Below are positions 1-64,000 of a DNA stretch of 64,000 nucleotides, in pieces. This DNA comes from Thalassospira sp. Its GTDB lineage: Bacteria; Pseudomonadota; Alphaproteobacteria; Rhodospirillales; Thalassospiraceae. The DNA lies in the NCBI RefSeq assembly GCF_030690045.1, contig NZ_JAUYHK010000011.1, positions 434,001 to 498,000 of the forward strand. Direction: 5' to 3'. Below the pieces are notes generated by a model. It was not told the DNA's origin. It made no database searches and was given only the letters and a program-made list of their open reading frames with translations. Both the position numbers and the translations under genes were made by a program. Position 1 is the first letter of the stretch. Each line of letters opens with the position of its first letter.

Positions 1-443
1 GGCCCGATGACGGGCACATCGGCCATCGCCTCCGCCCCCGGAAAGGTGATCGGCTGAAACCGGGAACCGCGATCAAGGGCCGGGGTTTTCCCGCCCTGCG
101 CAAACAGCGCAATCCCGACCAGTGCCGTCAGGCCCGACATCAGAATATTGATTGCCATGCCCGATACCACCTGATTGCCCTTATGGGTGATGCAGGCAAA
201 CCCGTGCAGCAACGACAGCAAAATGGTCGCGGCAATCGCCGCCAGCAATCCAAACCACGGATTCCCCAGATAATAGGCCACCGACGCCGCCGCAAACGCC
301 CCGCCCAGCATCATGCCTTCAAGGGCCAGATTGATGGTGCCGGACCGTTCGGAAAACATCCCGGCCAATGCGGCCAGAACCAGCGGGGTCGATGTGCGCA
401 AGGTCGCATCAAGGATCAGGATGACCAGATTGAATGTTTCCAT
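1..443 (-). CDS. BMP-type ABC transporter permease (second subunit), 5' part only
   Basis: About 147 N-terminal residues are visible; the gene runs off the left edge of the window. It encodes an inner-membrane permease of the branched-chain/ribose (BPD_transp_2) type. The segment SERSGTINLALEGMML near residue 30 is typical of the second permease of nucleoside-type importers that use a BMP-family binding protein. Hydrophobic helices alternate with short loops throughout. The ATG shares one base with the stop codon of the upstream permease gene (TGATG), so the two are translationally coupled in the operon binding protein, ATPase, permease 1, permease 2. Nucleoside specificity is inferred from the family and from the 5'-nucleotidase next door. 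Confidence 0.88.
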   Translation of the reverse strand, partial: METFNLVILILDATLRTSTPLVLAALAGMFSERSGTINLALEGMMLGGAFAAASVAYYLGNPWFGLLAAIAATILLSLLHGFACITHKGNQVVSGMAINILMSGLTALVGIALFAQGGKTPALDRGSRFQPITFPGAEAMADVPVIG

Positions 444-1561
444 CACGCGGCCTCCTGCGCCATTTTGCGGGATCGCCATGCGATGTAAATCTGCGTCACA
501 CGCGGACGGAACATATGTTCCATCGCGCCGGTAAACAAAATCACCAACCCCTGAATAACCACCACCATATCATTGGAAATCGTCGGTATTTCAAACGACA
601 ATTCCGCACCGCCCTGATACAGCATGCCAAACAGCAAGGCCGCCAGAAAAATGCCGACCGGATGGTTGCGCCCCATCAGACCAACCGCAATGCCGACAAA
701 ACCATACCCCGCGGTAAAGTCGATCAACAAGCGGTGCTGAACGCCCATGACCTCGTTCAGCGCCATGAAAGCAGCCAATGCGCCGGAAATCAGCATCGCC
801 ATAATCACATAACGGCCCGGATCAATCCCGGCATAGGTCGCAGCATGGGCATTGGCCCCGACGGTGCGAATGGCATAGCCCCAACGGGTGTGCCAGATAA
901 ACAGCCAGACCAGAACACAGCAAATGATCGCATAGACAAAGGACAGGTTCAAAGGGCTGCTGGCCATATCAATCCCGAACGATGCCGCAATATCATGGAT
1001 AAACGGCAACCGCAGATGTTCGGCAATGGTTTCGCTTTCCGGCGTCATCGAACCGGTGGGCCGCAAAATATTGACCAGCACATAAACAATCAGCGACGAG
1101 GCAATGAAATTGAACATGATCGTCGTGATCACAATGTGCGATCCGCGCCGCGCCTGCAAATAGGCCGGAATATAGGCCCACGCCGCCCCGAACGCCGCCG
1201 ATGCCATGATTGCGACAATCAGCATGATCGGGAATGGCAGAAAATCCAGATAAAGGGCCGCCAGAATAACTCCAAGCCCGCCGAAATACGCCTGCCCTTC
1301 GGCCCCGATATTAAACAGGCCGCAATGAAAGGCGACGGCAAAGGCAAGGCCGGTAAAGATAAAATTGGTAGTGTAATACAGGGTATAGCCAATCGCTTCG
1401 TCATAGCCAAAAGCCCCATAAATCAGGATTTCGACCACCTCAAGCGGGCTTTCGCCAATCGCCAGCACCACCAGCCCGGAAATCAGAAACGCCATCGCCA
1501 GATTAAGAATGGGCAGAACCCCTGCATCAATCCAGCGCGGCAATTGAAGACTGGTCGTCAT
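443..1561 (-). CDS. BMP-type ABC transporter permease (first subunit)
   Basis: 372 residues. A polytopic inner-membrane permease of the NupP/YufP type, which pairs with the following permease to form the channel of a nucleoside/purine ABC importer. Hydrophobic segments begin near residue 15 and continue to the C terminus. The stretch FHCGLFNIGAEGQAYFGGLG around residue 80 is the characteristic signature of this subfamily. Its ATG overlaps the stop of the ATPase gene by four bases (ATGA, 1558-1561). The other end overlaps the next permease by one base. The substrate is inferred, not shown. Confidence 0.9.
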   Translation of the reverse strand: MTTSLQLPRWIDAGVLPILNLAMAFLISGLVVLAIGESPLEVVEILIYGAFGYDEAIGYTLYYTTNFIFTGLAFAVAFHCGLFNIGAEGQAYFGGLGVILAALYLDFLPFPIMLIVAIMASAAFGAAWAYIPAYLQARRGSHIVITTIMFNFIASSLIVYVLVNILRPTGSMTPESETIAEHLRLPFIHDIAASFGIDMASSPLNLSFVYAIICCVLVWLFIWHTRWGYAIRTVGANAHAATYAGIDPGRYVIMAMLISGALAAFMALNEVMGVQHRLLIDFTAGYGFVGIAVGLMGRNHPVGIFLAALLFGMLYQGGAELSFEIPTISNDMVVVIQGLVILFTGAMEHMFRPRVTQIYIAWRSRKMAQEAA

Positions 1562-3150
1562 TGTCCTGCCTCCGCATGGGCCTGTTCGGGGGCAACCCCG
1601 GCCATCATCAGGCCCAAAGCCCGCTCATTGGCCATACCCCCGGCAACTTCACCGACAATAACGCCGTCGCACATCACAAGAATACGATCCGAAAGCGACA
1701 TGATTTCATCAAGTTCCACCGATACCAGCAACACGGCCTTGCCTGCATCACGCATCGCAACCAGCCGTTTGTGAATGAATTCAATCGCGCCGATATCCAC
1801 ACCGCGTGTCGGTTGCCCGACCAGCAACAAAGCAGGATCGCGCATGATTTCACGCGCCAGAACCAGTTTTTGCTGGTTCCCGCCCGAAAAATTCGCGGCT
1901 TTCAAATCCGGGTCGGCCGGACGCACATCAAATTCATCCATCAGATGTTGCGTCGTGGTGCGGATTGCCTCCCAGTCCAGTAACAGATTGCGTTGATAGG
2001 CCGGATCATCGTCATACCCCAGAATGGCGGCTTCCTTGGCTGTGAATGCCGTTACCATTCCCATGCGATGACGGTCTTCGGGTACATGGGCAACGCCGCG
2101 CTTGCGCAATTGGGCGGCATCAACACCGTGGCCGGGCGTCACATCCTGACCATTGAGAAAAACCTGTCCTTCGCTAACCACGCGAATACCGGCAAGGGCT
2201 TCCAGCAATTCACTTTGCCCGTTGCCCGACACCCCGGCAATGCCAACGATCTCACCGGCATGGACCAGAAAACTGGCATTTTTGACCCTGCGCACCCCTT
2301 GCGCATTATCAACGCACAAATTCTCAACCGCCAAAACAACATCCGCCGGTTTGGCTGGTCCCTTTTCGATATGCAGCAAAACCTTGCGCCCGACCATCAA
2401 TTCCGACAATTCTTCGGGGCTGGTTTCGACGGTTTTACGATCCGCCACCATCGCGCCCTGACGCATCACCGATACAGTGTCGGTCGCCGCCATGATTTCA
2501 CGCAATTTGTGGGTGATCAGCACCACCGTCTTGCCCTGTTCTTTCAGGGTGCGCAGAATACGGAACAGATGATCCGCTTCCTGCGGGGTCAAAACCCCGG
2601 TCGGTTCATCCAGAATCAGGATTTCCGCCCCACGATACAGGGCCTTGAGGATCTCCACACGCTGTTGCAGGCCAACCGACAGGTCGCCAACAATTGCATC
2701 GGGGTCAATATTCAGGGAATATTCCTGTTCTAGGCGTTTAAGTTCGTGGCGCGCCCGATCCACCCCGTCGCGCAACACGGCCCCGCCCTCGACACCCAGA
2801 ATGACATTTTCCAGAACGCTGAACGGCTCCACCAGCATGAAATGCTGATGCACCATGCCAATACCAACCGCAATGGCGTCTTCCGATCCGCGAATGTTGC
2901 ATAATTTGCCATCGACATGGATGGTTCCGGCATCGGCCTGGTAAAAGCCGTACAGGATACTCATCAAAGTCGATTTACCGGCGCCATTTTCCCCGACAAT
3001 GCCGTGGATGGTTCCCTTTTCAATCCTCAGATCAATTGATTTATTGGCGTGAACCGCACCGAACCGCTTGTCAATTCCCCGCAGTTCAATAGCGGGCGGC
3101 ACGGTACCGGTTTTCCCGGTACCGTGCGCTGTATGTATCGATTCCGACAC
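1558..3150 (-). CDS. ABC transporter ATP-binding protein with two ATPase domains (nucleoside/BMP type)
   Basis: 530 residues with two tandem ABC domains, as in NupO/YufO, XylG and RbsA. The first domain has a normal Walker A (GENGAGKST, near residue 55), a signature (LSVGLQQR) and Walker B (ILILDEPT). The second has a degenerate Walker A (GVSGNGQSE), a clear signature FSGGNQQK and a modified Walker B (LLLVGQPTRG), so only one site is likely to be fully catalytic, which is normal for this family. The start is GTG, preceded by a GGGGA ribosome binding site. It lies 22 bp after the binding-protein gene and overlaps the permease gene by four bases. Confidence 0.93.
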   Translation of the reverse strand: MSESIHTAHGTGKTGTVPPAIELRGIDKRFGAVHANKSIDLRIEKGTIHGIVGENGAGKSTLMSILYGFYQADAGTIHVDGKLCNIRGSEDAIAVGIGMVHQHFMLVEPFSVLENVILGVEGGAVLRDGVDRARHELKRLEQEYSLNIDPDAIVGDLSVGLQQRVEILKALYRGAEILILDEPTGVLTPQEADHLFRILRTLKEQGKTVVLITHKLREIMAATDTVSVMRQGAMVADRKTVETSPEELSELMVGRKVLLHIEKGPAKPADVVLAVENLCVDNAQGVRRVKNASFLVHAGEIVGIAGVSGNGQSELLEALAGIRVVSEGQVFLNGQDVTPGHGVDAAQLRKRGVAHVPEDRHRMGMVTAFTAKEAAILGYDDDPAYQRNLLLDWEAIRTTTQHLMDEFDVRPADPDLKAANFSGGNQQKLVLAREIMRDPALLLVGQPTRGVDIGAIEFIHKRLVAMRDAGKAVLLVSVELDEIMSLSDRILVMCDGVIVGEVAGGMANERALGLMMAGVAPEQAHAEAGQ

Positions 3151-3172
3151 TACAAATCCCCGATCTTCTGCC

Positions 3173-4168
3173 TTACATCGGGCAGGAGCTATCGCTCATG
3201 TAATCATGGACCGAAAGCGTACCGGCAACGATTTCGTCGGTGGCCTTCTTGACGACGGCTTTCATGTCGTCGGTGATCAGCGGCGCGTTGTATTCATCAA
3301 GCGCCCAGTCAACACCGCCTTCGGCCAGACCAAGGATCGTCAGGCCCGATTTCCATTCTTCCTTGGTGGCGGCATCAAAGGCGTCATAGACAGCAACATC
3401 CACCCGTTTCAGCATCGATGTCAGGATTGATCCCGGATGCAGGCCATTCTGGTTGGAATCCACCCCAATGCCCAGTTTCCCGGCATCGGCGGCAGCCTGC
3501 AAGACACCAATGCCGGTGCCACCTGCCGCATGATAAATCACATCGGCCCCACGATCGAATTGCGACTTGGCCAGTTCGCCGCCCTTTACCGGGTCATTCC
3601 ATGCCGAACCGGTGGTGCCGGTCATGTTCTGGAAAACTTCGGCATCGGCACTGGCATATTTTACGCCCTGTACATAACCGCAGGCAAATTTGCGGATCAA
3701 CGGAATGTCCATGCCGCCAACAAAACCAACCTTGTCGGTTTTCGATGCCATTGCCGCCAGAACACCGACCAGAAACGATCCTTCATGTTCCTTGAAGACA
3801 ACCGACTGCACGTTGGGCAGATCCACAACCATGTCAACAATGGTAAAACGGATGTCGGGGAATTCGGTTGCGACTTTTTCAAGTGCGGATGCCTGTGAAA
3901 AACCGATGGCAACAATCGGGTTCATGCCGCGGCGGGCAAAATTCCGCAGGGCCTGTTCGCGCTGGGAATCATTCTGGATTTCAAAGTCGCGATATTCCGT
4001 GCCGGTATCGGTCTTGTATTTTTCGGCACCGGTATAGGCCGCCTGATTGAACGAACGGTCAAATTTGCCGCCAAGGTCATAAACGACGGCTGGCTGAATT
4101 TCCGCAGCCGATGCAACGCCTGCATAACAGGCAGCTGCCGCGACCATCGTGGTCAGAATCTTTTTCAT
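3173..4168 (-). CDS. BMP family periplasmic substrate-binding protein
   Basis: 331 residues. The N terminus MKKILTTMVAAAACYAGVASA is a classical Sec signal peptide, probably cleaved before AEIQP. The mature part begins AVVYDLGGKFDRSFNQAAY, the hallmark of the Bmp/Med/PnrA family of periplasmic nucleoside-binding proteins. It captures the ligand for the two-permease ABC importer encoded downstream. The start is supported by AAGGG about 8 bases upstream of ATG. This is the first gene of the minus-strand operon and is divergent from the 5'-nucleotidase gene. A purine or pyrimidine nucleoside ligand is likely from family and context; the exact ligand cannot be read here. Confidence 0.92.
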   Translation of the reverse strand: MKKILTTMVAAAACYAGVASAAEIQPAVVYDLGGKFDRSFNQAAYTGAEKYKTDTGTEYRDFEIQNDSQREQALRNFARRGMNPIVAIGFSQASALEKVATEFPDIRFTIVDMVVDLPNVQSVVFKEHEGSFLVGVLAAMASKTDKVGFVGGMDIPLIRKFACGYVQGVKYASADAEVFQNMTGTTGSAWNDPVKGGELAKSQFDRGADVIYHAAGGTGIGVLQAAADAGKLGIGVDSNQNGLHPGSILTSMLKRVDVAVYDAFDAATKEEWKSGLTILGLAEGGVDWALDEYNAPLITDDMKAVVKKATDEIVAGTLSVHDYMSDSSCPM

Positions 4169-4716
4169 TCCGAAGCCCTTCTGTTGCTTGAGTCTCTTTT
4201 ATATTCCGATGGCCCCCTGTGACCTTCGGAACTCCCTTTGTTTATCTTCTGCTCTCTTCGTTCCGCGCTGCGGTTTTCATTCTGGTGGCGGTCCGCCTGC
4301 CGCGCGCTTCTGTCGGGAACCGGCTATGGTAACTACAAAATACAGGGGTCTGTAAATAGGCCAGCACAGGAACCGCAGACAAAACCTGTCCATATGGTCA
4401 GTATCGCCTTTCCGCCAGACTGTGCTGCAATGGTATAATCCGTGATTTCCCTGAGATTACAACACATCCCGTTTCAGGAACCAGCCGACACAAACCTGTC
4501 ACAAAATATGTCCGCTTTCTGCTTTGGCATGCTCTAACCCTCATGAAACCGACAATCCTGCCGCAATGCAGAATCCGATTCCCTGTATCTTGCGTAGCAA
4601 AACCGCTAAAAACGCACTTTTCACGCGACGGCAATCACAGACCGATACCGAAATGCAAATTTTGGTGCTAGGATTTTTTCGTTTCCGGGAATTGACCGAC
4701 AATTTGGAGCAGACAG
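4169..4716. promoter_or_regulatory. Divergent promoter region of the nucleoside importer and 5'-nucleotidase
   Basis: 548 bp without a convincing gene. It must hold the promoters of both divergent units. A TATAAA hexamer on the minus strand near 4197-4202 could be the -10 of the importer operon. The 9-mer AAACCTGTC occurs twice (4382-4390 and 4492-4500) and resembles half of a Pho box, but neither copy has a properly spaced partner, so phosphate control is only a possibility. Confidence 0.4.
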
Positions 4717-6312
4717 ATGAAACGGATTTCCATCGGGCTTGCAACGGCCTGTACCGTCATGGCACTTGGCGCGGGCACAGCCCTTGCCGATTACGATTTG
4801 CGTATTTTACATACCAACGACGTTCATGACCGTGTTGAATCGGTCACCAAATACAATAACAGTTGTGATGCTGCGGGCGAAGCAGAGGGCAAATGCTTTG
4901 GCGGTTATGCCCGTCTTGCAACTGCCATTCGCGATGCCCGCGCCGAGGGCGGCAATGTTCTTGTTCTGGATGGCGGCGATCAGTTTCAGGGATCGCTTTA
5001 TTATTCGACCTATAAGGGGGCGCTGACCGCCGAATTGATGGATATGGCCGGTTATGATGCAATGACCATCGGCAACCATGAATTCGATGATGGCCCCGAA
5101 GTTCTGGCAAGTTTTATCAAAAACAGCAAAATTCCCATCCTGTCGGCCAATATCGATGCCGAGGCCGCATCCGGCCTTAAAGATTTGATCAAACCCCATG
5201 CTGTTTTTGAAGTCGGTGGCGAAAAAATCGGCCTGATCGGTATCACAACCGAAGAAACCCCCGACATTTCCAGTCCCGGTGAACATGTCCATATCGGTGA
5301 TTCCGAAATGGCATTGCGATATTCGGTTGCAAGTCTGCGTCTTGCCGGGGTGAACAAAATCATCGTCATGAGCCATTCAGGATCGTATCGGGATTTTGAA
5401 CTGGCCGAAGCGGTTAGTGGCATCGACGTTATTGTCGGCGGCCATGACAACCAGTTGTTTTCCAATACCATCGAAAACGCGACATACCCCTATCCGGAAG
5501 TCCGCATTGCCCCGGATGGTAACCCGGTTCTGGTCGTTCAGGCCTATGCCTACAGCCGGTATCTGGGCGAATTGAAAGTCACCTTTGACGATGCCGGTGT
5601 TGCCAAGGCATGGGACGGTGAACCCATCGCCCTTGATGCCAGCATCAAACCGGCCGAAGACGTTCTGGCAAAGATTGCCGAAGCCAGTGGCATGGTCGAT
5701 TCAATCCGCACGGTTGAAGTCGGCAGCTTTACCAGCGTTGCCGATGGTGCGAGTGAAAGCTGCCGGGCGATGGAATGTTCGATGGGCTCGCTGATTGCCG
5801 ATGCCATGCTGTGGAAAGCCGGTGAAGGATATCAGATCGCCATCCAGAATGGCGGCGGCATCCGCGCCAGCATTGATGAAGGCGCGGTAACAATGGGCGA
5901 AGTCCTGACCGTATTGCCCTTCCAGAATGCCGTGGCAACCTTCAAACTTTCCGGTGCCGATGTGATTGCGTCGCTGGAACATGGCGTGTCGCTGGTTCAT
6001 GAAGGCAAGGGACAGTTTCCGCAGGTTGCCGGGATCAAGTTTGATCTTGACCTTGCCGCCCCCGTCGGATCGCGCATTTCCAATGTCATGGTGATGGAAG
6101 GTGGCAATTATGCCCCCATCGATCCGGCCAAAATGTATGGCGTTGTGTCGAACGATTTCATGCGCAAGGGTGGCGATGGCTATGCCCTGTTCCGCGACAA
6201 GGCAACCGATGTCTATGATTTCGGCCCCAATCTTGAACAGGCCGTGGCGGAATATATCGGTCTGAATTCCCCGATCACCCCGGCCACCGATGGCCGCATT
6301 GCGATGAAATAA
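4717..6312 (+). CDS. Secreted UshA-type 5'-nucleotidase / UDP-sugar hydrolase
   Basis: 531 residues, the normal length for the UshA family. A Sec signal peptide (cleavage after GTALA, about residue 24) sends it to the periplasm. The metallophosphatase domain shows the metal-binding motifs in order: LHTNDVHD, LDGGDQFQG, GNHEFDDG, MSHSG and GGHDN. The C-terminal 5'-nucleotidase domain carries QNGGGIRASI and GGDGYALF, which bind the nucleoside base and close over the active site. It removes phosphate from extracellular nucleotides, giving nucleosides that the divergent BMP-type importer could take up. GGAG eight bases upstream supports the ATG. A strong terminator follows the gene. Confidence 0.93.
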   Translation: MKRISIGLATACTVMALGAGTALADYDLRILHTNDVHDRVESVTKYNNSCDAAGEAEGKCFGGYARLATAIRDARAEGGNVLVLDGGDQFQGSLYYSTYKGALTAELMDMAGYDAMTIGNHEFDDGPEVLASFIKNSKIPILSANIDAEAASGLKDLIKPHAVFEVGGEKIGLIGITTEETPDISSPGEHVHIGDSEMALRYSVASLRLAGVNKIIVMSHSGSYRDFELAEAVSGIDVIVGGHDNQLFSNTIENATYPYPEVRIAPDGNPVLVVQAYAYSRYLGELKVTFDDAGVAKAWDGEPIALDASIKPAEDVLAKIAEASGMVDSIRTVEVGSFTSVADGASESCRAMECSMGSLIADAMLWKAGEGYQIAIQNGGGIRASIDEGAVTMGEVLTVLPFQNAVATFKLSGADVIASLEHGVSLVHEGKGQFPQVAGIKFDLDLAAPVGSRISNVMVMEGGNYAPIDPAKMYGVVSNDFMRKGGDGYALFRDKATDVYDFGPNLEQAVAEYIGLNSPITPATDGRIAMK

Positions 6313-6336
6313 CCGGTTTCATTGCCTGACAATCGG

Positions 6337-6374
6337 ACAGGGCGGCATCTGGTGATGCCGCCCTGTTCTGTTTT
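6337..6374 (+). terminator. Rho-independent terminator after the 5'-nucleotidase gene
   Basis: A 13-bp perfect stem (6337-6349 pairing with 6354-6366, sequence ACAGGGCGGCATC on the left) with a TGGT loop, followed by TCTGTTTT. It separates the nucleotidase from the kinase gene, which therefore needs its own promoter or read-through. Confidence 0.85.
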
Positions 6375-6439
6375 GCTTGCCTGATTTGACGGGTCGGGCT
6401 TATGACTGGCAGCATGTTGATTCACGCGAAAGCATATCC

Positions 6440-7387
6440 ATGACCCTTTCGACCCGCATTCTGTGCCTTGGCGCCGCCCATTTTGACCGCACCTTGCAAT
6501 GCACGGAACGATTTGTACCCGCCGCCTCCAACCCGGTCCGGACCCTGCATCGCAAACCCGGTGGGGTTTCGCGCAATATCGCGGTGCATTTGCGGCTTTT
6601 GGGGTGCCATGTCGGCATGATCAGTGCGGTTGGCGATGACGGGGATGGCGACCAGATTTTGCAATCCCTGACGGAAATCGGTATCGACACCCGCCAGATC
6701 AGCAAGATCTCCCAGGGCCACACGGCGGGGTATAGCGCCATTCTCGATCAGGATGGTGAACTCGCCCTTGGCCTGATGGATGCCGAAATTTACGAAACCC
6801 TGACGCCGGAATTTCTGGCCGGGAAACGGGCCGGGATGCGCAATTGGGGCTGGTGGCTGACCGATGCCAACCTGCCACCGGAATCGCTGGCGTGGCTGGC
6901 ACAGGAAAAGGGCGATATTCCGCTATGTGCGGCCACCGTCTCGCCGTCCAAGGCCGTGCGCTGGAAACCCCTGATCGGCCAGATCGATCTTTTGATCGCC
7001 AACCGGATCGAAACCGAAATCCTGACCGGTCAGGCTGTCAACACCCCTTCTGACGCCAGACAGGCCATTGAAAAACTGCGCACCAACGGAACAGGTAAGG
7101 TCATTGTCACATTGGGTGCGCAGGGCATTGTGGCCGGGGATGGCGACGGCATTTTCTTTTGGCCGCCCCTGCCAACCAAGGTGCGCGATGTCAATGGTGC
7201 CGGGGATGCGTTTTTTGCTGGTTTCATGGCGGCCTTTACCAACCCGCAAAACGGCTTTGACGCCGCCGTGGCACAGGGCCTTGCCCTTGCCAGCCTGACC
7301 GCAGAAACCGAAGGCACAACGGTGTGGAATCTGGATGTCAAACAGGTTCAAAACCGCGCATCAAATGCCGTTAAAACAACAATATAA
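6440..7387 (+). CDS. PfkB-family kinase, pseudouridine kinase-like
   Basis: 315 residues from the ATG at 6440; an in-frame TTG upstream at 6377 sits directly after the terminator and is unlikely. The protein begins with ILCLGAAHFDRTLQ, followed by RKPGGVSRNIAVHLRLLG (sugar-binding GGxxxN motif) and, near the C terminus, DVNGAGDAFFAGF, the PfkB anion hole with the catalytic Asp. The spacing and the NPVRTLHRKPGGVSRNIA segment look more like pseudouridine kinase (PsuK) than ribokinase. Position beside a nucleotidase and a nucleoside importer supports a nucleoside substrate. Specificity is inferred; no psuG partner is seen in the window. Confidence 0.82.
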   Translation: MTLSTRILCLGAAHFDRTLQCTERFVPAASNPVRTLHRKPGGVSRNIAVHLRLLGCHVGMISAVGDDGDGDQILQSLTEIGIDTRQISKISQGHTAGYSAILDQDGELALGLMDAEIYETLTPEFLAGKRAGMRNWGWWLTDANLPPESLAWLAQEKGDIPLCAATVSPSKAVRWKPLIGQIDLLIANRIETEILTGQAVNTPSDARQAIEKLRTNGTGKVIVTLGAQGIVAGDGDGIFFWPPLPTKVRDVNGAGDAFFAGFMAAFTNPQNGFDAAVAQGLALASLTAETEGTTVWNLDVKQVQNRASNAVKTTI

Positions 7388-7401
7388 TCGTCTGTTTTAA
7401 C
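7370..7401. terminator. Possible bidirectional terminator between convergent genes
   Basis: GTTAAAACA (7370-7378) is complementary to TGTTTTAAC (7393-7401), giving a 9-bp AT-rich stem with a 14-base loop. It straddles the 9-bp gap between two convergent genes. The stem is weak in GC, so the call is tentative. Confidence 0.35.
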
Positions 7402-8266
7402 GTTGTGAAACATATGGCCGCACCGACCGTTCCAGCCAGTTTTTCAGTTCGGTCAGGCGGCGTGCCGGGATCAAAACATCGTCATCAATGCCATACCGCC
7501 ATGCCAGATCCTTGCGCGCCGGATTGCGGTGCAATTCGGCCCAATCGGCGGCCATGGTTTCAAGGGCCGCCGTGTCGGCAAACAGCCCGGCTGAAACCAG
7601 CCGGTCGCCATAGCGCCGGAAAATCGCCGCCAGTTCCGCCAGCGTATATTCCGGATGATATTGCACCCCCCAGAACCGGTAATGGTCGTTTTCCATCACA
7701 AAGGCCTGAATGTGACTGTGATCGTTTCCGGCCAGAATAACCGCACCGGGCGGCGCAATCGATACTTCGTCCATATGGACCGTCAGGGCCGAATAATTCG
7801 CCGGTTTTCCGGCAAATAACGGATGCGATACCCCGGCCCGGTTCAGGCGGATATGCCGCCCGATCCCGATTTCCCGGCCTTTCGGACACATGCGCACCTC
7901 GCCGCCAAAGGCCTTGGCGACAATCTGCATGCCCCAGCAACTGCCAAAAACCGGCACACCGGATTCAACCGTGGCACGGGCCAATGGAATTTGCGCCTGT
8001 ACGGCCGGTTCATCGGCATAAGCATTCAGGGCCGATCCGGTCCAGGCAATGCCGTCAAAATCGGTGAATTGCATGCCCGCAGGCAGGCAATCCGGCCCGT
8101 CATCGGCGGGCCGGATAATGGTGGCGACAATCCCGGGATCAAGATGATGCAAGGTGGCAAGATACCCCTCGCCCGAAGCCGTCCCGCCCAATGAGCGGTT
8201 CAATTCATTCACTTCGCGGCGATTGCCATCAACGATCAGGATGTTCAATGATGCACTCATAGTCAT
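7397..8266 (-). CDS. Class I glutamine amidotransferase-like hydrolase (candidate gamma-glutamyl amide hydrolase)
   Basis: 289 residues, a single GATase-1 domain like the amidotransferase half of GMP synthase. The catalytic triad is visible: nucleophile Cys in FGSCWGMQ and the His/Glu pair in VQYHPEY. No synthetase domain is attached, so it probably works as a free hydrolase of gamma-glutamyl amides. It is the last gene of a minus-strand operon with a glutamine-synthetase-like ligase, an aldehyde dehydrogenase and an iron alcohol dehydrogenase; that context suggests it removes the glutamyl group at the end of a gamma-glutamylation pathway. The ATG at 8266 has AAGG just upstream; a second ATG six bases in is possible. 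Confidence 0.82.
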   Translation of the reverse strand: MTMSASLNILIVDGNRREVNELNRSLGGTASGEGYLATLHHLDPGIVATIIRPADDGPDCLPAGMQFTDFDGIAWTGSALNAYADEPAVQAQIPLARATVESGVPVFGSCWGMQIVAKAFGGEVRMCPKGREIGIGRHIRLNRAGVSHPLFAGKPANYSALTVHMDEVSIAPPGAVILAGNDHSHIQAFVMENDHYRFWGVQYHPEYTLAELAAIFRRYGDRLVSAGLFADTAALETMAADWAELHRNPARKDLAWRYGIDDDVLIPARRLTELKNWLERSVRPYVSQR

Positions 8267-8289
8267 AACCTTGATCCCGGTGAATCCTG

Positions 8290-9459
8290 TCAGCCCAGTT
8301 CGCCCGCATAAGCACGGCGGAAAATCGCCTCGTAATCGGCAATCGAAAGATCAACCGGATTACCGCCATCCGACGGATCGGCCTTGGCCTTTTTGGCAAC
8401 TTCCGCCGCCCGGCCAAGGTCAACCCCGATATCGGCCAGCGTATTGACAATGCCCAGACGGGTCCGGAATCCCAGAACCCAGTCAAACACACTTTCAAAT
8501 CCGGGGGCCGCAATATTCAGAACACGACCCAGAATTTCCATGCGGTCTTCAATCGCCTTGCGATTGGCGCGCATCACATAGGGCAACAACACCGCATTGG
8601 TCAGGCCATGATGGGTATCAAACAGCGCCCCGATCGGATGCGCCAGCGCATGCACCCCGCCAAGACCTTTCTGAAACGCCGTCGCCCCCATCGAGGCCGC
8701 CGCCAACATATCGGCACGGGCCTCGATATCCGATCCATTGTCATAGGCCCGCGGCAAGGCATCAGCGATCAGGCGCATGCCTTCCAGTGCCACCCCGTCG
8801 GCCATCGGATGATAACCGGGTGCACAGAAAGCCTCGAAACAATGCACAAAGGCATCAACCCCGGTTGCCGCCGTGATGTGGGCAGGCAGGCCAACGGTCA
8901 GTTCCGGGTCGGAAATCACAATGCCGGGCAACATTTTCGGATGGAAAATGATTTTCTTTTCGTGGGTTTCCTCGTTGGTGATCACGCTCGCACGGCCAAC
9001 TTCGGACCCCGTGCCCGACGTGGTCGGCACGGCAACAATCGGGGCAACCCCCTTGGGATCGACGCGGGTCCAGTTATCGCCGACATCTTCAAAATCCCAC
9101 ATCGGGCGGGTTTGCCCGGCCATCAGGGCAACGGCCTTGGCCGCATCAAGGCCCGATCCGCCGCCAAAGGCAATCACACCGTCATGACCACCCGTGCGAT
9201 ACGCCGCCAGACCGTCATCAACATTCTTGCCAACCGGATTGCCCTTGACCCCGGCAAACAAACCGGTCGGCAGGCCTGCGGCCGCGTTGGCGGCAATGGC
9301 GTTTGTGACCATCGCAAGGTCTTTCAGGCCTTCATCGGTAATCAAAAGCGGTTTTGTCATGCCCAGCGCCTTGCAGGCATCGGCCAGTTCGGAAATGCGC
9401 CCCGGACCAAAACGCACGGCGGTCGGATAGTTCCAGTTTCCGGAAATCTTCTTGGTCAT
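8290..9459 (-). CDS. Iron-containing alcohol dehydrogenase
   Basis: 389 residues, group III (Fe-ADH) family. The NAD-binding motif GGGSGLDAAK is near residue 95, followed by the family signature VPTTSGTGSE. The metal ligands are the Asp and His of ATGVDAFVHCFEAF and the two His in HALAHPIGALFDTHHG. Three ATG codons lie close together; the one at 9459 is nine bases from AAAGG and is preferred (9468 gives three more residues). The neighbouring ALDH and GS-like ligase suggest that it oxidises the hydroxyl of a gamma-glutamylated amino alcohol to the aldehyde. The gap to the amidotransferase gene is 23 bp. Confidence 0.9.
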   Translation of the reverse strand: MTKKISGNWNYPTAVRFGPGRISELADACKALGMTKPLLITDEGLKDLAMVTNAIAANAAAGLPTGLFAGVKGNPVGKNVDDGLAAYRTGGHDGVIAFGGGSGLDAAKAVALMAGQTRPMWDFEDVGDNWTRVDPKGVAPIVAVPTTSGTGSEVGRASVITNEETHEKKIIFHPKMLPGIVISDPELTVGLPAHITAATGVDAFVHCFEAFCAPGYHPMADGVALEGMRLIADALPRAYDNGSDIEARADMLAAASMGATAFQKGLGGVHALAHPIGALFDTHHGLTNAVLLPYVMRANRKAIEDRMEILGRVLNIAAPGFESVFDWVLGFRTRLGIVNTLADIGVDLGRAAEVAKKAKADPSDGGNPVDLSIADYEAIFRRAYAGELG

Positions 9460-9490
9460 CTTCATCATCCTTTGCGCACATCGCGCGTTA

Positions 9491-10882
9491 TCAAATTTTG
9501 GTCCGCAGGTGAAAACTTTTGGGCCGGGTCAGGACTTCATACGCCATTTTCGACAAGGTACAGCCGCGACCGGAATTTTTAACCCCGACCCATGCCAGCG
9601 CCGGGTCAAGGTAATCCGCCCGGTTCATAAACACTGTGCCGGTTTCCAGACGATCCCCGATCGACAGTGCTGCGTCTTCATCCGCCGTCCAGATCGAGGC
9701 GGTCAGGCCAAATTCGCTGTCATTCATCAGGGCAATGGCTTCTTCGTCGGTTTTCACCTTCATAATGCCAACCACCGGGCCAAAGCTTTCCTCGCTCATT
9801 ACCCGCATCGAATGATCAACATTGATCAGGATTTGCGGTGCCAGATACGGCGTGCCTTCGGCATTGGCGGCAAATTTCGCCGGATCGATCAGGGCCTTGG
9901 CCCCGGCCCGGATCGCCTCATTGACCTGCCCGCGCACAAAATCAGCCGACGATGTGCGGACCATCGGCCCCAGATTGGTATTGGGATCAATCGGGCTGCC
10001 AAGACGGTATTGCGCCACAAGGGCTGCTGATTTTTCAACAAAGGCGTCAAACCGGCTTTCATGAACATAAATGCGTTCAATGCCACAACAGGACTGCCCG
10101 GTATTGAAAAACGCACCATCAATGACGTTTTCCACCGCATGATCAAGATTGACATCAGCCCGGATATAGGCCGGGTCCTTGCCGCCCAGTTCCAGCCCGG
10201 TGGCAATGAATTTGCCCGCCACCGCCCGCTGGACCGCGTGCCCGCCCGGAACCGATCCGGTGAAATTGACAAAATCAACACGGGCATCGCCCATCAGTTT
10301 TTCGGCATCGGCATGGCTCAGATGCAGATACTGAAACACGCCTTCGGGCAGGCCTGCTGCCTCAAACGCCTCGGCAAAACGTTCGGCGCATAACGGCGTC
10401 TGATGCGAATGTTTCAACACCACGGCATTGCCCGCCATCAGGGCCGGAATAACGCCATTGACCGCCGTCAGATACGGGAAATTCCACGGCGCTATAATGG
10501 CAACAACGCCCAGTGCCTCGCGGCGGATAAAGCGGTTGAAACCGGCCTTGTCGCCGGGATTGTAATCCCCCAGCGCCTCGGGCGCGATGTCGATCATATA
10601 GGTGGCGCGTTCGTTAAAACCGCCAACTTCACCCCCTGCCTGCGAAATCGGACGCCCCATCTGCCAACTGATTTCCGCGGCAATTTCATCCTTTTTGGCG
10701 ACAAAGGCCGCAACGGCCTTGCGCAGGATATCCTGACGGGTGGCAATCGGCGTATTGCGCCATGATTTTTGCGCCGCACGAGCACGGTCAAGGGCGCGGT
10801 CAATATCCCCTGCCCCGGCCAAGGGCCGTTCGACATACACAGATCCATCAACAGGCGAGATGGTTCTCAAAACTTCGGACAT
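9491..10882 (-). CDS. NAD(P)-dependent aldehyde dehydrogenase
   Basis: 463 residues. Typical ALDH motifs: PWNFPY, the general-base Glu in LELGGKDPAYI and the nucleophilic Cys in FNTGQSCCGIERIYVHE. The CCGIERIYV context is common among ALDHs acting on amine-derived aldehydes. AGGA precedes the ATG. It lies between the Fe-alcohol dehydrogenase and the glutamine-synthetase-like gene in one operon, so it probably oxidises the aldehyde made by the alcohol dehydrogenase to the acid. The exact substrate is not readable from the sequence. Confidence 0.9.
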   Translation of the reverse strand: MSEVLRTISPVDGSVYVERPLAGAGDIDRALDRARAAQKSWRNTPIATRQDILRKAVAAFVAKKDEIAAEISWQMGRPISQAGGEVGGFNERATYMIDIAPEALGDYNPGDKAGFNRFIRREALGVVAIIAPWNFPYLTAVNGVIPALMAGNAVVLKHSHQTPLCAERFAEAFEAAGLPEGVFQYLHLSHADAEKLMGDARVDFVNFTGSVPGGHAVQRAVAGKFIATGLELGGKDPAYIRADVNLDHAVENVIDGAFFNTGQSCCGIERIYVHESRFDAFVEKSAALVAQYRLGSPIDPNTNLGPMVRTSSADFVRGQVNEAIRAGAKALIDPAKFAANAEGTPYLAPQILINVDHSMRVMSEESFGPVVGIMKVKTDEEAIALMNDSEFGLTASIWTADEDAALSIGDRLETGTVFMNRADYLDPALAWVGVKNSGRGCTLSKMAYEVLTRPKSFHLRTKI

Positions 10883-10958
10883 TCTTCCTCACAGGATGAT
10901 TGGGGTGGTCGTTGCAACGGGTCGTCCGCAATAACCGCGACGATCTGTTGCCGGTGTA

Positions 10959-12326
10959 TCAGATAATTTCAAAATAACGCTGCATTTCCCAGTCGGTGAT
11001 GGCCTTGCGGAATTCGCGTTCTTCCCATTCGCGGGACTGGGCGTAATGTTCGACAAAATCCTCACCAAACAGGTTGTTGGCGGCCTCAGACTGGCGCAAA
11101 CGCCCGGCGGCTTCAAACAGGGTGCGCGGCAATGACAACGCATCAGGGAATGTCTGGTCATAGGCATTGCCAACCACCGGTGCGGTTGGTTCGATCCGGT
11201 TTTCAATGCCCCACAGCCCCGATCCGATGCAGGCCGCAAGCGCGATATAGGGATTGATATCGGCCGCGGCAATCCGGTATTCGACCCGTTGTGATTTCGG
11301 ACTGCCGGGAATAACGCGCAAGGCCGTGGTGCGGTTTTCCACCGCCCATGTCGCCGTTGTCGGCGCCCAGAAACCGGGGATCAACCGGGAATAACTGTTG
11401 ACCGTGCAAGACACCATCGACAGAAATTCCGGCATCAGTTTTTGCTGCCCGCCAACAAACCAGCGCATTTCATCGGACATTTTATGGGGCTTGGTGTCAT
11501 CAAAAAACACCGACCGGCCATCCTTGCCCTGCAAGGACACATGCATATGGCCCGACTGCCCCGGCCAGTCTTTTGACCATTTCGCCATAAAGGTCGCCAT
11601 CCATCCGGCACGCTGCGCCAACACCTTGGTAAAGGTTTTAAACAATGCCGCCTTGTCCGCTGCCCTAAGCGCACTGTCATGCACAAGGGCGGCCTCAAGA
11701 ACACCAGGGCCGGTTTCGGTATGCAGGCCTTCGATGGGAAAATCCATCGCATCGCCCAGTTCCAGCAAATCCTGATAAAATTCTGAATGCACCGAATTGC
11801 GCAACATCGAATAGCCGTAAAAACCCGGCGTGATGTTTTTCAGGTTGCGATAATTTTTCTCGCGCACACTGTGCGGCGTTTCTTCAAACAGGAAAAATTC
11901 AAATTCACAGGCCGCCGACACGCCATACCCCATATCGTCGGCTTTTTTCAGGACCCTGCGCAAATTGGCCCGCGGGCAAACCGCCTCGGCCGTGCCTTCA
12001 AATTCGCCCAGAAACAGGATGGTGTTTTCTTCCATCGGCAATTCGCGGCAGGTTTCCGGCAAAATCCGCGCCATCGCATCGGGATAAGCCGTGTGCCAGC
12101 CGGTGAATTTTGCGCTGTCATATAACTGGTCATTGGAATCCCAGCCCAAAACCACATCGCAAAAGCCAAATCCGCCCTCCAGCGCAGACAGAAACTTGTC
12201 GCGATGAATGTATTTGCCGCGCAAAATGCCATCAACGTCAAAAACCCCGACCTTGACATGTTTGATGTCGCGTTCCTCGATCAGCTTGCGGGCATCCGCA
12301 GCAGTTTTGACCTGTTTCGCCTCCAT
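10959..12326 (-). CDS. Glutamine synthetase-like gamma-glutamyl-amine ligase
   Basis: 455 residues, GlnA/PuuA superfamily. The N-terminal beta-grasp domain is followed by the catalytic barrel with metal-binding CEFEFFLFE, ETGPGVLEAAL, the His of GQSGHMHVSL, and ENRTTALRV near the nucleotide site. It lacks the tyrosine adenylylation context of canonical GlnA-I. It occurs with an alcohol dehydrogenase, an aldehyde dehydrogenase and a GATase hydrolase, the arrangement expected when an amine is protected as its gamma-glutamyl amide before oxidation. A perfect AGGAGG lies seven bases before the ATG. The promoter region upstream holds two palindromes shared with the regulator gene. Alternative: an assimilatory glutamine synthetase, judged less likely. 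Confidence 0.87.
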   Translation of the reverse strand: MEAKQVKTAADARKLIEERDIKHVKVGVFDVDGILRGKYIHRDKFLSALEGGFGFCDVVLGWDSNDQLYDSAKFTGWHTAYPDAMARILPETCRELPMEENTILFLGEFEGTAEAVCPRANLRRVLKKADDMGYGVSAACEFEFFLFEETPHSVREKNYRNLKNITPGFYGYSMLRNSVHSEFYQDLLELGDAMDFPIEGLHTETGPGVLEAALVHDSALRAADKAALFKTFTKVLAQRAGWMATFMAKWSKDWPGQSGHMHVSLQGKDGRSVFFDDTKPHKMSDEMRWFVGGQQKLMPEFLSMVSCTVNSYSRLIPGFWAPTTATWAVENRTTALRVIPGSPKSQRVEYRIAAADINPYIALAACIGSGLWGIENRIEPTAPVVGNAYDQTFPDALSLPRTLFEAAGRLRQSEAANNLFGEDFVEHYAQSREWEEREFRKAITDWEMQRYFEII

Positions 12327-12402
12327 CGGCGACCTCCTGATTTTACGGCTGTTATTTTAAGAATACCGGCAGAATCCGGGCTGCCTGATCGTCACTGGCG
12401 AC

Positions 12403-12420
12403 ATGTAAAATACATTACAT
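12403..12420. promoter_or_regulatory. Palindromic operator 1 (catabolic operon promoter)
   Basis: ATGTAAAATACATTACAT: perfect half-sites ATGTAA / TTACAT separated by six bases. It lies 77-94 bp upstream of the GS-like gene. Three further sites with the form YTGTAW/ATGTAA-N6-TTACAW are described separately. Probably bound by the divergent RpiR-type regulator. Confidence 0.65.
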
Positions 12421-12451
12421 ATTTAACGAAATAACTGCAATCTGATATTCA

Positions 12452-12469
12452 TTGTATAATTCATTACAT
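12452..12469. promoter_or_regulatory. Palindromic operator 2 (catabolic operon promoter)
   Basis: TTGTATAATTCATTACAT: the same half-site layout as operator 1, with one mismatched position. Its start is 49 bp from operator 1, close to five helical turns, so the two sites would lie on one DNA face and could be bridged by a multimer. Confidence 0.6.
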
Positions 12470-12522
12470 TTTTGGCAAAATGCCCGGCCCCTGCCATCTG
12501 CAAGGGGCCGGGCGTGCAGACC

Positions 12523-13572
12523 CTAGTAACGATAAGGCTTTCCGGCCTTTTCCATCACTGCGGCATATTGTTTGAAGATATCGACAACCTTGGCGCAACG
12601 CGGGCTGGTCTGGGCGATTTCATCCCAGAATTTCTGGGCTTCCTGCTCCACCGTTTTCCATTCTTCATCGGGGATGGAGGTCAGTTGCATCTTGGTGCCC
12701 TGTGTGCGCAGTTCGGCTTCGCCGCCCCAATACCAGTGCTGGCGATAATAGTGCGAACTGTCCATGCACAGCTTGAACAGAACCTTGAGATGTTCCGGCA
12801 ATTCGTTCCAGCGTTCTTCGTTGGCAAAGAACGACCCGCACCATGCACCGGAAATATTGTTGGTCAGGAAATAGTTGGTCACATCGGCCCAACCCACCGT
12901 GTAATCCTCGGTAATGCCGGACCACGCGATCCCGTCCAGTTCGCCGGTCTGAACGGCGACTTCGATATCTTCCCACGGCAGGGTGACCGGAATCACGCCA
13001 AAGCGTGACAGGAACTTGCCCGCCGTCGGAAAGGTAAAGACCCGTTTGCCTTTCAGATCAGCAAGGCTGTTGATCGGCTCGACCGTGGCGAAATGGCAGG
13101 GGTCCCACGCCCCGGCACTCAGCCATTTCACCCCTTCAACCTCGCCATAAGCTTCTTCCCAGATTTCATTCAACCCGTATTGTTCAAACAATACCGGCAC
13201 ATCCAGGCTGTAACGGGTGGCGAACGGAAAATACCCGCCAAACACCGAAATATCGACCGGTGCGGCGATGGAATCGTCATCCGACTGCACCGCATCAATC
13301 GTGCCGCGCTGCATGGCGCGGAACAATTCGCCGGTCGGCACCAGCTGATCGGCGTAATAAAGTTCGATTTCCATTTCGCCATTGGCGGCCTTGTTAAAGG
13401 CATCAATCGCCGGTTTGATCACATGTTCGCCCAATGCCGGACCGGCATAGGTTTGCAAACGCCAGGTGATTTTGGCGTTCTGTGCCTTGACATAAGGGGC
13501 GGCAAAGGCCGTGGTGCCCGCAGCCGCGGTTGCCAGCGTGGCCTTTTTAAGAAAGTCGCGTCTTGAATTCAT
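12523..13572 (-). CDS. TRAP transporter periplasmic substrate-binding protein (DctP/TakP type)
   Basis: 349 residues. The N terminus MNSRRDFLKKATLATAAAGTTAFA carries a twin-arginine motif, so it is likely exported folded by Tat, as for TakP-like proteins. The family features are ITWRLQTYAGPALGEH, LYYADQLVPTGELFRAMQRGTIDAV, and ADLKGKRVFTFPTAG in the middle. It binds the ligand for the DctQ/DctM channel encoded upstream. GGGAG eight bases before 13572 fixes this start; a start at 13611 would add 13 residues before the signal. A 151-bp gap separates it from dctM. TakP relatives bind oxo-acids, but the downstream enzymes favour an amine-type ligand here. Confidence 0.9.
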   Translation of the reverse strand: MNSRRDFLKKATLATAAAGTTAFAAPYVKAQNAKITWRLQTYAGPALGEHVIKPAIDAFNKAANGEMEIELYYADQLVPTGELFRAMQRGTIDAVQSDDDSIAAPVDISVFGGYFPFATRYSLDVPVLFEQYGLNEIWEEAYGEVEGVKWLSAGAWDPCHFATVEPINSLADLKGKRVFTFPTAGKFLSRFGVIPVTLPWEDIEVAVQTGELDGIAWSGITEDYTVGWADVTNYFLTNNISGAWCGSFFANEERWNELPEHLKVLFKLCMDSSHYYRQHWYWGGEAELRTQGTKMQLTSIPDEEWKTVEQEAQKFWDEIAQTSPRCAKVVDIFKQYAAVMEKAGKPYRY

Positions 13573-13723
13573 TTTATCGTCTCCCTGATCGGTAATTTGG
13601 ATGGAACACAATTCCGGTAGTCAGCCCTGACCTCTGTGCCCAGGGGTCGCATGTTTTCTGGTCGCGATTTGAGCCTCCCTGATATTATTTGACCAATACG
13701 CCTGATTTTTCAGTTTCTTCTCA

Positions 13724-15049
13724 TTATCGCCCGTAATGCCATTCCGGCAGCCACAGGGCAATTTGCGGAAACGCCATCACCAGAATCAGGGCCAGAACCA
13801 TGACAAGGACAAAGGGCGTCACCGACTGATAGATATCTTTAAGCGAGACTTCGGGTGGTGCCATCGCCCGCATCAAAAACAGATTGTAACCAAAGGGCGG
13901 CGTCATATAGGCAATCTGGCAGGTGATGGTATAAAGCACCCCGTACCACACCAGATCAAAACCCAATGCCCCGACCAGCGGCACATAAAGCGGCGCGACA
14001 ATCACCAGCATGGCGGTATCATCCAGAAACATGCCCATCAGGATGAAGGAAACCTGCATCATGATCAGGATTTGCCACGGCGTCAGTCCCAGCTGATCCA
14101 GAAAAAACCGTTCAATCGCCTTGACCGCGCCCAGCCCGTCAAACACCGCGCCAAAACACAGGGCGGCCAGAATGATCCACATGAACATGCAGGAAATCGA
14201 CAGGGTCTTGCGCAGGGTTTCTTCCATCACCCGCCCGTTCAAACGGCGTTTGAACAAGGCCGCCAATGTTGCCGCTGCCGCCCCGACCGCCGAACTTTCA
14301 ACAAGCGACGTCACGCCCAGCAAAAACAGACCGGTCATCGAAAAAAAGATAAACAGCGGAATCAAACCCGCCCGCAACAACCGGATTTTTTCACCCCATG
14401 TCACCCGCGCCCGTTCTTCCTTTGACAGGGCCGGGCCCATATCGGGCTGCAACCAGCACCGCACGACGATATAAAGAATAAACATCCCCGCCATCATCAG
14501 GCCCGGAATCGCCCCGGCCAGCCACAATTGCCCGACCGGCTGGCGTGCGATCATGCCATACAGCACCAGAACGACACTGGGCGGCACCAGAATGCCCAGC
14601 GAACTGCCCGCCTGTATCACCCCGGTCACCATGATCTTGTCATAGCCGCGCCGCAACAATTCCGGCAGGGCAATACTGGCCCCGATGGCCATCCCGGCAA
14701 CACTCAGCCCGTTCATCGCCGAAATCGCCACCATCAGAACAATGGTGCCAATCGCAAGCCCGCCCCGCACCGGCCCGAACCACACATGGAACATCCGGTA
14801 CAGATCATCGGCAATCCCGGATTCCGACAGCATATACCCCATATAGACAAACAGCGGCAGGGTCAGAAGCGGATACCATTTCATCAGCTTCATCGCGGCA
14901 CTGAACGCCATTTCCGATCCGCCATCCCCCCACAGGGCCAGCGAAAACACCACGGCAACAAACCCGATTGCCCCGAAAACCCGCTTGCCCGTCAGAAGAA
15001 GCATCATCATCGAGGCAAACATCAAAAGCGCAATAAGCTCGTAACTCAT
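13724..15049 (-). CDS. TRAP transporter large permease (DctM)
   Basis: 441 residues of strongly hydrophobic sequence, the usual size of the 12-helix DctM subunit that carries out sodium-driven transport. Recognisable family segments are GVIQAGSSLGILVPPSVVLVLYGM and MFLDDTAMLVIVAPL. The ATG overlaps the stop of the small permease gene by four bases (ATGA, 15046-15049). It is an inner-membrane protein working with DctQ and the twin-arginine binding protein downstream. Confidence 0.93.
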   Translation of the reverse strand: MSYELIALLMFASMMMLLLTGKRVFGAIGFVAVVFSLALWGDGGSEMAFSAAMKLMKWYPLLTLPLFVYMGYMLSESGIADDLYRMFHVWFGPVRGGLAIGTIVLMVAISAMNGLSVAGMAIGASIALPELLRRGYDKIMVTGVIQAGSSLGILVPPSVVLVLYGMIARQPVGQLWLAGAIPGLMMAGMFILYIVVRCWLQPDMGPALSKEERARVTWGEKIRLLRAGLIPLFIFFSMTGLFLLGVTSLVESSAVGAAAATLAALFKRRLNGRVMEETLRKTLSISCMFMWIILAALCFGAVFDGLGAVKAIERFFLDQLGLTPWQILIMMQVSFILMGMFLDDTAMLVIVAPLYVPLVGALGFDLVWYGVLYTITCQIAYMTPPFGYNLFLMRAMAPPEVSLKDIYQSVTPFVLVMVLALILVMAFPQIALWLPEWHYGR

Positions 15050-15558
15050 TCAAGGCTCTCCCCGCAGGCGGTTGCCACATCCTTGAAGAAAATGGCAATC
15101 ACCTGTAACAGCATCATAAAAACCCCGAATGTCATGACGATCTTGATCGGGGCCATCGGCGGGGACCATGCGGAATAACTGGTTTCGTTATATTCCAGGG
15201 CATATTGCGTTGACGAAATGCCGCCATACAGCAGGAACGCCAGATAAAACACCAAAAACAGAACGGTGATTGCATCGACAATCGCCTTGGTTTTTGGTTT
15301 CCATGCGCCATAAATCAGATCCATGCGAACATGCGAGTCAATCTGCATGGAATAGGCACCGCCCAGCAGAAAATAGGCGACCATCAAAAACTGCGCCATT
15401 TCCAGCGTCCACAGGGACGGAAAGAAAAACGTCTTGGTAATGGATGAATATAAAAGCACACCCAGAATCGCAAAGATCAGATACATGGCAAACCGGCCAA
15501 TGATCCGGTTCACCTTCTCGACCCAGCGCACATAAAACTTAATCGCCTCTGGCATCAT
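15046..15558 (-). CDS. TRAP transporter small permease (DctQ)
   Basis: 170 residues, four hydrophobic helices, the normal DctQ architecture. MEYFL-type spacing is replaced here by MAQFLMVAYFLLGGAYSMQIDSHVRMDL, which contains the family's conserved HVRxD motif between helices two and three. The ATG at 15558, followed directly by a second ATG, has GGGAAAG just upstream; a longer reading frame from 15651 lacks a ribosome binding site. First gene of the TRAP operon, with a leader of about 270 bases that holds two short hairpins and two operator palindromes. Confidence 0.87.
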   Translation of the reverse strand: MMPEAIKFYVRWVEKVNRIIGRFAMYLIFAILGVLLYSSITKTFFFPSLWTLEMAQFLMVAYFLLGGAYSMQIDSHVRMDLIYGAWKPKTKAIVDAITVLFLVFYLAFLLYGGISSTQYALEYNETSYSAWSPPMAPIKIVMTFGVFMMLLQVIAIFFKDVATACGESLE

Positions 15559-15760
15559 TCTTTCCCATTCGGAATGGCTCCCGGTTTTGTCCATCCGGTG
15601 CCGTGCCGCCCCCACCCGTCGAACACAGATTTCCGCCAACAGGACCTGCATCCTGCCTTGCGGAACTCATATGGCGATGATGGCTTTCACGCATGTAATG
15701 GCGTCCTCCCTGCATTGTCGTTACGACGGACGTTGTAACAATGCCGCCTCCCCGGCGGTC

Positions 15761-15797
15761 GGCCCTTTGGGCCTTGTGGCAGATGGTCCTTTGGACC
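15761..15797. other. Two tandem short hairpins in the TRAP leader
   Basis: GGCCCTTTGGGCC (15761-15773) and GGTCCTTTGGACC (15785-15797) are two perfect 5-bp hairpins with the same TTT loop, 11 bases apart. They lie in the untranslated region between the regulator and dctQ. On the plus strand the second is followed by TTTTT and might act as a weak terminator. Confidence 0.5.
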
Positions 15798-15833
15798 TTT
15801 TTGATCTTGATCTGGCAAGGCAACCTGATGCCT

Positions 15834-15851
15834 CTGTAATGAACGTTACAT
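15834..15851. promoter_or_regulatory. Palindromic operator 3 (TRAP/regulator intergenic region)
   Basis: CTGTAATGAACGTTACAT: half-sites TGTAA / TTACA with a six-base spacer, matching operators 1, 2 and 4. Confidence 0.6.
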
Positions 15852-15883
15852 GAGACGGCCTTTTCTGACAACATTGTTATTTA

Positions 15884-15901
15884 TTGTAAAATTCGTTACA
15901 A
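15884..15901. promoter_or_regulatory. Palindromic operator 4 (adjacent to the regulator start)
   Basis: TTGTAAAATTCGTTACAA: perfect half-sites TTGTAA / TTACAA with a six-base spacer. It starts exactly 50 bp from operator 3 and ends at the base before the first possible ATG of the RpiR gene, so binding here would block the regulator's own promoter. Confidence 0.65.
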
Positions 15902-16864
15902 ATGGAATATGATATTGACAGGACACAGCAGGCAGAAAATCCCGGCCTGACGATGCAAAACCATGATCTGACAGGATATTTTTTGGATTCTTCGCAAAAC
16001 ACCACGCCCCCGACCGTTGCGGAAATGATCACGCACAAGGCTGAAAACCTGACGGCGTCCGAACGCAAACTCGCACAGGCCTTGCTGGGCAATTATCCGA
16101 TGGCTGGTCTGGAAACGGTTGCAACCTTTGCCGAACGGTGCGGTGTCTCGGCCCCGACCGTGTTGCGCTTTGCCAGCAAACTGGGCTTTGAAAGCTATCC
16201 CGAAATGCAGGCCCGCCTGCGCGAAGAACTCGAAGCCCGCCTGCAATCGCCCCTCACCCGGTCCGCCCTGCCGCGCAACCGGGCGGCAACCGGCCATCCG
16301 ATGGGGGTCTTGCTGCATCATATGGCCGAGGCAACCATATCAAACATCCGCTCGTCGCTGGCCAATATCGCGCCAACCGAACTTGAAGGGGCGATTGACC
16401 TTCTGGCGGATCGCCGCCGGTCGGTTTATGTGCTGGGGGGGCGGTTTTCATCCGCGCTGGCGGTCTATGGCTATGAACATCTGCGCTCGATGCGTGCCGA
16501 TGTCCATCGCGTCGCCGGGCAAAGTTCCAAATGGACCGAAGATTTGCTCGATATCGGCAAACGCGATGTCCTGCTGGTCTTTGATGTGCGCCGCTATCAG
16601 AAAGACGTGATCAATTTTGCCGAAACCGCGTCGGAACAGGGGGCAAAAATCATCCTGTTCACCGATCAGTGGCTCAGCCCGATTGCCCGGTTTGCCCGCC
16701 ATGTTTTCCCGGTGCGCATCGAAACTGGCACCACATGGGACAGTGCCGCGGCCAGCACGGTTTTGCTTGAAACCCTGCTCGAAGGGGTGGGTCGCCGCGA
16801 CCCGGATCATGTCCGCGACCGGATCGAACATCTCGAACGGTTGCGGCGGCGCCCGTTAAACTGA
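15902..16864 (+). CDS. RpiR/MurR family transcriptional regulator with SIS domain
   Basis: 320 residues from 15902. The N-terminal helix-turn-helix (ENLTASERKLAQALL ... VATFAERCGVSAPTVLRFASKLGF) is followed by a SIS sugar-isomerase-type ligand domain (RSVYVLGGRFSSALAVYGYEHL). The family commonly senses phosphosugars, but members also control amine and amino acid catabolism. The gene is divergent from the TRAP operon and shares its promoter region. Neither the ATG at 15902 nor the in-frame ATG at 15953 has a good ribosome binding site; since operator 4 touches 15902, the later start (303 residues) is quite possible. Probable regulator of the TRAP and catabolic operons. Confidence 0.9.
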   Translation: MEYDIDRTQQAENPGLTMQNHDLTGYFLDSSQNTTPPTVAEMITHKAENLTASERKLAQALLGNYPMAGLETVATFAERCGVSAPTVLRFASKLGFESYPEMQARLREELEARLQSPLTRSALPRNRAATGHPMGVLLHHMAEATISNIRSSLANIAPTELEGAIDLLADRRRSVYVLGGRFSSALAVYGYEHLRSMRADVHRVAGQSSKWTEDLLDIGKRDVLLVFDVRRYQKDVINFAETASEQGAKIILFTDQWLSPIARFARHVFPVRIETGTTWDSAAASTVLLETLLEGVGRRDPDHVRDRIEHLERLRRRPLN

Positions 16865-16960
16865 CGCCATCGGGTGATAACCTTCATACAAAAGATTGAA
16901 ACACCGCGCCCGGCACGATAGCTTGGCAGCAGTTATCCCCCACACACCGGAGACCACCCC

Positions 16961-17203
16961 ATGCATCCCTTTTTCATTTTCGTGAAATGCGACCTGGGCA
17001 AGGCCTATGACGTTGCCGCATCCCTTGTCGAAGAGGTCGAGGGTGTGTCCGAAGTCTATTCGATTTCCGGCCCGTTTGAATTGCTGGTGAAGGTTTATAT
17101 CGAGGATGGTCAGGATATTGGCCGCTATGTAAACCAGTATATCCACGCCCTGCCCCATATCAAGGACACGCAGACGATCATCACATTCAATGCGTTTACC
17201 TGA
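16961..17203 (+). CDS. Stand-alone Lrp/AsnC ligand-binding (RAM) domain protein
   Basis: 80 residues consisting only of the alpha/beta RAM domain found at the C terminus of Lrp/AsnC regulators; there is no helix-turn-helix. The pattern FIFVKCDLGKAYDVAASLVEEVEGVSEVYSISGPFELLVKV matches this fold. Such single-domain proteins bind amino acids or modulate full-length Lrp-type regulators by mixed oligomers. GGAG precedes the ATG. It follows the RpiR gene by 96 bp in the same direction; a link to the catabolic locus is possible but unproven. Confidence 0.8.
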   Translation: MHPFFIFVKCDLGKAYDVAASLVEEVEGVSEVYSISGPFELLVKVYIEDGQDIGRYVNQYIHALPHIKDTQTIITFNAFT

Positions 17204-17240
17204 AAACCATCGGAATTCAGACCATAAAGACCGCAGATAA

Positions 17241-17669
17241 TCAGTTGCGCACAACGGCGCGGATAATATCGAGAATGATACCCGTACCCTGTTCAATCAG
17301 AACAACATCGTTGCCCGCAATCAGTCGTTCCGTTCCCGGATGAGGGCGCGGCAGGCGCGCAGCAAGATCGGCAGGTAAATCGCGTTTGGCTATGCCCGGC
17401 GGCAAGGTGCCACCGCGTTCCAGTTTCATGGCGATTCCGGGCGGCAAGCCGTGGTTGTTCTTGCCTTTGTTCCCCTTGTCACCCTTTTTGTCTTGCCGGG
17501 TTTCCTGACCGGTGATGACCTCCAGAACGTCGGCGATGATCTGGCGTTCTTCCTGACTGAAAAACACATTTCCGGTTTGCGCCCATGCACCGGTCGCAGA
17601 TATCGTCATCACTATCGCGGTAAACGCCACCAGAACCGGCTTTAAAAAAAGCGCACGGGATTTTGACAT
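17241..17669 (-). CDS. CigR-like secreted/periplasmic protein
   Basis: 142 residues. A signal peptide (hydrophobic residues 12-30, cleavage after GAWAQ or nearby) is followed by a charged low-complexity linker (DKKGDKGNKGKNN) and the motif LPPGIAMKLERGGTLPPGIAK, which together with the C-terminal GNDVVLIEQGTGIILDII resembles CigR of Salmonella and its relatives. AGGAC seven bases before 17669 supports this start rather than an upstream one. Function in this organism is unknown. It is preceded on the same strand by tRNA-Ser. Confidence 0.65.
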   Translation of the reverse strand: MSKSRALFLKPVLVAFTAIVMTISATGAWAQTGNVFFSQEERQIIADVLEVITGQETRQDKKGDKGNKGKNNHGLPPGIAMKLERGGTLPPGIAKRDLPADLAARLPRPHPGTERLIAGNDVVLIEQGTGIILDIIRAVVRN

Positions 17670-17765
17670 TGCGTGTCCTTTTCGCAAAAAAAAGTGTTAT
17701 ATTTTATAAGACCCCGCAATAAAGGCCAAAATGAGTGATGCTGAAATAATATGCCACAGAACACG

Positions 17766-17792
17766 CAAAAAGGCTCCCGATGAGGGAGCCTT
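17766..17792 (-). terminator. Rho-independent terminator after tRNA-Ser
   Basis: On the minus strand a GGCTCCC / GGGAGCC stem with a short loop is followed by a run of five T. It sits directly downstream of the tRNA. Confidence 0.85.
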
Positions 17793-17798
17793 CTTCAC

Positions 17799-17891
17799 TG
17801 GCGGGCAAGGAGGGATTCGAACCCTCGATGGGGCTTTTGACCCCATACTCCCTTAGCAGGGGAGCGCCTTCAGCCACTCGGCCACTTGCCC
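17799..17891 (-). tRNA. tRNA-Ser (anticodon GCU)
   Basis: On the minus strand a complete class II tRNA can be folded: acceptor GGGCAAG with CTTGCCC, discriminator G, encoded CCA, D-arm GCCGAGTGGC, anticodon stem CTCCC/GGGAG with loop CTGCTAA (anticodon GCT), a long variable arm (TATGGGGTCAAAAGCCCCAT) and T-arm GAGGG-TTCGAAT-CCCTC. The long variable arm and discriminator G are serine identity features. It reads AGC and AGU codons. Confidence 0.97.
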
Positions 17892-18170
17892 GTATTTTTC
17901 CGCCGTTTCATGCGGAACGCCGCCTTTCTTAAACATCCCCCCGGCCCCTGTCAATGCCAGAAAACCCGACAGGGGCGCGTTTTATTTTTTACTCTGCCAA
18001 TCAGGCCCTGTCTGCCGCCGGACGGGCGTCAATTTGCGCCATACGACACGACATTGGCAAACTGTCTTGAAACCATCACAAAGCTGTCACCGCATGGAAA
18101 GATGATTCTGGCATAAGGTTTAACCGGAACGACCGCCACGATGTTTGTCAATATAACGGGATGGAGCACC

Positions 18171-18392
18171 ATGCGTACCGTTTATCAAAGCACCGATGAA
18201 ACCGGCCACACCCTTCGCACCCTGAAATTCCAGCGCGAAGACATTGAAACCCCGCTTTATCAGGGGATCGTCATCCGGGAACGCGAAGTTTTGTTCCGCA
18301 CCCGCGAAAGTGCTTCTCGCGATTTTGTTTTGCAAAAAATCAAGGATTTTGTCGCGGCACACCGCCCGGCACCCGCACACCAGTCGGCCTGA
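18171..18392 (+). CDS. Small hypothetical protein
   Basis: 73 residues from the ATG at 18171, which has GGAG eight bases upstream; an ATG at 18141 would add ten residues without a ribosome binding site. Mixed charged sequence (QREDIETPLYQGIVIREREVLFRTRESASRDFVLQKIKDFV), no signal peptide or membrane segment, probably a small alpha/beta cytosolic protein. I do not recognise a family. The stop codon lies inside the loop of a terminator hairpin. Confidence 0.6.
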   Translation: MRTVYQSTDETGHTLRTLKFQREDIETPLYQGIVIREREVLFRTRESASRDFVLQKIKDFVAAHRPAPAHQSA

Positions 18393-18407
18393 TGGCCGAC
18401 TTTTTTT
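18382..18407 (+). terminator. Terminator overlapping the stop of the small gene
   Basis: AGTCGGCC (18382-18389) pairs with GGCCGACT (18394-18401); the TGAT loop contains the stop codon of the preceding gene and seven T follow. Confidence 0.85.
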
Positions 18408-18470
18408 ATGCCCGAAGCATCACAGTCAGATCGCGCCGGGGGGCGTGACTCCCCGTTCGCCCCTGAACTT

Positions 18471-18503
18471 GACCGCCAGTCCCGATTGACTGGCGGTCTT
18501 TTT
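18471..18503. terminator. Bidirectional terminator before the MFS gene
   Basis: GACCGCCAGT (18471-18480) pairs with ACTGGCGGTC (18489-18498) and is followed by TTTTT on the plus strand. It lies just downstream of the minus-strand MFS gene end. Confidence 0.75.
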
Positions 18504-18511
18504 ATCGGGCT

Positions 18512-19687
18512 TCAGGCGTTTTTCGGCATCCGGGCACCGCGCCCGGCCCACATCAGCAAAACCGCAATCACCAGAACCGGAATCATGCCGATATTGATGG
18601 CATCCCACCCGGCCCCGACAATCAGCGCCCCCGATGCAAAAGACGCAAACGTCCCGACCAGCCCGTTGCCCAGTTCCATCGCGCCTTGGGCATGTCCGCG
18701 TTCTGCGGCATCGTGCCCCTCGCCCAACAGGGTTGTACCGGCCAGAAGCATCAGGTTCCAGCCCAGACCCAGCAAAAACGAACTGATCAAAAAGGCAATT
18801 TGATTTTGCCCCGACAGGGCCGCCGAGGCACTGAGAACCAGCACAACAACCCCCGCCAGCGCCATTTTGCGCGGACCATATCGATCCATCATCGGCCCGG
18901 CGGCAAAGGCGGGCAAAAACATGCCGATAATGTGCCACTGAATAACCTGTGCCGAAATACCGACATCAAAGCCGCAAAATGTCATCGCCAGCGGTGTCGC
19001 ATTCATCACCAGAATCATGATGCCATGCCCGGCGGCACTGACCGCAATCGCCGCCCGGATTTGCGGCCGTTGCAGCAATTTCGCCATCACCCCCCATCCC
19101 CCGGCAACCCGGGCGGGAATACCCCCCTGCGGCAGGGCACACATCACGGCACAGGCCAGCAGGGCCAACCCCGCCACCACCAGATAAGATCCCAGAAACG
19201 GAATGACGATGGCATCGCGGGACCAGACGGCCAGCCCCGGCGCAATCAGGGCCGCAATGACCCCGCCGCCAACCACAAAGGCCGCCGCCCGGCCCTTTTG
19301 CGCATCCGGCACGGTTTCAAGGGCGGCATAGCGATAATACATCGCCGATGCCTGATAGGCCCCGATGGGCAGCGCCCCAAGGCAAAAAAGGGTAAAGCTG
19401 TCGGCATAAACGCCCCCCGCCGACACCAGCCCGCCAACAACGCCCAGCATCGCCCCGGCAACAAGGCCGCGCCGCCGTCCATAACGCTGCATGAACATCG
19501 ATAACGGATGAACCGCCACCAGATTACCCAGCACCAGCAGGGCCAGAGGCAAGGTCGCCAGCGCCGCCACCGGGGCCAGTTGCATGCCAACCAGCGATGT
19601 CAGGGTAATACCGATCAGGGAACAGGACCAATACAATGCCTGGCCGATAAACAGCAGGCGCACCGATCCATTGGTCAGTAACATCAT
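18512..19687 (-). CDS. MFS family transporter
   Basis: 391 residues, 12 predicted membrane helices. Family traits include the loop MQRYGRRRGLVAGAMLG between helices two and three and the equivalent MMDRYGPRKMALAG in the second half, the two classic MFS A-motif positions. The ATG has GGAG about eight bases upstream. Probable proton-driven exporter or importer of a small molecule in the inner membrane; no specific substrate can be named. It lies 43 bp downstream of a GlxA-type regulator gene on the same strand and is probably co-transcribed with it. Confidence 0.87.
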   Translation of the reverse strand: MMLLTNGSVRLLFIGQALYWSCSLIGITLTSLVGMQLAPVAALATLPLALLVLGNLVAVHPLSMFMQRYGRRRGLVAGAMLGVVGGLVSAGGVYADSFTLFCLGALPIGAYQASAMYYRYAALETVPDAQKGRAAAFVVGGGVIAALIAPGLAVWSRDAIVIPFLGSYLVVAGLALLACAVMCALPQGGIPARVAGGWGVMAKLLQRPQIRAAIAVSAAGHGIMILVMNATPLAMTFCGFDVGISAQVIQWHIIGMFLPAFAAGPMMDRYGPRKMALAGVVVLVLSASAALSGQNQIAFLISSFLLGLGWNLMLLAGTTLLGEGHDAAERGHAQGAMELGNGLVGTFASFASGALIVGAGWDAINIGMIPVLVIAVLLMWAGRGARMPKNA

Positions 19688-19730
19688 GTTGCCAACTCCG
19701 ATAAATCAAAAGGGAATGAAAAAACCTGTT

Positions 19731-20744
19731 TCAGGCAGGCTGTCGCAGGCCGAACCGTTCGGCGTAGTCTTGCGGGGCAATCGACAGGTGACGATGAAAG
19801 GCCCGCCGCAGGGTTTCCGGGTGCCCGAACCCGCATAAACCGGCAATGCGCGACAGGGGCATATCCCCGTCCTGCAACAGATGGCGGGCCGCCTCAACCC
19901 GGATGCGTTCAATATAGCGTGCCGGGGTCATGCCGATATCGCGGGTAAAGACCCGGGAAAATGTCCGGGGGGACATCCCGGCACGACCGGCCAGATTTTC
20001 CAGCGACAAATCCCCCGCCAGATTCCCCGGAATCCATTCCAGCAATTCGGCCAATTGCGATGCACTGCCCATTGCCGGTGTCAGAAAACTGCTGAATTGC
20101 GCCTGCCCGCCCGGCCGTTTGAGGAACATCACCAACCGGCGCGCGACCGCAAGGGCAACCGCCCGGCCATGATCCGCCTCGACCAAGGCCAGCGCCAGAT
20201 CAATCCCCGCCGTCACCCCGGCCGAGGTGAAAATATGCGCATCGCCATCCACCCCGTCCGGGTCATAGGTATGCAGGCGGTTTTCCGCCAACAACACATC
20301 GGGAAAACACCGCGCCATTTCCGCACAGCGCGACCAGTGGGTGGTTGCCATCCGGCCATCCAGCAACCCGGCCGACGCCAAAATCAGCGCCCCGGAACAC
20401 ACCGACCCCAAACGCGGCACCGCATGGGCCGCATCACGCAACCAGCCCTGCAAGACGGCATCATGGCGCAAGGCCTCCACACCATCGCCGCCAGGCACCA
20501 GCATTGTATCGATCATCGCCAGATCAAGATCGCCCCATGCCATATCGGCCAGCAAGGCAAACCCCGCCGATGTTGTTACCGGCCCGGCCTGTTGTGCGGC
20601 AATCTTCACATCATATCCGCCTGCCCGCCCCTGACGTTTCAATTCGTCATTGGCCGAGGCAAACACCTGAAGCGGCCCGGTAACATCCAGACTCATGACA
20701 TTGGGAAAACACAGGCAAACAATCTGGCGACGCGACCGGGACAT
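19731..20744 (-). CDS. GlxA-type transcriptional regulator (DJ-1/PfpI domain plus AraC helix-turn-helix)
   Basis: 337 residues. Residues 1-190 form a DJ-1/PfpI-like amidotransferase fold (IVCLCFPNVMSLDVTGPLQVF ... LGSVCSGALILASAGLLDG) with a Cys at the elbow position, but used as a sensor domain in this family. The C-terminal part is an AraC/XylS domain with two helix-turn-helix units (LAGRAGMSPRTFSRVFTRDIGMTPARYIERIRVEAARHLL). GGAG precedes the ATG. It probably controls the adjacent MFS gene. Confidence 0.88.
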   Translation of the reverse strand: MSRSRRQIVCLCFPNVMSLDVTGPLQVFASANDELKRQGRAGGYDVKIAAQQAGPVTTSAGFALLADMAWGDLDLAMIDTMLVPGGDGVEALRHDAVLQGWLRDAAHAVPRLGSVCSGALILASAGLLDGRMATTHWSRCAEMARCFPDVLLAENRLHTYDPDGVDGDAHIFTSAGVTAGIDLALALVEADHGRAVALAVARRLVMFLKRPGGQAQFSSFLTPAMGSASQLAELLEWIPGNLAGDLSLENLAGRAGMSPRTFSRVFTRDIGMTPARYIERIRVEAARHLLQDGDMPLSRIAGLCGFGHPETLRRAFHRHLSIAPQDYAERFGLRQPA

Positions 20745-20948
20745 GGCAAATCTCCGTTATGACCGCCCCAGAATGCGTTGTTGCGGTCATGGCCGCAATG
20801 ACAAACACCCCACCGATCTTGCCAAAAACAAAATCTGCGGGGTGTTTGATCCAGACAGGTTTTCCCGACGGCGTGCCGGGACTAAATACTGGCTAAAGCA
20901 TCGACGGATACAGCCTGTTATTCCAAACAGGACCAATCGCAAACAACC

Positions 20949-20969
20949 TTATGCTTTATGCTTTATGCT
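20949..20969. repeat. Short tandem repeat, three 7-bp units
   Basis: TTATGCT occurs three times without interruption, directly upstream of the first transposase remnant. Too small for a CRISPR or minisatellite; likely slippage. Confidence 0.7.
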
Positions 20970-20981
20970 TTTGATGCAATA

Positions 20982-21136
20982 CGGTATCGCGGGCGGAACA
21001 TGATCGAACGGATGTTTGGTCGCCTCAAGGACTTCCGGCGCATTGCTACCCGACACGACCAAAAGGCGGAAAATTTTATGGCCGCATTATGCCTTGCTGC
21101 TCTCATACGCTATTAAATTTGAATGAGTCTGGACCC
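20982..21136 (+). mobile_element. IS5-like transposase remnant, copy 1 (C terminus and right end)
   Basis: Reading from 20982 in frame, the translation starts RYRGRNMIERMFGRLKDF and continues RRIATRHDQKAENFMAAL to a stop at 21114. This is the classical C-terminal DDE-domain end of IS5-family transposases, with the ERMFGRLK helix carrying the catalytic Glu. It is followed by GAATGAGTCTGGACCCT, probably the terminal inverted repeat. The rest of the element is missing. Confidence 0.82.
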
Positions 21137-21393
21137 TAATCACCAGACCCATTACGGGATAAAAACTTATGAAAAGAAAAATTTTAACATCATTGAAAAA
21201 TCCCCAGAAGACAAAAAGAAATAATTGGCATTTTTCATGACAAAAACCAAAAACAAATATAATATACGAAATAAAAATTCCAAATATAATGTAAAAATAA
21301 TACAAAAACATTAAATGAATTAATTTAATTATTACTCAAATTTGAAATTAAAAATAGGGTGCTTTCCCTTTTTCATAAAACTTAGTTTTATCT
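21137..21393. other. AT-rich non-coding stretch
   Basis: 257 bp of very low GC content between the first transposase remnant and the AT-rich membrane gene. Short reading frames exist but run into the IS remnant and have no credible start. I see no RNA gene or clear repeat. Confidence 0.5.
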
Positions 21394-21807
21394 TCATCGC
21401 AAAAATTCTGTTATACAAAAAGATAAAATCATAGCGTGTGACAAAGATGCTACAACAGATGCCAATAGTGAAAATTTGTAATTTGGTTCCACCATAAAAG
21501 TTAGAAATAGAAAAAAACCACCCACTATAAAATTAACAAAGAACCCAAAACCAAATTTAAATTGAAAATACCACTTAAACGCATAATACCCTCCCCTCCC
21601 AATAAAAACAAAAAACAAAGAAAAGAAAGATACAAAGTACAAATACACCCCCTCAACACCATCTCGATTAACGTATGAATCATTAAAAATGTAACGAAAT
21701 AACAAATAAACAATAATAATAATAAAAAAAACTGAACCAAATTTCGACAATTTTTCTCGTGACATCCCACCCATCAAAGGTTCCGAATAATCTTCTGGCA
21801 AGTACAT
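21394..21807 (-). CDS. AT-rich small membrane protein of unknown function
   Basis: 137 residues with four strongly hydrophobic segments (FFIIIIVYLLFRYIF, YFVSFFSLFFVFI, FFVNFIVGGFFLFLTF and LASVVASLSHAMILSF). Base composition is far more AT-rich than all neighbours, which indicates foreign origin. The ATG has GGGAGAG five bases upstream, and begins two bases after the stop of the HlyD remnant, so it looks like the next gene in a former type I secretion operon. I do not recognise a family. An immunity or export-accessory role is only a guess from that position. Confidence 0.55.
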   Translation of the reverse strand: MYLPEDYSEPLMGGMSREKLSKFGSVFFIIIIVYLLFRYIFNDSYVNRDGVEGVYLYFVSFFSLFFVFIGRGGYYAFKWYFQFKFGFGFFVNFIVGGFFLFLTFMVEPNYKFSLLASVVASLSHAMILSFCITEFLR

Positions 21808-21808
21808 T

Positions 21809-22154
21809 TTATCTCTCCCTCAAACTCTCATCCCGATACCGCAACATCGGACCGAGGATATACTCCAGCAAACGACGCTCACCGGTCTGGATGTCCGCTA
21901 TAACCGTCATCCCCGGCTGCAACGGTGTATGCAGTCCGCGCACCGTTATATTGCTGTGCCAGTCCGACCTTGGCGAGGTAAACCGGCCCCGGTTTTTCAT
22001 CAAGGATGGCATCGGGGGACACATCAATCACCGTGCCGTCAATCGCCCCGAACTTGGTGAACTCGAATGCCTCCACCTTGATCCGGGCTTTCTGGCCGAT
22101 ATCAACAAACCCGGCATCCCGATCGGCCTGCTTGACCTCTGCCACCATGCTGTC
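21809..22154 (-). pseudogene. HlyD-type membrane fusion protein, C-terminal remnant with frameshift
   Basis: About 115 residues of the C-terminal end of a type I secretion adaptor. One frame gives VKQADRDAGFVDIGQKARIK and then VEAFEFTKFGAIDG, with VIDVSPDAI further on, all typical of HlyD. Near 21955-21970 the frame changes, and the other frame continues NITVRGLHTPLQPGMTVIADIQTGERRLL and ends normally. The N-terminal two thirds are absent: at 22154 the sequence passes into the second transposase remnant. It is non-functional debris of a protein or peptide export operon. Confidence 0.8.
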
Positions 22155-22275
22155 ATCGAACGGATGTTTGGTCACCTCAAGCATTGCTACCAGATACGAC
22201 AAAAAGGCGGAAAACTTTATGGCCGCATTATGCCTGCTGCTCTCATATGCTATTGGATTTGAATGAGTCTGGCCC
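22155..22275 (+). mobile_element. IS5-like transposase remnant, copy 2
   Basis: Nearly the same sequence as copy 1 in the same orientation (IERMFGHLK, then after an 11-base deletion IATRYDKKAENFMAAL in another frame), followed by GAATGAGTCTGGCCCCT. The two copies bracket the HlyD remnant and AT-rich gene. The end of this copy abuts the stop codon of the 562-residue protein gene. Confidence 0.8.
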
Positions 22276-23964
22276 CTAGAATCCACTGCGTTGCAACAGA
22301 GCATAAAAATCGCGAATCGCCCCTTCGCGGGACGGGGTATCTTCGATATCGTCCACAAGATGATCGGTGAAATTCTTTTGTTTCAAATAGCCAATGACGC
22401 GCTTGCGCGCCATGTCGGCCGATTTGCCTTCGATCAAAACCCCGCTGGAACAGAATTTCACCAGCATATAGGCGCGTTTGCGCAGATGCAGCGCCGGATT
22501 ATCAATGCGTTCAATCACCTTTTCCCGCACCAGATAATCTGCCAGACCATTATCCAGATGGGTGCTGACATGGGTTTTGATATCGTCGGGCAGGATGGAT
22601 TTGACGACAATTTCATTCATCCGTGTCACCAGCGCCATTTTATCGCGCGGCTTGGTCGATGTATCGCAAAAGGCCCGCAAGGCCCGCATATCCTTGACCG
22701 CTTCCTGTGCCATCACGGCCAGATCATCGGCGAAATCGGCGGCAATGCCGCTATCCCCGACGGCGACGATAAAGGACAGCTTGCGCCAGTTTGGCTGTAA
22801 CCGGCCAACGATTTCGCTCACCCCTTCAATCATCGCCCGTGGCCCGCCGACATTGCGCAACCGTGCCCCGCGTTCGGCAAGGGCGGTGACCATCGGCACC
22901 CCGAAAATCACCCCTTCTTCTGTCACCAGACGATGCAGAATATCGCCCATCGGGTCGCCATCCGCACTATGGCGGGCCAGATCATTGGGGCTTTTGATTT
23001 CACGGGCGATATAGTCAAACAGGGCTTCTTGCGATTGCGGCAACAGGCCCGACCCGAAAAGCGGATTCAGCAAACCCAGAACATCGTCCGCCGCCCCGCG
23101 ATTGCCACTGGCCCGGCCCAGCGCAAGGTCAATATGCAGGCAAATCGCCCCGCCAAAACTGCGCGACGGGCCCAGCAATTCCTTTAACGCAACCGGCGAC
23201 CCCAGAATATCGGCAACCACACCATCGAGCAGCACCCGTGCCGCTTCATCGCGTTCATCGCCCTTGACCTTCAACGCCAGATCAAGTTTGGCAATCCAGT
23301 TGCGCGATGCCGATAATTGCCGTGTCAGGGCCACCATTGTCAGGAAATCAGTATCCTCGGCAAGCCCCAATCCCTTGATTTCGCGGCGGACTTCGGAAAT
23401 CGTCGCGTCTTCAAATTGCGGCAGGTCGATTTCCTCGACCTCGCGGGCGCGCGATGCCAGCTGGTCAATCGCGGCATGAAGATTTTCCATGGCCTCGATA
23501 TGGTTGCCCTCGGTCGCCTTGGCATGAATGCTGGCCACCCGGTCAACCGCACTGGGCAACAGGGTATCGTGATACATCAGCTTGCGCAGGTTCTGATAAT
23601 TATACATCACCTCGCAAGGGGTCAGGACTTCCTGTTCAAAATATTTGCGCAACAACCGGTTGATGGTCGCGCGACTCTGGCCTTGCAACAGGTCGCTTGA
23701 CGACTCACATAACGGGGCGTCATCAATCGGCGTAACGCGCACGTCACCGCCGGAATCTTCGCCCTTCCCGGTTTTTTCAAGAATGACTTTTTCGACATGC
23801 TTGCCGTCGCCGCGTTCCCAGTCGCGCACGACCCGAACCCCGGCAACCTTGCCTTTCAGCAAGGATTCAGCGGCGACAACGGCTTCTTTTTCGTCACGAA
23901 ATGACGAATCGATAATCCAGCGATCACCCCGCTGGACACGTACTTCAAACGTCGTTACCGACAT
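22276..23964 (-). CDS. Conserved-looking hypothetical protein, 562 residues
   Basis: 562 residues, no signal peptide and no membrane segment. Residues 1-55 form a small domain (FEVRVQRGDRWIIDSSFRDEKEAVVAAESLL) that resembles a beta-rich module, followed by a short acidic linker and a long mainly helical region (residues 100-560) without recognised catalytic motifs. The base composition and codon use match the host, so it is a resident gene. Its TAG stop coincides with the edge of an IS remnant, so the last few residues may differ from relatives. I do not recognise a family. It lies upstream of the AT-rich patch and downstream of pqiABC, on the same strand as pqiABC but about 200 bp away. Confidence 0.75.
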   Translation of the reverse strand: MSVTTFEVRVQRGDRWIIDSSFRDEKEAVVAAESLLKGKVAGVRVVRDWERGDGKHVEKVILEKTGKGEDSGGDVRVTPIDDAPLCESSSDLLQGQSRATINRLLRKYFEQEVLTPCEVMYNYQNLRKLMYHDTLLPSAVDRVASIHAKATEGNHIEAMENLHAAIDQLASRAREVEEIDLPQFEDATISEVRREIKGLGLAEDTDFLTMVALTRQLSASRNWIAKLDLALKVKGDERDEAARVLLDGVVADILGSPVALKELLGPSRSFGGAICLHIDLALGRASGNRGAADDVLGLLNPLFGSGLLPQSQEALFDYIAREIKSPNDLARHSADGDPMGDILHRLVTEEGVIFGVPMVTALAERGARLRNVGGPRAMIEGVSEIVGRLQPNWRKLSFIVAVGDSGIAADFADDLAVMAQEAVKDMRALRAFCDTSTKPRDKMALVTRMNEIVVKSILPDDIKTHVSTHLDNGLADYLVREKVIERIDNPALHLRKRAYMLVKFCSSGVLIEGKSADMARKRVIGYLKQKNFTDHLVDDIEDTPSREGAIRDFYALLQRSGF

Positions 23965-24170
23965 GACGCGCTCTGGCTCCCCAACCTACCTGTTTGGCGG
24001 CGCAATGCCGCTTTTGAAGTCAGGCGCGTGTCCCAATTTGTTTTATTCTTATTCTTCTTTATTAGGGTATCTGCGGGCCGAAAACAATAGCCCCAAATTC
24101 AAAACCGGAAACAATTTCGGTTGATTTCCCTTCAATCTTCGGTTGCCACTTCAACCAGCCCGCCGGGATG

Positions 24171-24773
24171 TCAGCTCTGCCGGAATGCCGCTGCGATCTC
24201 GTCGGCCAGCGCCCCCAAAAGACTGCTCATGGCGCGAATAGTTGCTTCACTGCCGATATCGGACGCCATATCGCTTGCCTCAAACCGGTCAGACAGCACA
24301 ATATCGCCCCGGACAAAATCAACAACTTTCCAGCGGGCCTCAAGATAGACCTGCCCGTCCCCGCGTTTTTCAAACGACACAATATCAACCGCGATCTGCC
24401 ACATTACATCGTCGCGGCTGTTCCACGGAAACACCTCGATCCGGGCAGGTTTGATCCGCGCATCCAGATTTTCGCCCAGAACACGGCGGACATTTTCGGC
24501 CAGTGGTTCCGCCCAGCGGTCATTTTCCAAAAACACAAGGCGGTTTTCACTGCTGCGAATCACCAGTTGCGACCGGTCCAGATGGCTGGGCAATGTCACC
24601 GGCCCCACTCCCAGAACGGCACCGGAACGGTTTGCATCCGCCATGGACGGAGTAACCGGTGACAGCATGAAATAGCGCGTCGGATTGTCCGAAGACGCAC
24701 AGCCCGCCAGAAACAGCATCGTCGCCATCACCCCGGCCAACAGGGATTTTTGAGCAAAAGGACGCGACATCAT
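24171..24773 (-). CDS. pqiC: PqiC-type outer-membrane lipoprotein
   Basis: 200 residues. A lipoprotein signal with lipobox FLAGCAS (Cys about residue 25) is followed by NPTRYFMLSP, GVGPVTLPSHLDRSQLVIR and AEPLAENVRRVLGENL, the pattern of the PqiC/YmbA (ABC transport auxiliary) family. It anchors the PqiB tube to the outer membrane in a lipid-transport system spanning the periplasm. The ATG overlaps the stop of pqiB by four bases, so the operon is pqiA-pqiB-pqiC as in Escherichia coli. Confidence 0.88.
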   Translation of the reverse strand: MMSRPFAQKSLLAGVMATMLFLAGCASSDNPTRYFMLSPVTPSMADANRSGAVLGVGPVTLPSHLDRSQLVIRSSENRLVFLENDRWAEPLAENVRRVLGENLDARIKPARIEVFPWNSRDDVMWQIAVDIVSFEKRGDGQVYLEARWKVVDFVRGDIVLSDRFEASDMASDIGSEATIRAMSSLLGALADEIAAAFRQS

Positions 24774-26458
24774 GGGGTGGTCTCCTGATTGCCCGATTTG
24801 CCAAGGATCAGCGCATTGGGATTTTGTTCAAGATAATCGGCCAGTGTACGCAGCGACCGTGCCGCCGCCGACAATTCCTTTAACGCCTCTTCAAAATTAT
24901 AACGGACCGGCGAATTGGGGGCGGTCATATCGCGCACCCCGCCCAGCGCCATTTCTGCGGCATTCAACGCATCGCGGGTCGCAGGCACGACACTGGTATC
25001 CAGATTCGTCACCAGTTGATTAATCCCGGCGGCGGCCTCGCTGATGCTGTTCATGCCCTGTTCAATCGCGGGCGATGTGACGATATTTTCCATCCCCTCA
25101 ACGGTGCCCAGCAACCGAATGCCGATTTCCTCAATCGGGAAGGTTTCGATTTTTTCCAGTAACGAAGACAGCGACTGGCTGATTTCCTCGGATTTCTGTT
25201 GCAAAGTCGGCAATTCGGTCAGTTCCGATGATCCATCGCCCAGATAACGCGCAGGCGCCATCGCATAAACATCCAGATCAACATAAAGCTGCCCGGTGAT
25301 GAAACTGCCGGTTTTCAGGCGTGCGCGCATCCCCTGACGCACCAGTTGCGCCGCAATATCGGCATAATCACCCGCCCCCAGATTTTCTGCCCCCACCATG
25401 ACAACCCGTTCAGGCTGCATATTGATGACAACAGGCACCCGGAAGCTGTTGGTTTCACTCACATATTCCAGATCGACACTTTCAACTTCGCCCACACGAA
25501 TACCGCGAAATTCCACCGGCGCACCAACAGACAGGCCACGCACCGAACTGTCGAAATACAGGATATATTGCTGGCTGATGCCATAGGCCAATGTTTCGGC
25601 TTCCTTGCGGCTGCCATACAGCGGAAAAACCGTATTGACCGGTGCGGCTTCGGATTCCATATCCCCGTCCGGCGTATAGAAATTCACCCCCCCGGCAATG
25701 ACGGATCGGATCGATTGCGCCCGGACCGAAAATCCTTCGGCATTCAGATCAAGGCTGATGCCACTTGAATCCCAGAACCGCGTGCTGCTTTTGATCAGGG
25801 CGTCATAAGGGGCGCGCACGAACACCGGCACCGACACATTTTGGGCCGTATCATCCAGTTCGGTGCCCAGTACCTCGCCCACCGCAACCCCGCGCAACAG
25901 AACCGGTGTGCCTTGCGCAATGGATCCGGCCTCACGGCTGGTCAGGATAAAGCGCGTGCCCTCGCCGCTGCCCTCAATGAATTGCGGTTCGTCAAACCCC
26001 TTGAAATGGCGCGCTTCATTCCCGTTTTTATCGGGGATCATTTCAATGTAAAAACCCGATACAATGGTTTCAAGCCCCGTCACCCCCTGCGCCGACACAC
26101 GGGGCCGCACGACCCAGAATTTGGCGGCATCGGTCAGATAAGGCTCAATCTCCGGCGACATCTGCAAGGTCAGTTCAACCTCGGTAAAATATTCGTTCAG
26201 CTTGATATCCTTGACCGTCCCGATCGTCACATCGCGGTATTTCACCGGGGTCTTGCCCGCCGTCAGCCCCTCGGCCGACAGGAATGTTACCGTGATATCG
26301 GGGCCTTTCGCCGCCACTTCGCGCCAGATCAGCCAGCCACCAATCAATACCGCCACCACCGGCACAATCCACACCAGCGAGATATTGTGCAGCCCCTTTT
26401 TGACCTCGGGGCTTTCGGGTTGCCTTGATGGCGGGGTTATCGGCGTTCGGGTCATCAT
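24770..26458 (-). CDS. pqiB: PqiB, MCE-domain lipid transport protein
   Basis: 562 residues, close to the usual length of PqiB. One N-terminal membrane helix (ISLVWIVPVVAVLIGGWLIW, about residues 27-46) is followed by three MCE domains; repeats such as TVTFLSAEGLTAGKTPVKYRDVTIG, LTSREAGSIAQGTPVLLRGVAVG and LYFDSSVRGLSVGAPVEFRGIRVG mark their starts. A C-terminal coiled region should form the needle that crosses the periplasm. It works with PqiA in the inner membrane and PqiC in the outer membrane. Overlaps both neighbours by four bases. Confidence 0.93.
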   Translation of the reverse strand: MMTRTPITPPSRQPESPEVKKGLHNISLVWIVPVVAVLIGGWLIWREVAAKGPDITVTFLSAEGLTAGKTPVKYRDVTIGTVKDIKLNEYFTEVELTLQMSPEIEPYLTDAAKFWVVRPRVSAQGVTGLETIVSGFYIEMIPDKNGNEARHFKGFDEPQFIEGSGEGTRFILTSREAGSIAQGTPVLLRGVAVGEVLGTELDDTAQNVSVPVFVRAPYDALIKSSTRFWDSSGISLDLNAEGFSVRAQSIRSVIAGGVNFYTPDGDMESEAAPVNTVFPLYGSRKEAETLAYGISQQYILYFDSSVRGLSVGAPVEFRGIRVGEVESVDLEYVSETNSFRVPVVINMQPERVVMVGAENLGAGDYADIAAQLVRQGMRARLKTGSFITGQLYVDLDVYAMAPARYLGDGSSELTELPTLQQKSEEISQSLSSLLEKIETFPIEEIGIRLLGTVEGMENIVTSPAIEQGMNSISEAAAGINQLVTNLDTSVVPATRDALNAAEMALGGVRDMTAPNSPVRYNFEEALKELSAAARSLRTLADYLEQNPNALILGKSGNQETTP

Positions 26459-27708
26459 GCAGTCCCTTGTTGTTGCAACATTCCGGCACGATCCCAGATC
26501 AGGCGGGGGTCAAAGGCCATCGCCGACAGCATGGTCAAAATCACCACGGCGCAAAAGGCAACAGCCCCAAAACCCGGCTCCACAGTGGCAATATTACCCA
26601 GTTTGACCAATGCCGCCAGAATAGACACCATAAACACATCAATCATCGACCAGCGCCCGATCAGTTCAGTCACCCGGTAAATCGTCGTGCGGTCGCGCAA
26701 GGCGCGTGTCTGCCCGAACCCGGTCGCCAGATAAACCCAAGCCAGAACCGCAATCTTGAACACCGGCACCACGATGCTGGCGACAAAAACCACAATGGCA
26801 ATCGGCCATTCGCCCGCCGCGATCAACGATCCGACACCCGTTAAAATCGTATCGGCTTCGGCCCGTCCCAGCAAGGTGACTGTCATGATCGGAAAAACAT
26901 TTGCCGGAATGTAAAACACCATCGCCGCCAGCAACAATGCCCAGGCGCGCGACAGGCTGCGCGGTTTGCGGTGATGCAATCTGCTGCCGCACCGCGGGCA
27001 TGAAACGCCTTCGGTTTCGCCATTGCCGATCACGACAAACGCACAATTATGGCAGGTCACCCATGTTGAATCGGCGGCAAGATCATCAATGGTGGGATGA
27101 TGCAACCCGACAGGGGCCAGTTTGCGCCAGATCACCCTGGGGTCAAGCTGCGTACTCATCAAAAGCGACGCCGGAATCAGCAAACACACCGCATAAAAGG
27201 CCGGACCGGCCACCACATCGGCAAAATCACTCAGCTTGGTCAATGCGACCAGAAGCCCGATCAAAAACACATCAAGCATCGACCAGGGCCGGATAATTGC
27301 CAGAACCCGCCACACATGATGCACGCCGGGCCATTCAAACCCGAACCGCAACGGCGTCAGCACATAAAGATACGCCCCGATCAGCAATAAAGGGGCCGCC
27401 ATCGAGGTCAGCCCGACCATAAAGGCCAGAAACGGATAGCCTTCCTGCCAGAACGTGACAACACCCGACATCAGGGTATTGCTTTCGCTGCGCCCTTCCA
27501 TCGAAAAACCGAGAATCGGAAAACTGTTGGCGATGACAAACAGCACAAGGGCAGTAACGGCAAAGGCCAAAGACCGTTCGATGCTGTTATTTTGCGCCTG
27601 ATACAATGGCGCGCCACAGCGCACGCAAACCGCGACATTACCCGCCGGAATATCGTCCTCGGTATGCAAATAATCGCAATGATGACAGGCAACAAGACGC
27701 CGTGGCAT
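26455..27708 (-). CDS. pqiA: PqiA, inner-membrane protein with two zinc-ribbon/membrane modules
   Basis: 417 residues from 27708, where AGGGA precedes the ATG. Two homologous halves each begin with a Cys pair zinc ribbon (ACHHCDYLHT ... CVRCGAPL and TCHNCAFVV ... CPRCGSRLH) and contain four membrane helices (including VTALVLFVIANSFPILGFSMEGR and LLAAMVFYIPANVFPIMTVTLLG). This is the standard PqiA layout. It is the inner-membrane partner of the PqiB MCE tube. First gene of pqiABC; a 37-bp stretch separates the longest reading frame from the end of argP. Confidence 0.93.
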   Translation of the reverse strand: MPRRLVACHHCDYLHTEDDIPAGNVAVCVRCGAPLYQAQNNSIERSLAFAVTALVLFVIANSFPILGFSMEGRSESNTLMSGVVTFWQEGYPFLAFMVGLTSMAAPLLLIGAYLYVLTPLRFGFEWPGVHHVWRVLAIIRPWSMLDVFLIGLLVALTKLSDFADVVAGPAFYAVCLLIPASLLMSTQLDPRVIWRKLAPVGLHHPTIDDLAADSTWVTCHNCAFVVIGNGETEGVSCPRCGSRLHHRKPRSLSRAWALLLAAMVFYIPANVFPIMTVTLLGRAEADTILTGVGSLIAAGEWPIAIVVFVASIVVPVFKIAVLAWVYLATGFGQTRALRDRTTIYRVTELIGRWSMIDVFMVSILAALVKLGNIATVEPGFGAVAFCAVVILTMLSAMAFDPRLIWDRAGMLQQQGTA

Positions 27709-27780
27709 GAAAATTCCCTGATGGCCGCATCCCGGATCGCACATATCCGGATCAAAGTAAGAAGCAGAAACCCCGGCCTG

Positions 27781-28701
27781 TCAAATCCGCCCTGAAATCC
27801 CCCCGGAAATTTGGGGCAAAAACCGCCGCGCCTCGTCCCGGACAATGTCATTGACCCGCCGTAACAACACGCTATCCATATTCCAGTGATGCCAGAATAA
27901 TGGCCGTTCGATGACATGCGGACAAGGCCGGATCAACCTTCCCTGTGCCAGCGCGTCCTGCGCCTGATGTTCCTCGACCACGGCATAGGCAATGCCCTGT
28001 TCGGCCACGGTCACAAACCCCTGTGAACTGGGCACCGTATGGGCGGGAAATTCGCCGGGTTCAAGGCCAAAGAACTGTTTGAAAAACTGGTTTTGCAATT
28101 CGTCATGACGGGAAAAATGCACTGCCGGGCAGGCCCGCAGGGCATCGGGCGTCACCCCATCGGCAAAGAAACGCTGCGCAAAACCGGGCGACACCACCAT
28201 GATATAGCGCATCATCCCCAGCGCCATCACCTTGCATCCCTGTATCGGCTCCGCCCGCGTGCTGATTGCCGCCAGAACCGTGCCGGACTGTACCTCGTCA
28301 ACGGTCAGGGTTTCATCCTGCACCGTCAGATCAACCAGCAAATTCAATTCCTCAAACAACCGTTTGGGAACATCGACAAACCATGTCGCCAGACTGTCGG
28401 CATTGACCGCCAGCGCGATATTGCCAAACGCCGCCCCGCCGCCTTTCAGTTCCGGCAGATTATCCTGCAATTCCTGCTCCAGCAGGCGCACACGCTGATA
28501 ATGCTGCAACAAACGCTGCCCGGCGGCGGTGGCCGCAATCGGTTTGGACCGGATGATCACCGGCTGTCCCAGCCGATCTTCCAGCAATTTGACACGCTGC
28601 GACATCGCCGATTGCGTCAGGCCCAGATCGCGCGCCGCCTTTTCAAAACTGCCATGCCGGATCACCCCGGCACAGGCTTCCAGCAATTTGTAATCCAGCA
28701 T
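27781..28701 (-). CDS. argP: LysR-family regulator of the ArgP/LysG type
   Basis: 306 residues from the ATG at 28701, chosen because ArgP proteins begin MxDYKLLEAL; start codons at 28710 and 28713 are possible. The N-terminal winged helix (GSFEKAARDLGLTQSAMSQRVKLLEDRLGQPVIIR) and the effector domain (ALAVNADSLATWFVDVPKRL) match ArgP, which senses arginine and lysine and activates the amino acid exporter gene argO/lysE. That exporter gene lies divergently 106 bp away, the classical arrangement. Confidence 0.92.
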   Translation of the reverse strand: MLDYKLLEACAGVIRHGSFEKAARDLGLTQSAMSQRVKLLEDRLGQPVIIRSKPIAATAAGQRLLQHYQRVRLLEQELQDNLPELKGGGAAFGNIALAVNADSLATWFVDVPKRLFEELNLLVDLTVQDETLTVDEVQSGTVLAAISTRAEPIQGCKVMALGMMRYIMVVSPGFAQRFFADGVTPDALRACPAVHFSRHDELQNQFFKQFFGLEPGEFPAHTVPSSQGFVTVAEQGIAYAVVEEHQAQDALAQGRLIRPCPHVIERPLFWHHWNMDSVLLRRVNDIVRDEARRFLPQISGGISGRI

Positions 28702-28807
28702 GACCTTCATCATTTTTGCTAATGAAGCATCAGGATAATTCGATTTTCTTATTTTCAGCAAGGGTTATGACAAAGCACTCAACACACCGCATCACAGGAC
28801 AATCAGA

Positions 28808-29431
28808 ATGATCGCAACATATCTTACCGGCATGGGCATTGGTGGCGGCCTGATCATCGCCATTGGCGCGCAGAACGCCTTTGTGCTGGGCCAAGGTCTG
28901 CGGCGGCAATATCCGGTGATGGTCGCCTTTGTCTGCGCCCTGTGCGATGCCTTGCTGATTGCCGCCGGGGTGGCCGGGCTGGGCACATTGATTGCCTCAT
29001 GGCCGGTCCTGACGCAAATTGCGGCATGGGGCGGGGCGGCATTTTTGATCTGGTATGGTTTTGGCGCGCTGCGCCGGGTCTTTGCCGATGAAAGCCTGTC
29101 GGCGCAAACCCCGGCCATCGCCGGATGGCGCACGGTCCTGTCGGCAACACTGGCCGTCACCTTGCTGAACCCGCATGTTTATCTTGATACGGTGGTGATG
29201 CTGGGCGGCATTGGCGGGCAATACCCCGCCGAACAACGCCTGTTATTTGCGCTGGGCGCGATGACCGCCAGTTTCATCTGGTTTTTCGCCATCGCACTGG
29301 GCGCCTCATGGCTGGCCCCCCATGTCGCCCGCCCGATCACCTGGAAGATCGTCGATGGCCTCACCTGTGCGGTGATGTGGCTGGTCGCATGGGGGCTGAT
29401 TGCGCCGGAAATCGCCCGATGGAACGCATAG
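28808..29431 (+). CDS. argO: LysE/ArgO-type basic amino acid exporter
   Basis: 207 residues, six hydrophobic helices. The N terminus GMGIGGGLIIAIGAQNAFVLGQGL carries the conserved GAQNAFVLxQG motif of the LysE superfamily, and TLLNPHVYLDTVVMLG is the second signature. It exports arginine or lysine to avoid toxic accumulation. AGGA lies about eight bases before the ATG. Divergent from argP, which should regulate it. Confidence 0.93.
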   Translation: MIATYLTGMGIGGGLIIAIGAQNAFVLGQGLRRQYPVMVAFVCALCDALLIAAGVAGLGTLIASWPVLTQIAAWGGAAFLIWYGFGALRRVFADESLSAQTPAIAGWRTVLSATLAVTLLNPHVYLDTVVMLGGIGGQYPAEQRLLFALGAMTASFIWFFAIALGASWLAPHVARPITWKIVDGLTCAVMWLVAWGLIAPEIARWNA

Positions 29432-29448
29432 GAAACGGGCGGGCGTTG

Positions 29449-30039
29449 TTAATCGCCCTCCCCCATCGCTTCCTTGAAATGTTTGCGGCAGACCGGCACA
29501 TAACGGTCATTGCCGCCGATTTCGACCTGCGCGCCCTCGCGCACCGGGTCGCCATTTTCATCGACCCGGATCACCATCCCGGCCTTGCTGCCGCAATGGC
29601 AGATGGTTTTCAGTTCGTTCAGCTTGTCCGCCCACGCCAACAGCCATTTTGACCCTTCAAAAAGCTGCCCCTGAAAATCGGTGCGGATGCCATAACACAA
29701 AACCGGCACGCCCAGCCGGTCGGCCACATCGGACAATTGCCAGACCTGTTCCTTGGTCAGAAACTGGCTTTCATCGACCAGAACACAATCAATCCTGCCG
29801 CCCTCCTTTCCGGTTTCGGCCCGGATCACCTCAAACAGATTGCTTGTGCCCTCAAACAGCAGGGCCGGGGCCTCCAGCCCGATGCGCGAGGCAATTTTGC
29901 CCGTGCCGAACCGGTCGTCAAATGCCGCCGTCATTAGCAGGGTCCGCATGCCGCGTTCCTGATAATTAAAGCTCGATTGCAGCAATGTCGTCGATTTGCC
30001 CGCATTCATCGACGAATAATAGAAAAACAGTTTGGCCAT
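29449..30039 (-). CDS. tdk: Thymidine kinase, type II
   Basis: 196 residues from the ATG at 30039, which has a strong GGGGGA upstream; 12 extra residues would come from a start at 30075. P-loop SSMNAGKST at residues 9-17, Walker B VDESQFLT, the lasso region, and Cys pairs for the structural zinc (CHCG and a C-terminal CRKHF) identify type II Tdk. It phosphorylates thymidine with ATP for salvage. It ends 18 bp before argO's end on the opposite strand. Confidence 0.95.
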
Positions 30040-30192
30040 TCCATCCCCCAGCCGCCCGGCACCCGTTGCGATCATGGCGATTACCCCATGCCGGGATCAA
30101 GATCAAGCCAGGATCAGGCCATCATCACCCTTGCCATATACGGCGCATGGATTACCTGTGGGATCATATCCCCATCCAACAGGAGAATTTCC

Positions 30193-30885
30193 ATGCGCAT
30201 TCTGATGATTATGACATCCCACGATCAGATGGGCGATACCGGCCATAAAACCGGCCTCTGGCTGGAAGAATTCGCCGCGCCCTATTACCGGTTTCTTGAT
30301 GCCGGGGCACAAATCACGCTGGCCTCGCCCAAGGGTGGCAAACCGCCGCTGGATCCCAACAGTCAGGCCAAAGACGCTCTGACCGACGCCACCGAACGCT
30401 TCGAGGCAGATGATGCGGCGCAAGAATCATTCGCCAATACCGTCACCCTGAACGGACTTTTGGCCGATGATTTCGATGCGCTGTTTTTCCCCGGCGGTCA
30501 CGGCCCGTTATGGGATCTGGTGACCGATTCCCGGTCCATCGCCCTGATCGAACATTTCACGGCCCAGAACAAACCGGTCGCTGCCGTCTGCCACGGCCCG
30601 GCGGCACTGGTCAATGCCCGGGACGTTGATGGCAAACCACTGGTCGCGGGTAAAAAAGTGACGGGCTTTAGCAATGACGAGGAAAAGGTGGTTGGTCTTG
30701 ACGCCGTGGTGCCGCTGTCGATTGAAGATACCTTTAAAAAGCAGGGCGGGCTGTATCACAAAGGCGACAACTGGGCGGCATTTGCCGTGGTTGACGGCCA
30801 TCTGATCACCGGCCAGAACCCGGCATCCAGCGAGGCCACCGCCGATGAAGTCCTGAAAATTCTGCGGGCGCAAAAAGCCGCTTGA
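30193..30885 (+). CDS. DJ-1/PfpI family protein (Hsp31/chaperone-like)
   Basis: 230 residues from the ATG at 30193, which has AGGAGA in front. The N terminus MRILMIMTSHDQM leads into the flavodoxin-like core; LFFPGGHGPLWDL and the nucleophile elbow AVCHGPAAL (Cys) are the family motifs, and a Glu in the VWLEE region (GLWLEEFAAPYY) is typical of the type 1 amidotransferase-like group. Members act as glyoxalase III, chaperone or deglycase; this one cannot be assigned further. It stands alone with its own ribosome binding site. Confidence 0.88.
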   Translation: MRILMIMTSHDQMGDTGHKTGLWLEEFAAPYYRFLDAGAQITLASPKGGKPPLDPNSQAKDALTDATERFEADDAAQESFANTVTLNGLLADDFDALFFPGGHGPLWDLVTDSRSIALIEHFTAQNKPVAAVCHGPAALVNARDVDGKPLVAGKKVTGFSNDEEKVVGLDAVVPLSIEDTFKKQGGLYHKGDNWAAFAVVDGHLITGQNPASSEATADEVLKILRAQKAA

Positions 30886-30952
30886 CCTTCCCGTGGCTGT
30901 AAGGTGCAACATGCCTTTATCACCGACACACCAACGATCAAGGACCCGATAT

Positions 30953-31153
30953 ATGTTGCATCTGAAAGTCGAAAAAATGAGCTGCGGCCACTGCGTACAG
31001 GCCGTGACCAAAGCCGTTGAAAACGTCACCGGCGTTGAAAAGGCCGATGTCGATCTTGCCAAAGGCGAAGTCACCATAACCGGCAATGCCGATATCGCCG
31101 CCCTGATTGCCGCGATTGACGATGCCGGTTTTCCGGCCCGCGAACTGGCCTGA
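30953..31153 (+). CDS. Small heavy-metal-associated (HMA) domain protein
   Basis: 66 residues, a single HMA domain: MSCGHC with Cys 11 and Cys 14, then GVEKADVDLAKGEVTITG and a final helix. Such proteins are copper chaperones (CopZ type). AAGGACC precedes the ATG at 30953; the reading frame could start at 30893 but that has no ribosome binding site. There is no copper ATPase next to it. A terminator follows. Confidence 0.9.
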   Translation: MLHLKVEKMSCGHCVQAVTKAVENVTGVEKADVDLAKGEVTITGNADIAALIAAIDDAGFPARELA

Positions 31154-31174
31154 TCCATCACCATATCCATACCA

Positions 31175-31205
31175 AAGGCCGCCCGGTGGGCGGCCTTCTT
31201 CGTTT
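31175..31205. terminator. Terminator between the HMA gene and the Fsr gene
   Basis: AAGGCCGCCC (31175-31184) pairs with GGGCGGCCTT (31188-31197), loop GGT, followed by CTTCGTTTC. The stem also carries A on the minus strand, so it may serve both convergent genes. Confidence 0.75.
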
Positions 31206-31220
31206 CAGTATCCAGCACAA

Positions 31221-32426
31221 TCAGGCTTTATCGCCGTGTTCGATATCGGGCAGGAAAATCGCAAGGAAGCCGATGGCCGGTAACCATGCACAAAGCTGAT
31301 AGACCAGCCCCAGCCCGAAATGATCGGCCATGACGCCAAGAATGGCCGCACCAATCCCGCCAAGCCCGAAGGCAAGACCGAAGAACAGCCCGGAAATCAT
31401 GCCAATACGCCCTGGCACAAGTTCCTGCGCATAGACAACAATCGCCGAAAATGCCGATGACAGGATTAGACCGATGGCAATCGACAGCATCACGGTCGCC
31501 CCCAACCCGACATAAGGCAGGATCAGCGCAAAGGGCAACGCCCCAAGGATCGATCCCCAGATCACCTTTTTGCGGCCAATCCGGTCGCCCACCGATCCAC
31601 CAATCAGGGTGCCAGCCGCGACCGAGGCCAGAAAAACGAACAGATAAATCTGGGCGTCCCCCTCGGACAGCGGGAATTTTTCCATGAGGTAAAACACGTA
31701 ATAGCTGGTGAAACTGGCAAGATAGAACCATTTCGACAGCATCAGGCAGAACAGAACCATCAGGCCGCCAAGCACCTGCCGCCGGGCCGGAAGATTTGCC
31801 GCCAGATGAACCACACGCGGGCGTCGCACGGCATGGCCGTTGCGTTTATACCAGCGCCCTAGCAGGGTCAGGATCACAACCCCGGCCAATGCGGCAAAGG
31901 CAAACCATGCCAGACTGCCCTGCCCGTGCGGCAAAACCACCGCCACCACCAGCAACGGCCCGATGGCCGAACCGACATTGCCGCCCACCTGAAACAGCGA
32001 CTGCGCAAAGCCATGCGCCCCGCCCGATGCCAGCCGCGCCAGACGCGAGGATTCCGGGTGAAAGATCGACGATCCTACGCCCAGCATCGCACTGCCCATA
32101 AGCAGCATCGCAAAACTGGTTGCCGAGGACAGCACCAGAAGCCCTGCCATCGACATCCCCATACCGAACGGCAACGAATAAGGTTGCGGCCGACGGTCCG
32201 TGAAATGACCGATAAAGGGTTGTAGCAACGACGCCGTCACCTGATAGGTCAGCGTCAACAGGCCAAGCTGCGCAAAGGATAGGTCAAAGCCGCCCCTGAA
32301 TACCGGATAAGCCGCGACAAATAGCGACTGGATCATATCGTTCAGCAAATGACAGAAACTGGCCGCGCCCAGAACCGGCAAAACAGTTCGGGCCACTTGC
32401 GGACGGTTAAGAACGGCTTCGTTCAT
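31221..32426 (-). CDS. MFS efflux transporter of the fosmidomycin-resistance (Fsr) type
   Basis: 401 residues from the ATG at 32426 (GAGG upstream). Twelve helices; the segment MLGVGSSIFHPESSRLARLASGGAHGFAQSLFQVGGN is characteristic of the Fsr group. It likely exports a toxic organic compound across the inner membrane. Divergent from an AraC-type gene 135 bp away, which probably regulates it. It ends in a shared terminator with the HMA gene. Confidence 0.9.
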   Translation of the reverse strand: MNEAVLNRPQVARTVLPVLGAASFCHLLNDMIQSLFVAAYPVFRGGFDLSFAQLGLLTLTYQVTASLLQPFIGHFTDRRPQPYSLPFGMGMSMAGLLVLSSATSFAMLLMGSAMLGVGSSIFHPESSRLARLASGGAHGFAQSLFQVGGNVGSAIGPLLVVAVVLPHGQGSLAWFAFAALAGVVILTLLGRWYKRNGHAVRRPRVVHLAANLPARRQVLGGLMVLFCLMLSKWFYLASFTSYYVFYLMEKFPLSEGDAQIYLFVFLASVAAGTLIGGSVGDRIGRKKVIWGSILGALPFALILPYVGLGATVMLSIAIGLILSSAFSAIVVYAQELVPGRIGMISGLFFGLAFGLGGIGAAILGVMADHFGLGLVYQLCAWLPAIGFLAIFLPDIEHGDKA

Positions 32427-32561
32427 CGGGGACCTCGTTGAAATGACATTGAACGCAGACCTTGGCGCGTTGATCGTCATTATAAAAATTGCAAAACGGC
32501 CCACCACCGCGTTAGGGTCAATTTGTTACGAGACTGGGCCAATCACGTAAGGCAGACATCG

Positions 32562-33320
32562 ATGTCATCATTTTGCGAAGTTCCAAGACCGGTCATCGCA
32601 TTGGGGACCGATTATCCCGATGGTCACGTGATTGCCGCCCACCGCCATGATCGCGATCAGTTGCTGTATGGCATGACCGGGGTTTTGATGGCATCAACCC
32701 CGCAAGGCGCATGGATGATGCCGCCCCAGCGCGGCATGCTGATCCCGGCCGGGGTGATTCACGAGGTCCGTCTGTTTGGCGATGTCAAAATGCGGTCGCT
32801 TTATCTGCGACCGGACCGGCTTGGGGATACAGAAAACCAATGCAAGGTGGTCGGCATTTCATCGCTGATGCGTCATTTGCTGATCGAAGCGGTTGCCGTC
32901 CCGCCGGAATATGACATGGCGGGTCGTGATGGTGCATTGATGGCGCTGATTGAACATGAAATCAAACGGTTGCCGGTTCTGCCGCTGTCGCTTCCGTTGC
33001 CGGAACAGGCGGGATTACGGGAAAAATGTCGGGCGTTTCTGGCCTCCCCGACTCCGCATGAAAGCATCGATGACTGGTGCCATCATCTGGGCATGAGCCG
33101 CCGCAGCTTTACCCGGCAGTTTCGCAAGGAAACAGGATCAAGCTTTGTCGAATGGCGTCAACAGGCCTGCATCCTTACCGCCCTGCCAAGACTGGCCGCC
33201 GGTGAAGCCGTGACCACGATTGCAATGGACCTTGGCTATGACAATCCTGCGGCGTTTAGCAATATGTTCAAACGCATCCTTGGCGCGTCGCCGCGCGATT
33301 ACCGGACCAATGATGTTTAA
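32562..33320 (+). CDS. AraC family transcriptional regulator with cupin domain
   Basis: 252 residues. The N-terminal half is an AraC-type cupin (HVIAAHRHDRDQLLYGMTGVLMASTPQGAWMMPPQRG), the C-terminal half the AraC DNA-binding domain with two helix-turn-helix motifs (HLGMSRRSFTRQFRKETGSSF and IAMDLGYDNPAAFSNMFKRILGASPRDYR). AAGG lies upstream of the ATG at 32562. It is divergent from the Fsr efflux gene and is its likely regulator, perhaps by sensing an aromatic compound. Confidence 0.9.
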   Translation: MSSFCEVPRPVIALGTDYPDGHVIAAHRHDRDQLLYGMTGVLMASTPQGAWMMPPQRGMLIPAGVIHEVRLFGDVKMRSLYLRPDRLGDTENQCKVVGISSLMRHLLIEAVAVPPEYDMAGRDGALMALIEHEIKRLPVLPLSLPLPEQAGLREKCRAFLASPTPHESIDDWCHHLGMSRRSFTRQFRKETGSSFVEWRQQACILTALPRLAAGEAVTTIAMDLGYDNPAAFSNMFKRILGASPRDYRTNDV

Positions 33321-33333
33321 GACCCGACAATGA

Positions 33334-33370
33334 AAAAGCCGCCCGTTTCAGATCGAAACGGGCGGCTTTT
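33334..33370. terminator. Bidirectional terminator between the AraC gene and gatB
   Basis: A 16-bp stem AAAAGCCGCCCGTTTC (33334-33349) with its complement (33355-33370). A and T runs on both sides allow it to stop transcription of both convergent genes. Confidence 0.9.
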
Positions 33371-33392
33371 ACGCATCGTCTGATGATTGAAA

Positions 33393-34847
33393 TCAGCCGA
33401 GGATTTTGTCGCGGAGCATCTGGTTGACCATGCCCGGGTTGGCCTTGCCGCCCGTGGATTTCATCACCTGACCAACAAACCAGCCCAACATGCGATCCTT
33501 GCCATCGCGGATTTCCTGCACCTTGTCCGGGTTGGCCGCAATGACTTCGTCAATCGCGGTTTCAATGGCCCCGGTATCGGTAATCTGCGTCAGGCCCTTT
33601 TCCGCCACGATCTTGTCCGGGTCATCCCCGGTTTCGATCATGATTTCAAAGACATCCTTGGCAATCCGCCCGGAAATGGTGTCATTGAGGATCAAATCCA
33701 GCAATTTGCCAAGGTTTTCGGCGGAAACCGGGCTTTCGGCCACATCAACCCCGGCCTTGTTCAACGCGCCAAACAGGTTGGTAATCACCCAGTTCGCCGC
33801 CAGCTTGCCATCCCGGCCCTTGGCGACAACTTCGTAATATTCCGATTTTTCCTGATCGGCGACCAGCACACCCGCATCATAGGCCGACAGGCCATTTTCG
33901 CGCATGAACCGGGCCTTTTTCTCGTCCGGCAATTCCGGCAGGGTCTTTTCGATTTCCGATACAAACGCCTGGTCAAACACCAGCGGCAGCAAATCGGGAT
34001 CGGGGAAATAGCGATAATCATGCGCCATTTCCTTGGACCGCATGGCGCGGGTTTCCCCGGCACGCGGATCATAAAGACGGGTCTGCTGCACCACCTCGCC
34101 GCCGCCTTCGATCAGTTCAACCTGACGTTTGGCTTCGATTTCAATCGCCTGCATGACGAACCGGATCGAATTGACGTTTTTGATCTCGCAGCGCGTGCCA
34201 AATTCCGCCCCCGGACGACGGACCGACACATTGGCATCACACCGCATTGACCCTTCATTCATATTGCCGTCACAGGTGCCAAGATACCGCACAATGGCCC
34301 GCAACTTGGTCAGATAGGCCCCGGCTTCTTCGGGCGTTCTGATATCGGGCTTGGACACGATTTCCATCAGGGCAACGCCCGAACGGTTCAGGTCGATATG
34401 CGAATATTTCGGGTCCTGATCATGCATCGATTTCCCGGCATCCTGTTCCAGATGCAGGCGTTCAATGCCTACCGCCTTGGTCGAACCATCGGGCATATCA
34501 AGGATGATGGTGCCCTCGCCGACAATCGGTTTGTCAAACTGCGAAATCTGATAGCCCTGCGGCAGATCGGCATAGAAATAATTTTTGCGCGAAAACACGC
34601 TTTCAAGATTGATCTTGGCCTTAAGGCCCAGACCGGTCTTGACCGCCTGACGCACGCATTCCGCATTGATCACCGGCAACATGCCGGGCATGGCGGCGTC
34701 CACAAGGCTGACATTGCTGTTGGCGTCGTTGCCGAACGTGGTCGAAGCCCCGGAAAACAGCTTGGATTTGGAAATCACCTGACAGTGAACTTCCAGACCG
34801 ACAACGATTTCCCACGGACCGGTAGCGCCTTCGATAATATAGGTCAT
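33393..34847 (-). CDS. gatB: Asp/Glu-tRNA amidotransferase subunit B
   Basis: 484 residues, the usual GatB length. Catalytic kinase domain starts [21 protein letters not shown]; the Zn-associated and YqeY-like C-terminal domain covers roughly residues 340-484. Together with GatA and GatC it converts Asp-tRNA(Asn) and Glu-tRNA(Gln) into Asn- and Gln-tRNA. Positioned last in gatC-gatA-gatB, two bases after gatA. Confidence 0.98.
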
Positions 34848-34849
34848 GA

Positions 34850-36328
34850 TCAGCCCTCCAGCCCGGCCGGTTTCGCGGTAAAGCCGGCCGCACTTTCCAG
34901 AACGCCCCCCACCCGCAAAACGGTTTCTTCGTCAAACGGCTTGCCAATCAGTTGCAGGCCCAGCGGCAATCCCGATGCCGACAACCCGGTCGGAAGCGAC
35001 ATACCCGGCAGACCGGCAAGGCTGGCCGGAACGGTAAAGACGTCATTCAGATACATCTTGACCGGGTCATCCTGATTTTCACCAATCGCAAAGGCCGCCG
35101 ACGGCGCGGTTGGCGTCAGAACGGCATCCACCGTGCCAAAGGCATTGGCGAAATCCTCGTAAATGCGACGACGGACTTTCAGGGCCTTGTTGTAATAGGC
35201 ATCATAATATCCGGCCGACAGAACATAGGTGCCGATCATGATGCGGCGCTGGACTTCCTTGCCAAAACCCGCCGCACGGGTTTTCATATACAGATCGTCC
35301 AGGCTGTCGCCCTCGGCCACTTCGCGCAGGCCAAACCGCACCCCGTCATACCGCGCAAGGTTTGACGATGCCTCGGCCGGGGCAACAATATAATAGGTCG
35401 GCAGCGCATATTTGGTGTGCGGCAACGAAATATCGACCACACTGGCCCCGGCATCGCGCAACATCGCAACGCCGTCATCCCACAATCTGGCGATTTCGTC
35501 GGGCATGCCGTCAACGCGGTATTCCTTGGGAATGCCGATCTTCATGCCGCGAATGTCACCGGTCAGGGCGGCCTCGAAATCGGGCACCGCCATCGGGGCG
35601 GATGTGCTGTCTTTCGGGTCGTGCCCGGCCATCGCGCCCAGCATGATCGCCGCATCGCGCACCGAACGGGTCATCGGCCCGGCCTGATCCAGCGAACTGG
35701 CAAAGGCGACAACGCCCCATCGCGAACAGCGCCCATAGGTCGGCTTCAACCCGACAATGCCACAAAATGCCGCAGGCTGACGGATTGATCCGCCGGTATC
35801 GGTCCCGGTTGCCGCCAGCGCCATGCGCCCGGCCACTGCCGCCGCCGACCCGCCAGACGACCCGCCCGGCACCAGATTTTTGCCGTCGGCGGCTTTCCAC
35901 GGATTGATCACATTGCCGAAATAGGACGTCACATTGGCCGATCCCATGGCAAATTCATCAAGATTGGATTTGCCCAGCATCACCGCGCCATTGCCAAACA
36001 GATTGGCCGTCACGGTTGATTCATATTGCGGGATAAATCCTTCCAGAATGTGCGAGGCCGCCGTGGTTTGCACCCCTTCGGTACAAAACAGGTCCTTGAC
36101 CGCAATCGGCAGGCCTTCCATCTTGCCCACATCGCCCTTGGCGCGTTTGGCGTCCGATGCACGGGCCATCTCGATGGCTTTTTCCGGGGTTTCGGTGATA
36201 AAGGCATTCAGGTCGCGCTGCGATGCCATCGCCGCAATATGGGCCTCGGTCAGTTCGACCGACGTATAATCGCCCTTCGCCAGCCCGTCACGGGCCGCCG
36301 CAAGCGTCAGATTTGTCAGATCAGTCAT
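34850..36328 (-). CDS. gatA: Asp/Glu-tRNA amidotransferase subunit A
   Basis: 492 residues, amidase-signature family. Catalytic Lys in [14 protein letters not shown], the cis-Ser region [12 protein letters not shown] and the nucleophilic Ser in [12 protein letters not shown] form the Ser-cisSer-Lys triad. It liberates ammonia from glutamine for GatB. The ATG shares its first base with the last base of gatC's stop (TAATG). Confidence 0.98.
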
Positions 36329-36618
36329 TATTCAACCACCTTGGGCACAACAAAACAGCCAGCATCGGTCAGCGGCGCATTGGCCAGCACTTTTTGCTGA
36401 ATATTGCCATCGGTTACTTCGTCCTTGCGCAACGGCAAGGTCAGATCGGCGACCGAGGTCAGAGGGGCGGCACCCTCGACGTCAACTTCTTGCAGTTCCT
36501 CGATAAAATCAAGGATACGGGTCAAATCACCCGCCAGTTCGCCCAATGCGTCTTCTGCCACTTCGATGCGCGACAAAAAGGCGATTTTACGAACCGTTTC
36601 CTTATCCAAAGACGACAT
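36328..36618 (-). CDS. gatC: Asp/Glu-tRNA amidotransferase subunit C
   Basis: 96 residues. The N-terminal helix ([40 protein letters not shown]) and the C-terminal loop PLRKDEV ... LANAP are the GatC signature. It stabilises the GatAB complex. First gene of the operon; the upstream 257 bp to ruvX hold the divergent promoters, in which I see no further motif. Confidence 0.96.
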
Positions 36619-36875
36619 GGATGAAAGTCTCTCTTAAGGAATGACAAAACAACCGGCGAACAGGCATCCGCCAGCACTGGAATTACAGCGCGGAACCTAG
36701 CACCCCGCGCCCCGGACGGCAAGGGTAACGGCAAGCAGAACAACAGGCGATCCTGCACAGGCGAACTTTGTGCCGTGATCGCGAATAACAGGCGAATGTC
36801 AGCCCTGCACAAACGCCATCATAATCCCTGCGCTTTCCGCTGGTGTTTTGGCGGGGCTGAAACTATAAGGTCGGC

Positions 36876-37418
36876 ATGATTTGTAATGACACTCAGGAAT
36901 TGCTGCGGCTCTTGCCGCCAGCATCACGGATTTTGGGGCTGGACCTTGGCACCAAAACCATCGGTATTGCCTTGTCCGATGTCGGGCTTCAGATCGCAAG
37001 CCCCTATTCGCTGATCAAGCGCACCAAATTCAGCCGCGATATCCATGAAATTGGCAAGATCATCGACAAACAGAATGTCGCGGGCATCATCATCGGTTTT
37101 CCGCGTGAAATGGATGGCTCGATTGGCACGTCCTGCCACCGGGTTTATGCCTTTGTCGATGAAATGTCGAAACATGTCAGTCTGCCGGTTCTGATGTGGG
37201 ACGAACGCCTGTCAACCAGTGCGGTTGAACGCATCCTGATTGGCGAGGTTGACATGACCCGCAAACGCCGCGCCGAAGTCGTCGATAAAACCGCCGCCGC
37301 CTATATCCTGCAAGGGGCGCTGGACAATATGAACCGTCATACCGATCCCGGTCTTGAAGACGATGATGACGAGGATCTGGATCGCGACGACGACGAAGAC
37401 GACCGCGAAGAAGAATAA
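36876..37418 (+). CDS. ruvX: Holliday junction resolvase-like protein RuvX/YqgF
   Basis: 180 residues. RNase H-fold motifs in order: GLDLGTKTIGIALSD, IIIGFPREMDGSIG, WDERLSTSAVER, VVDKTAAAYILQGALD. Related proteins process the 5' end of 16S rRNA or resolve junctions. The last 24 residues are almost entirely Asp/Glu (EDDDDEDLDRDDDEDD), a long acidic tail not needed in the core family. Divergent from gatC. Confidence 0.95.
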   Translation: MICNDTQELLRLLPPASRILGLDLGTKTIGIALSDVGLQIASPYSLIKRTKFSRDIHEIGKIIDKQNVAGIIIGFPREMDGSIGTSCHRVYAFVDEMSKHVSLPVLMWDERLSTSAVERILIGEVDMTRKRRAEVVDKTAAAYILQGALDNMNRHTDPGLEDDDDEDLDRDDDEDDREEE

Positions 37419-37437
37419 TTCCTGCCTGATGTCTCAA

Positions 37438-37468
37438 AACAACGCCGGTGTCACACCCGGCGTTTTTT
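37438..37468. terminator. Terminator after ruvX
   Basis: AACGCCGG (37441-37448) pairs with CCGGCGTT (37457-37464) and is followed by TTTT. It overlaps the end of the convergent VOC gene. Confidence 0.8.
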
Positions 37469-38300
37469 ATGCCTGTTCCCCAACCTTATTTGGGGAAATC
37501 ACCATCATCACCCCAAACAGGCTGGACGGCGGAATAATCAGATCATCCCCGCACGGCACCGCGCCAAGCGACCGCGCCGCATCGGCAATCCCGGCCAGAT
37601 CGGGCACCAGCACCTGAAACCCGGCAAAACCGTCATCGGGCAATTCCGGATCATCCAGCCCAAACCGCTCGATCAGTTCATCGGCATGCAACACATCGAC
37701 CAGATGGCCGGTTTTGATATCGACAAAAAAATCCTCGACCGCCTCGGCCGCCCAATGGGTCAGATAGATTTTGCCAAGGGACGATACCCCGTTGGCATGG
37801 GTCTGATATTTCGGATGATAAAAATATTCCGCCGGGTGTTTGTGCTGGCAGGAAAAAGTGATGGCGTGGCGCAATAACGGATGATTGGCAAACGCCAGGG
37901 CAAAGCCAAGGTCAACCTCGCGGCCATCCGGCAGGGATGCCTTGCGATCAAATTCAAAAACATCGGGTGTCGCCGCCCCGCCCGCCATGAATTGTTCCCG
38001 GTCATCGGCGGCATTCGCCGATTGCAGGGCCAACATCGACATGCCTTCGCGATGGCGCAAGTAATCCCGGTTATAAACCGCAAAGGAAAATGGCGCATCC
38101 ATCGACCCCATGCCGATTTTATCGGGGTCCAGCACGGCCAGCAGTTCAATATAAAGCCCGTCAAGCTGGATCAGGGCATTGCCGGTGCCAAACGGATGCA
38201 CCGCACGCGGCGTGATTGTGAATCCCAACTTTTGATAGGCGGCACACGCCTGATCAAGATCACGCACACACAATACCAGATGGTCAATCGCCCTTGTCAT
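37467..38300 (-). CDS. VOC superfamily (glyoxalase-like domain) protein
   Basis: 277 residues. The first beta-alpha-beta-beta-beta unit begins IDHLVLCVRDLDQACAAYQKLGFTITPRAVHPFGTGNALIQLDG, the classical VOC start; a second module follows near residue 140 (HAITFSCQHKHPAEYFYHPKYQTHANG). It fits the glyoxalase-like domain family of about 270 residues. Its enzymatic role is unknown. It converges on ruvX. Confidence 0.8.
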   Translation of the reverse strand: MTRAIDHLVLCVRDLDQACAAYQKLGFTITPRAVHPFGTGNALIQLDGLYIELLAVLDPDKIGMGSMDAPFSFAVYNRDYLRHREGMSMLALQSANAADDREQFMAGGAATPDVFEFDRKASLPDGREVDLGFALAFANHPLLRHAITFSCQHKHPAEYFYHPKYQTHANGVSSLGKIYLTHWAAEAVEDFFVDIKTGHLVDVLHADELIERFGLDDPELPDDGFAGFQVLVPDLAGIADAARSLGAVPCGDDLIIPPSSLFGVMMVISPNKVGEQA

Positions 38301-38647
38301 AATCCCGCGCCCCCGGATTTCCGACAGATTTCAAAACCTGCCCTCGTTATTTATGTGATCACGCATACCCCGGACCGGACAGACCTCAGGATATATCATC
38401 CTGTCCCTTTTCCCGGAAGATATTCAATCGTGACGCGGGGTAATTACCACACATGATTGAACCGATGAATTATTTCATCCTGTAAAATAGTCTTACAGAC
38501 CTTTGGAAAAAATCCTATCCGTTCAGATAGAAGGGTGCGGGTGTAACGGCAAAGGGGCGGTAGGCTTTCACCGGGTTTGCTGTTGAAAGACTCTGTGTAT
38601 TTCTGAACGGGTTTTGAGCGCTCGGGTCAATTGCAGAAAATTTTAAA
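38301..38647. other. Intergenic stretch without recognised feature
   Basis: About 350 bp between the VOC gene and the ArsR promoter. No reading frame, RNA gene or repeat could be supported. The base composition is lower in GC than the flanking genes, consistent with the edge of an inserted unit. Confidence 0.45.
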
Positions 38648-38675
38648 TTGACATATCGGTAAATCTCGATATATT
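38648..38675 (+). promoter_or_regulatory. ArsR promoter with embedded operator
   Basis: TTGACA (38648-38653) and TATATT (38670-38675) are separated by 16 bp. The 20-mer ATATCGGTAAATCTCGATAT (38653-38672) covers the spacer and most of the -10. A nearly identical 20-mer lies before the oxidoreductase gene, so autoregulation is expected. The -10 ends six bases before the ATG. Confidence 0.75.
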
Positions 38676-38681
38676 CGCGTT

Positions 38682-38984
38682 ATGGAAATGCTCGAAATAT
38701 TCAAAGCCCTCTCAAACCGTACACGCCTTGAAATCCTCAAAGGCTTGAAAGAGCCTGCGAAAAATTTCCCTCCGCAGGATGAAGGCGACGTGGATACGGT
38801 TGGAGTTTGCGTCAGCAGCATTCAGGAAGGCGTCGGTCTGTCGCAATCGACAGTGTCCGATTATCTTGCAACACTGCAACGGGTGGGTCTGGTTGAAGTC
38901 AGGCGCATCGGGCAGTGGACCTACTACAAGCGAAATGAAGCAACCATCAGTGCTCTTGCCGAGAGAATAGGCAAAGAACTGTAG
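38682..38984 (+). CDS. ArsR-family regulator
   Basis: 100 residues, winged helix of the ArsR/SmtB family: MLEIFKALSNRTRLEILKGL, then GVGLSQSTVSDYLATLQRVGLVEVRRIGQWTYYKRN with the recognition helix and wing. A single Cys in VGVCVSSIQ means no obvious metal site, so it may sense an oxidant or an organic compound. No ribosome binding site is present and the ATG is only six bases past the -10, so the mRNA is probably leaderless. It precedes a quinone oxidoreductase gene that carries the same operator. Confidence 0.9.
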   Translation: MEMLEIFKALSNRTRLEILKGLKEPAKNFPPQDEGDVDTVGVCVSSIQEGVGLSQSTVSDYLATLQRVGLVEVRRIGQWTYYKRNEATISALAERIGKEL

Positions 38985-39000
38985 TTTTTTTTACCACAAT

Positions 39001-39020
39001 ATATCGAGAAATCTCGATAT
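39001..39020. promoter_or_regulatory. Operator before the quinone oxidoreductase gene
   Basis: ATATCGAGAAATCTCGATAT is a perfect 20-bp palindrome. It differs by only two bases from the site inside the ArsR promoter. Confidence 0.8.
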
Positions 39021-39047
39021 CCCTTTTTACCGAAATGAGGAACCAAA

Positions 39048-40037
<990 letters not shown>

Positions 40038-40065
40038 CCGCTGAACTCACTTTAAAGGTGCAACC

Positions 40066-40380
40066 ATGATTTATGAGATCGCTCAGCTGCCCGTTCACAA
40101 GGAGCATACTGAAACGTTCAGACAAGCATTCGCCAAAGTCGTTCCGTTGCTTAGCCGCGCAGAGGGTTACCAAGGTCACCTTCTGGCGCAAGGGATCGAA
40201 ACACCCGAACTATTCCACCTGATCGTGCGATGGCGCTCACTCGAAGACCACACACCGGGCTTTGAAACGAGTGAAGACCATCAGACATTCATGAGGGGCT
40301 TGGAGCAATATTTCTCGGAAGAACCGCGCGTCTATCATATCGAAGGCGCAGCTTTTGCTACAGGCGAATATCCTCTTTAA
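40066..40380 (+). CDS. Antibiotic biosynthesis monooxygenase (ABM) domain protein
   Basis: 104 residues, ferredoxin-like dimeric alpha/beta fold: YEIAQLPVHKEHTETFRQAFAKVVPLLSRAEGYQGHLLAQGIE, then FHLIVRWRSLEDHTPGFETSEDHQTFMRGL. Related proteins (YgiN type) act as quinol monooxygenases, which fits the adjacent quinone reductase. AAAGGTG lies eight bases before the ATG. Third gene of the ArsR unit, 28 bp after the oxidoreductase. Confidence 0.85.
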   Translation: MIYEIAQLPVHKEHTETFRQAFAKVVPLLSRAEGYQGHLLAQGIETPELFHLIVRWRSLEDHTPGFETSEDHQTFMRGLEQYFSEEPRVYHIEGAAFATGEYPL

Positions 40381-40415
40381 AAGCTTACAAAGAGCACGTA
40401 ACGGAAGCCGGGCAA

Positions 40416-40650
40416 CAAGACGCACCTCTCCCGTCTTGACCTGTGGCCGGGTTACACCGACTGCGCAATGCCCCCGTAATGGCTTCTCCATCCGCCGGTC
40501 AGTATCCTGCGGGTGCGCCCACCATCCTGTCTGTCTGTGTATCGCTGCATCATCGCCTCTTTCATTTGGTGCCAAACGCAAAAACCCGCAAAGCATCACG
40601 CTTTGCGGGTTTCGGTCCGGGCGGGTTTGTCCCGTTGATTTTTCTCTCCT
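40416..40650. repeat. Dispersed structured repeat, copy A
   Basis: About 235 bp with clear similarity to 61936-62166. It begins with hairpin CAAGACG ... CGTCTTG (40416-40438), then TGGCCGGGTTA, a central variable part, GTATCGCTGCATCATC, CAAACGCAAAAACCCGC, and ends with a strong hairpin (40582-40594 with 40600-40612; loop ATCAC) and CGGTCCGGGCGG. The last hairpin could act as a terminator on either strand. No gene is present. Confidence 0.75.
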
Positions 40651-40709
40651 GTGCTTGCATCCCGTCACGGCTTGCCATATGCAGGACAGATCATTTCGCG
40701 AGGATTCCG

Positions 40710-41633
40710 ATGGTCGCCATCCTGTCCGCCCTGATCCCGACCTTTGCGTTGATTGTGCTGGGATTTATCCTGCGACAACGTCAATTTTTACCCGATTCCT
40801 TTTGGCCGGGGGCGGAAAAACTCACCTATTATGTCACCTTCCCCGCCCTGTTATTTGCCAATACCGCCAGTGCCGATTTGGGCAGCCTACCGGTCGGCGG
40901 CATCACAATCGGCATGTTAGGCGCGGTTGCGGTTTCGGCACTGCTGGCCCTGCTGATCAAACCCGCCTTGCGGATCAGCGATCCGGCCTTCAGTTCCTTT
41001 TTTCAGGGGGCCATCCGGCCCAACACCTATATCGGGCTGGCCGTGGCCGCCGCCCTTTTGGGGGAACGCGGCCTGACCGTCACGGCATTATGCGTCGCCC
41101 TTGTGGTGCCGACGGTCAATGTCCTGTCGATTCTGGCCTGTGCCCGCTGGGGCGAAAGCGACCGTAAACCGGGGCTGTTTTCGGCAATCCGTGATGTGTT
41201 GCGCAATCCGTTGCTGATGGCCTGTGTGTTGGGCATTATTGCCAATCTGGTCGGGGTCGGCCTGCCGCCGGTGATCGGGCCGTTTCTGGAAATTCTGGGC
41301 CGTTCGGCCCTGCCCATCGGGTTGCTGGCGGTCGGGGCCGGGCTTGACCTGATGGCGGCCCGTCGCGCCGGGGGCACGGTCACGGTCTCGACGATTGGCA
41401 AACTGGTGATCAGCCCGGCCATTGCCATTGGTATTGCCGTTGTTCTCGATATTCCACCTGTCGATATGGCGGCACTGGCGTTTTATGCCGCCCTTCCGGC
41501 CTCGGCCAGTGCCTATGTTCTGGCGCGGCTGATGGGCGGGGATGCGCAAATGATGGCCAGCATCATCACCATCCATACCCTTGCCGCCATGGTCACCCTG
41601 CCGCTTTTGGCAATCTTGCTGCAAGTCGCCTGA
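40710..41633 (+). CDS. AEC family (auxin efflux carrier-like) transporter
   Basis: 307 residues from the ATG at 40710, with AGGA eight bases upstream. Earlier in-frame start codons lie inside the repeat element and are rejected. Ten hydrophobic helices; the features LIVLGFILRQRQFLPDSFWPGAEKLTYYVTFPALLFA and NLVGVGLPPVIGPFLEILGRSALPIGLLAVGAGL match bacterial AEC permeases, which export or import dicarboxylates or malonate. Located directly before pyrB on the same strand. Confidence 0.88.
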   Translation: MVAILSALIPTFALIVLGFILRQRQFLPDSFWPGAEKLTYYVTFPALLFANTASADLGSLPVGGITIGMLGAVAVSALLALLIKPALRISDPAFSSFFQGAIRPNTYIGLAVAAALLGERGLTVTALCVALVVPTVNVLSILACARWGESDRKPGLFSAIRDVLRNPLLMACVLGIIANLVGVGLPPVIGPFLEILGRSALPIGLLAVGAGLDLMAARRAGGTVTVSTIGKLVISPAIAIGIAVVLDIPPVDMAALAFYAALPASASAYVLARLMGGDAQMMASIITIHTLAAMVTLPLLAILLQVA

Positions 41634-41745
41634 AAACTGACCGGGCGGACAGGAAAACAGGCGATATTTTACCTTTCCGTCGGCGGGGCATATCGTTTAT
41701 GCTCCGCCCGAAATTCCCATCCTGTCAAGGAACAAGCGTAACGCC

Positions 41746-42717
41746 ATGAGTGTCATGGGACCAACGGCGGATCATTATCCGCATCCTCACCTGCTGGGCA
41801 TCGAGGGTCTGACCCCCGGGGAAATCACCCTTATTCTGGATCGTGCCCAGCATTACGCAGAAAAAAACCGCACCGCCGACAAAACCAGCAATATTCTGGC
41901 CGGCAGTACGGTGGTCAATCTGTTTTATGAAAATTCCACCCGCACCCTGACATCCTTTGAACTGGCCGCAAAACGGCTGGGTGCGGATGTCATCAATATG
42001 ACGGTGGGCACCAGTTCGGTCAAAAAGGGCGAAACCCTGATTGATACCGCAATGACGTTAAACGCCATGAATCCCGACGCCCTTGTCGTGCGTCATGGCG
42101 ATAGCGGTGCTGTCAAACTGCTCAGCGAAAAGGTCAATTGCGCGGTTCTGAATGCCGGGGATGGCCGCCATGAACATCCGACACAGGCCCTGCTCGATGC
42201 CCTGACGATCCGCCGTCACAAGGGCCGCCTGCACCGCCTGACCGTGGCAATTTGCGGCGACATCGCCCATTCGCGGGTGGCGCGGTCCAACATTTTGTTG
42301 CTCAACACCATGGGGTCGCGGGTCCGCCTGATTGCCCCGCCCACCCTGTTGCCATCGAAAATCGAACGCATGGGCGTTGAAATTTTCCACGACATGGAAG
42401 AAGGCCTGAAAGATTGCGACATTGTCATGATGTTGCGCCTTCAGCTTGAACGCATGGAAGGTAGTTTTATTCCCTCCGTGCGCGAATATTTCCATTTCCA
42501 CGGTCTGGACCGCGCCAAACTGGCCAATGCAAAACCCGATGCCCTGATCATGCATCCCGGCCCGATGAATCGCGGAGTCGAAATCGACAGCGAGGTCGCC
42601 GACGATGTCGAACGATCCGTCATTCGCGAACAGGTCGAAATGGGGGTTGCCGTCCGCATGGCGGCCCTTGAAATTCTGGTGCAGAACCAACGGGCCGCGC
42701 CACGAGGAGACTCATGA
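41746..42717 (+). CDS. pyrB: Aspartate carbamoyltransferase catalytic subunit
   Basis: 323 residues. Carbamoyl-phosphate site [34 protein letters not shown], and the aspartate-loop end [12 protein letters not shown]. It makes carbamoyl-aspartate, the first dedicated step of pyrimidine synthesis. The stop codon overlaps the next gene by four bases, coupling it to a dihydroorotase-like protein; no pyrI-type regulatory subunit is seen. In bacteria with this layout the two proteins form a complex. Confidence 0.97.
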
Positions 42718-44048
42718 TGCCCGCCATCCGCGCCAAGGCCAGCGGCAAAACGGCTTTTGTCAATGTCCGCTTGCTTGACCCAGCCAGCCAGACCGACTGC
42801 CAAGGCGGCCTGTTGGTTGAAGATGGCAAAATTGCCGGTATCGGCCCGCAAATTACCGCCGCAAACCTGCCATCGGGTTGCACGGTGATTGATGGCAAGG
42901 GGGCCTGTCTGGCCCCCGGGCTGGTCGATATGCGCGTGCAATTGCGCGAACCGGGGTTTGAACATCAGGAAACCATCGAAACCGCCGGGCATTCTGCCGC
43001 CACCGGCGGTGTGACCACCATGGTTGCCCTGCCCAATACCGATCCGGTGGTCGATGACGTGGCCGGGGTCGAATTTGTCGCCCGCCGGGCACGCAAGGTC
43101 GGCCTGGCCAAGGTATTTGTCTATGGTGCGGTGTCCAAGGGCATGGAAGGCCACGAAATCACCGAAATGGGCTTGCTCCATCAGGCCGGGGCCGTCGCCT
43201 TCTGCGATGGCGACCAGACCATCGCCAACAGCCGCCTTCTGCGACAGGCCCTGTCCTATGCCACGTTTTTTGACGGCATGATCGTGCAACATCCCGAAGA
43301 ACCGGAACTCTCGCGCGGTGCCTCGATGAATAGCGGCGAATTATCGACCCGGCTGGGTCTTTCGGGTGTTTCGCCGCTGGCCGAAGTCATTCAGATCGAA
43401 CGCGATATCCGTCTGGCCGAAATGACCGGCGGGCGGCTGCATTTCGCCCATATTTCAACGGGCGAGTCGGTCGAAGTCATCCGCCGCGCCAAAAAACGCG
43501 GCCTGAAAATCACCTGCGATACCGCGCCGTTCTATTTTGCCCTGAATGAAAATGCAGTGTCGGATTACCGGACCTTTGCCAAACTGTCGCCGCCCTTGCG
43601 GGCCGAAGAAGACCGGCAGGCGATTGTCATGGGGCTGGCCGATGGCACGATTGACGCCATCGCATCGGACCATAATCCGCAGGATGCCGATTCCAAACGT
43701 CTGCCCTTTGCACAGGCGGCGGCGGGGGCTGTCGGGCTTGAAACCCTGCTGCCGATCTCGCTCGAACTGTATCATAACGGCTTTATGCCGTTGCTCGATG
43801 TCATCGGGCGGCTGACGATGCACCCTGCCCGTTTGATGAAACTCGGCGCCGGGACGCTTGCCATCGGCAAGGCCGCCGATCTGATGATGTTTGATCCGGA
43901 CCGGGCGGGCAAGATTGATCCTTATGCCTTTGTGTCAAAATCCAAAAATTCGCCCTTTGACGGTCGCCTGACCCAGGGAAAGGTTGTGCGTACCATCATT
44001 GATGGGCGCGATGTTTTCGTGCATGCCCCGTGGTTTGAAGGACAATAA
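42714..44048 (+). CDS. Dihydroorotase-like protein lacking metal ligands (PyrC' / PyrX type)
   Basis: 444 residues with the full dihydroorotase fold, but several active-site residues are changed. The usual DxHxHLREPG motif reads [10 protein letters not shown] (residues 72-81), so both metal His are missing. The segment normally containing the His pair after the TP motif reads APFYF (271-275), and the C-terminal DHAPH reads DHNPQ (319-323). The catalytic Asp at 319 remains. Such pseudo-dihydroorotases in other bacteria act as non-catalytic partners of PyrB. Translationally coupled to pyrB (42714-42717). A true dihydroorotase must then be elsewhere in the genome. Confidence 0.85.
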
Positions 44049-44053
44049 TCCAG

Positions 44054-44707
44054 ATGGAACTCGATCCGGCCTACAAAGCCATGTTGATGTCGTTACAAAT
44101 CGCCACTGTCTGTGGCTATCTTTTGGGGTCCATTCCCTTTGGGCTGGTTCTGACCCGTCTCGCCGGTCTGGGCGATATTCGCAAAATCGGTTCCGGCAAT
44201 ATCGGGGCGACCAATGTTCTGCGCTCCGGGCGCAAGGATCTGGCATTGCTGACCCTGATTTGCGATTCCGGCAAGGGGGCGGCGGCGGCCCTGCTCTTTA
44301 CCCATTATGTCGGGGTTGAAGCCGGTATTTTTGCCGGGGCGGCGGCGGTGGTCGGCCATATGTTTCCGCTGTGGCTGCGGTTTAAGGGCGGCAAGGGTGT
44401 GGCGACAACGCTGGGCACCCTGATTGCGGTCAACTGGATCATGGGGCTGTCGGCCGCGCTGGCATGGCTGGTGATGGCGCTGATTTTCCGGATTTCGTCC
44501 CTGGCGGCACTGGTCGCCCTTCTTGTCGCCCCGCTGGTCGCCCTGTTTATCCTCGATGCCCCCGGACCGGGATGGCTGGCGGTGTTTCTGGCGATCATTG
44601 TCTGGCTGGCCCACCACGCCAATATCCGCCGCCTTCTGCGCGGCGAAGAACCGAAAATCGGCCAGAAGAAAAAAGAGGATGCCGACGCCGAAACACCCGG
44701 CATCTAG
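44054..44707 (+). CDS. plsY: Acyl phosphate:glycerol-3-phosphate acyltransferase
   Basis: 217 residues, polytopic inner-membrane enzyme. Motif 1 GSIPFGLVLTRLAGLGDIRKIGSGNIGATNVLR, motif 2 FKGGKGVATTLG and motif 3 AHHANIRRLLRGEE are the three conserved loops of PlsY. It acylates glycerol-3-phosphate from acyl-phosphate, the first step of phospholipid synthesis. Five bases follow pyrC' and a terminator follows the gene. Confidence 0.95.
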   Translation: MELDPAYKAMLMSLQIATVCGYLLGSIPFGLVLTRLAGLGDIRKIGSGNIGATNVLRSGRKDLALLTLICDSGKGAAAALLFTHYVGVEAGIFAGAAAVVGHMFPLWLRFKGGKGVATTLGTLIAVNWIMGLSAALAWLVMALIFRISSLAALVALLVAPLVALFILDAPGPGWLAVFLAIIVWLAHHANIRRLLRGEEPKIGQKKKEDADAETPGI

Positions 44708-44718
44708 CAGCCTTGCCT

Positions 44719-44770
44719 TTGAAACACTTGACGAATCAGCGCCCGGATACAATCCGGGCGTTACTCTTTT
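44719..44770. repeat. Left copy of an imperfect direct repeat flanking the three-gene cassette, with terminator
   Basis: The 44719-44770 segment contains CTTGACGAATC and the terminator hairpin CGCCCGGAT / ATCCGGGCG (44740-44760) followed by TTACTCTTTT. A diverged copy of the same 50 bp occurs at 46867-46922, where it encodes the start of dprA. Confidence 0.6.
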
Positions 44771-44851
44771 ATGGCCCCCTGCATCCAAAAAATCTTCCGG
44801 ATCAACGAGCCGAAATTCACAAATAGTCGTTCATTGCGTCAAAATTTCATG

Positions 44852-45262
44852 ATGAACGAAATACTCCAGTTACTTGACACCGTGATCACTGAGCTTCAAC
44901 AGCGTCGGGATTTCACCTCAATCACCTTCGCGGTAAATCAGAAACCCATCACGGCAACACAAGCTGTCGCGGCATTCACCACCTACAAACAGGAGGTGTT
45001 GACCTTACAGTCGCGCGGCACAGCGATAGCTGAGGCAAAAAGCGATGAATTGCTGGCCCTGATCTCGGCCATCATCAACTCCAATCTGGTAATTTCAAAG
45101 ATGGGGCAGTTGAACACCAAACGCACCATCGAACCTGGAAAAGCCATATCCTATAACAAGACCCTGACTGATCTTCAGAACCAGATCATGCTCTTCAAGG
45201 CCAGTGGCGAAACGAATGAACCGGATCAATACAATCCCGGAACATCCATTTCCTGGGATTAG
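44852..45262 (+). CDS. Cassette protein 1, hypothetical helical protein
   Basis: 136 residues. Mostly helical sequence (NEILQLLDTVITELQQRRDF, TYKQEVLTLQSRGTAIAEAKSDELLALISAIINSN), no signal or membrane segment. An ATG three bases upstream is equally possible; no clear ribosome binding site. Not recognised. GC content looks lower than in plsY and dprA. First of three genes in a unit wedged between plsY and dprA. Confidence 0.6.
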   Translation: MNEILQLLDTVITELQQRRDFTSITFAVNQKPITATQAVAAFTTYKQEVLTLQSRGTAIAEAKSDELLALISAIINSNLVISKMGQLNTKRTIEPGKAISYNKTLTDLQNQIMLFKASGETNEPDQYNPGTSISWD

Positions 45263-45283
45263 GAATGCCCCGAAGGATTTGAT

Positions 45284-46354
45284 ATGCCGAATATTGAATA
45301 TCTATACAGAACACTGGCCAATATAGGGTTTCCCGTCGGAGCTGGAGCAAATCTCTGCGGTGGTGGTGCGGGTCTGCAAGGCATACTGGCCCCAATCGTC
45401 TCCCCGATTGGGGCAACATGGCCCCAACTGGTCAACGCAACATTGATCAGTGCCATTTTGCCCGGTCCCGTCTGGCTTAATGTTCGGGAGGCCAACTGGC
45501 GCCAGAACGCAATGCGAACAGCCTCCAGAATGATCGGTGGTTATTTAGTCAAAACACCGGTTCAATATCATGCCGATCCCTCTGACAAAGCGGCACTTGC
45601 CGAAGCAATGGGAACGACAATGACCTGTTTCATTGCCGACCATGTGGCCGGAGGATTCCCGGCAAACATGATCCATCTCTCGCGCTTTGAAATTATGAAT
45701 CCCGGTGCTGTCGTTTTTGGCGCTGCTGCACGCCCCGATTACATTTCCCAAATTGGTGGTGTCGGCCCCTATCAGATATGGGAGGCAAAAGGCAGTGGTG
45801 GCAACTGGACAGCCTTAGGCCCCCAGACCGGGGCCGCTTCGGGACCTGTATTGAGAACAGCTATCCAGCAATGCACATCAGTGCTCACCGTTTTTGGCGG
45901 ATTTCCCGACGCTTGCGTTGGCTGTATGGCACAAGGCCGCAACACAAACAGATGGCGAATGGTGATCAGTGACCCGCCATCACCGAAAAGCTGGACCCCA
46001 GACCCGGCATATCAGGATGCAACCTTTGTAACATATTACGAACCTCTGATCGAAATGATCGATTACCTGCAACCAGATCCCCAACGCATCACATTTGGCT
46101 CCCGGACCATCGACATTGCGCAATTGTCACCAGATATTGTCATCGGAATCGATGTCGCAATTCTGGACGCATTTGCCAACTATTCGCCCGATAGTTGGCC
46201 ACCGGGCAAACTGACTGATCTTATTCGTCAGGCCATTGGCCAAGGATACGTAAAGGATAATTCCCCCAAAAACGAGCTCGAATATCTGAACGGCAACGGA
46301 ATTTACACAGGTGTTTCACAAAAGCTCGTCGACGAACAAAAAAGCACGCATTAG
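45284..46354 (+). CDS. Cassette protein 2, possible PD-(D/E)xK nuclease-like protein
   Basis: 356 residues, soluble. Residues 151-170 read PDYISQIGGVGPYQIWEAKG: an Asp (152) followed 15 residues later by Glu-x-Lys (167-169), then a helix LRTAIQQCTSVLTVFGG. This is the spacing of a PD-(D/E)xK nuclease core, but the motif is short and could be coincidental. The N terminus is rich in Gly and aromatic residues, and the C-terminal third is helical (LTDLIRQAIGQGYVKD). I do not recognise a family. Second gene of the cassette, 21 bp after the first. Confidence 0.6.
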   Translation: MPNIEYLYRTLANIGFPVGAGANLCGGGAGLQGILAPIVSPIGATWPQLVNATLISAILPGPVWLNVREANWRQNAMRTASRMIGGYLVKTPVQYHADPSDKAALAEAMGTTMTCFIADHVAGGFPANMIHLSRFEIMNPGAVVFGAAARPDYISQIGGVGPYQIWEAKGSGGNWTALGPQTGAASGPVLRTAIQQCTSVLTVFGGFPDACVGCMAQGRNTNRWRMVISDPPSPKSWTPDPAYQDATFVTYYEPLIEMIDYLQPDPQRITFGSRTIDIAQLSPDIVIGIDVAILDAFANYSPDSWPPGKLTDLIRQAIGQGYVKDNSPKNELEYLNGNGIYTGVSQKLVDEQKSTH

Positions 46355-46401
46355 GTACGGATCACCTTGCACCAAGGTCATAAAAGGGATCAGAAAAATC
46401 G

Positions 46402-46845
46402 ATGTCAGTTAACAGTAACGATGACGTTCTCAACGTGATTATGAAAACCACAAGGGGCATCCTTGCTTCAAGCGAAGTGATGTTTAGCCTTTCACCTGAT
46501 ATCGCCCTTTACTTCACCGACAAAACCGGCAAGTTGCAACCCAATCCTCCTGCCCAATACGGTCAGATTCCCATGATTTTTTATGAGGTTTCCGTTGCTG
46601 AATCTGCCGATGGCTCATGGTGGATACCAACATGTTCTGTGCCGGACACACCGTCCGGATTGAATATCTGGGGCAATTGGGAACCATTGAAGGTCAGCGA
46701 GCACTCCACTATCGTCACAACAGCAATGCTGAGACCTCAAAACGCCTTGTGCTGGGTTCCTGCAATGGTCATTGAGGAAAATCTCACTCCAATTATCTTC
46801 AAAGGTAGTATCTTGGGCGAATACCCTGTTACTAAAGCGGCGTAA
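46402..46845 (+). CDS. Cassette protein 3, hypothetical
   Basis: 147 residues. Probably beta-rich (ALYFTDKTGKLQPNPPAQYGQIPMIFYEVSVAES, DGSWWIPTCSVPDTPSGLNIWGNW). No membrane or signal segment. AAAAGGGATC lies about 13 bases before the ATG. Not recognised. Third gene of the cassette, 47 bp after the second; it ends just before the right copy of the flanking direct repeat. Confidence 0.6.
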   Translation: MSVNSNDDVLNVIMKTTRGILASSEVMFSLSPDIALYFTDKTGKLQPNPPAQYGQIPMIFYEVSVAESADGSWWIPTCSVPDTPSGLNIWGNWEPLKVSEHSTIVTTAMLRPQNALCWVPAMVIEENLTPIIFKGSILGEYPVTKAA

Positions 46846-46866
46846 TTCAGAAACCGCATCATTGCG

Positions 46867-46922
46867 CTCTCGAACATCTTGACGAATCCGTTCCCGGATG
46901 ATCACAATCCGCGCGCTATGTT
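46867..46922. repeat. Right copy of the imperfect direct repeat flanking the cassette
   Basis: TCGAACATCTTGACGAATCCG ... CCCGGATGATCACAATCCGCGCG ... TTTTTT, an approximate copy of 44719-44770 with a four-base insertion. The two copies sit on either side of the three-gene cassette. Confidence 0.5.
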
Positions 46923-48177
46923 TTTTACAAGATCACAACCAGAAAAATTGTCGCAATCAGAACGCCTTGCACGGGTGCGTCTGGCGCGCAGCAGCAATGT
47001 CGGGCCCGTCACCTTTCGCAAGGTACTGGAACGGTTTGGCACGGCCCATCAGGCGATCGAGGCCCTGCCCGCCCTGATTGCCAAAACCGGTGGAAAACGC
47101 GCCATCACCCTTGCCAGTCGCGATGCCGCCGTTGCCGAAATCGAAACCGCCCTTGCCATCGGGGCCAAGCCGGTGATCTGGGGCGATGCGGAATATCCAG
47201 ACGCGCTGGCCGCGATTGCCGATGCGCCGCCCTTCTTTTATGTGATGGGCCGGATGGAATTGTTATCAAAGCCTGCGGTTGGCATTGTCGGGGCGCGCAA
47301 TGCCTCGACCCATGGCTGCCAGTTTGCCCGAAAACTGGCGACTGATCTGTGCCAGGCCGGATATGTCGTCACATCGGGCATGGCGCGTGGCATTGATGGT
47401 GCCGCCCATGACGGGGCCCTTGCCTGTGGGGGCACAGATGGCGGCACCATTGCCGTTCTGGCCGGGGGTGTTGATGTGGTTTATCCGCGCGAAAATGCCA
47501 AATTGCATGCGCAATTATGCGAAACCGGCTGTGTGATTTCAGAAATGCCCCCCGGCCTGTCGCCACAGGCGCGGCATTTTCCGCGCCGCAATCGCATCAT
47601 TTCGGGGCTGGCGCTGGGCGTCATCGTGATTGAGGCCGGGCGCAATTCAGGATCATTGATCACCGCCCGCATGGCCGCCGATCAGGGGCGCGAGGTTTTT
47701 GCCGTACCCGGATCCCCCGCCGACCCGCGTGCCAGCGGCCCCAACAGCCTGATCCGCGATGGTGCAACCCTGTGCGACTCCGCCGATGTGGTCATCAACC
47801 AGTTGCGCGGCCTGCACACTGCATCGCATTTTCAGGATCAAAAACTGTTTTTTGATCGCAATGGCGTTCCCGATGGGGCGCACAAGCATGTCGGCGACAT
47901 AGAGGATATCCTGCAATCCCTTGATGCCGAGAACAGCATTGCGGACACGCAAACCCGCCAAAACAGGGGGTTACCCGAAAATGACGATGATGCGCCGCCC
48001 CTTGATGTCGCATCGCAATTGATGGAATTTTTATCGCTGGCACCGCTGCCGGTCGATACCCTGATCCGGGTGTCAAAACAGCCTGCGGCGATGGTTTCGA
48101 CATTGCTGATTGAACTCGAACTTGCAGGAAGGGTTGAACGTCACCCCGGAAATAGGGTATCGCGTATCGCCGATTAA
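46879..48177 (+). CDS. dprA: DNA processing protein DprA
   Basis: 432 residues from a TTG at 46879, or 419 from the ATG at 46918. SMF/DprA Rossmann core: VGIVGARNAS, VTSGMARGIDGAAHDGAL, TIAVLAGGVDVVYPREN, SEMPPG, HFPRRNRIISGLALGVIVIEAG, SGSLITARMAADQGREVFAVPG. A C-terminal winged-helix-like DML1 domain follows. It loads RecA onto incoming single-stranded DNA during transformation. The first residues arise from the right flanking repeat, so its true start may have changed. Confidence 0.93.
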   Translation: MTNPFPDDHNPRAMFFTRSQPEKLSQSERLARVRLARSSNVGPVTFRKVLERFGTAHQAIEALPALIAKTGGKRAITLASRDAAVAEIETALAIGAKPVIWGDAEYPDALAAIADAPPFFYVMGRMELLSKPAVGIVGARNASTHGCQFARKLATDLCQAGYVVTSGMARGIDGAAHDGALACGGTDGGTIAVLAGGVDVVYPRENAKLHAQLCETGCVISEMPPGLSPQARHFPRRNRIISGLALGVIVIEAGRNSGSLITARMAADQGREVFAVPGSPADPRASGPNSLIRDGATLCDSADVVINQLRGLHTASHFQDQKLFFDRNGVPDGAHKHVGDIEDILQSLDAENSIADTQTRQNRGLPENDDDAPPLDVASQLMEFLSLAPLPVDTLIRVSKQPAAMVSTLLIELELAGRVERHPGNRVSRIAD

Positions 48178-48281
48178 GCGTTGTGCCAAATGATGGCATG
48201 ACAAATATTGTTGCTTGCAGAATGCAGGTAACACACCATACCCTTTACGCCTCAGGCGCAAAACCGGACACGAAAAACGTA

Positions 48282-50945
48282 ATGAATCTTGTCATCGTCG
48301 AATCCCCGGCCAAAGCCAAGACGATCAACAAATATCTCGGTGATGATTTCAAGGTGCTGGCCTCGTTTGGCCATATCCGCGATCTTCCTTCCAAAGACGG
48401 TTCTGTTGATCCCGATAATGGTTTTGCCATGATCTGGGAAACCGATGCCCGTTCGGAAAAGCAAATCCGCGAAATTGCATCGGCGGCCCGCGACTCTGAC
48501 ACGATTTATCTCGCGACTGACCCGGATCGCGAAGGTGAAGCGATTTCGTGGCATATTCTCGAAGTCCTCAATCAGAAAAAACTTCTGAAAGGCCGTGAAA
48601 TTCACCGGGTGGTGTTTCACGAAATCACCAAAAAGGCCGTTCTGGATGCCATTGCCAGCCCCCGCGCCCTTAATCAGGAACTGGTCGATGCCTATCTGGC
48701 GCGCCGGGCGCTGGATTATCTGGTCGGTTTTAACCTGTCGCCGGTTTTGTGGCGCAAATTGCCCGGTTCGCGGTCGGCGGGGCGTGTGCAATCGGTGGCA
48801 TTGCGCCTGATTTGCGAACGCGAAATTGAAATCGAAGCCTTCCGGCCACAGGAATACTGGTCGCTTGAGGCCGATTTTCAGGTTCCCGAAGGCAAATTTT
48901 CCGCCCGGCTGACCCATCTGGCCGGGCAAAAGCTCGACAAGCTGGCGATTGGCAACAAGGGCGATGCCGAAATCGCCCGTGAAAAAGTTGAAAAGCGCAG
49001 CTATGCGGTGTCAAAGGTCGAACGCAAGGACGTTAAACGCCGTCCGCAGCCGCCCTTTACGACATCCACCCTGCAACAGGAAGCCTCGCGCAAACTGGGT
49101 TTTGGTGCCAAACGCACCATGCAAATCGCCCAGCGCCTGTATGAAGGTGTTGATATTGGCGGCGAAACGCAGGGCCTGATCACCTATATGCGTACCGATG
49201 CGGTGATCCTGTCGGGCGAAGCACTGGCCGCCGCACGTCGCCTGATCGAAAAGGATTTCGGCAAGCAATATCTGCCGCCTGCGGCGCGCAGCTTTGCCAA
49301 TAAATCGAAAAACGCACAGGAAGCCCACGAGGCGATCCGCCCGACCGATGTGTTCCGTCGCCCCGATCAGGTTGAACGTCACCTCGATAAAGACCAGATG
49401 GCGCTTTATACCCTGATCTGGAAACGCACCATCGCCTGCCAGATGGAAGATGCCCTGTTTGATCAGGTTGCCGTCGATCTGGCATCGAATGACAATCATG
49501 TGGTATTGCGTGCCAATGGCTCGGTCGTGCGGTTTGACGGTTTCCTGAAACTGTATCAGGAAGGCCGCGACGACGCCGATGACGACGAAAATGACCGTCG
49601 CCTGCCCCCTCTGAGCGAAGGCCAGAAACCCGACCTGCAAAAAGTCGGCATTGATCAGCATTTCACCCAGCCGCCGCCCCGCTATACCGAGGCCAGCCTG
49701 GTGAAAAAGATGGAAGAACTGGGCATTGGCCGCCCGTCCACCTATGCCTCGATCATTTCGGTATTGCAGGACCGCGATTATGTGACGCTCGATAAACGGC
49801 GTTTTGTCGCACAGGATCGCGGGCGTCTGGTCACGGCATTTTTGTCGAAATTCTTTGAACGTTATGTTCAGTACAATTTCACCGCCGATCTTGAAAACCA
49901 GCTTGATGATGTCTCGAACGGTGATCGGGCATGGCGCGATGTTCTGGTCGATTTCTGGGCGGCCTTCAAAGGCAATGTGGACGAGGCCAAAAACCTTCAG
50001 ATCACCCATGTTCTCGATGCCTTGCAGGGCATGCTGGAAAATTACCTGTTCCCGGCCCGCGAAGACGGCACCGACCCGCATAAATGCCCGAAATGCAGCG
50101 ACGGGACTCTCAGCCTGAAACTGGGAAAATTTGGTGCGTTTCTGGGATGTTCCAACTATCCGGATTGCAATTATACCCGCCCGCTGGTCGCCAATGACAA
50201 TGGCGGCGGGGCCGAACTGGATGGCGGGCCCAAGGTTTTGGGTGTCGATAAGGCAACCGGCAAGGAAATCACCCTGCGCAAGGGGCCGTATGGCGTTTAT
50301 GTGCAACTGGGCGAAGAAGAAAGCGTCGAAGGCAAAAACGGCAAACCGAAAAAGGTCAAACCCAAACGCACATCCCTGCCCCAGGGCATGGACCCATCCG
50401 TGGTGGATCTGACCAAGGCCGAGGAATTGCTGACCCTGCCACGCGATGTCGGTGTTTATCCCGACAGCGGCGAGAAAATCGTCGCCAATATTGGGCGGTT
50501 TGGCCCCTATGTTCAGGCCGGCAGCACCTTTGCCTCGTTAAAATCCGAAGACGATGTGCTGACCGTCGGTGAAAACCGGGCGATCACGCTGATTGCCGAC
50601 AAACGCGAAAAATCCGGCAAGGAAATTGGCAAACATCCCGATGACAAGGAACCGATCTTTCTGGCCGAAGGCCGTTGGGGTCCGTATGTCCGCCACAAAA
50701 AACTGAATGCCAATCTGCCGACCGGCACCGCCAAGGAAGATGTGACGCTGGAAATGGCGATTGCGGTCCTCAAGGAAAAAGCCGCAAAATCCGGCAAAAC
50801 GGCAAAAACCGCTGCCAAAAAAGACGGTGCCGAAAAACCGGCGGTCAAAAAGACGACCGCAAAAAAGGCACCGGCCAAGAAAGCAGCGGCGAAAAAACCG
50901 GCTGCAAAGAAAAAAACACCCGCCAAAAAGGCGGCGGCACAATAA
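48282..50945 (+). CDS. topA: DNA topoisomerase I
   Basis: 887 residues from the ATG at 48282. Toprim domain VIVESPAKAKTI and DPDREGEAISWH, catalytic Tyr in GLITYMRTDAV, one four-Cys zinc finger (CPKCSDG ... CSNYPDC) and three zinc-less copies (GPYGVYVQLG, GRFGPYVQAG, GRWGPYVRHK). The last 50 residues are a Lys/Ala-rich tail (KKAPAKKAAAKKPAAKKK). It relaxes negative supercoils. Immediately after dprA, which is the common alphaproteobacterial order. Confidence 0.97.
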   Translation: MNLVIVESPAKAKTINKYLGDDFKVLASFGHIRDLPSKDGSVDPDNGFAMIWETDARSEKQIREIASAARDSDTIYLATDPDREGEAISWHILEVLNQKKLLKGREIHRVVFHEITKKAVLDAIASPRALNQELVDAYLARRALDYLVGFNLSPVLWRKLPGSRSAGRVQSVALRLICEREIEIEAFRPQEYWSLEADFQVPEGKFSARLTHLAGQKLDKLAIGNKGDAEIAREKVEKRSYAVSKVERKDVKRRPQPPFTTSTLQQEASRKLGFGAKRTMQIAQRLYEGVDIGGETQGLITYMRTDAVILSGEALAAARRLIEKDFGKQYLPPAARSFANKSKNAQEAHEAIRPTDVFRRPDQVERHLDKDQMALYTLIWKRTIACQMEDALFDQVAVDLASNDNHVVLRANGSVVRFDGFLKLYQEGRDDADDDENDRRLPPLSEGQKPDLQKVGIDQHFTQPPPRYTEASLVKKMEELGIGRPSTYASIISVLQDRDYVTLDKRRFVAQDRGRLVTAFLSKFFERYVQYNFTADLENQLDDVSNGDRAWRDVLVDFWAAFKGNVDEAKNLQITHVLDALQGMLENYLFPAREDGTDPHKCPKCSDGTLSLKLGKFGAFLGCSNYPDCNYTRPLVANDNGGGAELDGGPKVLGVDKATGKEITLRKGPYGVYVQLGEEESVEGKNGKPKKVKPKRTSLPQGMDPSVVDLTKAEELLTLPRDVGVYPDSGEKIVANIGRFGPYVQAGSTFASLKSEDDVLTVGENRAITLIADKREKSGKEIGKHPDDKEPIFLAEGRWGPYVRHKKLNANLPTGTAKEDVTLEMAIAVLKEKAAKSGKTAKTAAKKDGAEKPAVKKTTAKKAPAKKAAAKKPAAKKKTPAKKAAAQ

Positions 50946-51013
50946 TTGCCGCCTTGTGGCGCGCAGGGCCGTTTTGGTCTTGCCGATAATTCATACGAAA
51001 GGACGCCGCACAG

Positions 51014-53464
51014 TTGGCGAACGATACAGAAGACACATCACATTTCCCGACCAAAGAGGAAATTCTGGAATTCATCGATAAAAGCCCGGTTCCGGTGGGC
51101 AAGCGCGAAATTGCACGCGCTTTCAACATCCGGGGTGCGGCCAAGATTGAACTCAAGAAACTTCTGAAAGACCTGAAAGTCGGCGGCGATGTCGTCAAGG
51201 GGCGCAAACGGTTTAACAAAACCGGTCGCCTGCCCCCGGTCGAGGTTCTGGAAATTACCGGCATTGATGTGGATGGCGAGGTACTGGCCCGCCCCAATGT
51301 CTGGAAAGAAGACGTTCCACCACCCGTCATTTTTGTCAAAACCATTCACCGTGGCGGCCCCAGTGCGCCCGGCATTGGCGACAAAATTCTTGCCAAGCTG
51401 CGCTATACCGGCAAGGACACCTACGAAGCCAGCATCATGCGGGTTCTGGGGTCCGGGCCACAGCGCGTCCTTGGCATTTTTCAACCCGGTGACCGCGAAG
51501 GCCGGGTTATTCCGACCGACCGCAAGGATTCCGGCGAAATCGTCGTTCAGCTGGATGACCATCCCGATATGATTGCCGGGTCGCTGGTGACGGCGGAATT
51601 GCTGCCGGGCAAGCATTTCGGCCTGCGCAAGGGCCGGGTTGTGGATGTTCTGGGCAATATCAACGAACCGAAATCAATCAGTCTGGTCTCGATCCATGCG
51701 CGGGGCATTCCCTTTGAATTCCCGCCCGAAGTCGAACTTCAGGCCCGTGAATCCAAAGCCACCCCGATGGAACAGCGCACCGATCTGCGCGACATCCCGC
51801 TGGTGACGATTGACGGCGCCGATGCCCGCGATTTTGACGATGCCGTCTGGGCCGAACCGGACCCCGACCCGGCCAATGCCGGAGGCTGGCACGTTATGGT
51901 CGCGATTGCCGATGTGTCGTGGTATGTGCGGCCCAATGATGCGCTGGACCGCGAGGCGGTCAAACGCGGCAACAGTTGTTATTTCCCGGATCGCGTTGTG
52001 CCGATGTTGCCGTTTGAATTGTCAAACGGCTGGTGTTCGCTGGTCCCGCGCGAAGATCGCGGCTGCATGGCCGTGGAAATGTGGCTGACCGCGCATGGCA
52101 AGAAATTGCGTCACAAATTTTGTCGCGGCATGATGAATTCGGCGGCCCGCCTGACCTATGATCAGGTGCAACGCGCCATGGACGGCGAACCCGACGATAC
52201 CACCGGCCCATTGCTTGAAACCGTGATCAAACCGCTTTATGGCGCATTTCATGCCTTTTTGCAGGCCCGCGAACGCCGGGGCGTTCTGGAACTTGATATG
52301 CCCGAACGCAAGATCGAGCTGAATGATCAGGGCCAGATTATTGCCATCGCCCCCCGCGCCCGATTTGACAGCCACAAGCTGATCGAGGAATTCATGATTG
52401 CCGCCAATGTCTGCGCGGCCGAAGAACTCGAACGCCTCAAACAGCCCTGCATGTATCGTATTCACGATGCGCCCAGCGAGGAAAAACTCGAAGCCCTGCG
52501 GGAATTTCTCGACGGGGCCGGATACAGCCTTGCCCCCGGCAAGGATTTGAAACCGCGCGATTTCAACCGCATTCTGCAACTTGCCAAAGACACGCCGGAA
52601 TCCGAACTGATCAATACCGTAGTATTGCGCAGCCAGTCACAGGCGATGTACAGCCCCGACAATATCGGCCATTTCGGTCTGGCTTTGATGAAATACGCGC
52701 ATTTCACCTCGCCCATCCGCCGTTATGCCGATTTGCTGGTGCATCGCGCCCTGATCGCCGGATTGCGATTGGGGGCAGGCGGCCTGACGCATGAAGAAGG
52801 CGAACGGTTTGAACAGATCGGCGAGGATATTTCCGGTACCGAACGCCGGGCCGCCATGGCCGAACGCGATGCGGTGGACCGTTATGTTGCGGCCTATATG
52901 GCCGACAAGGTGGGGGCGGAATTCCCCGGACGGATTTCCGGTGTCACCCATTTCGGTCTGTTTGTCGCGCTCAGTGAAACCGGGGCCGATGGTCTGGTCC
53001 CGATCAGCACCCTGCCCGATGATTATTACGTCCATGATCCGGCCAATCATTGTCTGGTCGGGCAAAATCGCGGCAAAACATTCCGTCTGGGCGATGATGT
53101 GATCGTGCGCATTGCCGATGCTGACGCCGCCACCGGCTCACTGGCCCTGCGGCTGGCCGGGCATGCCGAAATGACGGCCCGCGATTTGATTGAACAACCG
53201 CGCAGCAATCGTGGCCGGGGTAATCCGGGGCGCAATCCGCGCGGTGGCCCTGGAAAACGCAATCCCGGCAACCGGGATCGCGCCCATGGGGCCAAACCGG
53301 GTTTCCGGGCTGCGGCCAAAAAATCGGGGCTGGTTGTGGCCGATTCTGACGGCAAAAAGCAGGAAACCGGGCCGGATAGCAAAAAAAAGACGCTTCCGAA
53401 AAAACAGCGTCGCATCCGGATGGCCAACCGGCGCAGTGTCAATCGCAACAATACCGAAGAATAA
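51014..53464 (+). CDS. rnr: Ribonuclease R
   Basis: 816 residues, start TTG with AAAGGA 11 bases upstream. N-terminal helix-turn-helix (GKREIARAFNIRGAAKIELKKLLKDL), cold-shock domains, RNB domain with the catalytic Asp cluster DGADARDFDDAVWAE, and an S1 domain (GRISGVTHFGLFVAL). The C-terminal 80 residues are basic with RG repeats (NRGRGNPGRNPRGGPG), typical for RNase R. It degrades structured RNA 3' to 5'. Confidence 0.97.
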   Translation: MANDTEDTSHFPTKEEILEFIDKSPVPVGKREIARAFNIRGAAKIELKKLLKDLKVGGDVVKGRKRFNKTGRLPPVEVLEITGIDVDGEVLARPNVWKEDVPPPVIFVKTIHRGGPSAPGIGDKILAKLRYTGKDTYEASIMRVLGSGPQRVLGIFQPGDREGRVIPTDRKDSGEIVVQLDDHPDMIAGSLVTAELLPGKHFGLRKGRVVDVLGNINEPKSISLVSIHARGIPFEFPPEVELQARESKATPMEQRTDLRDIPLVTIDGADARDFDDAVWAEPDPDPANAGGWHVMVAIADVSWYVRPNDALDREAVKRGNSCYFPDRVVPMLPFELSNGWCSLVPREDRGCMAVEMWLTAHGKKLRHKFCRGMMNSAARLTYDQVQRAMDGEPDDTTGPLLETVIKPLYGAFHAFLQARERRGVLELDMPERKIELNDQGQIIAIAPRARFDSHKLIEEFMIAANVCAAEELERLKQPCMYRIHDAPSEEKLEALREFLDGAGYSLAPGKDLKPRDFNRILQLAKDTPESELINTVVLRSQSQAMYSPDNIGHFGLALMKYAHFTSPIRRYADLLVHRALIAGLRLGAGGLTHEEGERFEQIGEDISGTERRAAMAERDAVDRYVAAYMADKVGAEFPGRISGVTHFGLFVALSETGADGLVPISTLPDDYYVHDPANHCLVGQNRGKTFRLGDDVIVRIADADAATGSLALRLAGHAEMTARDLIEQPRSNRGRGNPGRNPRGGPGKRNPGNRDRAHGAKPGFRAAAKKSGLVVADSDGKKQETGPDSKKKTLPKKQRRIRMANRRSVNRNNTEE

Positions 53465-53467
53465 AAC

Positions 53468-53502
53468 ACAACCCCGCCACAAAAATCTGGCGGGGTTGTC
53501 TT
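53468..53502. terminator. Bidirectional terminator after rnr
   Basis: ACAACCCCGCCA (53468-53479) pairs with TGGCGGGGTTGT (53488-53499). It separates rnr from the convergent Hpt gene. Confidence 0.85.
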
Positions 53503-53518
53503 GCAAAGGATTGACGGT

Positions 53519-54301
53519 TCATCCGGCAATAGAGGCCAGAAACCCTGCCAGATGTTCACCGGTTTTCTTGCCCCGGTTACTGATAATCGTGACATTCCCC
53601 GGCAGACCCACCAGATCGGGATGGCCCGGCTCGAAACTGGTCAGCAATGCCAACGGCTTTTCGCCGGTGGTTTTCATCGCGGCCAAGGCACGGATCAGTT
53701 CAATCCCGCTCAGCCCGTCCAGCACGGCCGCCGAAATAATGGCATCCGGGCGGGACTGCACAACAGTCTGAAAGGCTTCGACGGCGGTGCGTGCCGTAAT
53801 CGTGCGATAGCCCTTCTCGCGCATTTCGCGCTGCAAAAAATGGGCCTGAACCGTCGTTGCGGTGACGATCAGAATTTCAAGGTTCTTGGGAGTCGCCGCA
53901 TCCTTGTGCGAATCATTTGCGGTTTTTGCACTGCGTGATGGCAGGGATCGCAGGATACGGGTTTCTTCTTCGGCGGGCGGGTTGGTGCCGCTTTCGATGA
54001 CCTCGCGCACCCAGCTGGTGAAATCAACCAGCGATGCAGCTTCCTGATCGTCAATCGCCGTCAGATCGGCAATGTAATCTTCAAATCGATGGGCAATCGC
54101 CCCGACCAGAGGAAACCCGAAAGACCCGGCCAAACCCTTGATTGTATGGGCTTCCCGGCGCAATTCAGCGACACCGGCAGATGCGCTGTCCATACCCCCG
54201 GCCACCCGGTCGATGGTGGTTTCAATCCGGTCGATACGATCAATCGTATCTTCCATGAAATCCTGTTTGAGACGCGCTACGATATCGTCCACGTTACTCA
54301 C
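53519..54301 (-). CDS. Hpt domain fused to a degenerate receiver domain
   Basis: 260 residues, GTG start with GGAG. Residues 1-100 form a histidine phosphotransfer domain with phosphorylatable His 52 in AHTIKGLAGSFG. Residues 140-260 look like a response-regulator receiver, but the acidic pair at the start reads ILIVTATT and the position of the phosphorylated Asp is Ala (SAAVLDGLSG, 190-199), so this receiver cannot be phosphorylated normally. The Lys pair of the third catalytic site may be ISNRGKK. Placed between rnr and the DUF983 gene, divergent from the latter. Confidence 0.8.
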   Translation of the reverse strand: MSNVDDIVARLKQDFMEDTIDRIDRIETTIDRVAGGMDSASAGVAELRREAHTIKGLAGSFGFPLVGAIAHRFEDYIADLTAIDDQEAASLVDFTSWVREVIESGTNPPAEEETRILRSLPSRSAKTANDSHKDAATPKNLEILIVTATTVQAHFLQREMREKGYRTITARTAVEAFQTVVQSRPDAIISAAVLDGLSGIELIRALAAMKTTGEKPLALLTSFEPGHPDLVGLPGNVTIISNRGKKTGEHLAGFLASIAG

Positions 54302-54463
54302 CGGGCATCTCCTGTTTTTAGGGTGCGGACCCTATCTGTCTTCATCCCGAATAACGGGCCTTGATCGAAAATCCTTGCCGCAAGACCGGAAGGCTCCGAT
54401 GATGGGCGCAATTATGCTTATACAGCGATCCTTCAGGACCGAGATACAGGAACATAACAGATA

Positions 54464-54841
54464 ATGCATATCGAACAGGGCGAAACCAGCGGATCTTCCC
54501 GAATTCTGACGGGACTGGGCCGCGGATTACGCCGGAAATGCCCCAATTGCGGCCACGGATTTGCCTTTAGTGGCTATTTGAAACTGCGCACGGCTTGCGA
54601 ATGTTGCGACCATCCGATCGGAGAATACCGGTGCGATGATGCGCCCCCCTATTTCACGATTTTTCTGGTCGGTCACATTGTGATTCCCGGCGTACTGGCA
54701 ATGGAACAAAGCGGCAGCCCGTCGATGATGTTGCAACTTGGCATCTGGATTCCGGTCACCATTGGCCTGTGTCTGGGCCTGTTGCCCTTTATCAAGGGCG
54801 GCGTTCTGGGCACCCAATGGGCCATGCGCATCAAGGGATAA
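54464..54841 (+). CDS. DUF983 family protein
   Basis: 125 residues. Zinc ribbon CPNCGHGFAF ... CECCDHPIG, then a His/Asp-rich DDAPPYFTIFLVGH and two membrane helices. This is the DUF983 family, unknown in function, often near rnr. It overlaps nothing and is followed by the S41 gene after 38 bp. Confidence 0.9.
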   Translation: MHIEQGETSGSSRILTGLGRGLRRKCPNCGHGFAFSGYLKLRTACECCDHPIGEYRCDDAPPYFTIFLVGHIVIPGVLAMEQSGSPSMMLQLGIWIPVTIGLCLGLLPFIKGGVLGTQWAMRIKG

Positions 54842-54879
54842 TCTGACTGACTGTTTCGCAGGAACAACTCCGGACATAT

Positions 54880-56502
54880 ATGGTGGCAGAACACCACGCG
54901 GCCCCCTCTTTTGTCTCGACCTTTGCCGGTTCCCTGCCGAACCGGATGGCCGGGCTTTGTGTGACCGGGTTGTTGCTGGCAGGATGTGCGACGGGCGATA
55001 TCGCCCCGCCGGTTGGCGATATTGATCTTGAAACACGCGACGTCCTGACCCAGACCATCGAATTGCTCGATACCCGCTATATTGACCCGCTGACCCCCGA
55101 ACAGATTGTGGTTAATGCGCTGGACGGATTGACCGGCATTGACCCTAAAATCGGCGTTGAAATGACGCCGGAACATGTCGCCCTGCGTTATGACGGGCGC
55201 GATCTGGATATTCTGCCCCTGCCCGACATGCAAAAAGAAGACTCGTCCTCAGGCATGTGGGCCGATGTCGTTTTGCGCGGACTGGCGCAATTCCGCCTGC
55301 ATTCACCGATGCTGCGCCTGTCGCCTGACGCCACCATTCAGGCGCGGCTGATCGATGGCGCGATGACCGGCCTTGACCGTTACAGCCGGTATGAAGGCCC
55401 CGAACAGGCGCGCAATGCCCGGAACAGGCGCGAAGGCTATATCGGCATCGGGGTGCGTCTGGTCGGGGGCAATGGCTATCCACTGGTCAAGCTGGTGCAT
55501 GACAATGGTCCGGCAATCAAGGCGGGATTGCAGATCGGCGATCAGATCATTTCGATTGATGGCATCGATCTTTACAATCAAAGCAGCCTGTTTGCCTCTG
55601 ATCTGTTGCAGGGCAAGGCCGACAGTATTGCCGAACTTGAAATCAACCCGGCAGGCAGCAACCGCATCAAAACAATTCAGGTCGTGCGCGAACGGGTGAT
55701 CGCTCCCACCGTTTTCACCGCCCTGCGCCGCAATGTCGTGGTGGCCCGCATCACCGGATTTAACAACGATACCGCCCGCTCACTTGCCGCCGCCATCGAC
55801 ACCACCCGCAAGAACAATAACGGCCATCTTGCCGGTGTTGTGATGGATTTGCGCGGCAATCGGGGCGGATTGCTGCAACAGGGGGTTGATGTTGCCGACC
55901 TGTTTCTGGCAGGGGGGCCGATTGGCAATACCCATGCCCGTATTTCTGCCGCCCGCCATGTATTCGAGGCCAACGAGGCCGACCTGATAAACGGTGCGCC
56001 GCTGGTGGTGCTGATTGATGGCAATACCGCCTCGTCGGCAGAATTGGTCGCCGCCGCCTTGCAGGATCGCGGGCGGGCCGTTCTGGTTGGTTCCACCAGT
56101 TTTGGCAAAGGGTCGGTGCAGGCGATCAATGACCTGATCAATTCCGGCACCCTGACCTTCACCTGGTCGCGGCTAAGCGCCCCGTCCGGATACACATTTG
56201 ACCGAATCGGATTGCATCCGGCAATTTGCACGGTCGATATTCCCGCCGATGATATCGATATCCTGATGCAAAATGCCGTCGCCGGAAAAAAGAAACTCGA
56301 TGCCCTGATGGTGGCCTGGCGGCATACCAATTACAGTGACGAACAAACCCGCCGCACCTTGCGCGACACCTGCCCGCCCGGCAAAACCGCCGGAGAGCTT
56401 GATGTTGATGTCGCTGTGAAGCTGATCGAAAATATCAGCAACTACAATATGTTATCGGTCAAATCCGATACTGAAATTGCCGATACCAACCTGTTTCACT
56501 GA
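54880..56502 (+). CDS. S41 (C-terminal processing) family peptidase, lipoprotein
   Basis: 540 residues. Lipoprotein signal with lipobox LLLAGCAT (Cys about residue 36). PDZ domain in the middle (GIGVRLVGGNGYPLVKLVHDNGPAIKAGLQIGDQIISIDG), then the protease domain with DLRGNRGGLLQQGVDVADLFL, the nucleophilic Ser of NTASSAELVAAAL and the Lys of TSFGKGSVQ. It should cleave C termini of periplasmic or membrane proteins. The genes around it form the usual rnr, DUF983, S41, rpmG row. Confidence 0.93.
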   Translation: MVAEHHAAPSFVSTFAGSLPNRMAGLCVTGLLLAGCATGDIAPPVGDIDLETRDVLTQTIELLDTRYIDPLTPEQIVVNALDGLTGIDPKIGVEMTPEHVALRYDGRDLDILPLPDMQKEDSSSGMWADVVLRGLAQFRLHSPMLRLSPDATIQARLIDGAMTGLDRYSRYEGPEQARNARNRREGYIGIGVRLVGGNGYPLVKLVHDNGPAIKAGLQIGDQIISIDGIDLYNQSSLFASDLLQGKADSIAELEINPAGSNRIKTIQVVRERVIAPTVFTALRRNVVVARITGFNNDTARSLAAAIDTTRKNNNGHLAGVVMDLRGNRGGLLQQGVDVADLFLAGGPIGNTHARISAARHVFEANEADLINGAPLVVLIDGNTASSAELVAAALQDRGRAVLVGSTSFGKGSVQAINDLINSGTLTFTWSRLSAPSGYTFDRIGLHPAICTVDIPADDIDILMQNAVAGKKKLDALMVAWRHTNYSDEQTRRTLRDTCPPGKTAGELDVDVAVKLIENISNYNMLSVKSDTEIADTNLFH

Positions 56503-56599
56503 AAAAGACGGAAAAAAGCGGCAAAGATGGCTTGACAGTCAGGCGATAACCGTTATGTTCTGCGGCCTGAGACACACCTGAAATACAGGATGCAGAGAT

Positions 56600-56767
56600 A
56601 TGGCGAAGCCCGCTTCGATCCTCATCAAGTTGGTGAGCACCGCAGAAACCGGTTACTTCTATGTTGTTAAGAAGAACCCGCGGAACACCACTGAGAAATT
56701 CCAGTTTCGCAAATATGATCCGGTTGTGCGCAAGCACGTCGTGTTCAAAGAAGCGAAAATGAAGTAA
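56600..56767 (+). CDS. rpmG: 50S ribosomal protein L33
   Basis: 55 residues beginning [20 protein letters not shown] with the [24 protein letters not shown] core and ending EAKMK. No Cys pair, so it is the zinc-free C- form. Binds the 50S subunit near the E site. Start at 56600. Confidence 0.97.
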
Positions 56768-56808
56768 TTCACCCGGCCCTTCGGGGCTGGCTGGGTTTCG
56801 ACGAGATT

Positions 56809-56843
56809 AAAAAAGACGTGGCCTTTCGGGTCACGTCTTTTTT
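56809..56843 (+). terminator. Terminator after rpmG
   Basis: AAAAAAGACGTG pairs with CACGTCTTTTTT across the loop GCCTTTCGGGT. The stem has A and T runs on both ends, so it can act in both directions. Confidence 0.9.
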
Positions 56844-56866
56844 ATGTCCGCATTTTGCGATGCCGA

Positions 56867-57247
56867 TCACCTCAGGCGCGCATGCCGCCACCCGGTCAGC
56901 GCCAGTAACAGCCAGCCAATGATAAACGCCGTCCCACCCACCGGGGCCACCATGCCAAATGCCGCAATGCCGCTAAAGGCGATGGCATAAAGCGATCCAC
57001 AAAAAAAGACGATGCCCACGACCCATGCCATTGCGGTCCAGCGCAGCAGATGCCCGCCGGGCATGGCACTGTAAAGGGCCGCAACCGCCGTCAGGGCCAC
57101 CGCATGGATCAATTGATAATGTGCGCCCTTTTCCACCAGCCCACGGGCGTAATCCATTTCGACACCGGCCATGCCGTGGGCCGCAAACGCCCCCAGCCCG
57201 ACTGCCATGGCCCCGTTCAGCCCGGCCAGAATTAATGATACGCGCAT
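56867..57247 (-). CDS. DUF423 family membrane protein
   Basis: 126 residues from the ATG at 57247, which has AAAGGA eight bases upstream. Four membrane helices; the signature GLNGAMAVGLGAFAAHGM near the N terminus and FCGSLYAIAF ... GMVAPVGGTAFIIGWL near the C terminus are typical of the DUF423/YgdD family. Function unknown. It converges on rpmG and lies downstream of a Crp-type gene. Confidence 0.9.
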   Translation of the reverse strand: MRVSLILAGLNGAMAVGLGAFAAHGMAGVEMDYARGLVEKGAHYQLIHAVALTAVAALYSAMPGGHLLRWTAMAWVVGIVFFCGSLYAIAFSGIAAFGMVAPVGGTAFIIGWLLLALTGWRHARLR

Positions 57248-57324
57248 GTTTTGATCCTTTGTCATCATCACCGGTTTTCCGGCGATCCTATGGACAAATC
57301 CATGAAAACACCATGATCTGGCGC

Positions 57325-57356
57325 AAAAAAAATGGCCGCGCATTGCAGCGCGGCCA
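57325..57356 (-). terminator. Terminator of the Crp-type gene
   Basis: On the minus strand GGCCGCGC and GCGCGGCC (57334-57355) pair around a six-base loop, followed by eight T. Confidence 0.85.
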
Positions 57357-57487
57357 GTAAACTCTCTTGGGGGAGATGTGCCCAGCCTCATAAAGGGCCA
57401 AACAACATCCCCCTTATAGAAACCCGGGGCGCAAACGCCTGTGACAACCGTCACAACAGGCTGAAAAAACACCGAATTTGCCAAAAA

Positions 57488-58219
57488 TCAGTCAAACCCG
57501 TGCGACAAAATCGCTTCCAGCCGCTGCAAATCGGGAACATGCAGGCCCTTTTCGGTTTTTATGACCAGTTTCTGACGGCTCAGACTGCCCAGCACACGGG
57601 CAACTGTTTCGCGTGAGGTGCTGACGCGCCCGGCAATATCGGAATGCACCGGCACGGGTGAAATCATGGCACTGCCATCGGGTCGTTCTGCCTGTTGCGC
57701 ACAGCGCAGAATTTCGGCAACCACCCGTTCATTGGCCCCCAGCGTGCTGACATCGACAATGCGCCGGGTCGAACTGCGCACAATGCGCGCCAGTTCCTGA
57801 ATAACCCGCCACGCCACCGTTGGATGTTCCTTGATCACGGTCTCAAAACTGGCCGGGCTCAGCACACCGACCTCGGTCAGGCCGACAGCCAGAACACAGG
57901 CTGATCGCGGCTGGCCGTCAATCGCGGCCAGATGCCCGACGCAGCCACCAGTATCAATTTCTTCCAGCGTGACTTCGCGGCCCGAAATCGAATAATTGAC
58001 CACCCGCACCTTGCCCGACAAAATCAGAAAAACGTCCGAACTGTCCGATTCCGGTTCGATGATTTCCATCCCGGATTGGAATTTGCGACGTCGCACATGC
58101 CGGTTCACATCGGCCAGCTCACATTCATTCAGATCGGATAAAATTCCGACCACAGATAACCCCAACATCTTCCCCGGCTTTTCAGTTGTTTGGTCTTGTT
58201 TTTGTTTTTCGTTCCCCAT
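57488..58219 (-). CDS. Crp/Fnr family transcriptional regulator
   Basis: 243 residues from the ATG at 58219; longer forms starting up to 58279 lack support. Cyclic-nucleotide-binding-type fold (FLILSGKVRVVNYSISGREVTLEEIDTGGCVGHLAAIDGQPRSACVLAV) and a C-terminal winged helix (SDIAGRVSTSRETVARVLGSLSRQKLV). No Cys cluster for an FeS centre, so it is not Fnr-like in sensing oxygen. It has its own terminator. Divergent from an alpha/beta hydrolase gene. Confidence 0.92.
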   Translation of the reverse strand: MGNEKQKQDQTTEKPGKMLGLSVVGILSDLNECELADVNRHVRRRKFQSGMEIIEPESDSSDVFLILSGKVRVVNYSISGREVTLEEIDTGGCVGHLAAIDGQPRSACVLAVGLTEVGVLSPASFETVIKEHPTVAWRVIQELARIVRSSTRRIVDVSTLGANERVVAEILRCAQQAERPDGSAMISPVPVHSDIAGRVSTSRETVARVLGSLSRQKLVIKTEKGLHVPDLQRLEAILSHGFD

Positions 58220-58341
58220 GATCGCACCAACATACGCAAAACCACGCAAGCTGACAATCGCAACCACAGATGCCAACAAGGTAAAAGCATGTTATGGTCC
58301 TATGAGACAGATATCTGACGCCACCGCACAGGAGGCCTGCC

Positions 58342-59178
58342 ATGACACCTCAACTGGAAATATTTCGTCGCAACCCAACCGGGAAAAGCAATTGCAAGGC
58401 CCCGGTCGTGCTGGTCCACGGGGCCTTTACCGGCGCATGGTGCTGGAACGAACATTTTCTCAGTTATTTTGCCGATCAGGGATTTGAAACCGTTTCCTTT
58501 TCCCTGCGCGGTCATGGCGGCAGCGGCGGGCGCGAATCGCGCAATCATGCCTCTATTGACGATTATGTCGCCGATCTGGAAACCGTTGTCGAAACACTGG
58601 GACAGGAACCCATCCTGATCGGTCATTCGATGGGCGGTTATATCGTTCAGAAATATCTGGAAACCCACCATGCACGGGCTGCGGTCCTGATGGCATCCGT
58701 GCCGCCCGAAGGCTTGATCGCCAGCAATGCGATGATGGCGATGTCGAATCCCGATCTGTATTTGCAGATGTTCTGGCTTCAGGCAATTGGCCCCCATACC
58801 CTTTTGCGCGAAAAACTGGGCCGGGCGATGTTATCGGCCGATGTCGCATCGGATGACGGCATGATCTATTTTGGCCGCCTTGAAACCGAAAGCCACCGCG
58901 CCCTGATGGATATGATGGGAACCAACCCGGTTTTCCTGTCCCCCACCGATGTCCCGCCGATGTTGGTTTTGGGGGCGCGCAATGACGAAATCATCCCCAG
59001 TGAACTGGTCCACACCACGGCCCTGCGCTATCATGCCGATTGTCTGATTCTGGATGATATCGCGCACGCCATGATGCTTGATACCAACTGGCAACAGGCC
59101 GCCGATGCCGTAATTGACTGGCTGCATGTCAATGTCGCGGACAAAAGCAAAACAGCAGGCAAACAATCCGCCGCCTGA
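58342..59178 (+). CDS. Alpha/beta hydrolase
   Basis: 278 residues. Oxyanion segment VLVHGAFTGAWCW, nucleophile elbow GHSMGG (Ser), Asp in LVLGARNDEIIP and His in DDIAHAMMLD. A GGAGG ribosome binding site lies eight bases upstream. A small esterase or lipase-like enzyme of unknown substrate; no signal peptide, so it is cytoplasmic. Confidence 0.93.
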   Translation: MTPQLEIFRRNPTGKSNCKAPVVLVHGAFTGAWCWNEHFLSYFADQGFETVSFSLRGHGGSGGRESRNHASIDDYVADLETVVETLGQEPILIGHSMGGYIVQKYLETHHARAAVLMASVPPEGLIASNAMMAMSNPDLYLQMFWLQAIGPHTLLREKLGRAMLSADVASDDGMIYFGRLETESHRALMDMMGTNPVFLSPTDVPPMLVLGARNDEIIPSELVHTTALRYHADCLILDDIAHAMMLDTNWQQAADAVIDWLHVNVADKSKTAGKQSAA

Positions 59179-59288
59179 ACCGCGATGATGCTGCCTCATT
59201 TGCACCCCAAACCTGCGTAAAACAGGATGGCAGGCAATGTTCCCGTATCACGGGAACAAAGAACAATACTGACATAAGGTGGGCTTCG

Positions 59289-61061
59289 ATGACAAACTCA
59301 GGATATCCCCTTGCGATGCGGCTTGCCGTAACCATAAGTGCGATCATGGCATTTGGCCCGGCGGTATCGGCCCAACAAACGACAGATGCCATATCCCCCG
59401 AAAGCACAACCGGCCTGGCACAACGCACCGATGCCGTGCGCGCCCAAAACTGGATGATCAGCACCGCCAATCCGCTGGCGTCACAGGCCGGGGCGAATGT
59501 TTTGTCGCGGGGCGGCAATGCGATTGATGCGATGGTCGCCGTACAGGCCATGCTCGGGCTGGTGGAACCACAATCATCGGGCCTCGGCGGCGGCGCCTTT
59601 CTGGTTTATTACGATGCCCGCACCGGCACCCTGACCACGCTGGATGGCCGCGAAACCGCCCCGATGGCGGCAACCGACACCCTGTTTCAAACCGCCAGCG
59701 GCGAGGCGATGAAATTTTATGATGCCGTGGTTGGTGGCCGGTCGGTCGGAACACCGGGCACCCCGATGCTGATGGCGACCGCCCATCAGAAATGGGGGCA
59801 GATGCAATGGCAAAACCTCCTGGCCCCGGCGATTGAACGGGCCGAACTGGGCTTTTCCGTTTCACCGCGTCTGGCCGGGCTGATTGCCAATGATGTGGAT
59901 CGCCTTAAAACCGACCCGGCGGCGGCATCCTATTTTCTCGGTGCGGATGGCAATCCCTTGCCCGCCGGAACATTGCTGCACAATCCGGACTATGCCGCGA
60001 CCCTGCGCGATCTGGCGCAAAATGGTGTCGATGCCTTTTATCACGGTGACATCGCCCATGCGATTGCCGCCAAGGTTCAGGGCGCAACCGGCAATCCCGG
60101 CCTTTTGGCAACAGATGATCTGGCCGGTTATCAGGTGATCGAACGTCAACCGGTCTGTGCATCCTATCGCGCCCATGAGGTTTGCGGCATGGGTCCGCCG
60201 TCATCAGGCGGTCTGACCGTCGGTCAAATTCTGGGCCTGATCGAACCTTATGACATTGCCGGAATGGGGCCGGATTCCGTCGATAGCTGGCGGCTGATCG
60301 GCGATGCCTCGCGCCTTGCCTTTGCCGACCGGGGCCGTTACATCGCCGACAGCGATTTTGTCGATGTGCCGGTGCGCGGGCTTCTGGACCCGGATTATCT
60401 TGCCGACCGGGCCAGGTTGCTCGATCGCACCACTACTCTGCCCGATGCCCAACCGGGCAACCCGCCCCGAACCCATGCTGCGCGATTTGCCGATGACACC
60501 TCCATCGAATTTCCCAGCACCAGCCATTTTTCGATTGTCGATGACTGGGGCAATGTTGTTTCCATGACCACCACCATTGAAAACGGGTTTGGCTCGCGGT
60601 TGATGGTGCGGGGATTTTTGCTCAATAACGAACTGACCGATTTTTCGTTTGAAAGCCATGCCGATGGCGTGCCCGTCGCCAACCGGGTCGAACCGGGCAA
60701 ACGCCCGCGATCTTCGATGGCCCCGACCATCGTGATGAAGGATGGCAAACCGGTCATTGCCGCCGGGTCGCCGGGTGGATCGCGCATTATCGGCTATGTC
60801 GCGCAATCGCTGATCGCGATGATCGACTGGCAGATGGACCCGCAACAGGCCATCAACCAGCCACGCCGGGTCAACCGTTTTGGCCCCTACGATCTGGAGG
60901 CAGGCACCCCGGATGTTGACCTTGCCCCGAAACTGGCCGCGATGGGTTTTAAAACCAATGTCACGGACCTTAATTCGGGCCTGCATATCATCGAAATCAC
61001 CGAAAACGGCCTGATCGGCGGGGCCGATCCACGGCGCGAAGGTCTGGTGATCGGGGAATGA
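59289..61061 (+). CDS. ggt: Gamma-glutamyltransferase
   Basis: 590 residues. Signal peptide ending after AVSA near residue 32 (export to the periplasm). The precursor is expected to self-cleave before Thr 411, which starts the segment TSHFSIVDDWGN; most relatives have TTHFSVVD here, so the second Thr is a Ser. Other family motifs: GGGAFLVYYDARTG, GSRLMVRGFLLNNELTDF, RPRSSMAPTIV and GSPGGSRIIGY. It splits gamma-glutamyl bonds of glutathione and peptides. It could supply gamma-glutamyl-type substrates, but the GS-like operon lies 47 kb away. Confidence 0.95.
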   Translation: MTNSGYPLAMRLAVTISAIMAFGPAVSAQQTTDAISPESTTGLAQRTDAVRAQNWMISTANPLASQAGANVLSRGGNAIDAMVAVQAMLGLVEPQSSGLGGGAFLVYYDARTGTLTTLDGRETAPMAATDTLFQTASGEAMKFYDAVVGGRSVGTPGTPMLMATAHQKWGQMQWQNLLAPAIERAELGFSVSPRLAGLIANDVDRLKTDPAAASYFLGADGNPLPAGTLLHNPDYAATLRDLAQNGVDAFYHGDIAHAIAAKVQGATGNPGLLATDDLAGYQVIERQPVCASYRAHEVCGMGPPSSGGLTVGQILGLIEPYDIAGMGPDSVDSWRLIGDASRLAFADRGRYIADSDFVDVPVRGLLDPDYLADRARLLDRTTTLPDAQPGNPPRTHAARFADDTSIEFPSTSHFSIVDDWGNVVSMTTTIENGFGSRLMVRGFLLNNELTDFSFESHADGVPVANRVEPGKRPRSSMAPTIVMKDGKPVIAAGSPGGSRIIGYVAQSLIAMIDWQMDPQQAINQPRRVNRFGPYDLEAGTPDVDLAPKLAAMGFKTNVTDLNSGLHIIEITENGLIGGADPRREGLVIGE

Positions 61062-61079
61062 CATCTTTTGGGTTTTGGG

Positions 61080-61935
61080 TCATTTGGGGCACTCCCCACC
61101 CAAAACCCGCCTTCCCGTAACCACGAAAACCGGACAGCCGCAAAGACCGTAAAGCTCCAATGCCGCCTCCATGATCTTTTGACGGGTTCCGTCTTCCTGC
61201 CTTGATCTCAATGATCTGGTATATTTGCGCCTTGTCATTTCAATGAGCACACCCGATTAATGAAATCAAAAAATCTGGCCTCGCCGACTCGCTTTCAGTA
61301 ATCAATCATGATCCCTGAAAACAACCGCTAAAGTTGCTGCATCACACCCTTCCGCCCCGGAAAACCGCCAAATAACGGCTGTGACAGCCCCCGAATCGCC
61401 AACCCGGCAGGACCGATGCAGACAAGACGGACTACCCCCGTGGGACTTTGGCGAGGCTCCATCAGGGGTACTTGATATGGCGCCCATACCCCCGTCTGCC
61501 TCACAAGCCGCATCCGAAAATGCAGGCTTGGAACTCTTTCCACCGCCGGACCTTCGCCCCGCGTTAACCGAACCCGCCGCAAAATGCCCCCGCTTTCGGG
61601 GCTGTGGCGACAAAGCCGCAATCCAGCCAGGGCCCGCCTTTCCCGTCATCACGGGAACCGGGCAAGACCGGACAAACCTCGTGCCTCCGCCCGCCGGGCA
61701 ACTCGCCCGGCAATGCCGGATGGCTCCCGCCCGATCCGGGCAGACACGGCCAAGCACAAGACGCACCTCGGGCAGCCGTCACCCCAAAACCGCCCTTCCC
61801 GCGAACGCGGAATCCAGACAGCCGCCGGGTATCTGCCAGCTTCGCCAACAGGCCACCTTCGGACCCACCACCCGCTCCAGCCACCCCGGCAATGCCGGAT
61901 GGCTCCCGCCCCGATCCGGGCAGGACTGCCACCGA
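61080..61935. repeat. Mosaic of short degenerate repeats, no gene
   Basis: No credible gene in 61062-62301. Repeated units include CCGGCAATGCCGGATGGCTC at about 61708 and 61887, each followed by a CCCGATCCGGGCAG-type hairpin and CAAGACGCA; a unit CCAAAACC(C)GCC-TTCCCG ... ACAGCCG appears near 61100 and 61784; and TTCCCG-NNN-CGGGAA-type inverted pieces near 61645. The long reading frames that cross the region on several frames have no ribosome binding site and look like chance. Confidence 0.6.
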
Positions 61936-62166
61936 CAAGACGCAACTCGGGCGTCTTGACAAATGGCCGGGTTAGCGGACCCGCGCAGGGCCACCGTAAT
62001 GACTTTTCCACCTGCCGGTCGTGATCCTGCGGGGTCGCCTTTCGATCTGTCTGTCAATGTATCGCTGCATCATCATTTCTTTCCTCTGGCCCAAACGCAA
62101 AAACCCGCAAAGCATAAGGCTTTGCGGGTTTCGGTCCGGGCGGATTTATCCCCTTGACTTTTCTGT
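61936..62166. repeat. Dispersed structured repeat, copy B
   Basis: Matches 40416-40650 over its whole length. Hairpin CAAGACGC ... GCGTCTTG (61936-61958), TGGCCGGGTTA, the block GTATCGCTGCATCATC, CAAACGCAAAAACCCGC, and the terminal hairpin (62101-62113 with 62119-62131; loop ATAAG instead of ATCAC) followed by CGGTCCGGGCGG. Stem sequences are kept while loops and linkers vary. Confidence 0.75.
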
Positions 62167-62301
62167 TATGCCACAGTGAAAAGAACAAAGCAAGAATTTT
62201 TTCAAAAAATCTGAAAAAACTTTGTATGTGTGCCGCCGCTCGATCTAAAATACTTTAAAACCAATAAGTTGACGGGCCAAGCATATCCCGGCCCGTTTTG
62301 C

Positions 62302-62985
62302 CTATCGGTTCAACCAGCCCGCCAGCAGATCATGCAAATGATCATGATCCCGCGCCACATAATGCGCCCCGGCCCCCTGCAAAATTTCCGCCGGGGTCAG
62401 GTCAACAAGGCCAATCACGGTTGCCCCCGACGCCACCCCGGCCGTCACCCCCGCCACACTGTCGTCAATCACAACGCAATCTTCAATCGCGACCCCGATC
62501 CTTTCCGCTGCCAACAAAAAAACATCCGGGGCGGGTTTGGGATTGGGAACATCCCGCGCCGAACAAATCCGCCCGGCAAAGCGATCATATAACCCAACCT
62601 TGCCAAGGGACACTTTCATCTTGTCATGCGGGCCGTTGCTGCCGACCGCCATCGGAATTCCGTTCGCATCAAGCATATCAAGCAGTACCGGCAGGTCGGC
62701 AATCGGTTGCAGGTCACGCTCGAACGCGGCAAAAGTCCGGGTGTAACATTCATCCACCCAGCCATCGGGCAGGATCACACCAAATTTCTCGGCGATCGTG
62801 GGGGCAACAAGGGCAAGCGTCCCCCCGATGAAAAGATCGTGGGTTTCCCGGGCCGTTACGTTGCATCCGTTCTGGCGCAAAAGATCAACCATAACCTGAT
62901 TGGCGAGATTTTCCGTATCAACCAGCACACCGTCGCAATCAAAAATCACACCACGCACTACCGGTTTTACCACTGCAACATCCAT
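62302..62985 (-). CDS. HAD-family phosphatase (phosphoglycolate/sugar-phosphate type)
   Basis: 227 residues from the ATG at 62985 (AAGGAAA upstream). HAD motif I FDCDGVLVDTE, motif II AVGSNGPHDK, the Lys region and motif IV VIDDSVAGVTAG. The cap domain sits between motifs I and II. The subfamily resembles beta-phosphoglucomutase-like and phosphoglycolate phosphatase-like enzymes; the substrate is not known. It lies 11 bp after the ArsC/Spx-like gene. Confidence 0.9.
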   Translation of the reverse strand: MDVAVVKPVVRGVIFDCDGVLVDTENLANQVMVDLLRQNGCNVTARETHDLFIGGTLALVAPTIAEKFGVILPDGWVDECYTRTFAAFERDLQPIADLPVLLDMLDANGIPMAVGSNGPHDKMKVSLGKVGLYDRFAGRICSARDVPNPKPAPDVFLLAAERIGVAIEDCVVIDDSVAGVTAGVASGATVIGLVDLTPAEILQGAGAHYVARDHDHLHDLLAGWLNR

Positions 62986-62996
62986 TCCGATTTTCC

Positions 62997-63353
62997 TTAC
63001 AATCCGGCCAGTTTCGACCATTTTCCATCATCCCAACCCACAACCCGCACCGATCCAAAATCCACCACCGGGCGTTTGATCACGGTCGGATTCGCCGCCA
63101 GAACCGCCGCCGCAGCCTGCGCATCCCCCTGCTCCAGCACCGCCTTGTCGGCATCCGACAGGTTCCGGTAACTCGGCCCGCGCCGATTGATCAGAACCGC
63201 CCCGCCAACCTCGTCCAGCCACCCGGCAATCACCGCGGGCGTTATGCCATCGACACGAAAATCATGAAAACGATGCTCCACCCCTTCGGCCTCAAACCAT
63301 TTCAACGCCTTGCGCACCGTGTCGCAGTTTTTGATGCCGTAAATCGTGATCAT
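62997..63353 (-). CDS. ArsC/Spx-family protein (YffB type)
   Basis: 118 residues from the ATG at 63353, which has AGGAAAG; longer forms are rejected. ITIYGIKNCDTVRKALKWFEAEGVEHRFHDFR is the thioredoxin-like start with a single Cys in NCDTVRKA, and the C-terminal VVDFGSVRVVGWDDGKW ends the family. Closest to YffB/Spx-type reductases that use glutathione; it need not act on arsenate. It precedes the HAD gene in one unit. Confidence 0.88.
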   Translation of the reverse strand: MITIYGIKNCDTVRKALKWFEAEGVEHRFHDFRVDGITPAVIAGWLDEVGGAVLINRRGPSYRNLSDADKAVLEQGDAQAAAAVLAANPTVIKRPVVDFGSVRVVGWDDGKWSKLAGL

Positions 63354-63510
63354 GAACTTTCCTGTATTTGCTTCGTGCTTGCTTCTGCGGGGCAGCCATG
63401 CCGATCCGCTACCGGACGATGTTTGCACACCAGACGAGGAAGATATATAAAGACCCCGCTTTGAAAACGGCAACCCCGTGATAACGAAACAGTTTCAGGA
63501 ACCGCACTAT

Positions 63511-64000
63511 ATGACTGTCAACCGCCGCATTTCCATCGCCCCGATGATGGACTGGACGGACCGGCATGATCGCTATTTTTTGCGGCTGATCAGTCGGCAG
63601 GCGGTGCTTTATACCGAAATGGTGACGACCGGGGCCATCCTGTTTGGCGGGGCGGAACGGCATTTGCGGTTTGATGCCGCCGAACATCCCGTTGCCCTGC
63701 AACTGGGTGGCAGCAACCCCGATGATCTGGCCCGCGCCTGCGATAGTGCCAATCATTTTGCCTATGATGAAATCAACCTGAATTGCGGCTGCCCGTCCGA
63801 CCGGGTGCAAAATGGCGCCTTCGGCGCCTGCCTGATGGCAGAACCGCATACCGTGGCCGATTGCATCCGGGCAATGATCGCCGCAAGCACCGCCCCGGTA
63901 ACGGTAAAAAACCGCATCGGCATTGATGATCAGGAAGATTACCCGTCGTTAAAACGCTTTGTCGAAACCGTGGCCGATGCCGGATGCAAAACCTTTATCA
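63511..64000 (+). CDS. dusA: tRNA-dihydrouridine synthase, N-terminal part
   Basis: The first 163 residues are in the window; the gene runs off the right edge. N terminus SIAPMMDWTDRHDRYFLRLIS (FMN-binding barrel start), Lys region, EINLNCGCPSDRVQNGAFGACLM with the catalytic Cys, and VKNRIGIDDQEDY, all as in DusA. It reduces uridines in the D-loop of tRNA. AGGAACC lies nine bases before the ATG. Confidence 0.95.
   Translation, partial: MTVNRRISIAPMMDWTDRHDRYFLRLISRQAVLYTEMVTTGAILFGGAERHLRFDAAEHPVALQLGGSNPDDLARACDSANHFAYDEINLNCGCPSDRVQNGAFGACLMAEPHTVADCIRAMIAASTAPVTVKNRIGIDDQEDYPSLKRFVETVADAGCKTFI

Follow-up and report, generated by a model that had tools for sequence, protein, structure and literature searches.

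Gene content and transcription units of the locus

Within the window, the stretch of 64,000 nucleotides of DNA from the marine bacterium Thalassospira sp. that was analysed, a set of eight genes encodes a regulator, a TRAP importer and four enzymes. Seven of these genes lie on the minus strand and span 7397–15651, encoding a class-I GATase-type hydrolase, an iron-containing alcohol dehydrogenase (Fe-ADH), an aldehyde dehydrogenase (ALDH), a glutamine synthetase (GS)-like ligase and the transporter proteins DctP, DctM and DctQ. The eighth gene, rpiR (15902–16864), is divergent on the plus strand and encodes a MurR/RpiR-family regulator with Pfam HTH_6 and SIS domains above the cut-off. The earlier note had placed the whole set on the minus strand; each of the eight genes was confirmed, with an uninterrupted reading frame and the domain it had named, whereas the strand of rpiR had to be corrected. 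The eight genes occur in identical order in eight of eight named Thalassospira loci, which came from a ligase search and are thus selected for the ligase, and the set is more than chance.

The minus-strand gene nearest to rpiR is dctQ (EtoV-like, 15046–15651), which encodes the TRAP small permease (PF04290); these coordinates are those of the longest ORF, and the true start, judged by eye, is probably nearer 15555. The next gene is dctM (EtoW-like, 13724–15049), encoding the TRAP large permease (PF06808), which is 65–85% identical in other EtoX loci. It is followed by dctP (EtoX-like, 12523–13572), encoding a Tat-exported solute-binding protein (PF03480). A hairpin 3' of dctP (12482–12513, minus strand; −31.8 kcal/mol) is a probable terminator; its stability corresponds to a z of −2.8 and was equalled by 2 of 200 shuffles, although a simple pattern scan for terminators did not list it. 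The enzyme genes then follow on the same strand: the GS-like ligase (10959–12326; Gln-synt_C, PF00120), the ALDH (9491–10882; PF00171), the Fe-ADH (8290–9468; PF00465 and PF25137) and the GATase-type hydrolase (7397–8266; PF00117), the last with motifs containing the Cys of GSCWGMQ and the His and Glu of YHPE. With the stable hairpin and a further pair of operator-like palindromes between dctP and the ligase gene, the seven minus-strand genes appear to be organised as two transcription units, dctQ-dctM-dctP and GS-ALDH-ADH-GATase.

Operator-like palindromes and the RpiR regulator

Two RpiR-type palindrome pairs, with a spacing of 49–50 bp, are found ahead of the two transcription units. The first pair consists of exact copies of TGTAA-N6-TTACA at 15885–15900, adjoining the rpiR start, and at 15835–15850. 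The second pair combines an exact pattern match at 12404–12419 with a one-mismatch copy at 12453–12468. A promoter-like match on the minus strand (12478–12451) is overlapped by the latter palindrome.

The rpiR-proximal palindromes are paired, 50 bp apart, in the window and in all eight named Thalassospira loci, and this paired form was seen in Thalassospira only. Outside the genus, a palindrome with one mismatch is located ahead of rpiR in 9 of 28 related loci, while the other 19 have no such palindrome, and the exact sequence was not found in the non-Thalassospira loci searched. These 28 loci contain 12 one-mismatch sites in all, and nine of them fall in the 400 bp upstream of rpiR, where a uniform distribution would place 0.28. 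In the same upstream regions the reversed pattern gave no sites, 29 other half-site rearrangements gave at most 2 each, and 200 base shuffles gave a mean of 0.27 sites with a maximum of 2. The genome itself has a fourth exact site on contig 11, close to an ABC-transporter ATPase gene; this site may be due to chance, because a control pattern has seven sites in the genome.

We infer that RpiR binds the paired palindromes and would thereby act on its own gene, the importer unit and the enzyme unit, probably as a repressor. Among the papers listed by a literature search, none deals with the Thalassospira operon or with an ethanolamine-linked RpiR operator, and the palindrome pairs offer a testable regulatory model for the RpiR proteins of ethanolamine catabolism.

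The importer and the ligase

DctP is 76% identical to Csal_0678 (PDB 4uab and 4xf5), and the next matches are lactate and keto-acid binders at 17–20% identity. Csal_0678 reportedly binds ethanolamine and is without the carboxylate-binding Arg (PMC4646407). A structure model of DctP from the single sequence was poor (pLDDT 36) and was set aside; the model from a 17-row alignment reached a pLDDT of 78.5, and the fold matches Csal_0678 closely, as does the sequence. There is no Arg at the carboxylate-binding position of the DctP alignment, which we take to be the equivalent of SiaP Arg147. This position is occupied by Phe179 (349-residue numbering), which also faces the Arg of 2hzk. All 13 EtoX rows of the alignment have Phe or Tyr here, and all four other TRAP rows have Arg. 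An importer for oxo-acids or other carboxylates was considered and rejected on the basis of the identity, the model match and the absent Arg. The earlier note had proposed an alkanolamine as the substrate and had named a grouping of DctP with oxo-acid binders as evidence to the contrary; no such grouping was found, and the kinship to Csal_0678 supports its proposal and narrows it to ethanolamine, which DctP is predicted, most likely, to bind and import.

The window ligase shares 30–35% identity with the ligases of all 13 other EtoX clusters compared and belongs to a separate clade, in a comparison where Ruegeria B32, Paracoccus and others represent the ligases of the Phaeobacter sp. MED193 type. 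Its match to the PDB ligase 5dm3 scores 201 bits, against 801 bits for one other EtoX-cluster ligase. At the position of the flap residue Glu327, true GS carries Glu and the other EtoX-cluster ligases carry Phe, while the window ligase has Trp320, as do 84 of 84 aligned members of its clade at this position.

It is very improbable that this enzyme is an ordinary ammonia GS or a polyamine ligase of the PuuA/PauA type that lies beside the importer fortuitously, with no alkanolamine pathway present. By score, the best NCBIfam match is indeed GlnA (TIGR00653, 222 bits), and GGputSyn (NF045547) reaches 188 bits, but both values are far under the curated cut-offs of 429 and 650. The monoamine/polyamine ligase PauA7 is also described with Trp at the Glu327 position (PMC6529630), and both dehydrogenases, Fe-ADH and ALDH, come from broad families. 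Against this reading, the window ligase has Trp in place of the flap Glu while the genome encodes a separate GlnA that retains it, no PuuB-type oxidase is present among the eight genes, and the gene order is kept in all of the ligase-bearing Thalassospira loci. The ordinary GS route was rejected on the lost flap Glu and the low TIGR00653 score, and the PuuABCD route on the low NF045547 score and the absence of a PuuB-type oxidase among the eight genes. The Eut route through ethanolamine ammonia-lyase was likewise rejected, as no match to EutB was found in the genome, the sequence of which is 97% complete.

The ligase substrate bears on a second alternative, in which the chemistry is the same and the main substrate is alaninol, 1-amino-2-propanol or 3-aminopropanol, with ethanolamine secondary. 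Of the two PDB entries for Csal_0678, 4xf5 presumably contains 2-amino-1-propanol as its ligand, and the window ligase stands in a clade distinct from that of other EtoX clusters. An Ipu-like ligase from Paenarthrobacter is about equidistant from both clades, at 37.6% identity to the window ligase and 36.1% to the other clade, with which it groups at weak support (84/67). A 39% plasmid match had suggested that the window ligase is closely related to this Ipu-like enzyme, an idea that was dropped in view of the roughly equal distances and the weakly supported position in the tree. This alternative is nevertheless rather unlikely, given the identity of the importer to an ethanolamine binder, the location of an EtoX-family importer with eutBC in Chelatococcus, and the occurrence of the Trp-clade ligase beside an ethanolamine-permease-like transporter. 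Ethanolamine is accordingly the preferred reading, and we infer it to be the substrate of the window ligase itself. The Trp320 clade may accept other amines too, because it is distant from the EtoX-cluster ligases and from 5dm3, and only 12 of 80 loci with a window-type ligase have the EtoX importer. Of the others, 14 carry a TRAP binding protein of another kind and 4 another APC permease; the remaining loci have an unassigned transporter or lie on short contigs, and ORF calling was unreliable in some GC-rich loci.

Distribution of the pathway and comparison with known systems

Taken together, the locus is proposed, with a probability of roughly 0.85, to be a regulon for the uptake and catabolism of ethanolamine through gamma-glutamylation. 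The DctPQM system of the EtoX type would capture ethanolamine and import it, after which the GS-like ligase would join it to the gamma-carboxyl of glutamate in an ATP-driven reaction to give gamma-glutamylethanolamide. The Fe-ADH would oxidise this product to the aldehyde, the ALDH would convert the aldehyde to gamma-glutamylglycine, and the GATase-type hydrolase would release glycine and return glutamate; the role of the ALDH is proposed from its position and neighbours.

Among 29 Thalassospira genomes, which overlap partly with the eight named loci, the binding protein is present in 15 and the ligase in 14, in the same genomes but one. One Thalassospira species has the other enzyme module. 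Elsewhere, 29 of 40 EtoX loci have neither ligase type within the available DNA, up to about 8 kb on each side, and EtoX therefore does not imply this pathway. We somewhat favour the view that the Trp320 ligases form a second alkanolamine gamma-glutamyl ligase family, apart from the known ethanolamine ligases, and that ligase and hydrolase modules of two origins have been swapped several times in Alphaproteobacteria under a shared importer and an RpiR family with a common operator. If activity of the Trp-clade ligase on ethanolamine is confirmed, surveys based on the known ligase alone would overlook a widespread second version.

The putrescine pathway of E. coli, PuuABCD, follows a common logic of ligase, dehydrogenase and hydrolase and uses the amine oxidase PuuB, whereas the eight genes of the window have no PuuB and the ligase falls far below the PuuA cut-off. 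Gamma-glutamyl-alaninol chemistry has been described for Ipu-like clusters, and in that description the Ipu pathway shares a gamma-glutamyl amino alcohol intermediate, a GS-like ligase and an amidotransferase-type hydrolase with the window, but makes the alcohol by a P450 system acting on the gamma-glutamyl amide (PMC6776027), which is absent from the eight genes. The GlnA4 pathway of Streptomyces coelicolor also proceeds by gamma-glutamylation of ethanolamine, and its cluster includes genes for an ALDH and a glutamine amidotransferase; as described, this cluster has no TRAP genes, contains a short-chain dehydrogenase in place of the Fe-ADH, and GlnA4 has Phe (F331) where the window ligase has Trp (PMC6529630).

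The closest comparison is the EtoX operon of Phaeobacter sp. MED193, described as RpiR, GGAH, EtoV, EtoW, EtoX, ETAGA, GAADDH and GETADH in a report that also cites clusters of Chromohalobacter salexigens and Agrobacterium tumefaciens (PMC10132767). As portrayed there, ethanolamine from phosphatidylethanolamine is an important marine nutrient, and etoX occurs in about 5–10% of ocean bacteria. The order of steps given in the earlier note (glutamylation of the amine, oxidation of the alcohol, oxidation of the aldehyde, removal of glutamate, with a dedicated TRAP importer) agrees with this published route, so the pathway it had offered as a new candidate is one already described. The MED193-type set of RpiR, EtoVWX, GS-like ligase, ALDH and Fe-ADH is complete in the window, with the same importer family and proposed chemistry, and the ligase, ALDH and Fe-ADH genes are in the same order when compared via the Ruegeria and Paracoccus clusters. 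The ligases of the MED193 type, however, belong to the Phe-bearing clade, and most of these clusters have an N-formylglutamate-amidohydrolase (FGase)-type gene ahead of the importer genes, whereas in the window a class-I GATase ends the enzyme unit. Such a hydrolase precedes the importer in 11 of 13 EtoX clusters, one of the other two being cut by a contig end, and its position suggests that the GGAH of MED193 is of the FGase type. Unlike the MED193 operon, the window also has a second promoter/operator region ahead of the ligase. Judged from these genes, the locus would encode a known kind of pathway with a catabolic half that differs in its ligase clade and hydrolase type.

Gene cluster, predicted operators and surrounding genes

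The cluster at 7397–16864 is composed of eight intact genes, all of which gave domain matches to the families named in the earlier note. The minus strand encodes seven of them, ordered dctQ-dctM-dctP, a glutamine synthetase (GS)-like ligase (10959–12326), an aldehyde dehydrogenase, an iron alcohol dehydrogenase and a class-I GATase hydrolase (7397–8266). The single minus-strand set described in that note holds for these seven, but rpiR is on the plus strand, divergent from them. The gene order is identical in all eight named Thalassospira loci from the ligase search. DctP, the EtoX (ethanolamine-binding TRAP protein) homolog, is present in 15 of the 29 genomes of the genus and the ligase in 14; Thalassospira G387 is the sole DctP genome lacking the window-type ligase, and its EtoX cluster (L165) has the other ligase type.

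The exact palindrome TGTAA-N6-TTACA occurs four times in the 4.23 Mb genome, three of them in this cluster; the reversed pattern, used as a control, occurs seven times genome-wide. With up to one mismatch, the window contains four sites, all in the cluster, where 0.52 are expected, and four were reached in 0/100 shuffles. These form two pairs, 50 bp apart between rpiR and dctQ and 49 bp apart between dctP and the ligase. In 8/8 Thalassospira loci the first pair is present in exact form, and the second (up to one mismatch) has both sites in five, one in two and none in one. One palindrome overlaps a promoter-like match before the ligase and another a match before rpiR (six such matches found, 3.0 expected), and a hairpin follows dctP, an arrangement that suggests two putative units under RpiR control.

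A relative of rpiR is found in 28 loci outside Thalassospira. Nine carry one single-mismatch site, always no more than 400 bp upstream of rpiR, against 0.28 expected in these regions; the reversed pattern gave 0 there, the 29 other half-site rearrangements at most 2, and 200 base shuffles a mean of 0.27 and at most 2. No such site was found in the other 19. Among the nine are EtoX clusters with the other ligase type (L137, L156) and window-type ligase loci (L033, L035, L050, L159); since both ligase types are represented, the operator seems to track the RpiR family and not one enzyme module. The fourth exact palindrome of the genome (L164:4081, contig 11) lies just upstream of an ABC-transporter ATPase gene with permease genes beyond, and is possibly another regulon member, or chance.

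Elsewhere in the window, a BMP-family-like ABC importer is encoded by a permease (443–1561), an ATPase (1558–3150) and a binding protein (3173–4168) that weakly matches a B6-type binding-protein model. Next come an ORF judged nucleotidase-like by its sequence (4717–6312) and a PfkB kinase (6377–7387), and the set at 443–7387 suggests a predicted role in nucleoside uptake. The G+C content falls to 0.47 at 20–22 kb (noted region 20001–23964), beside which a 562-residue ORF (22276–23964) has no Pfam match. A gamma-glutamyltranspeptidase gene (59289–61061) is located 43 kb from the operon.

Two clades of ligase

Within the class, 47 of 385 genomes, the own genome counted, encode a DctP-like protein (E at most 1e-80), and 40 of the 47 loci were read. 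A ligase of the second clade, here termed Phe-type, adjoins EtoX in 10 of these and the window-type ligase in one (L152). Neither type was found in 29, within up to about 8 kb on each side, or less in the few loci that a contig end truncates; among the 29, L119 encodes a third GS-like protein. The Phe-type clade comprises 13 ligases, from the 10 class loci, two plasmids and G387, which share 30–35% identity with the window ligase. The two types form separate long-stemmed clades in a 103-ligase tree (SH-aLRT 100 and 99, quick method). One Phe-type ligase compared with the PDB matched 5dm3 with 801 bits, and the window ligase matches this entry with only 201 bits; we take 5dm3 to be the Chromohalobacter salexigens neighbour of Csal_0678, a TRAP binding protein related to DctP.

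The Glu327 position of glutamine synthetase is Trp in 84/84 aligned window-type ligases and Phe in 13/13 of the others, so the residue typical of ammonia-using GS is missing from both clades, by different replacements. According to PMC6529630, this position is Phe in GlnA4, the ethanolamine ligase of Streptomyces, unlike in the window ligase, whereas the monoamine/polyamine ligase PauA7 has Trp, as the window ligase does. GS-like enzymes acting on organic amines are classed as GoaS (PMC11335346). In the ligase comparison, Ruegeria B32, Paracoccus and others stand in for Phaeobacter sp. MED193, and one of the published clusters (MED193, C. salexigens or A. tumefaciens) may already use a Trp-type ligase.

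Sinorhizobium and Rhizobium plasmid ligases share 64–67% identity with the Ruegeria ligase. A Rhizobium leguminosarum plasmid (L160:3561–10741) encodes a ligase 57% identical to that of the window with an aldehyde dehydrogenase, a GATase-type hydrolase and a GMC oxidoreductase; no iron alcohol dehydrogenase is annotated nearby.

Importers, hydrolases and other EtoX contexts

Window-type ligase loci were found 197 times, and 80 were analysed. An EtoX importer is present in 12 (eight Thalassospira, L041, L044, L046 and L066), an APC permease homologous to one with ethanolamine permease as its best NCBIfam match, below cut-off, in five, another APC permease in four and another TRAP binding protein in 14. 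The last, from Reyranella and relatives (L052:7011–8063 and 13 related loci), keeps the carboxylate-position Arg in 4/4 aligned sequences, and its ligand may thus be acidic. The EtoX-linked members, including L152, occupy about five places in the window-type clade, several weakly supported. These scattered places and the linked transporters suggest that importers and enzyme modules were swapped repeatedly, and that the substrate is ethanolamine or a closely related compound, though not necessarily in every clade member.

The hydrolases also differ. An N-formylglutamate-amidohydrolase (FGase)-type gene, confirmed as PF05013 in one case, is present in 11 of the 13 clusters with a Phe-type ligase, and the GATase of the window in none. 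Among the 80 window-type loci, the GATase is present in at least 27 and the FGase type in at least 9, both lower bounds because many contigs are short. Of the 40 EtoX loci read (L116–L155), 29 have neither ligase type, and six of these keep an FGase-type hydrolase.

A recurring ligase-free context joins the EtoX importer to a DeoR regulator, two FAD/NAD oxidoreductases and an FGGY kinase (L143, L144, L145, L150, L158, L163, L168; L144 and L158 have identical coordinates and are probably one record). It occurs in 4/40 class loci (by sequence) and on Tistrella and Chelatococcus plasmids; a Rhizobium plasmid also has the FGGY context by annotation, with no DeoR annotated there. Possibly, this gene set handles an amino alcohol or related alcohol by a different route. 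On the Chelatococcus plasmid (L163:2503–4675), eutB and eutC adjoin the EtoX importer, which perhaps feeds an ammonia-lyase route. A Paenarthrobacter AT5 plasmid (atrazine-factory soil; L166:8944–17319) has an Ipu-like cluster of a GS-like ligase, an SDR, a P450, a ferredoxin and two hydrolases, with an alanine dehydrogenase further on.

Predicted ethanolamine route and its published counterpart

EutB has no match in the own genome (97% complete), and the gamma-glutamyl pathway is therefore probably its ethanolamine route. Periplasmic ethanolamine would be bound by DctP, brought in by DctQM and ligated to glutamate, after which two oxidation steps would yield gamma-glutamylglycine, to be hydrolysed to glycine and glutamate. 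In the PuuABCD pathway, glutamylation hides the amine and avoids a free amino-aldehyde, and by analogy it would do both here. This is the most likely working of the cluster, with the ligation, the two oxidations and the hydrolysis predicted from enzyme family and gene order.

As described in PMC10132767, the operon of Phaeobacter sp. MED193 encodes RpiR, a gamma-glutamylglycine amidohydrolase, the EtoVWX TRAP importer, an ethanolamine gamma-glutamylase and aldehyde and alcohol dehydrogenases; proteins from this operon become more abundant on phosphorylethanolamine, and the Kd of its EtoX for ethanolamine is 7.9 uM. The same layout is found on Ruegeria and Paracoccus plasmids. The pathway idea of the earlier note is thus right, but it is one already described and not new.
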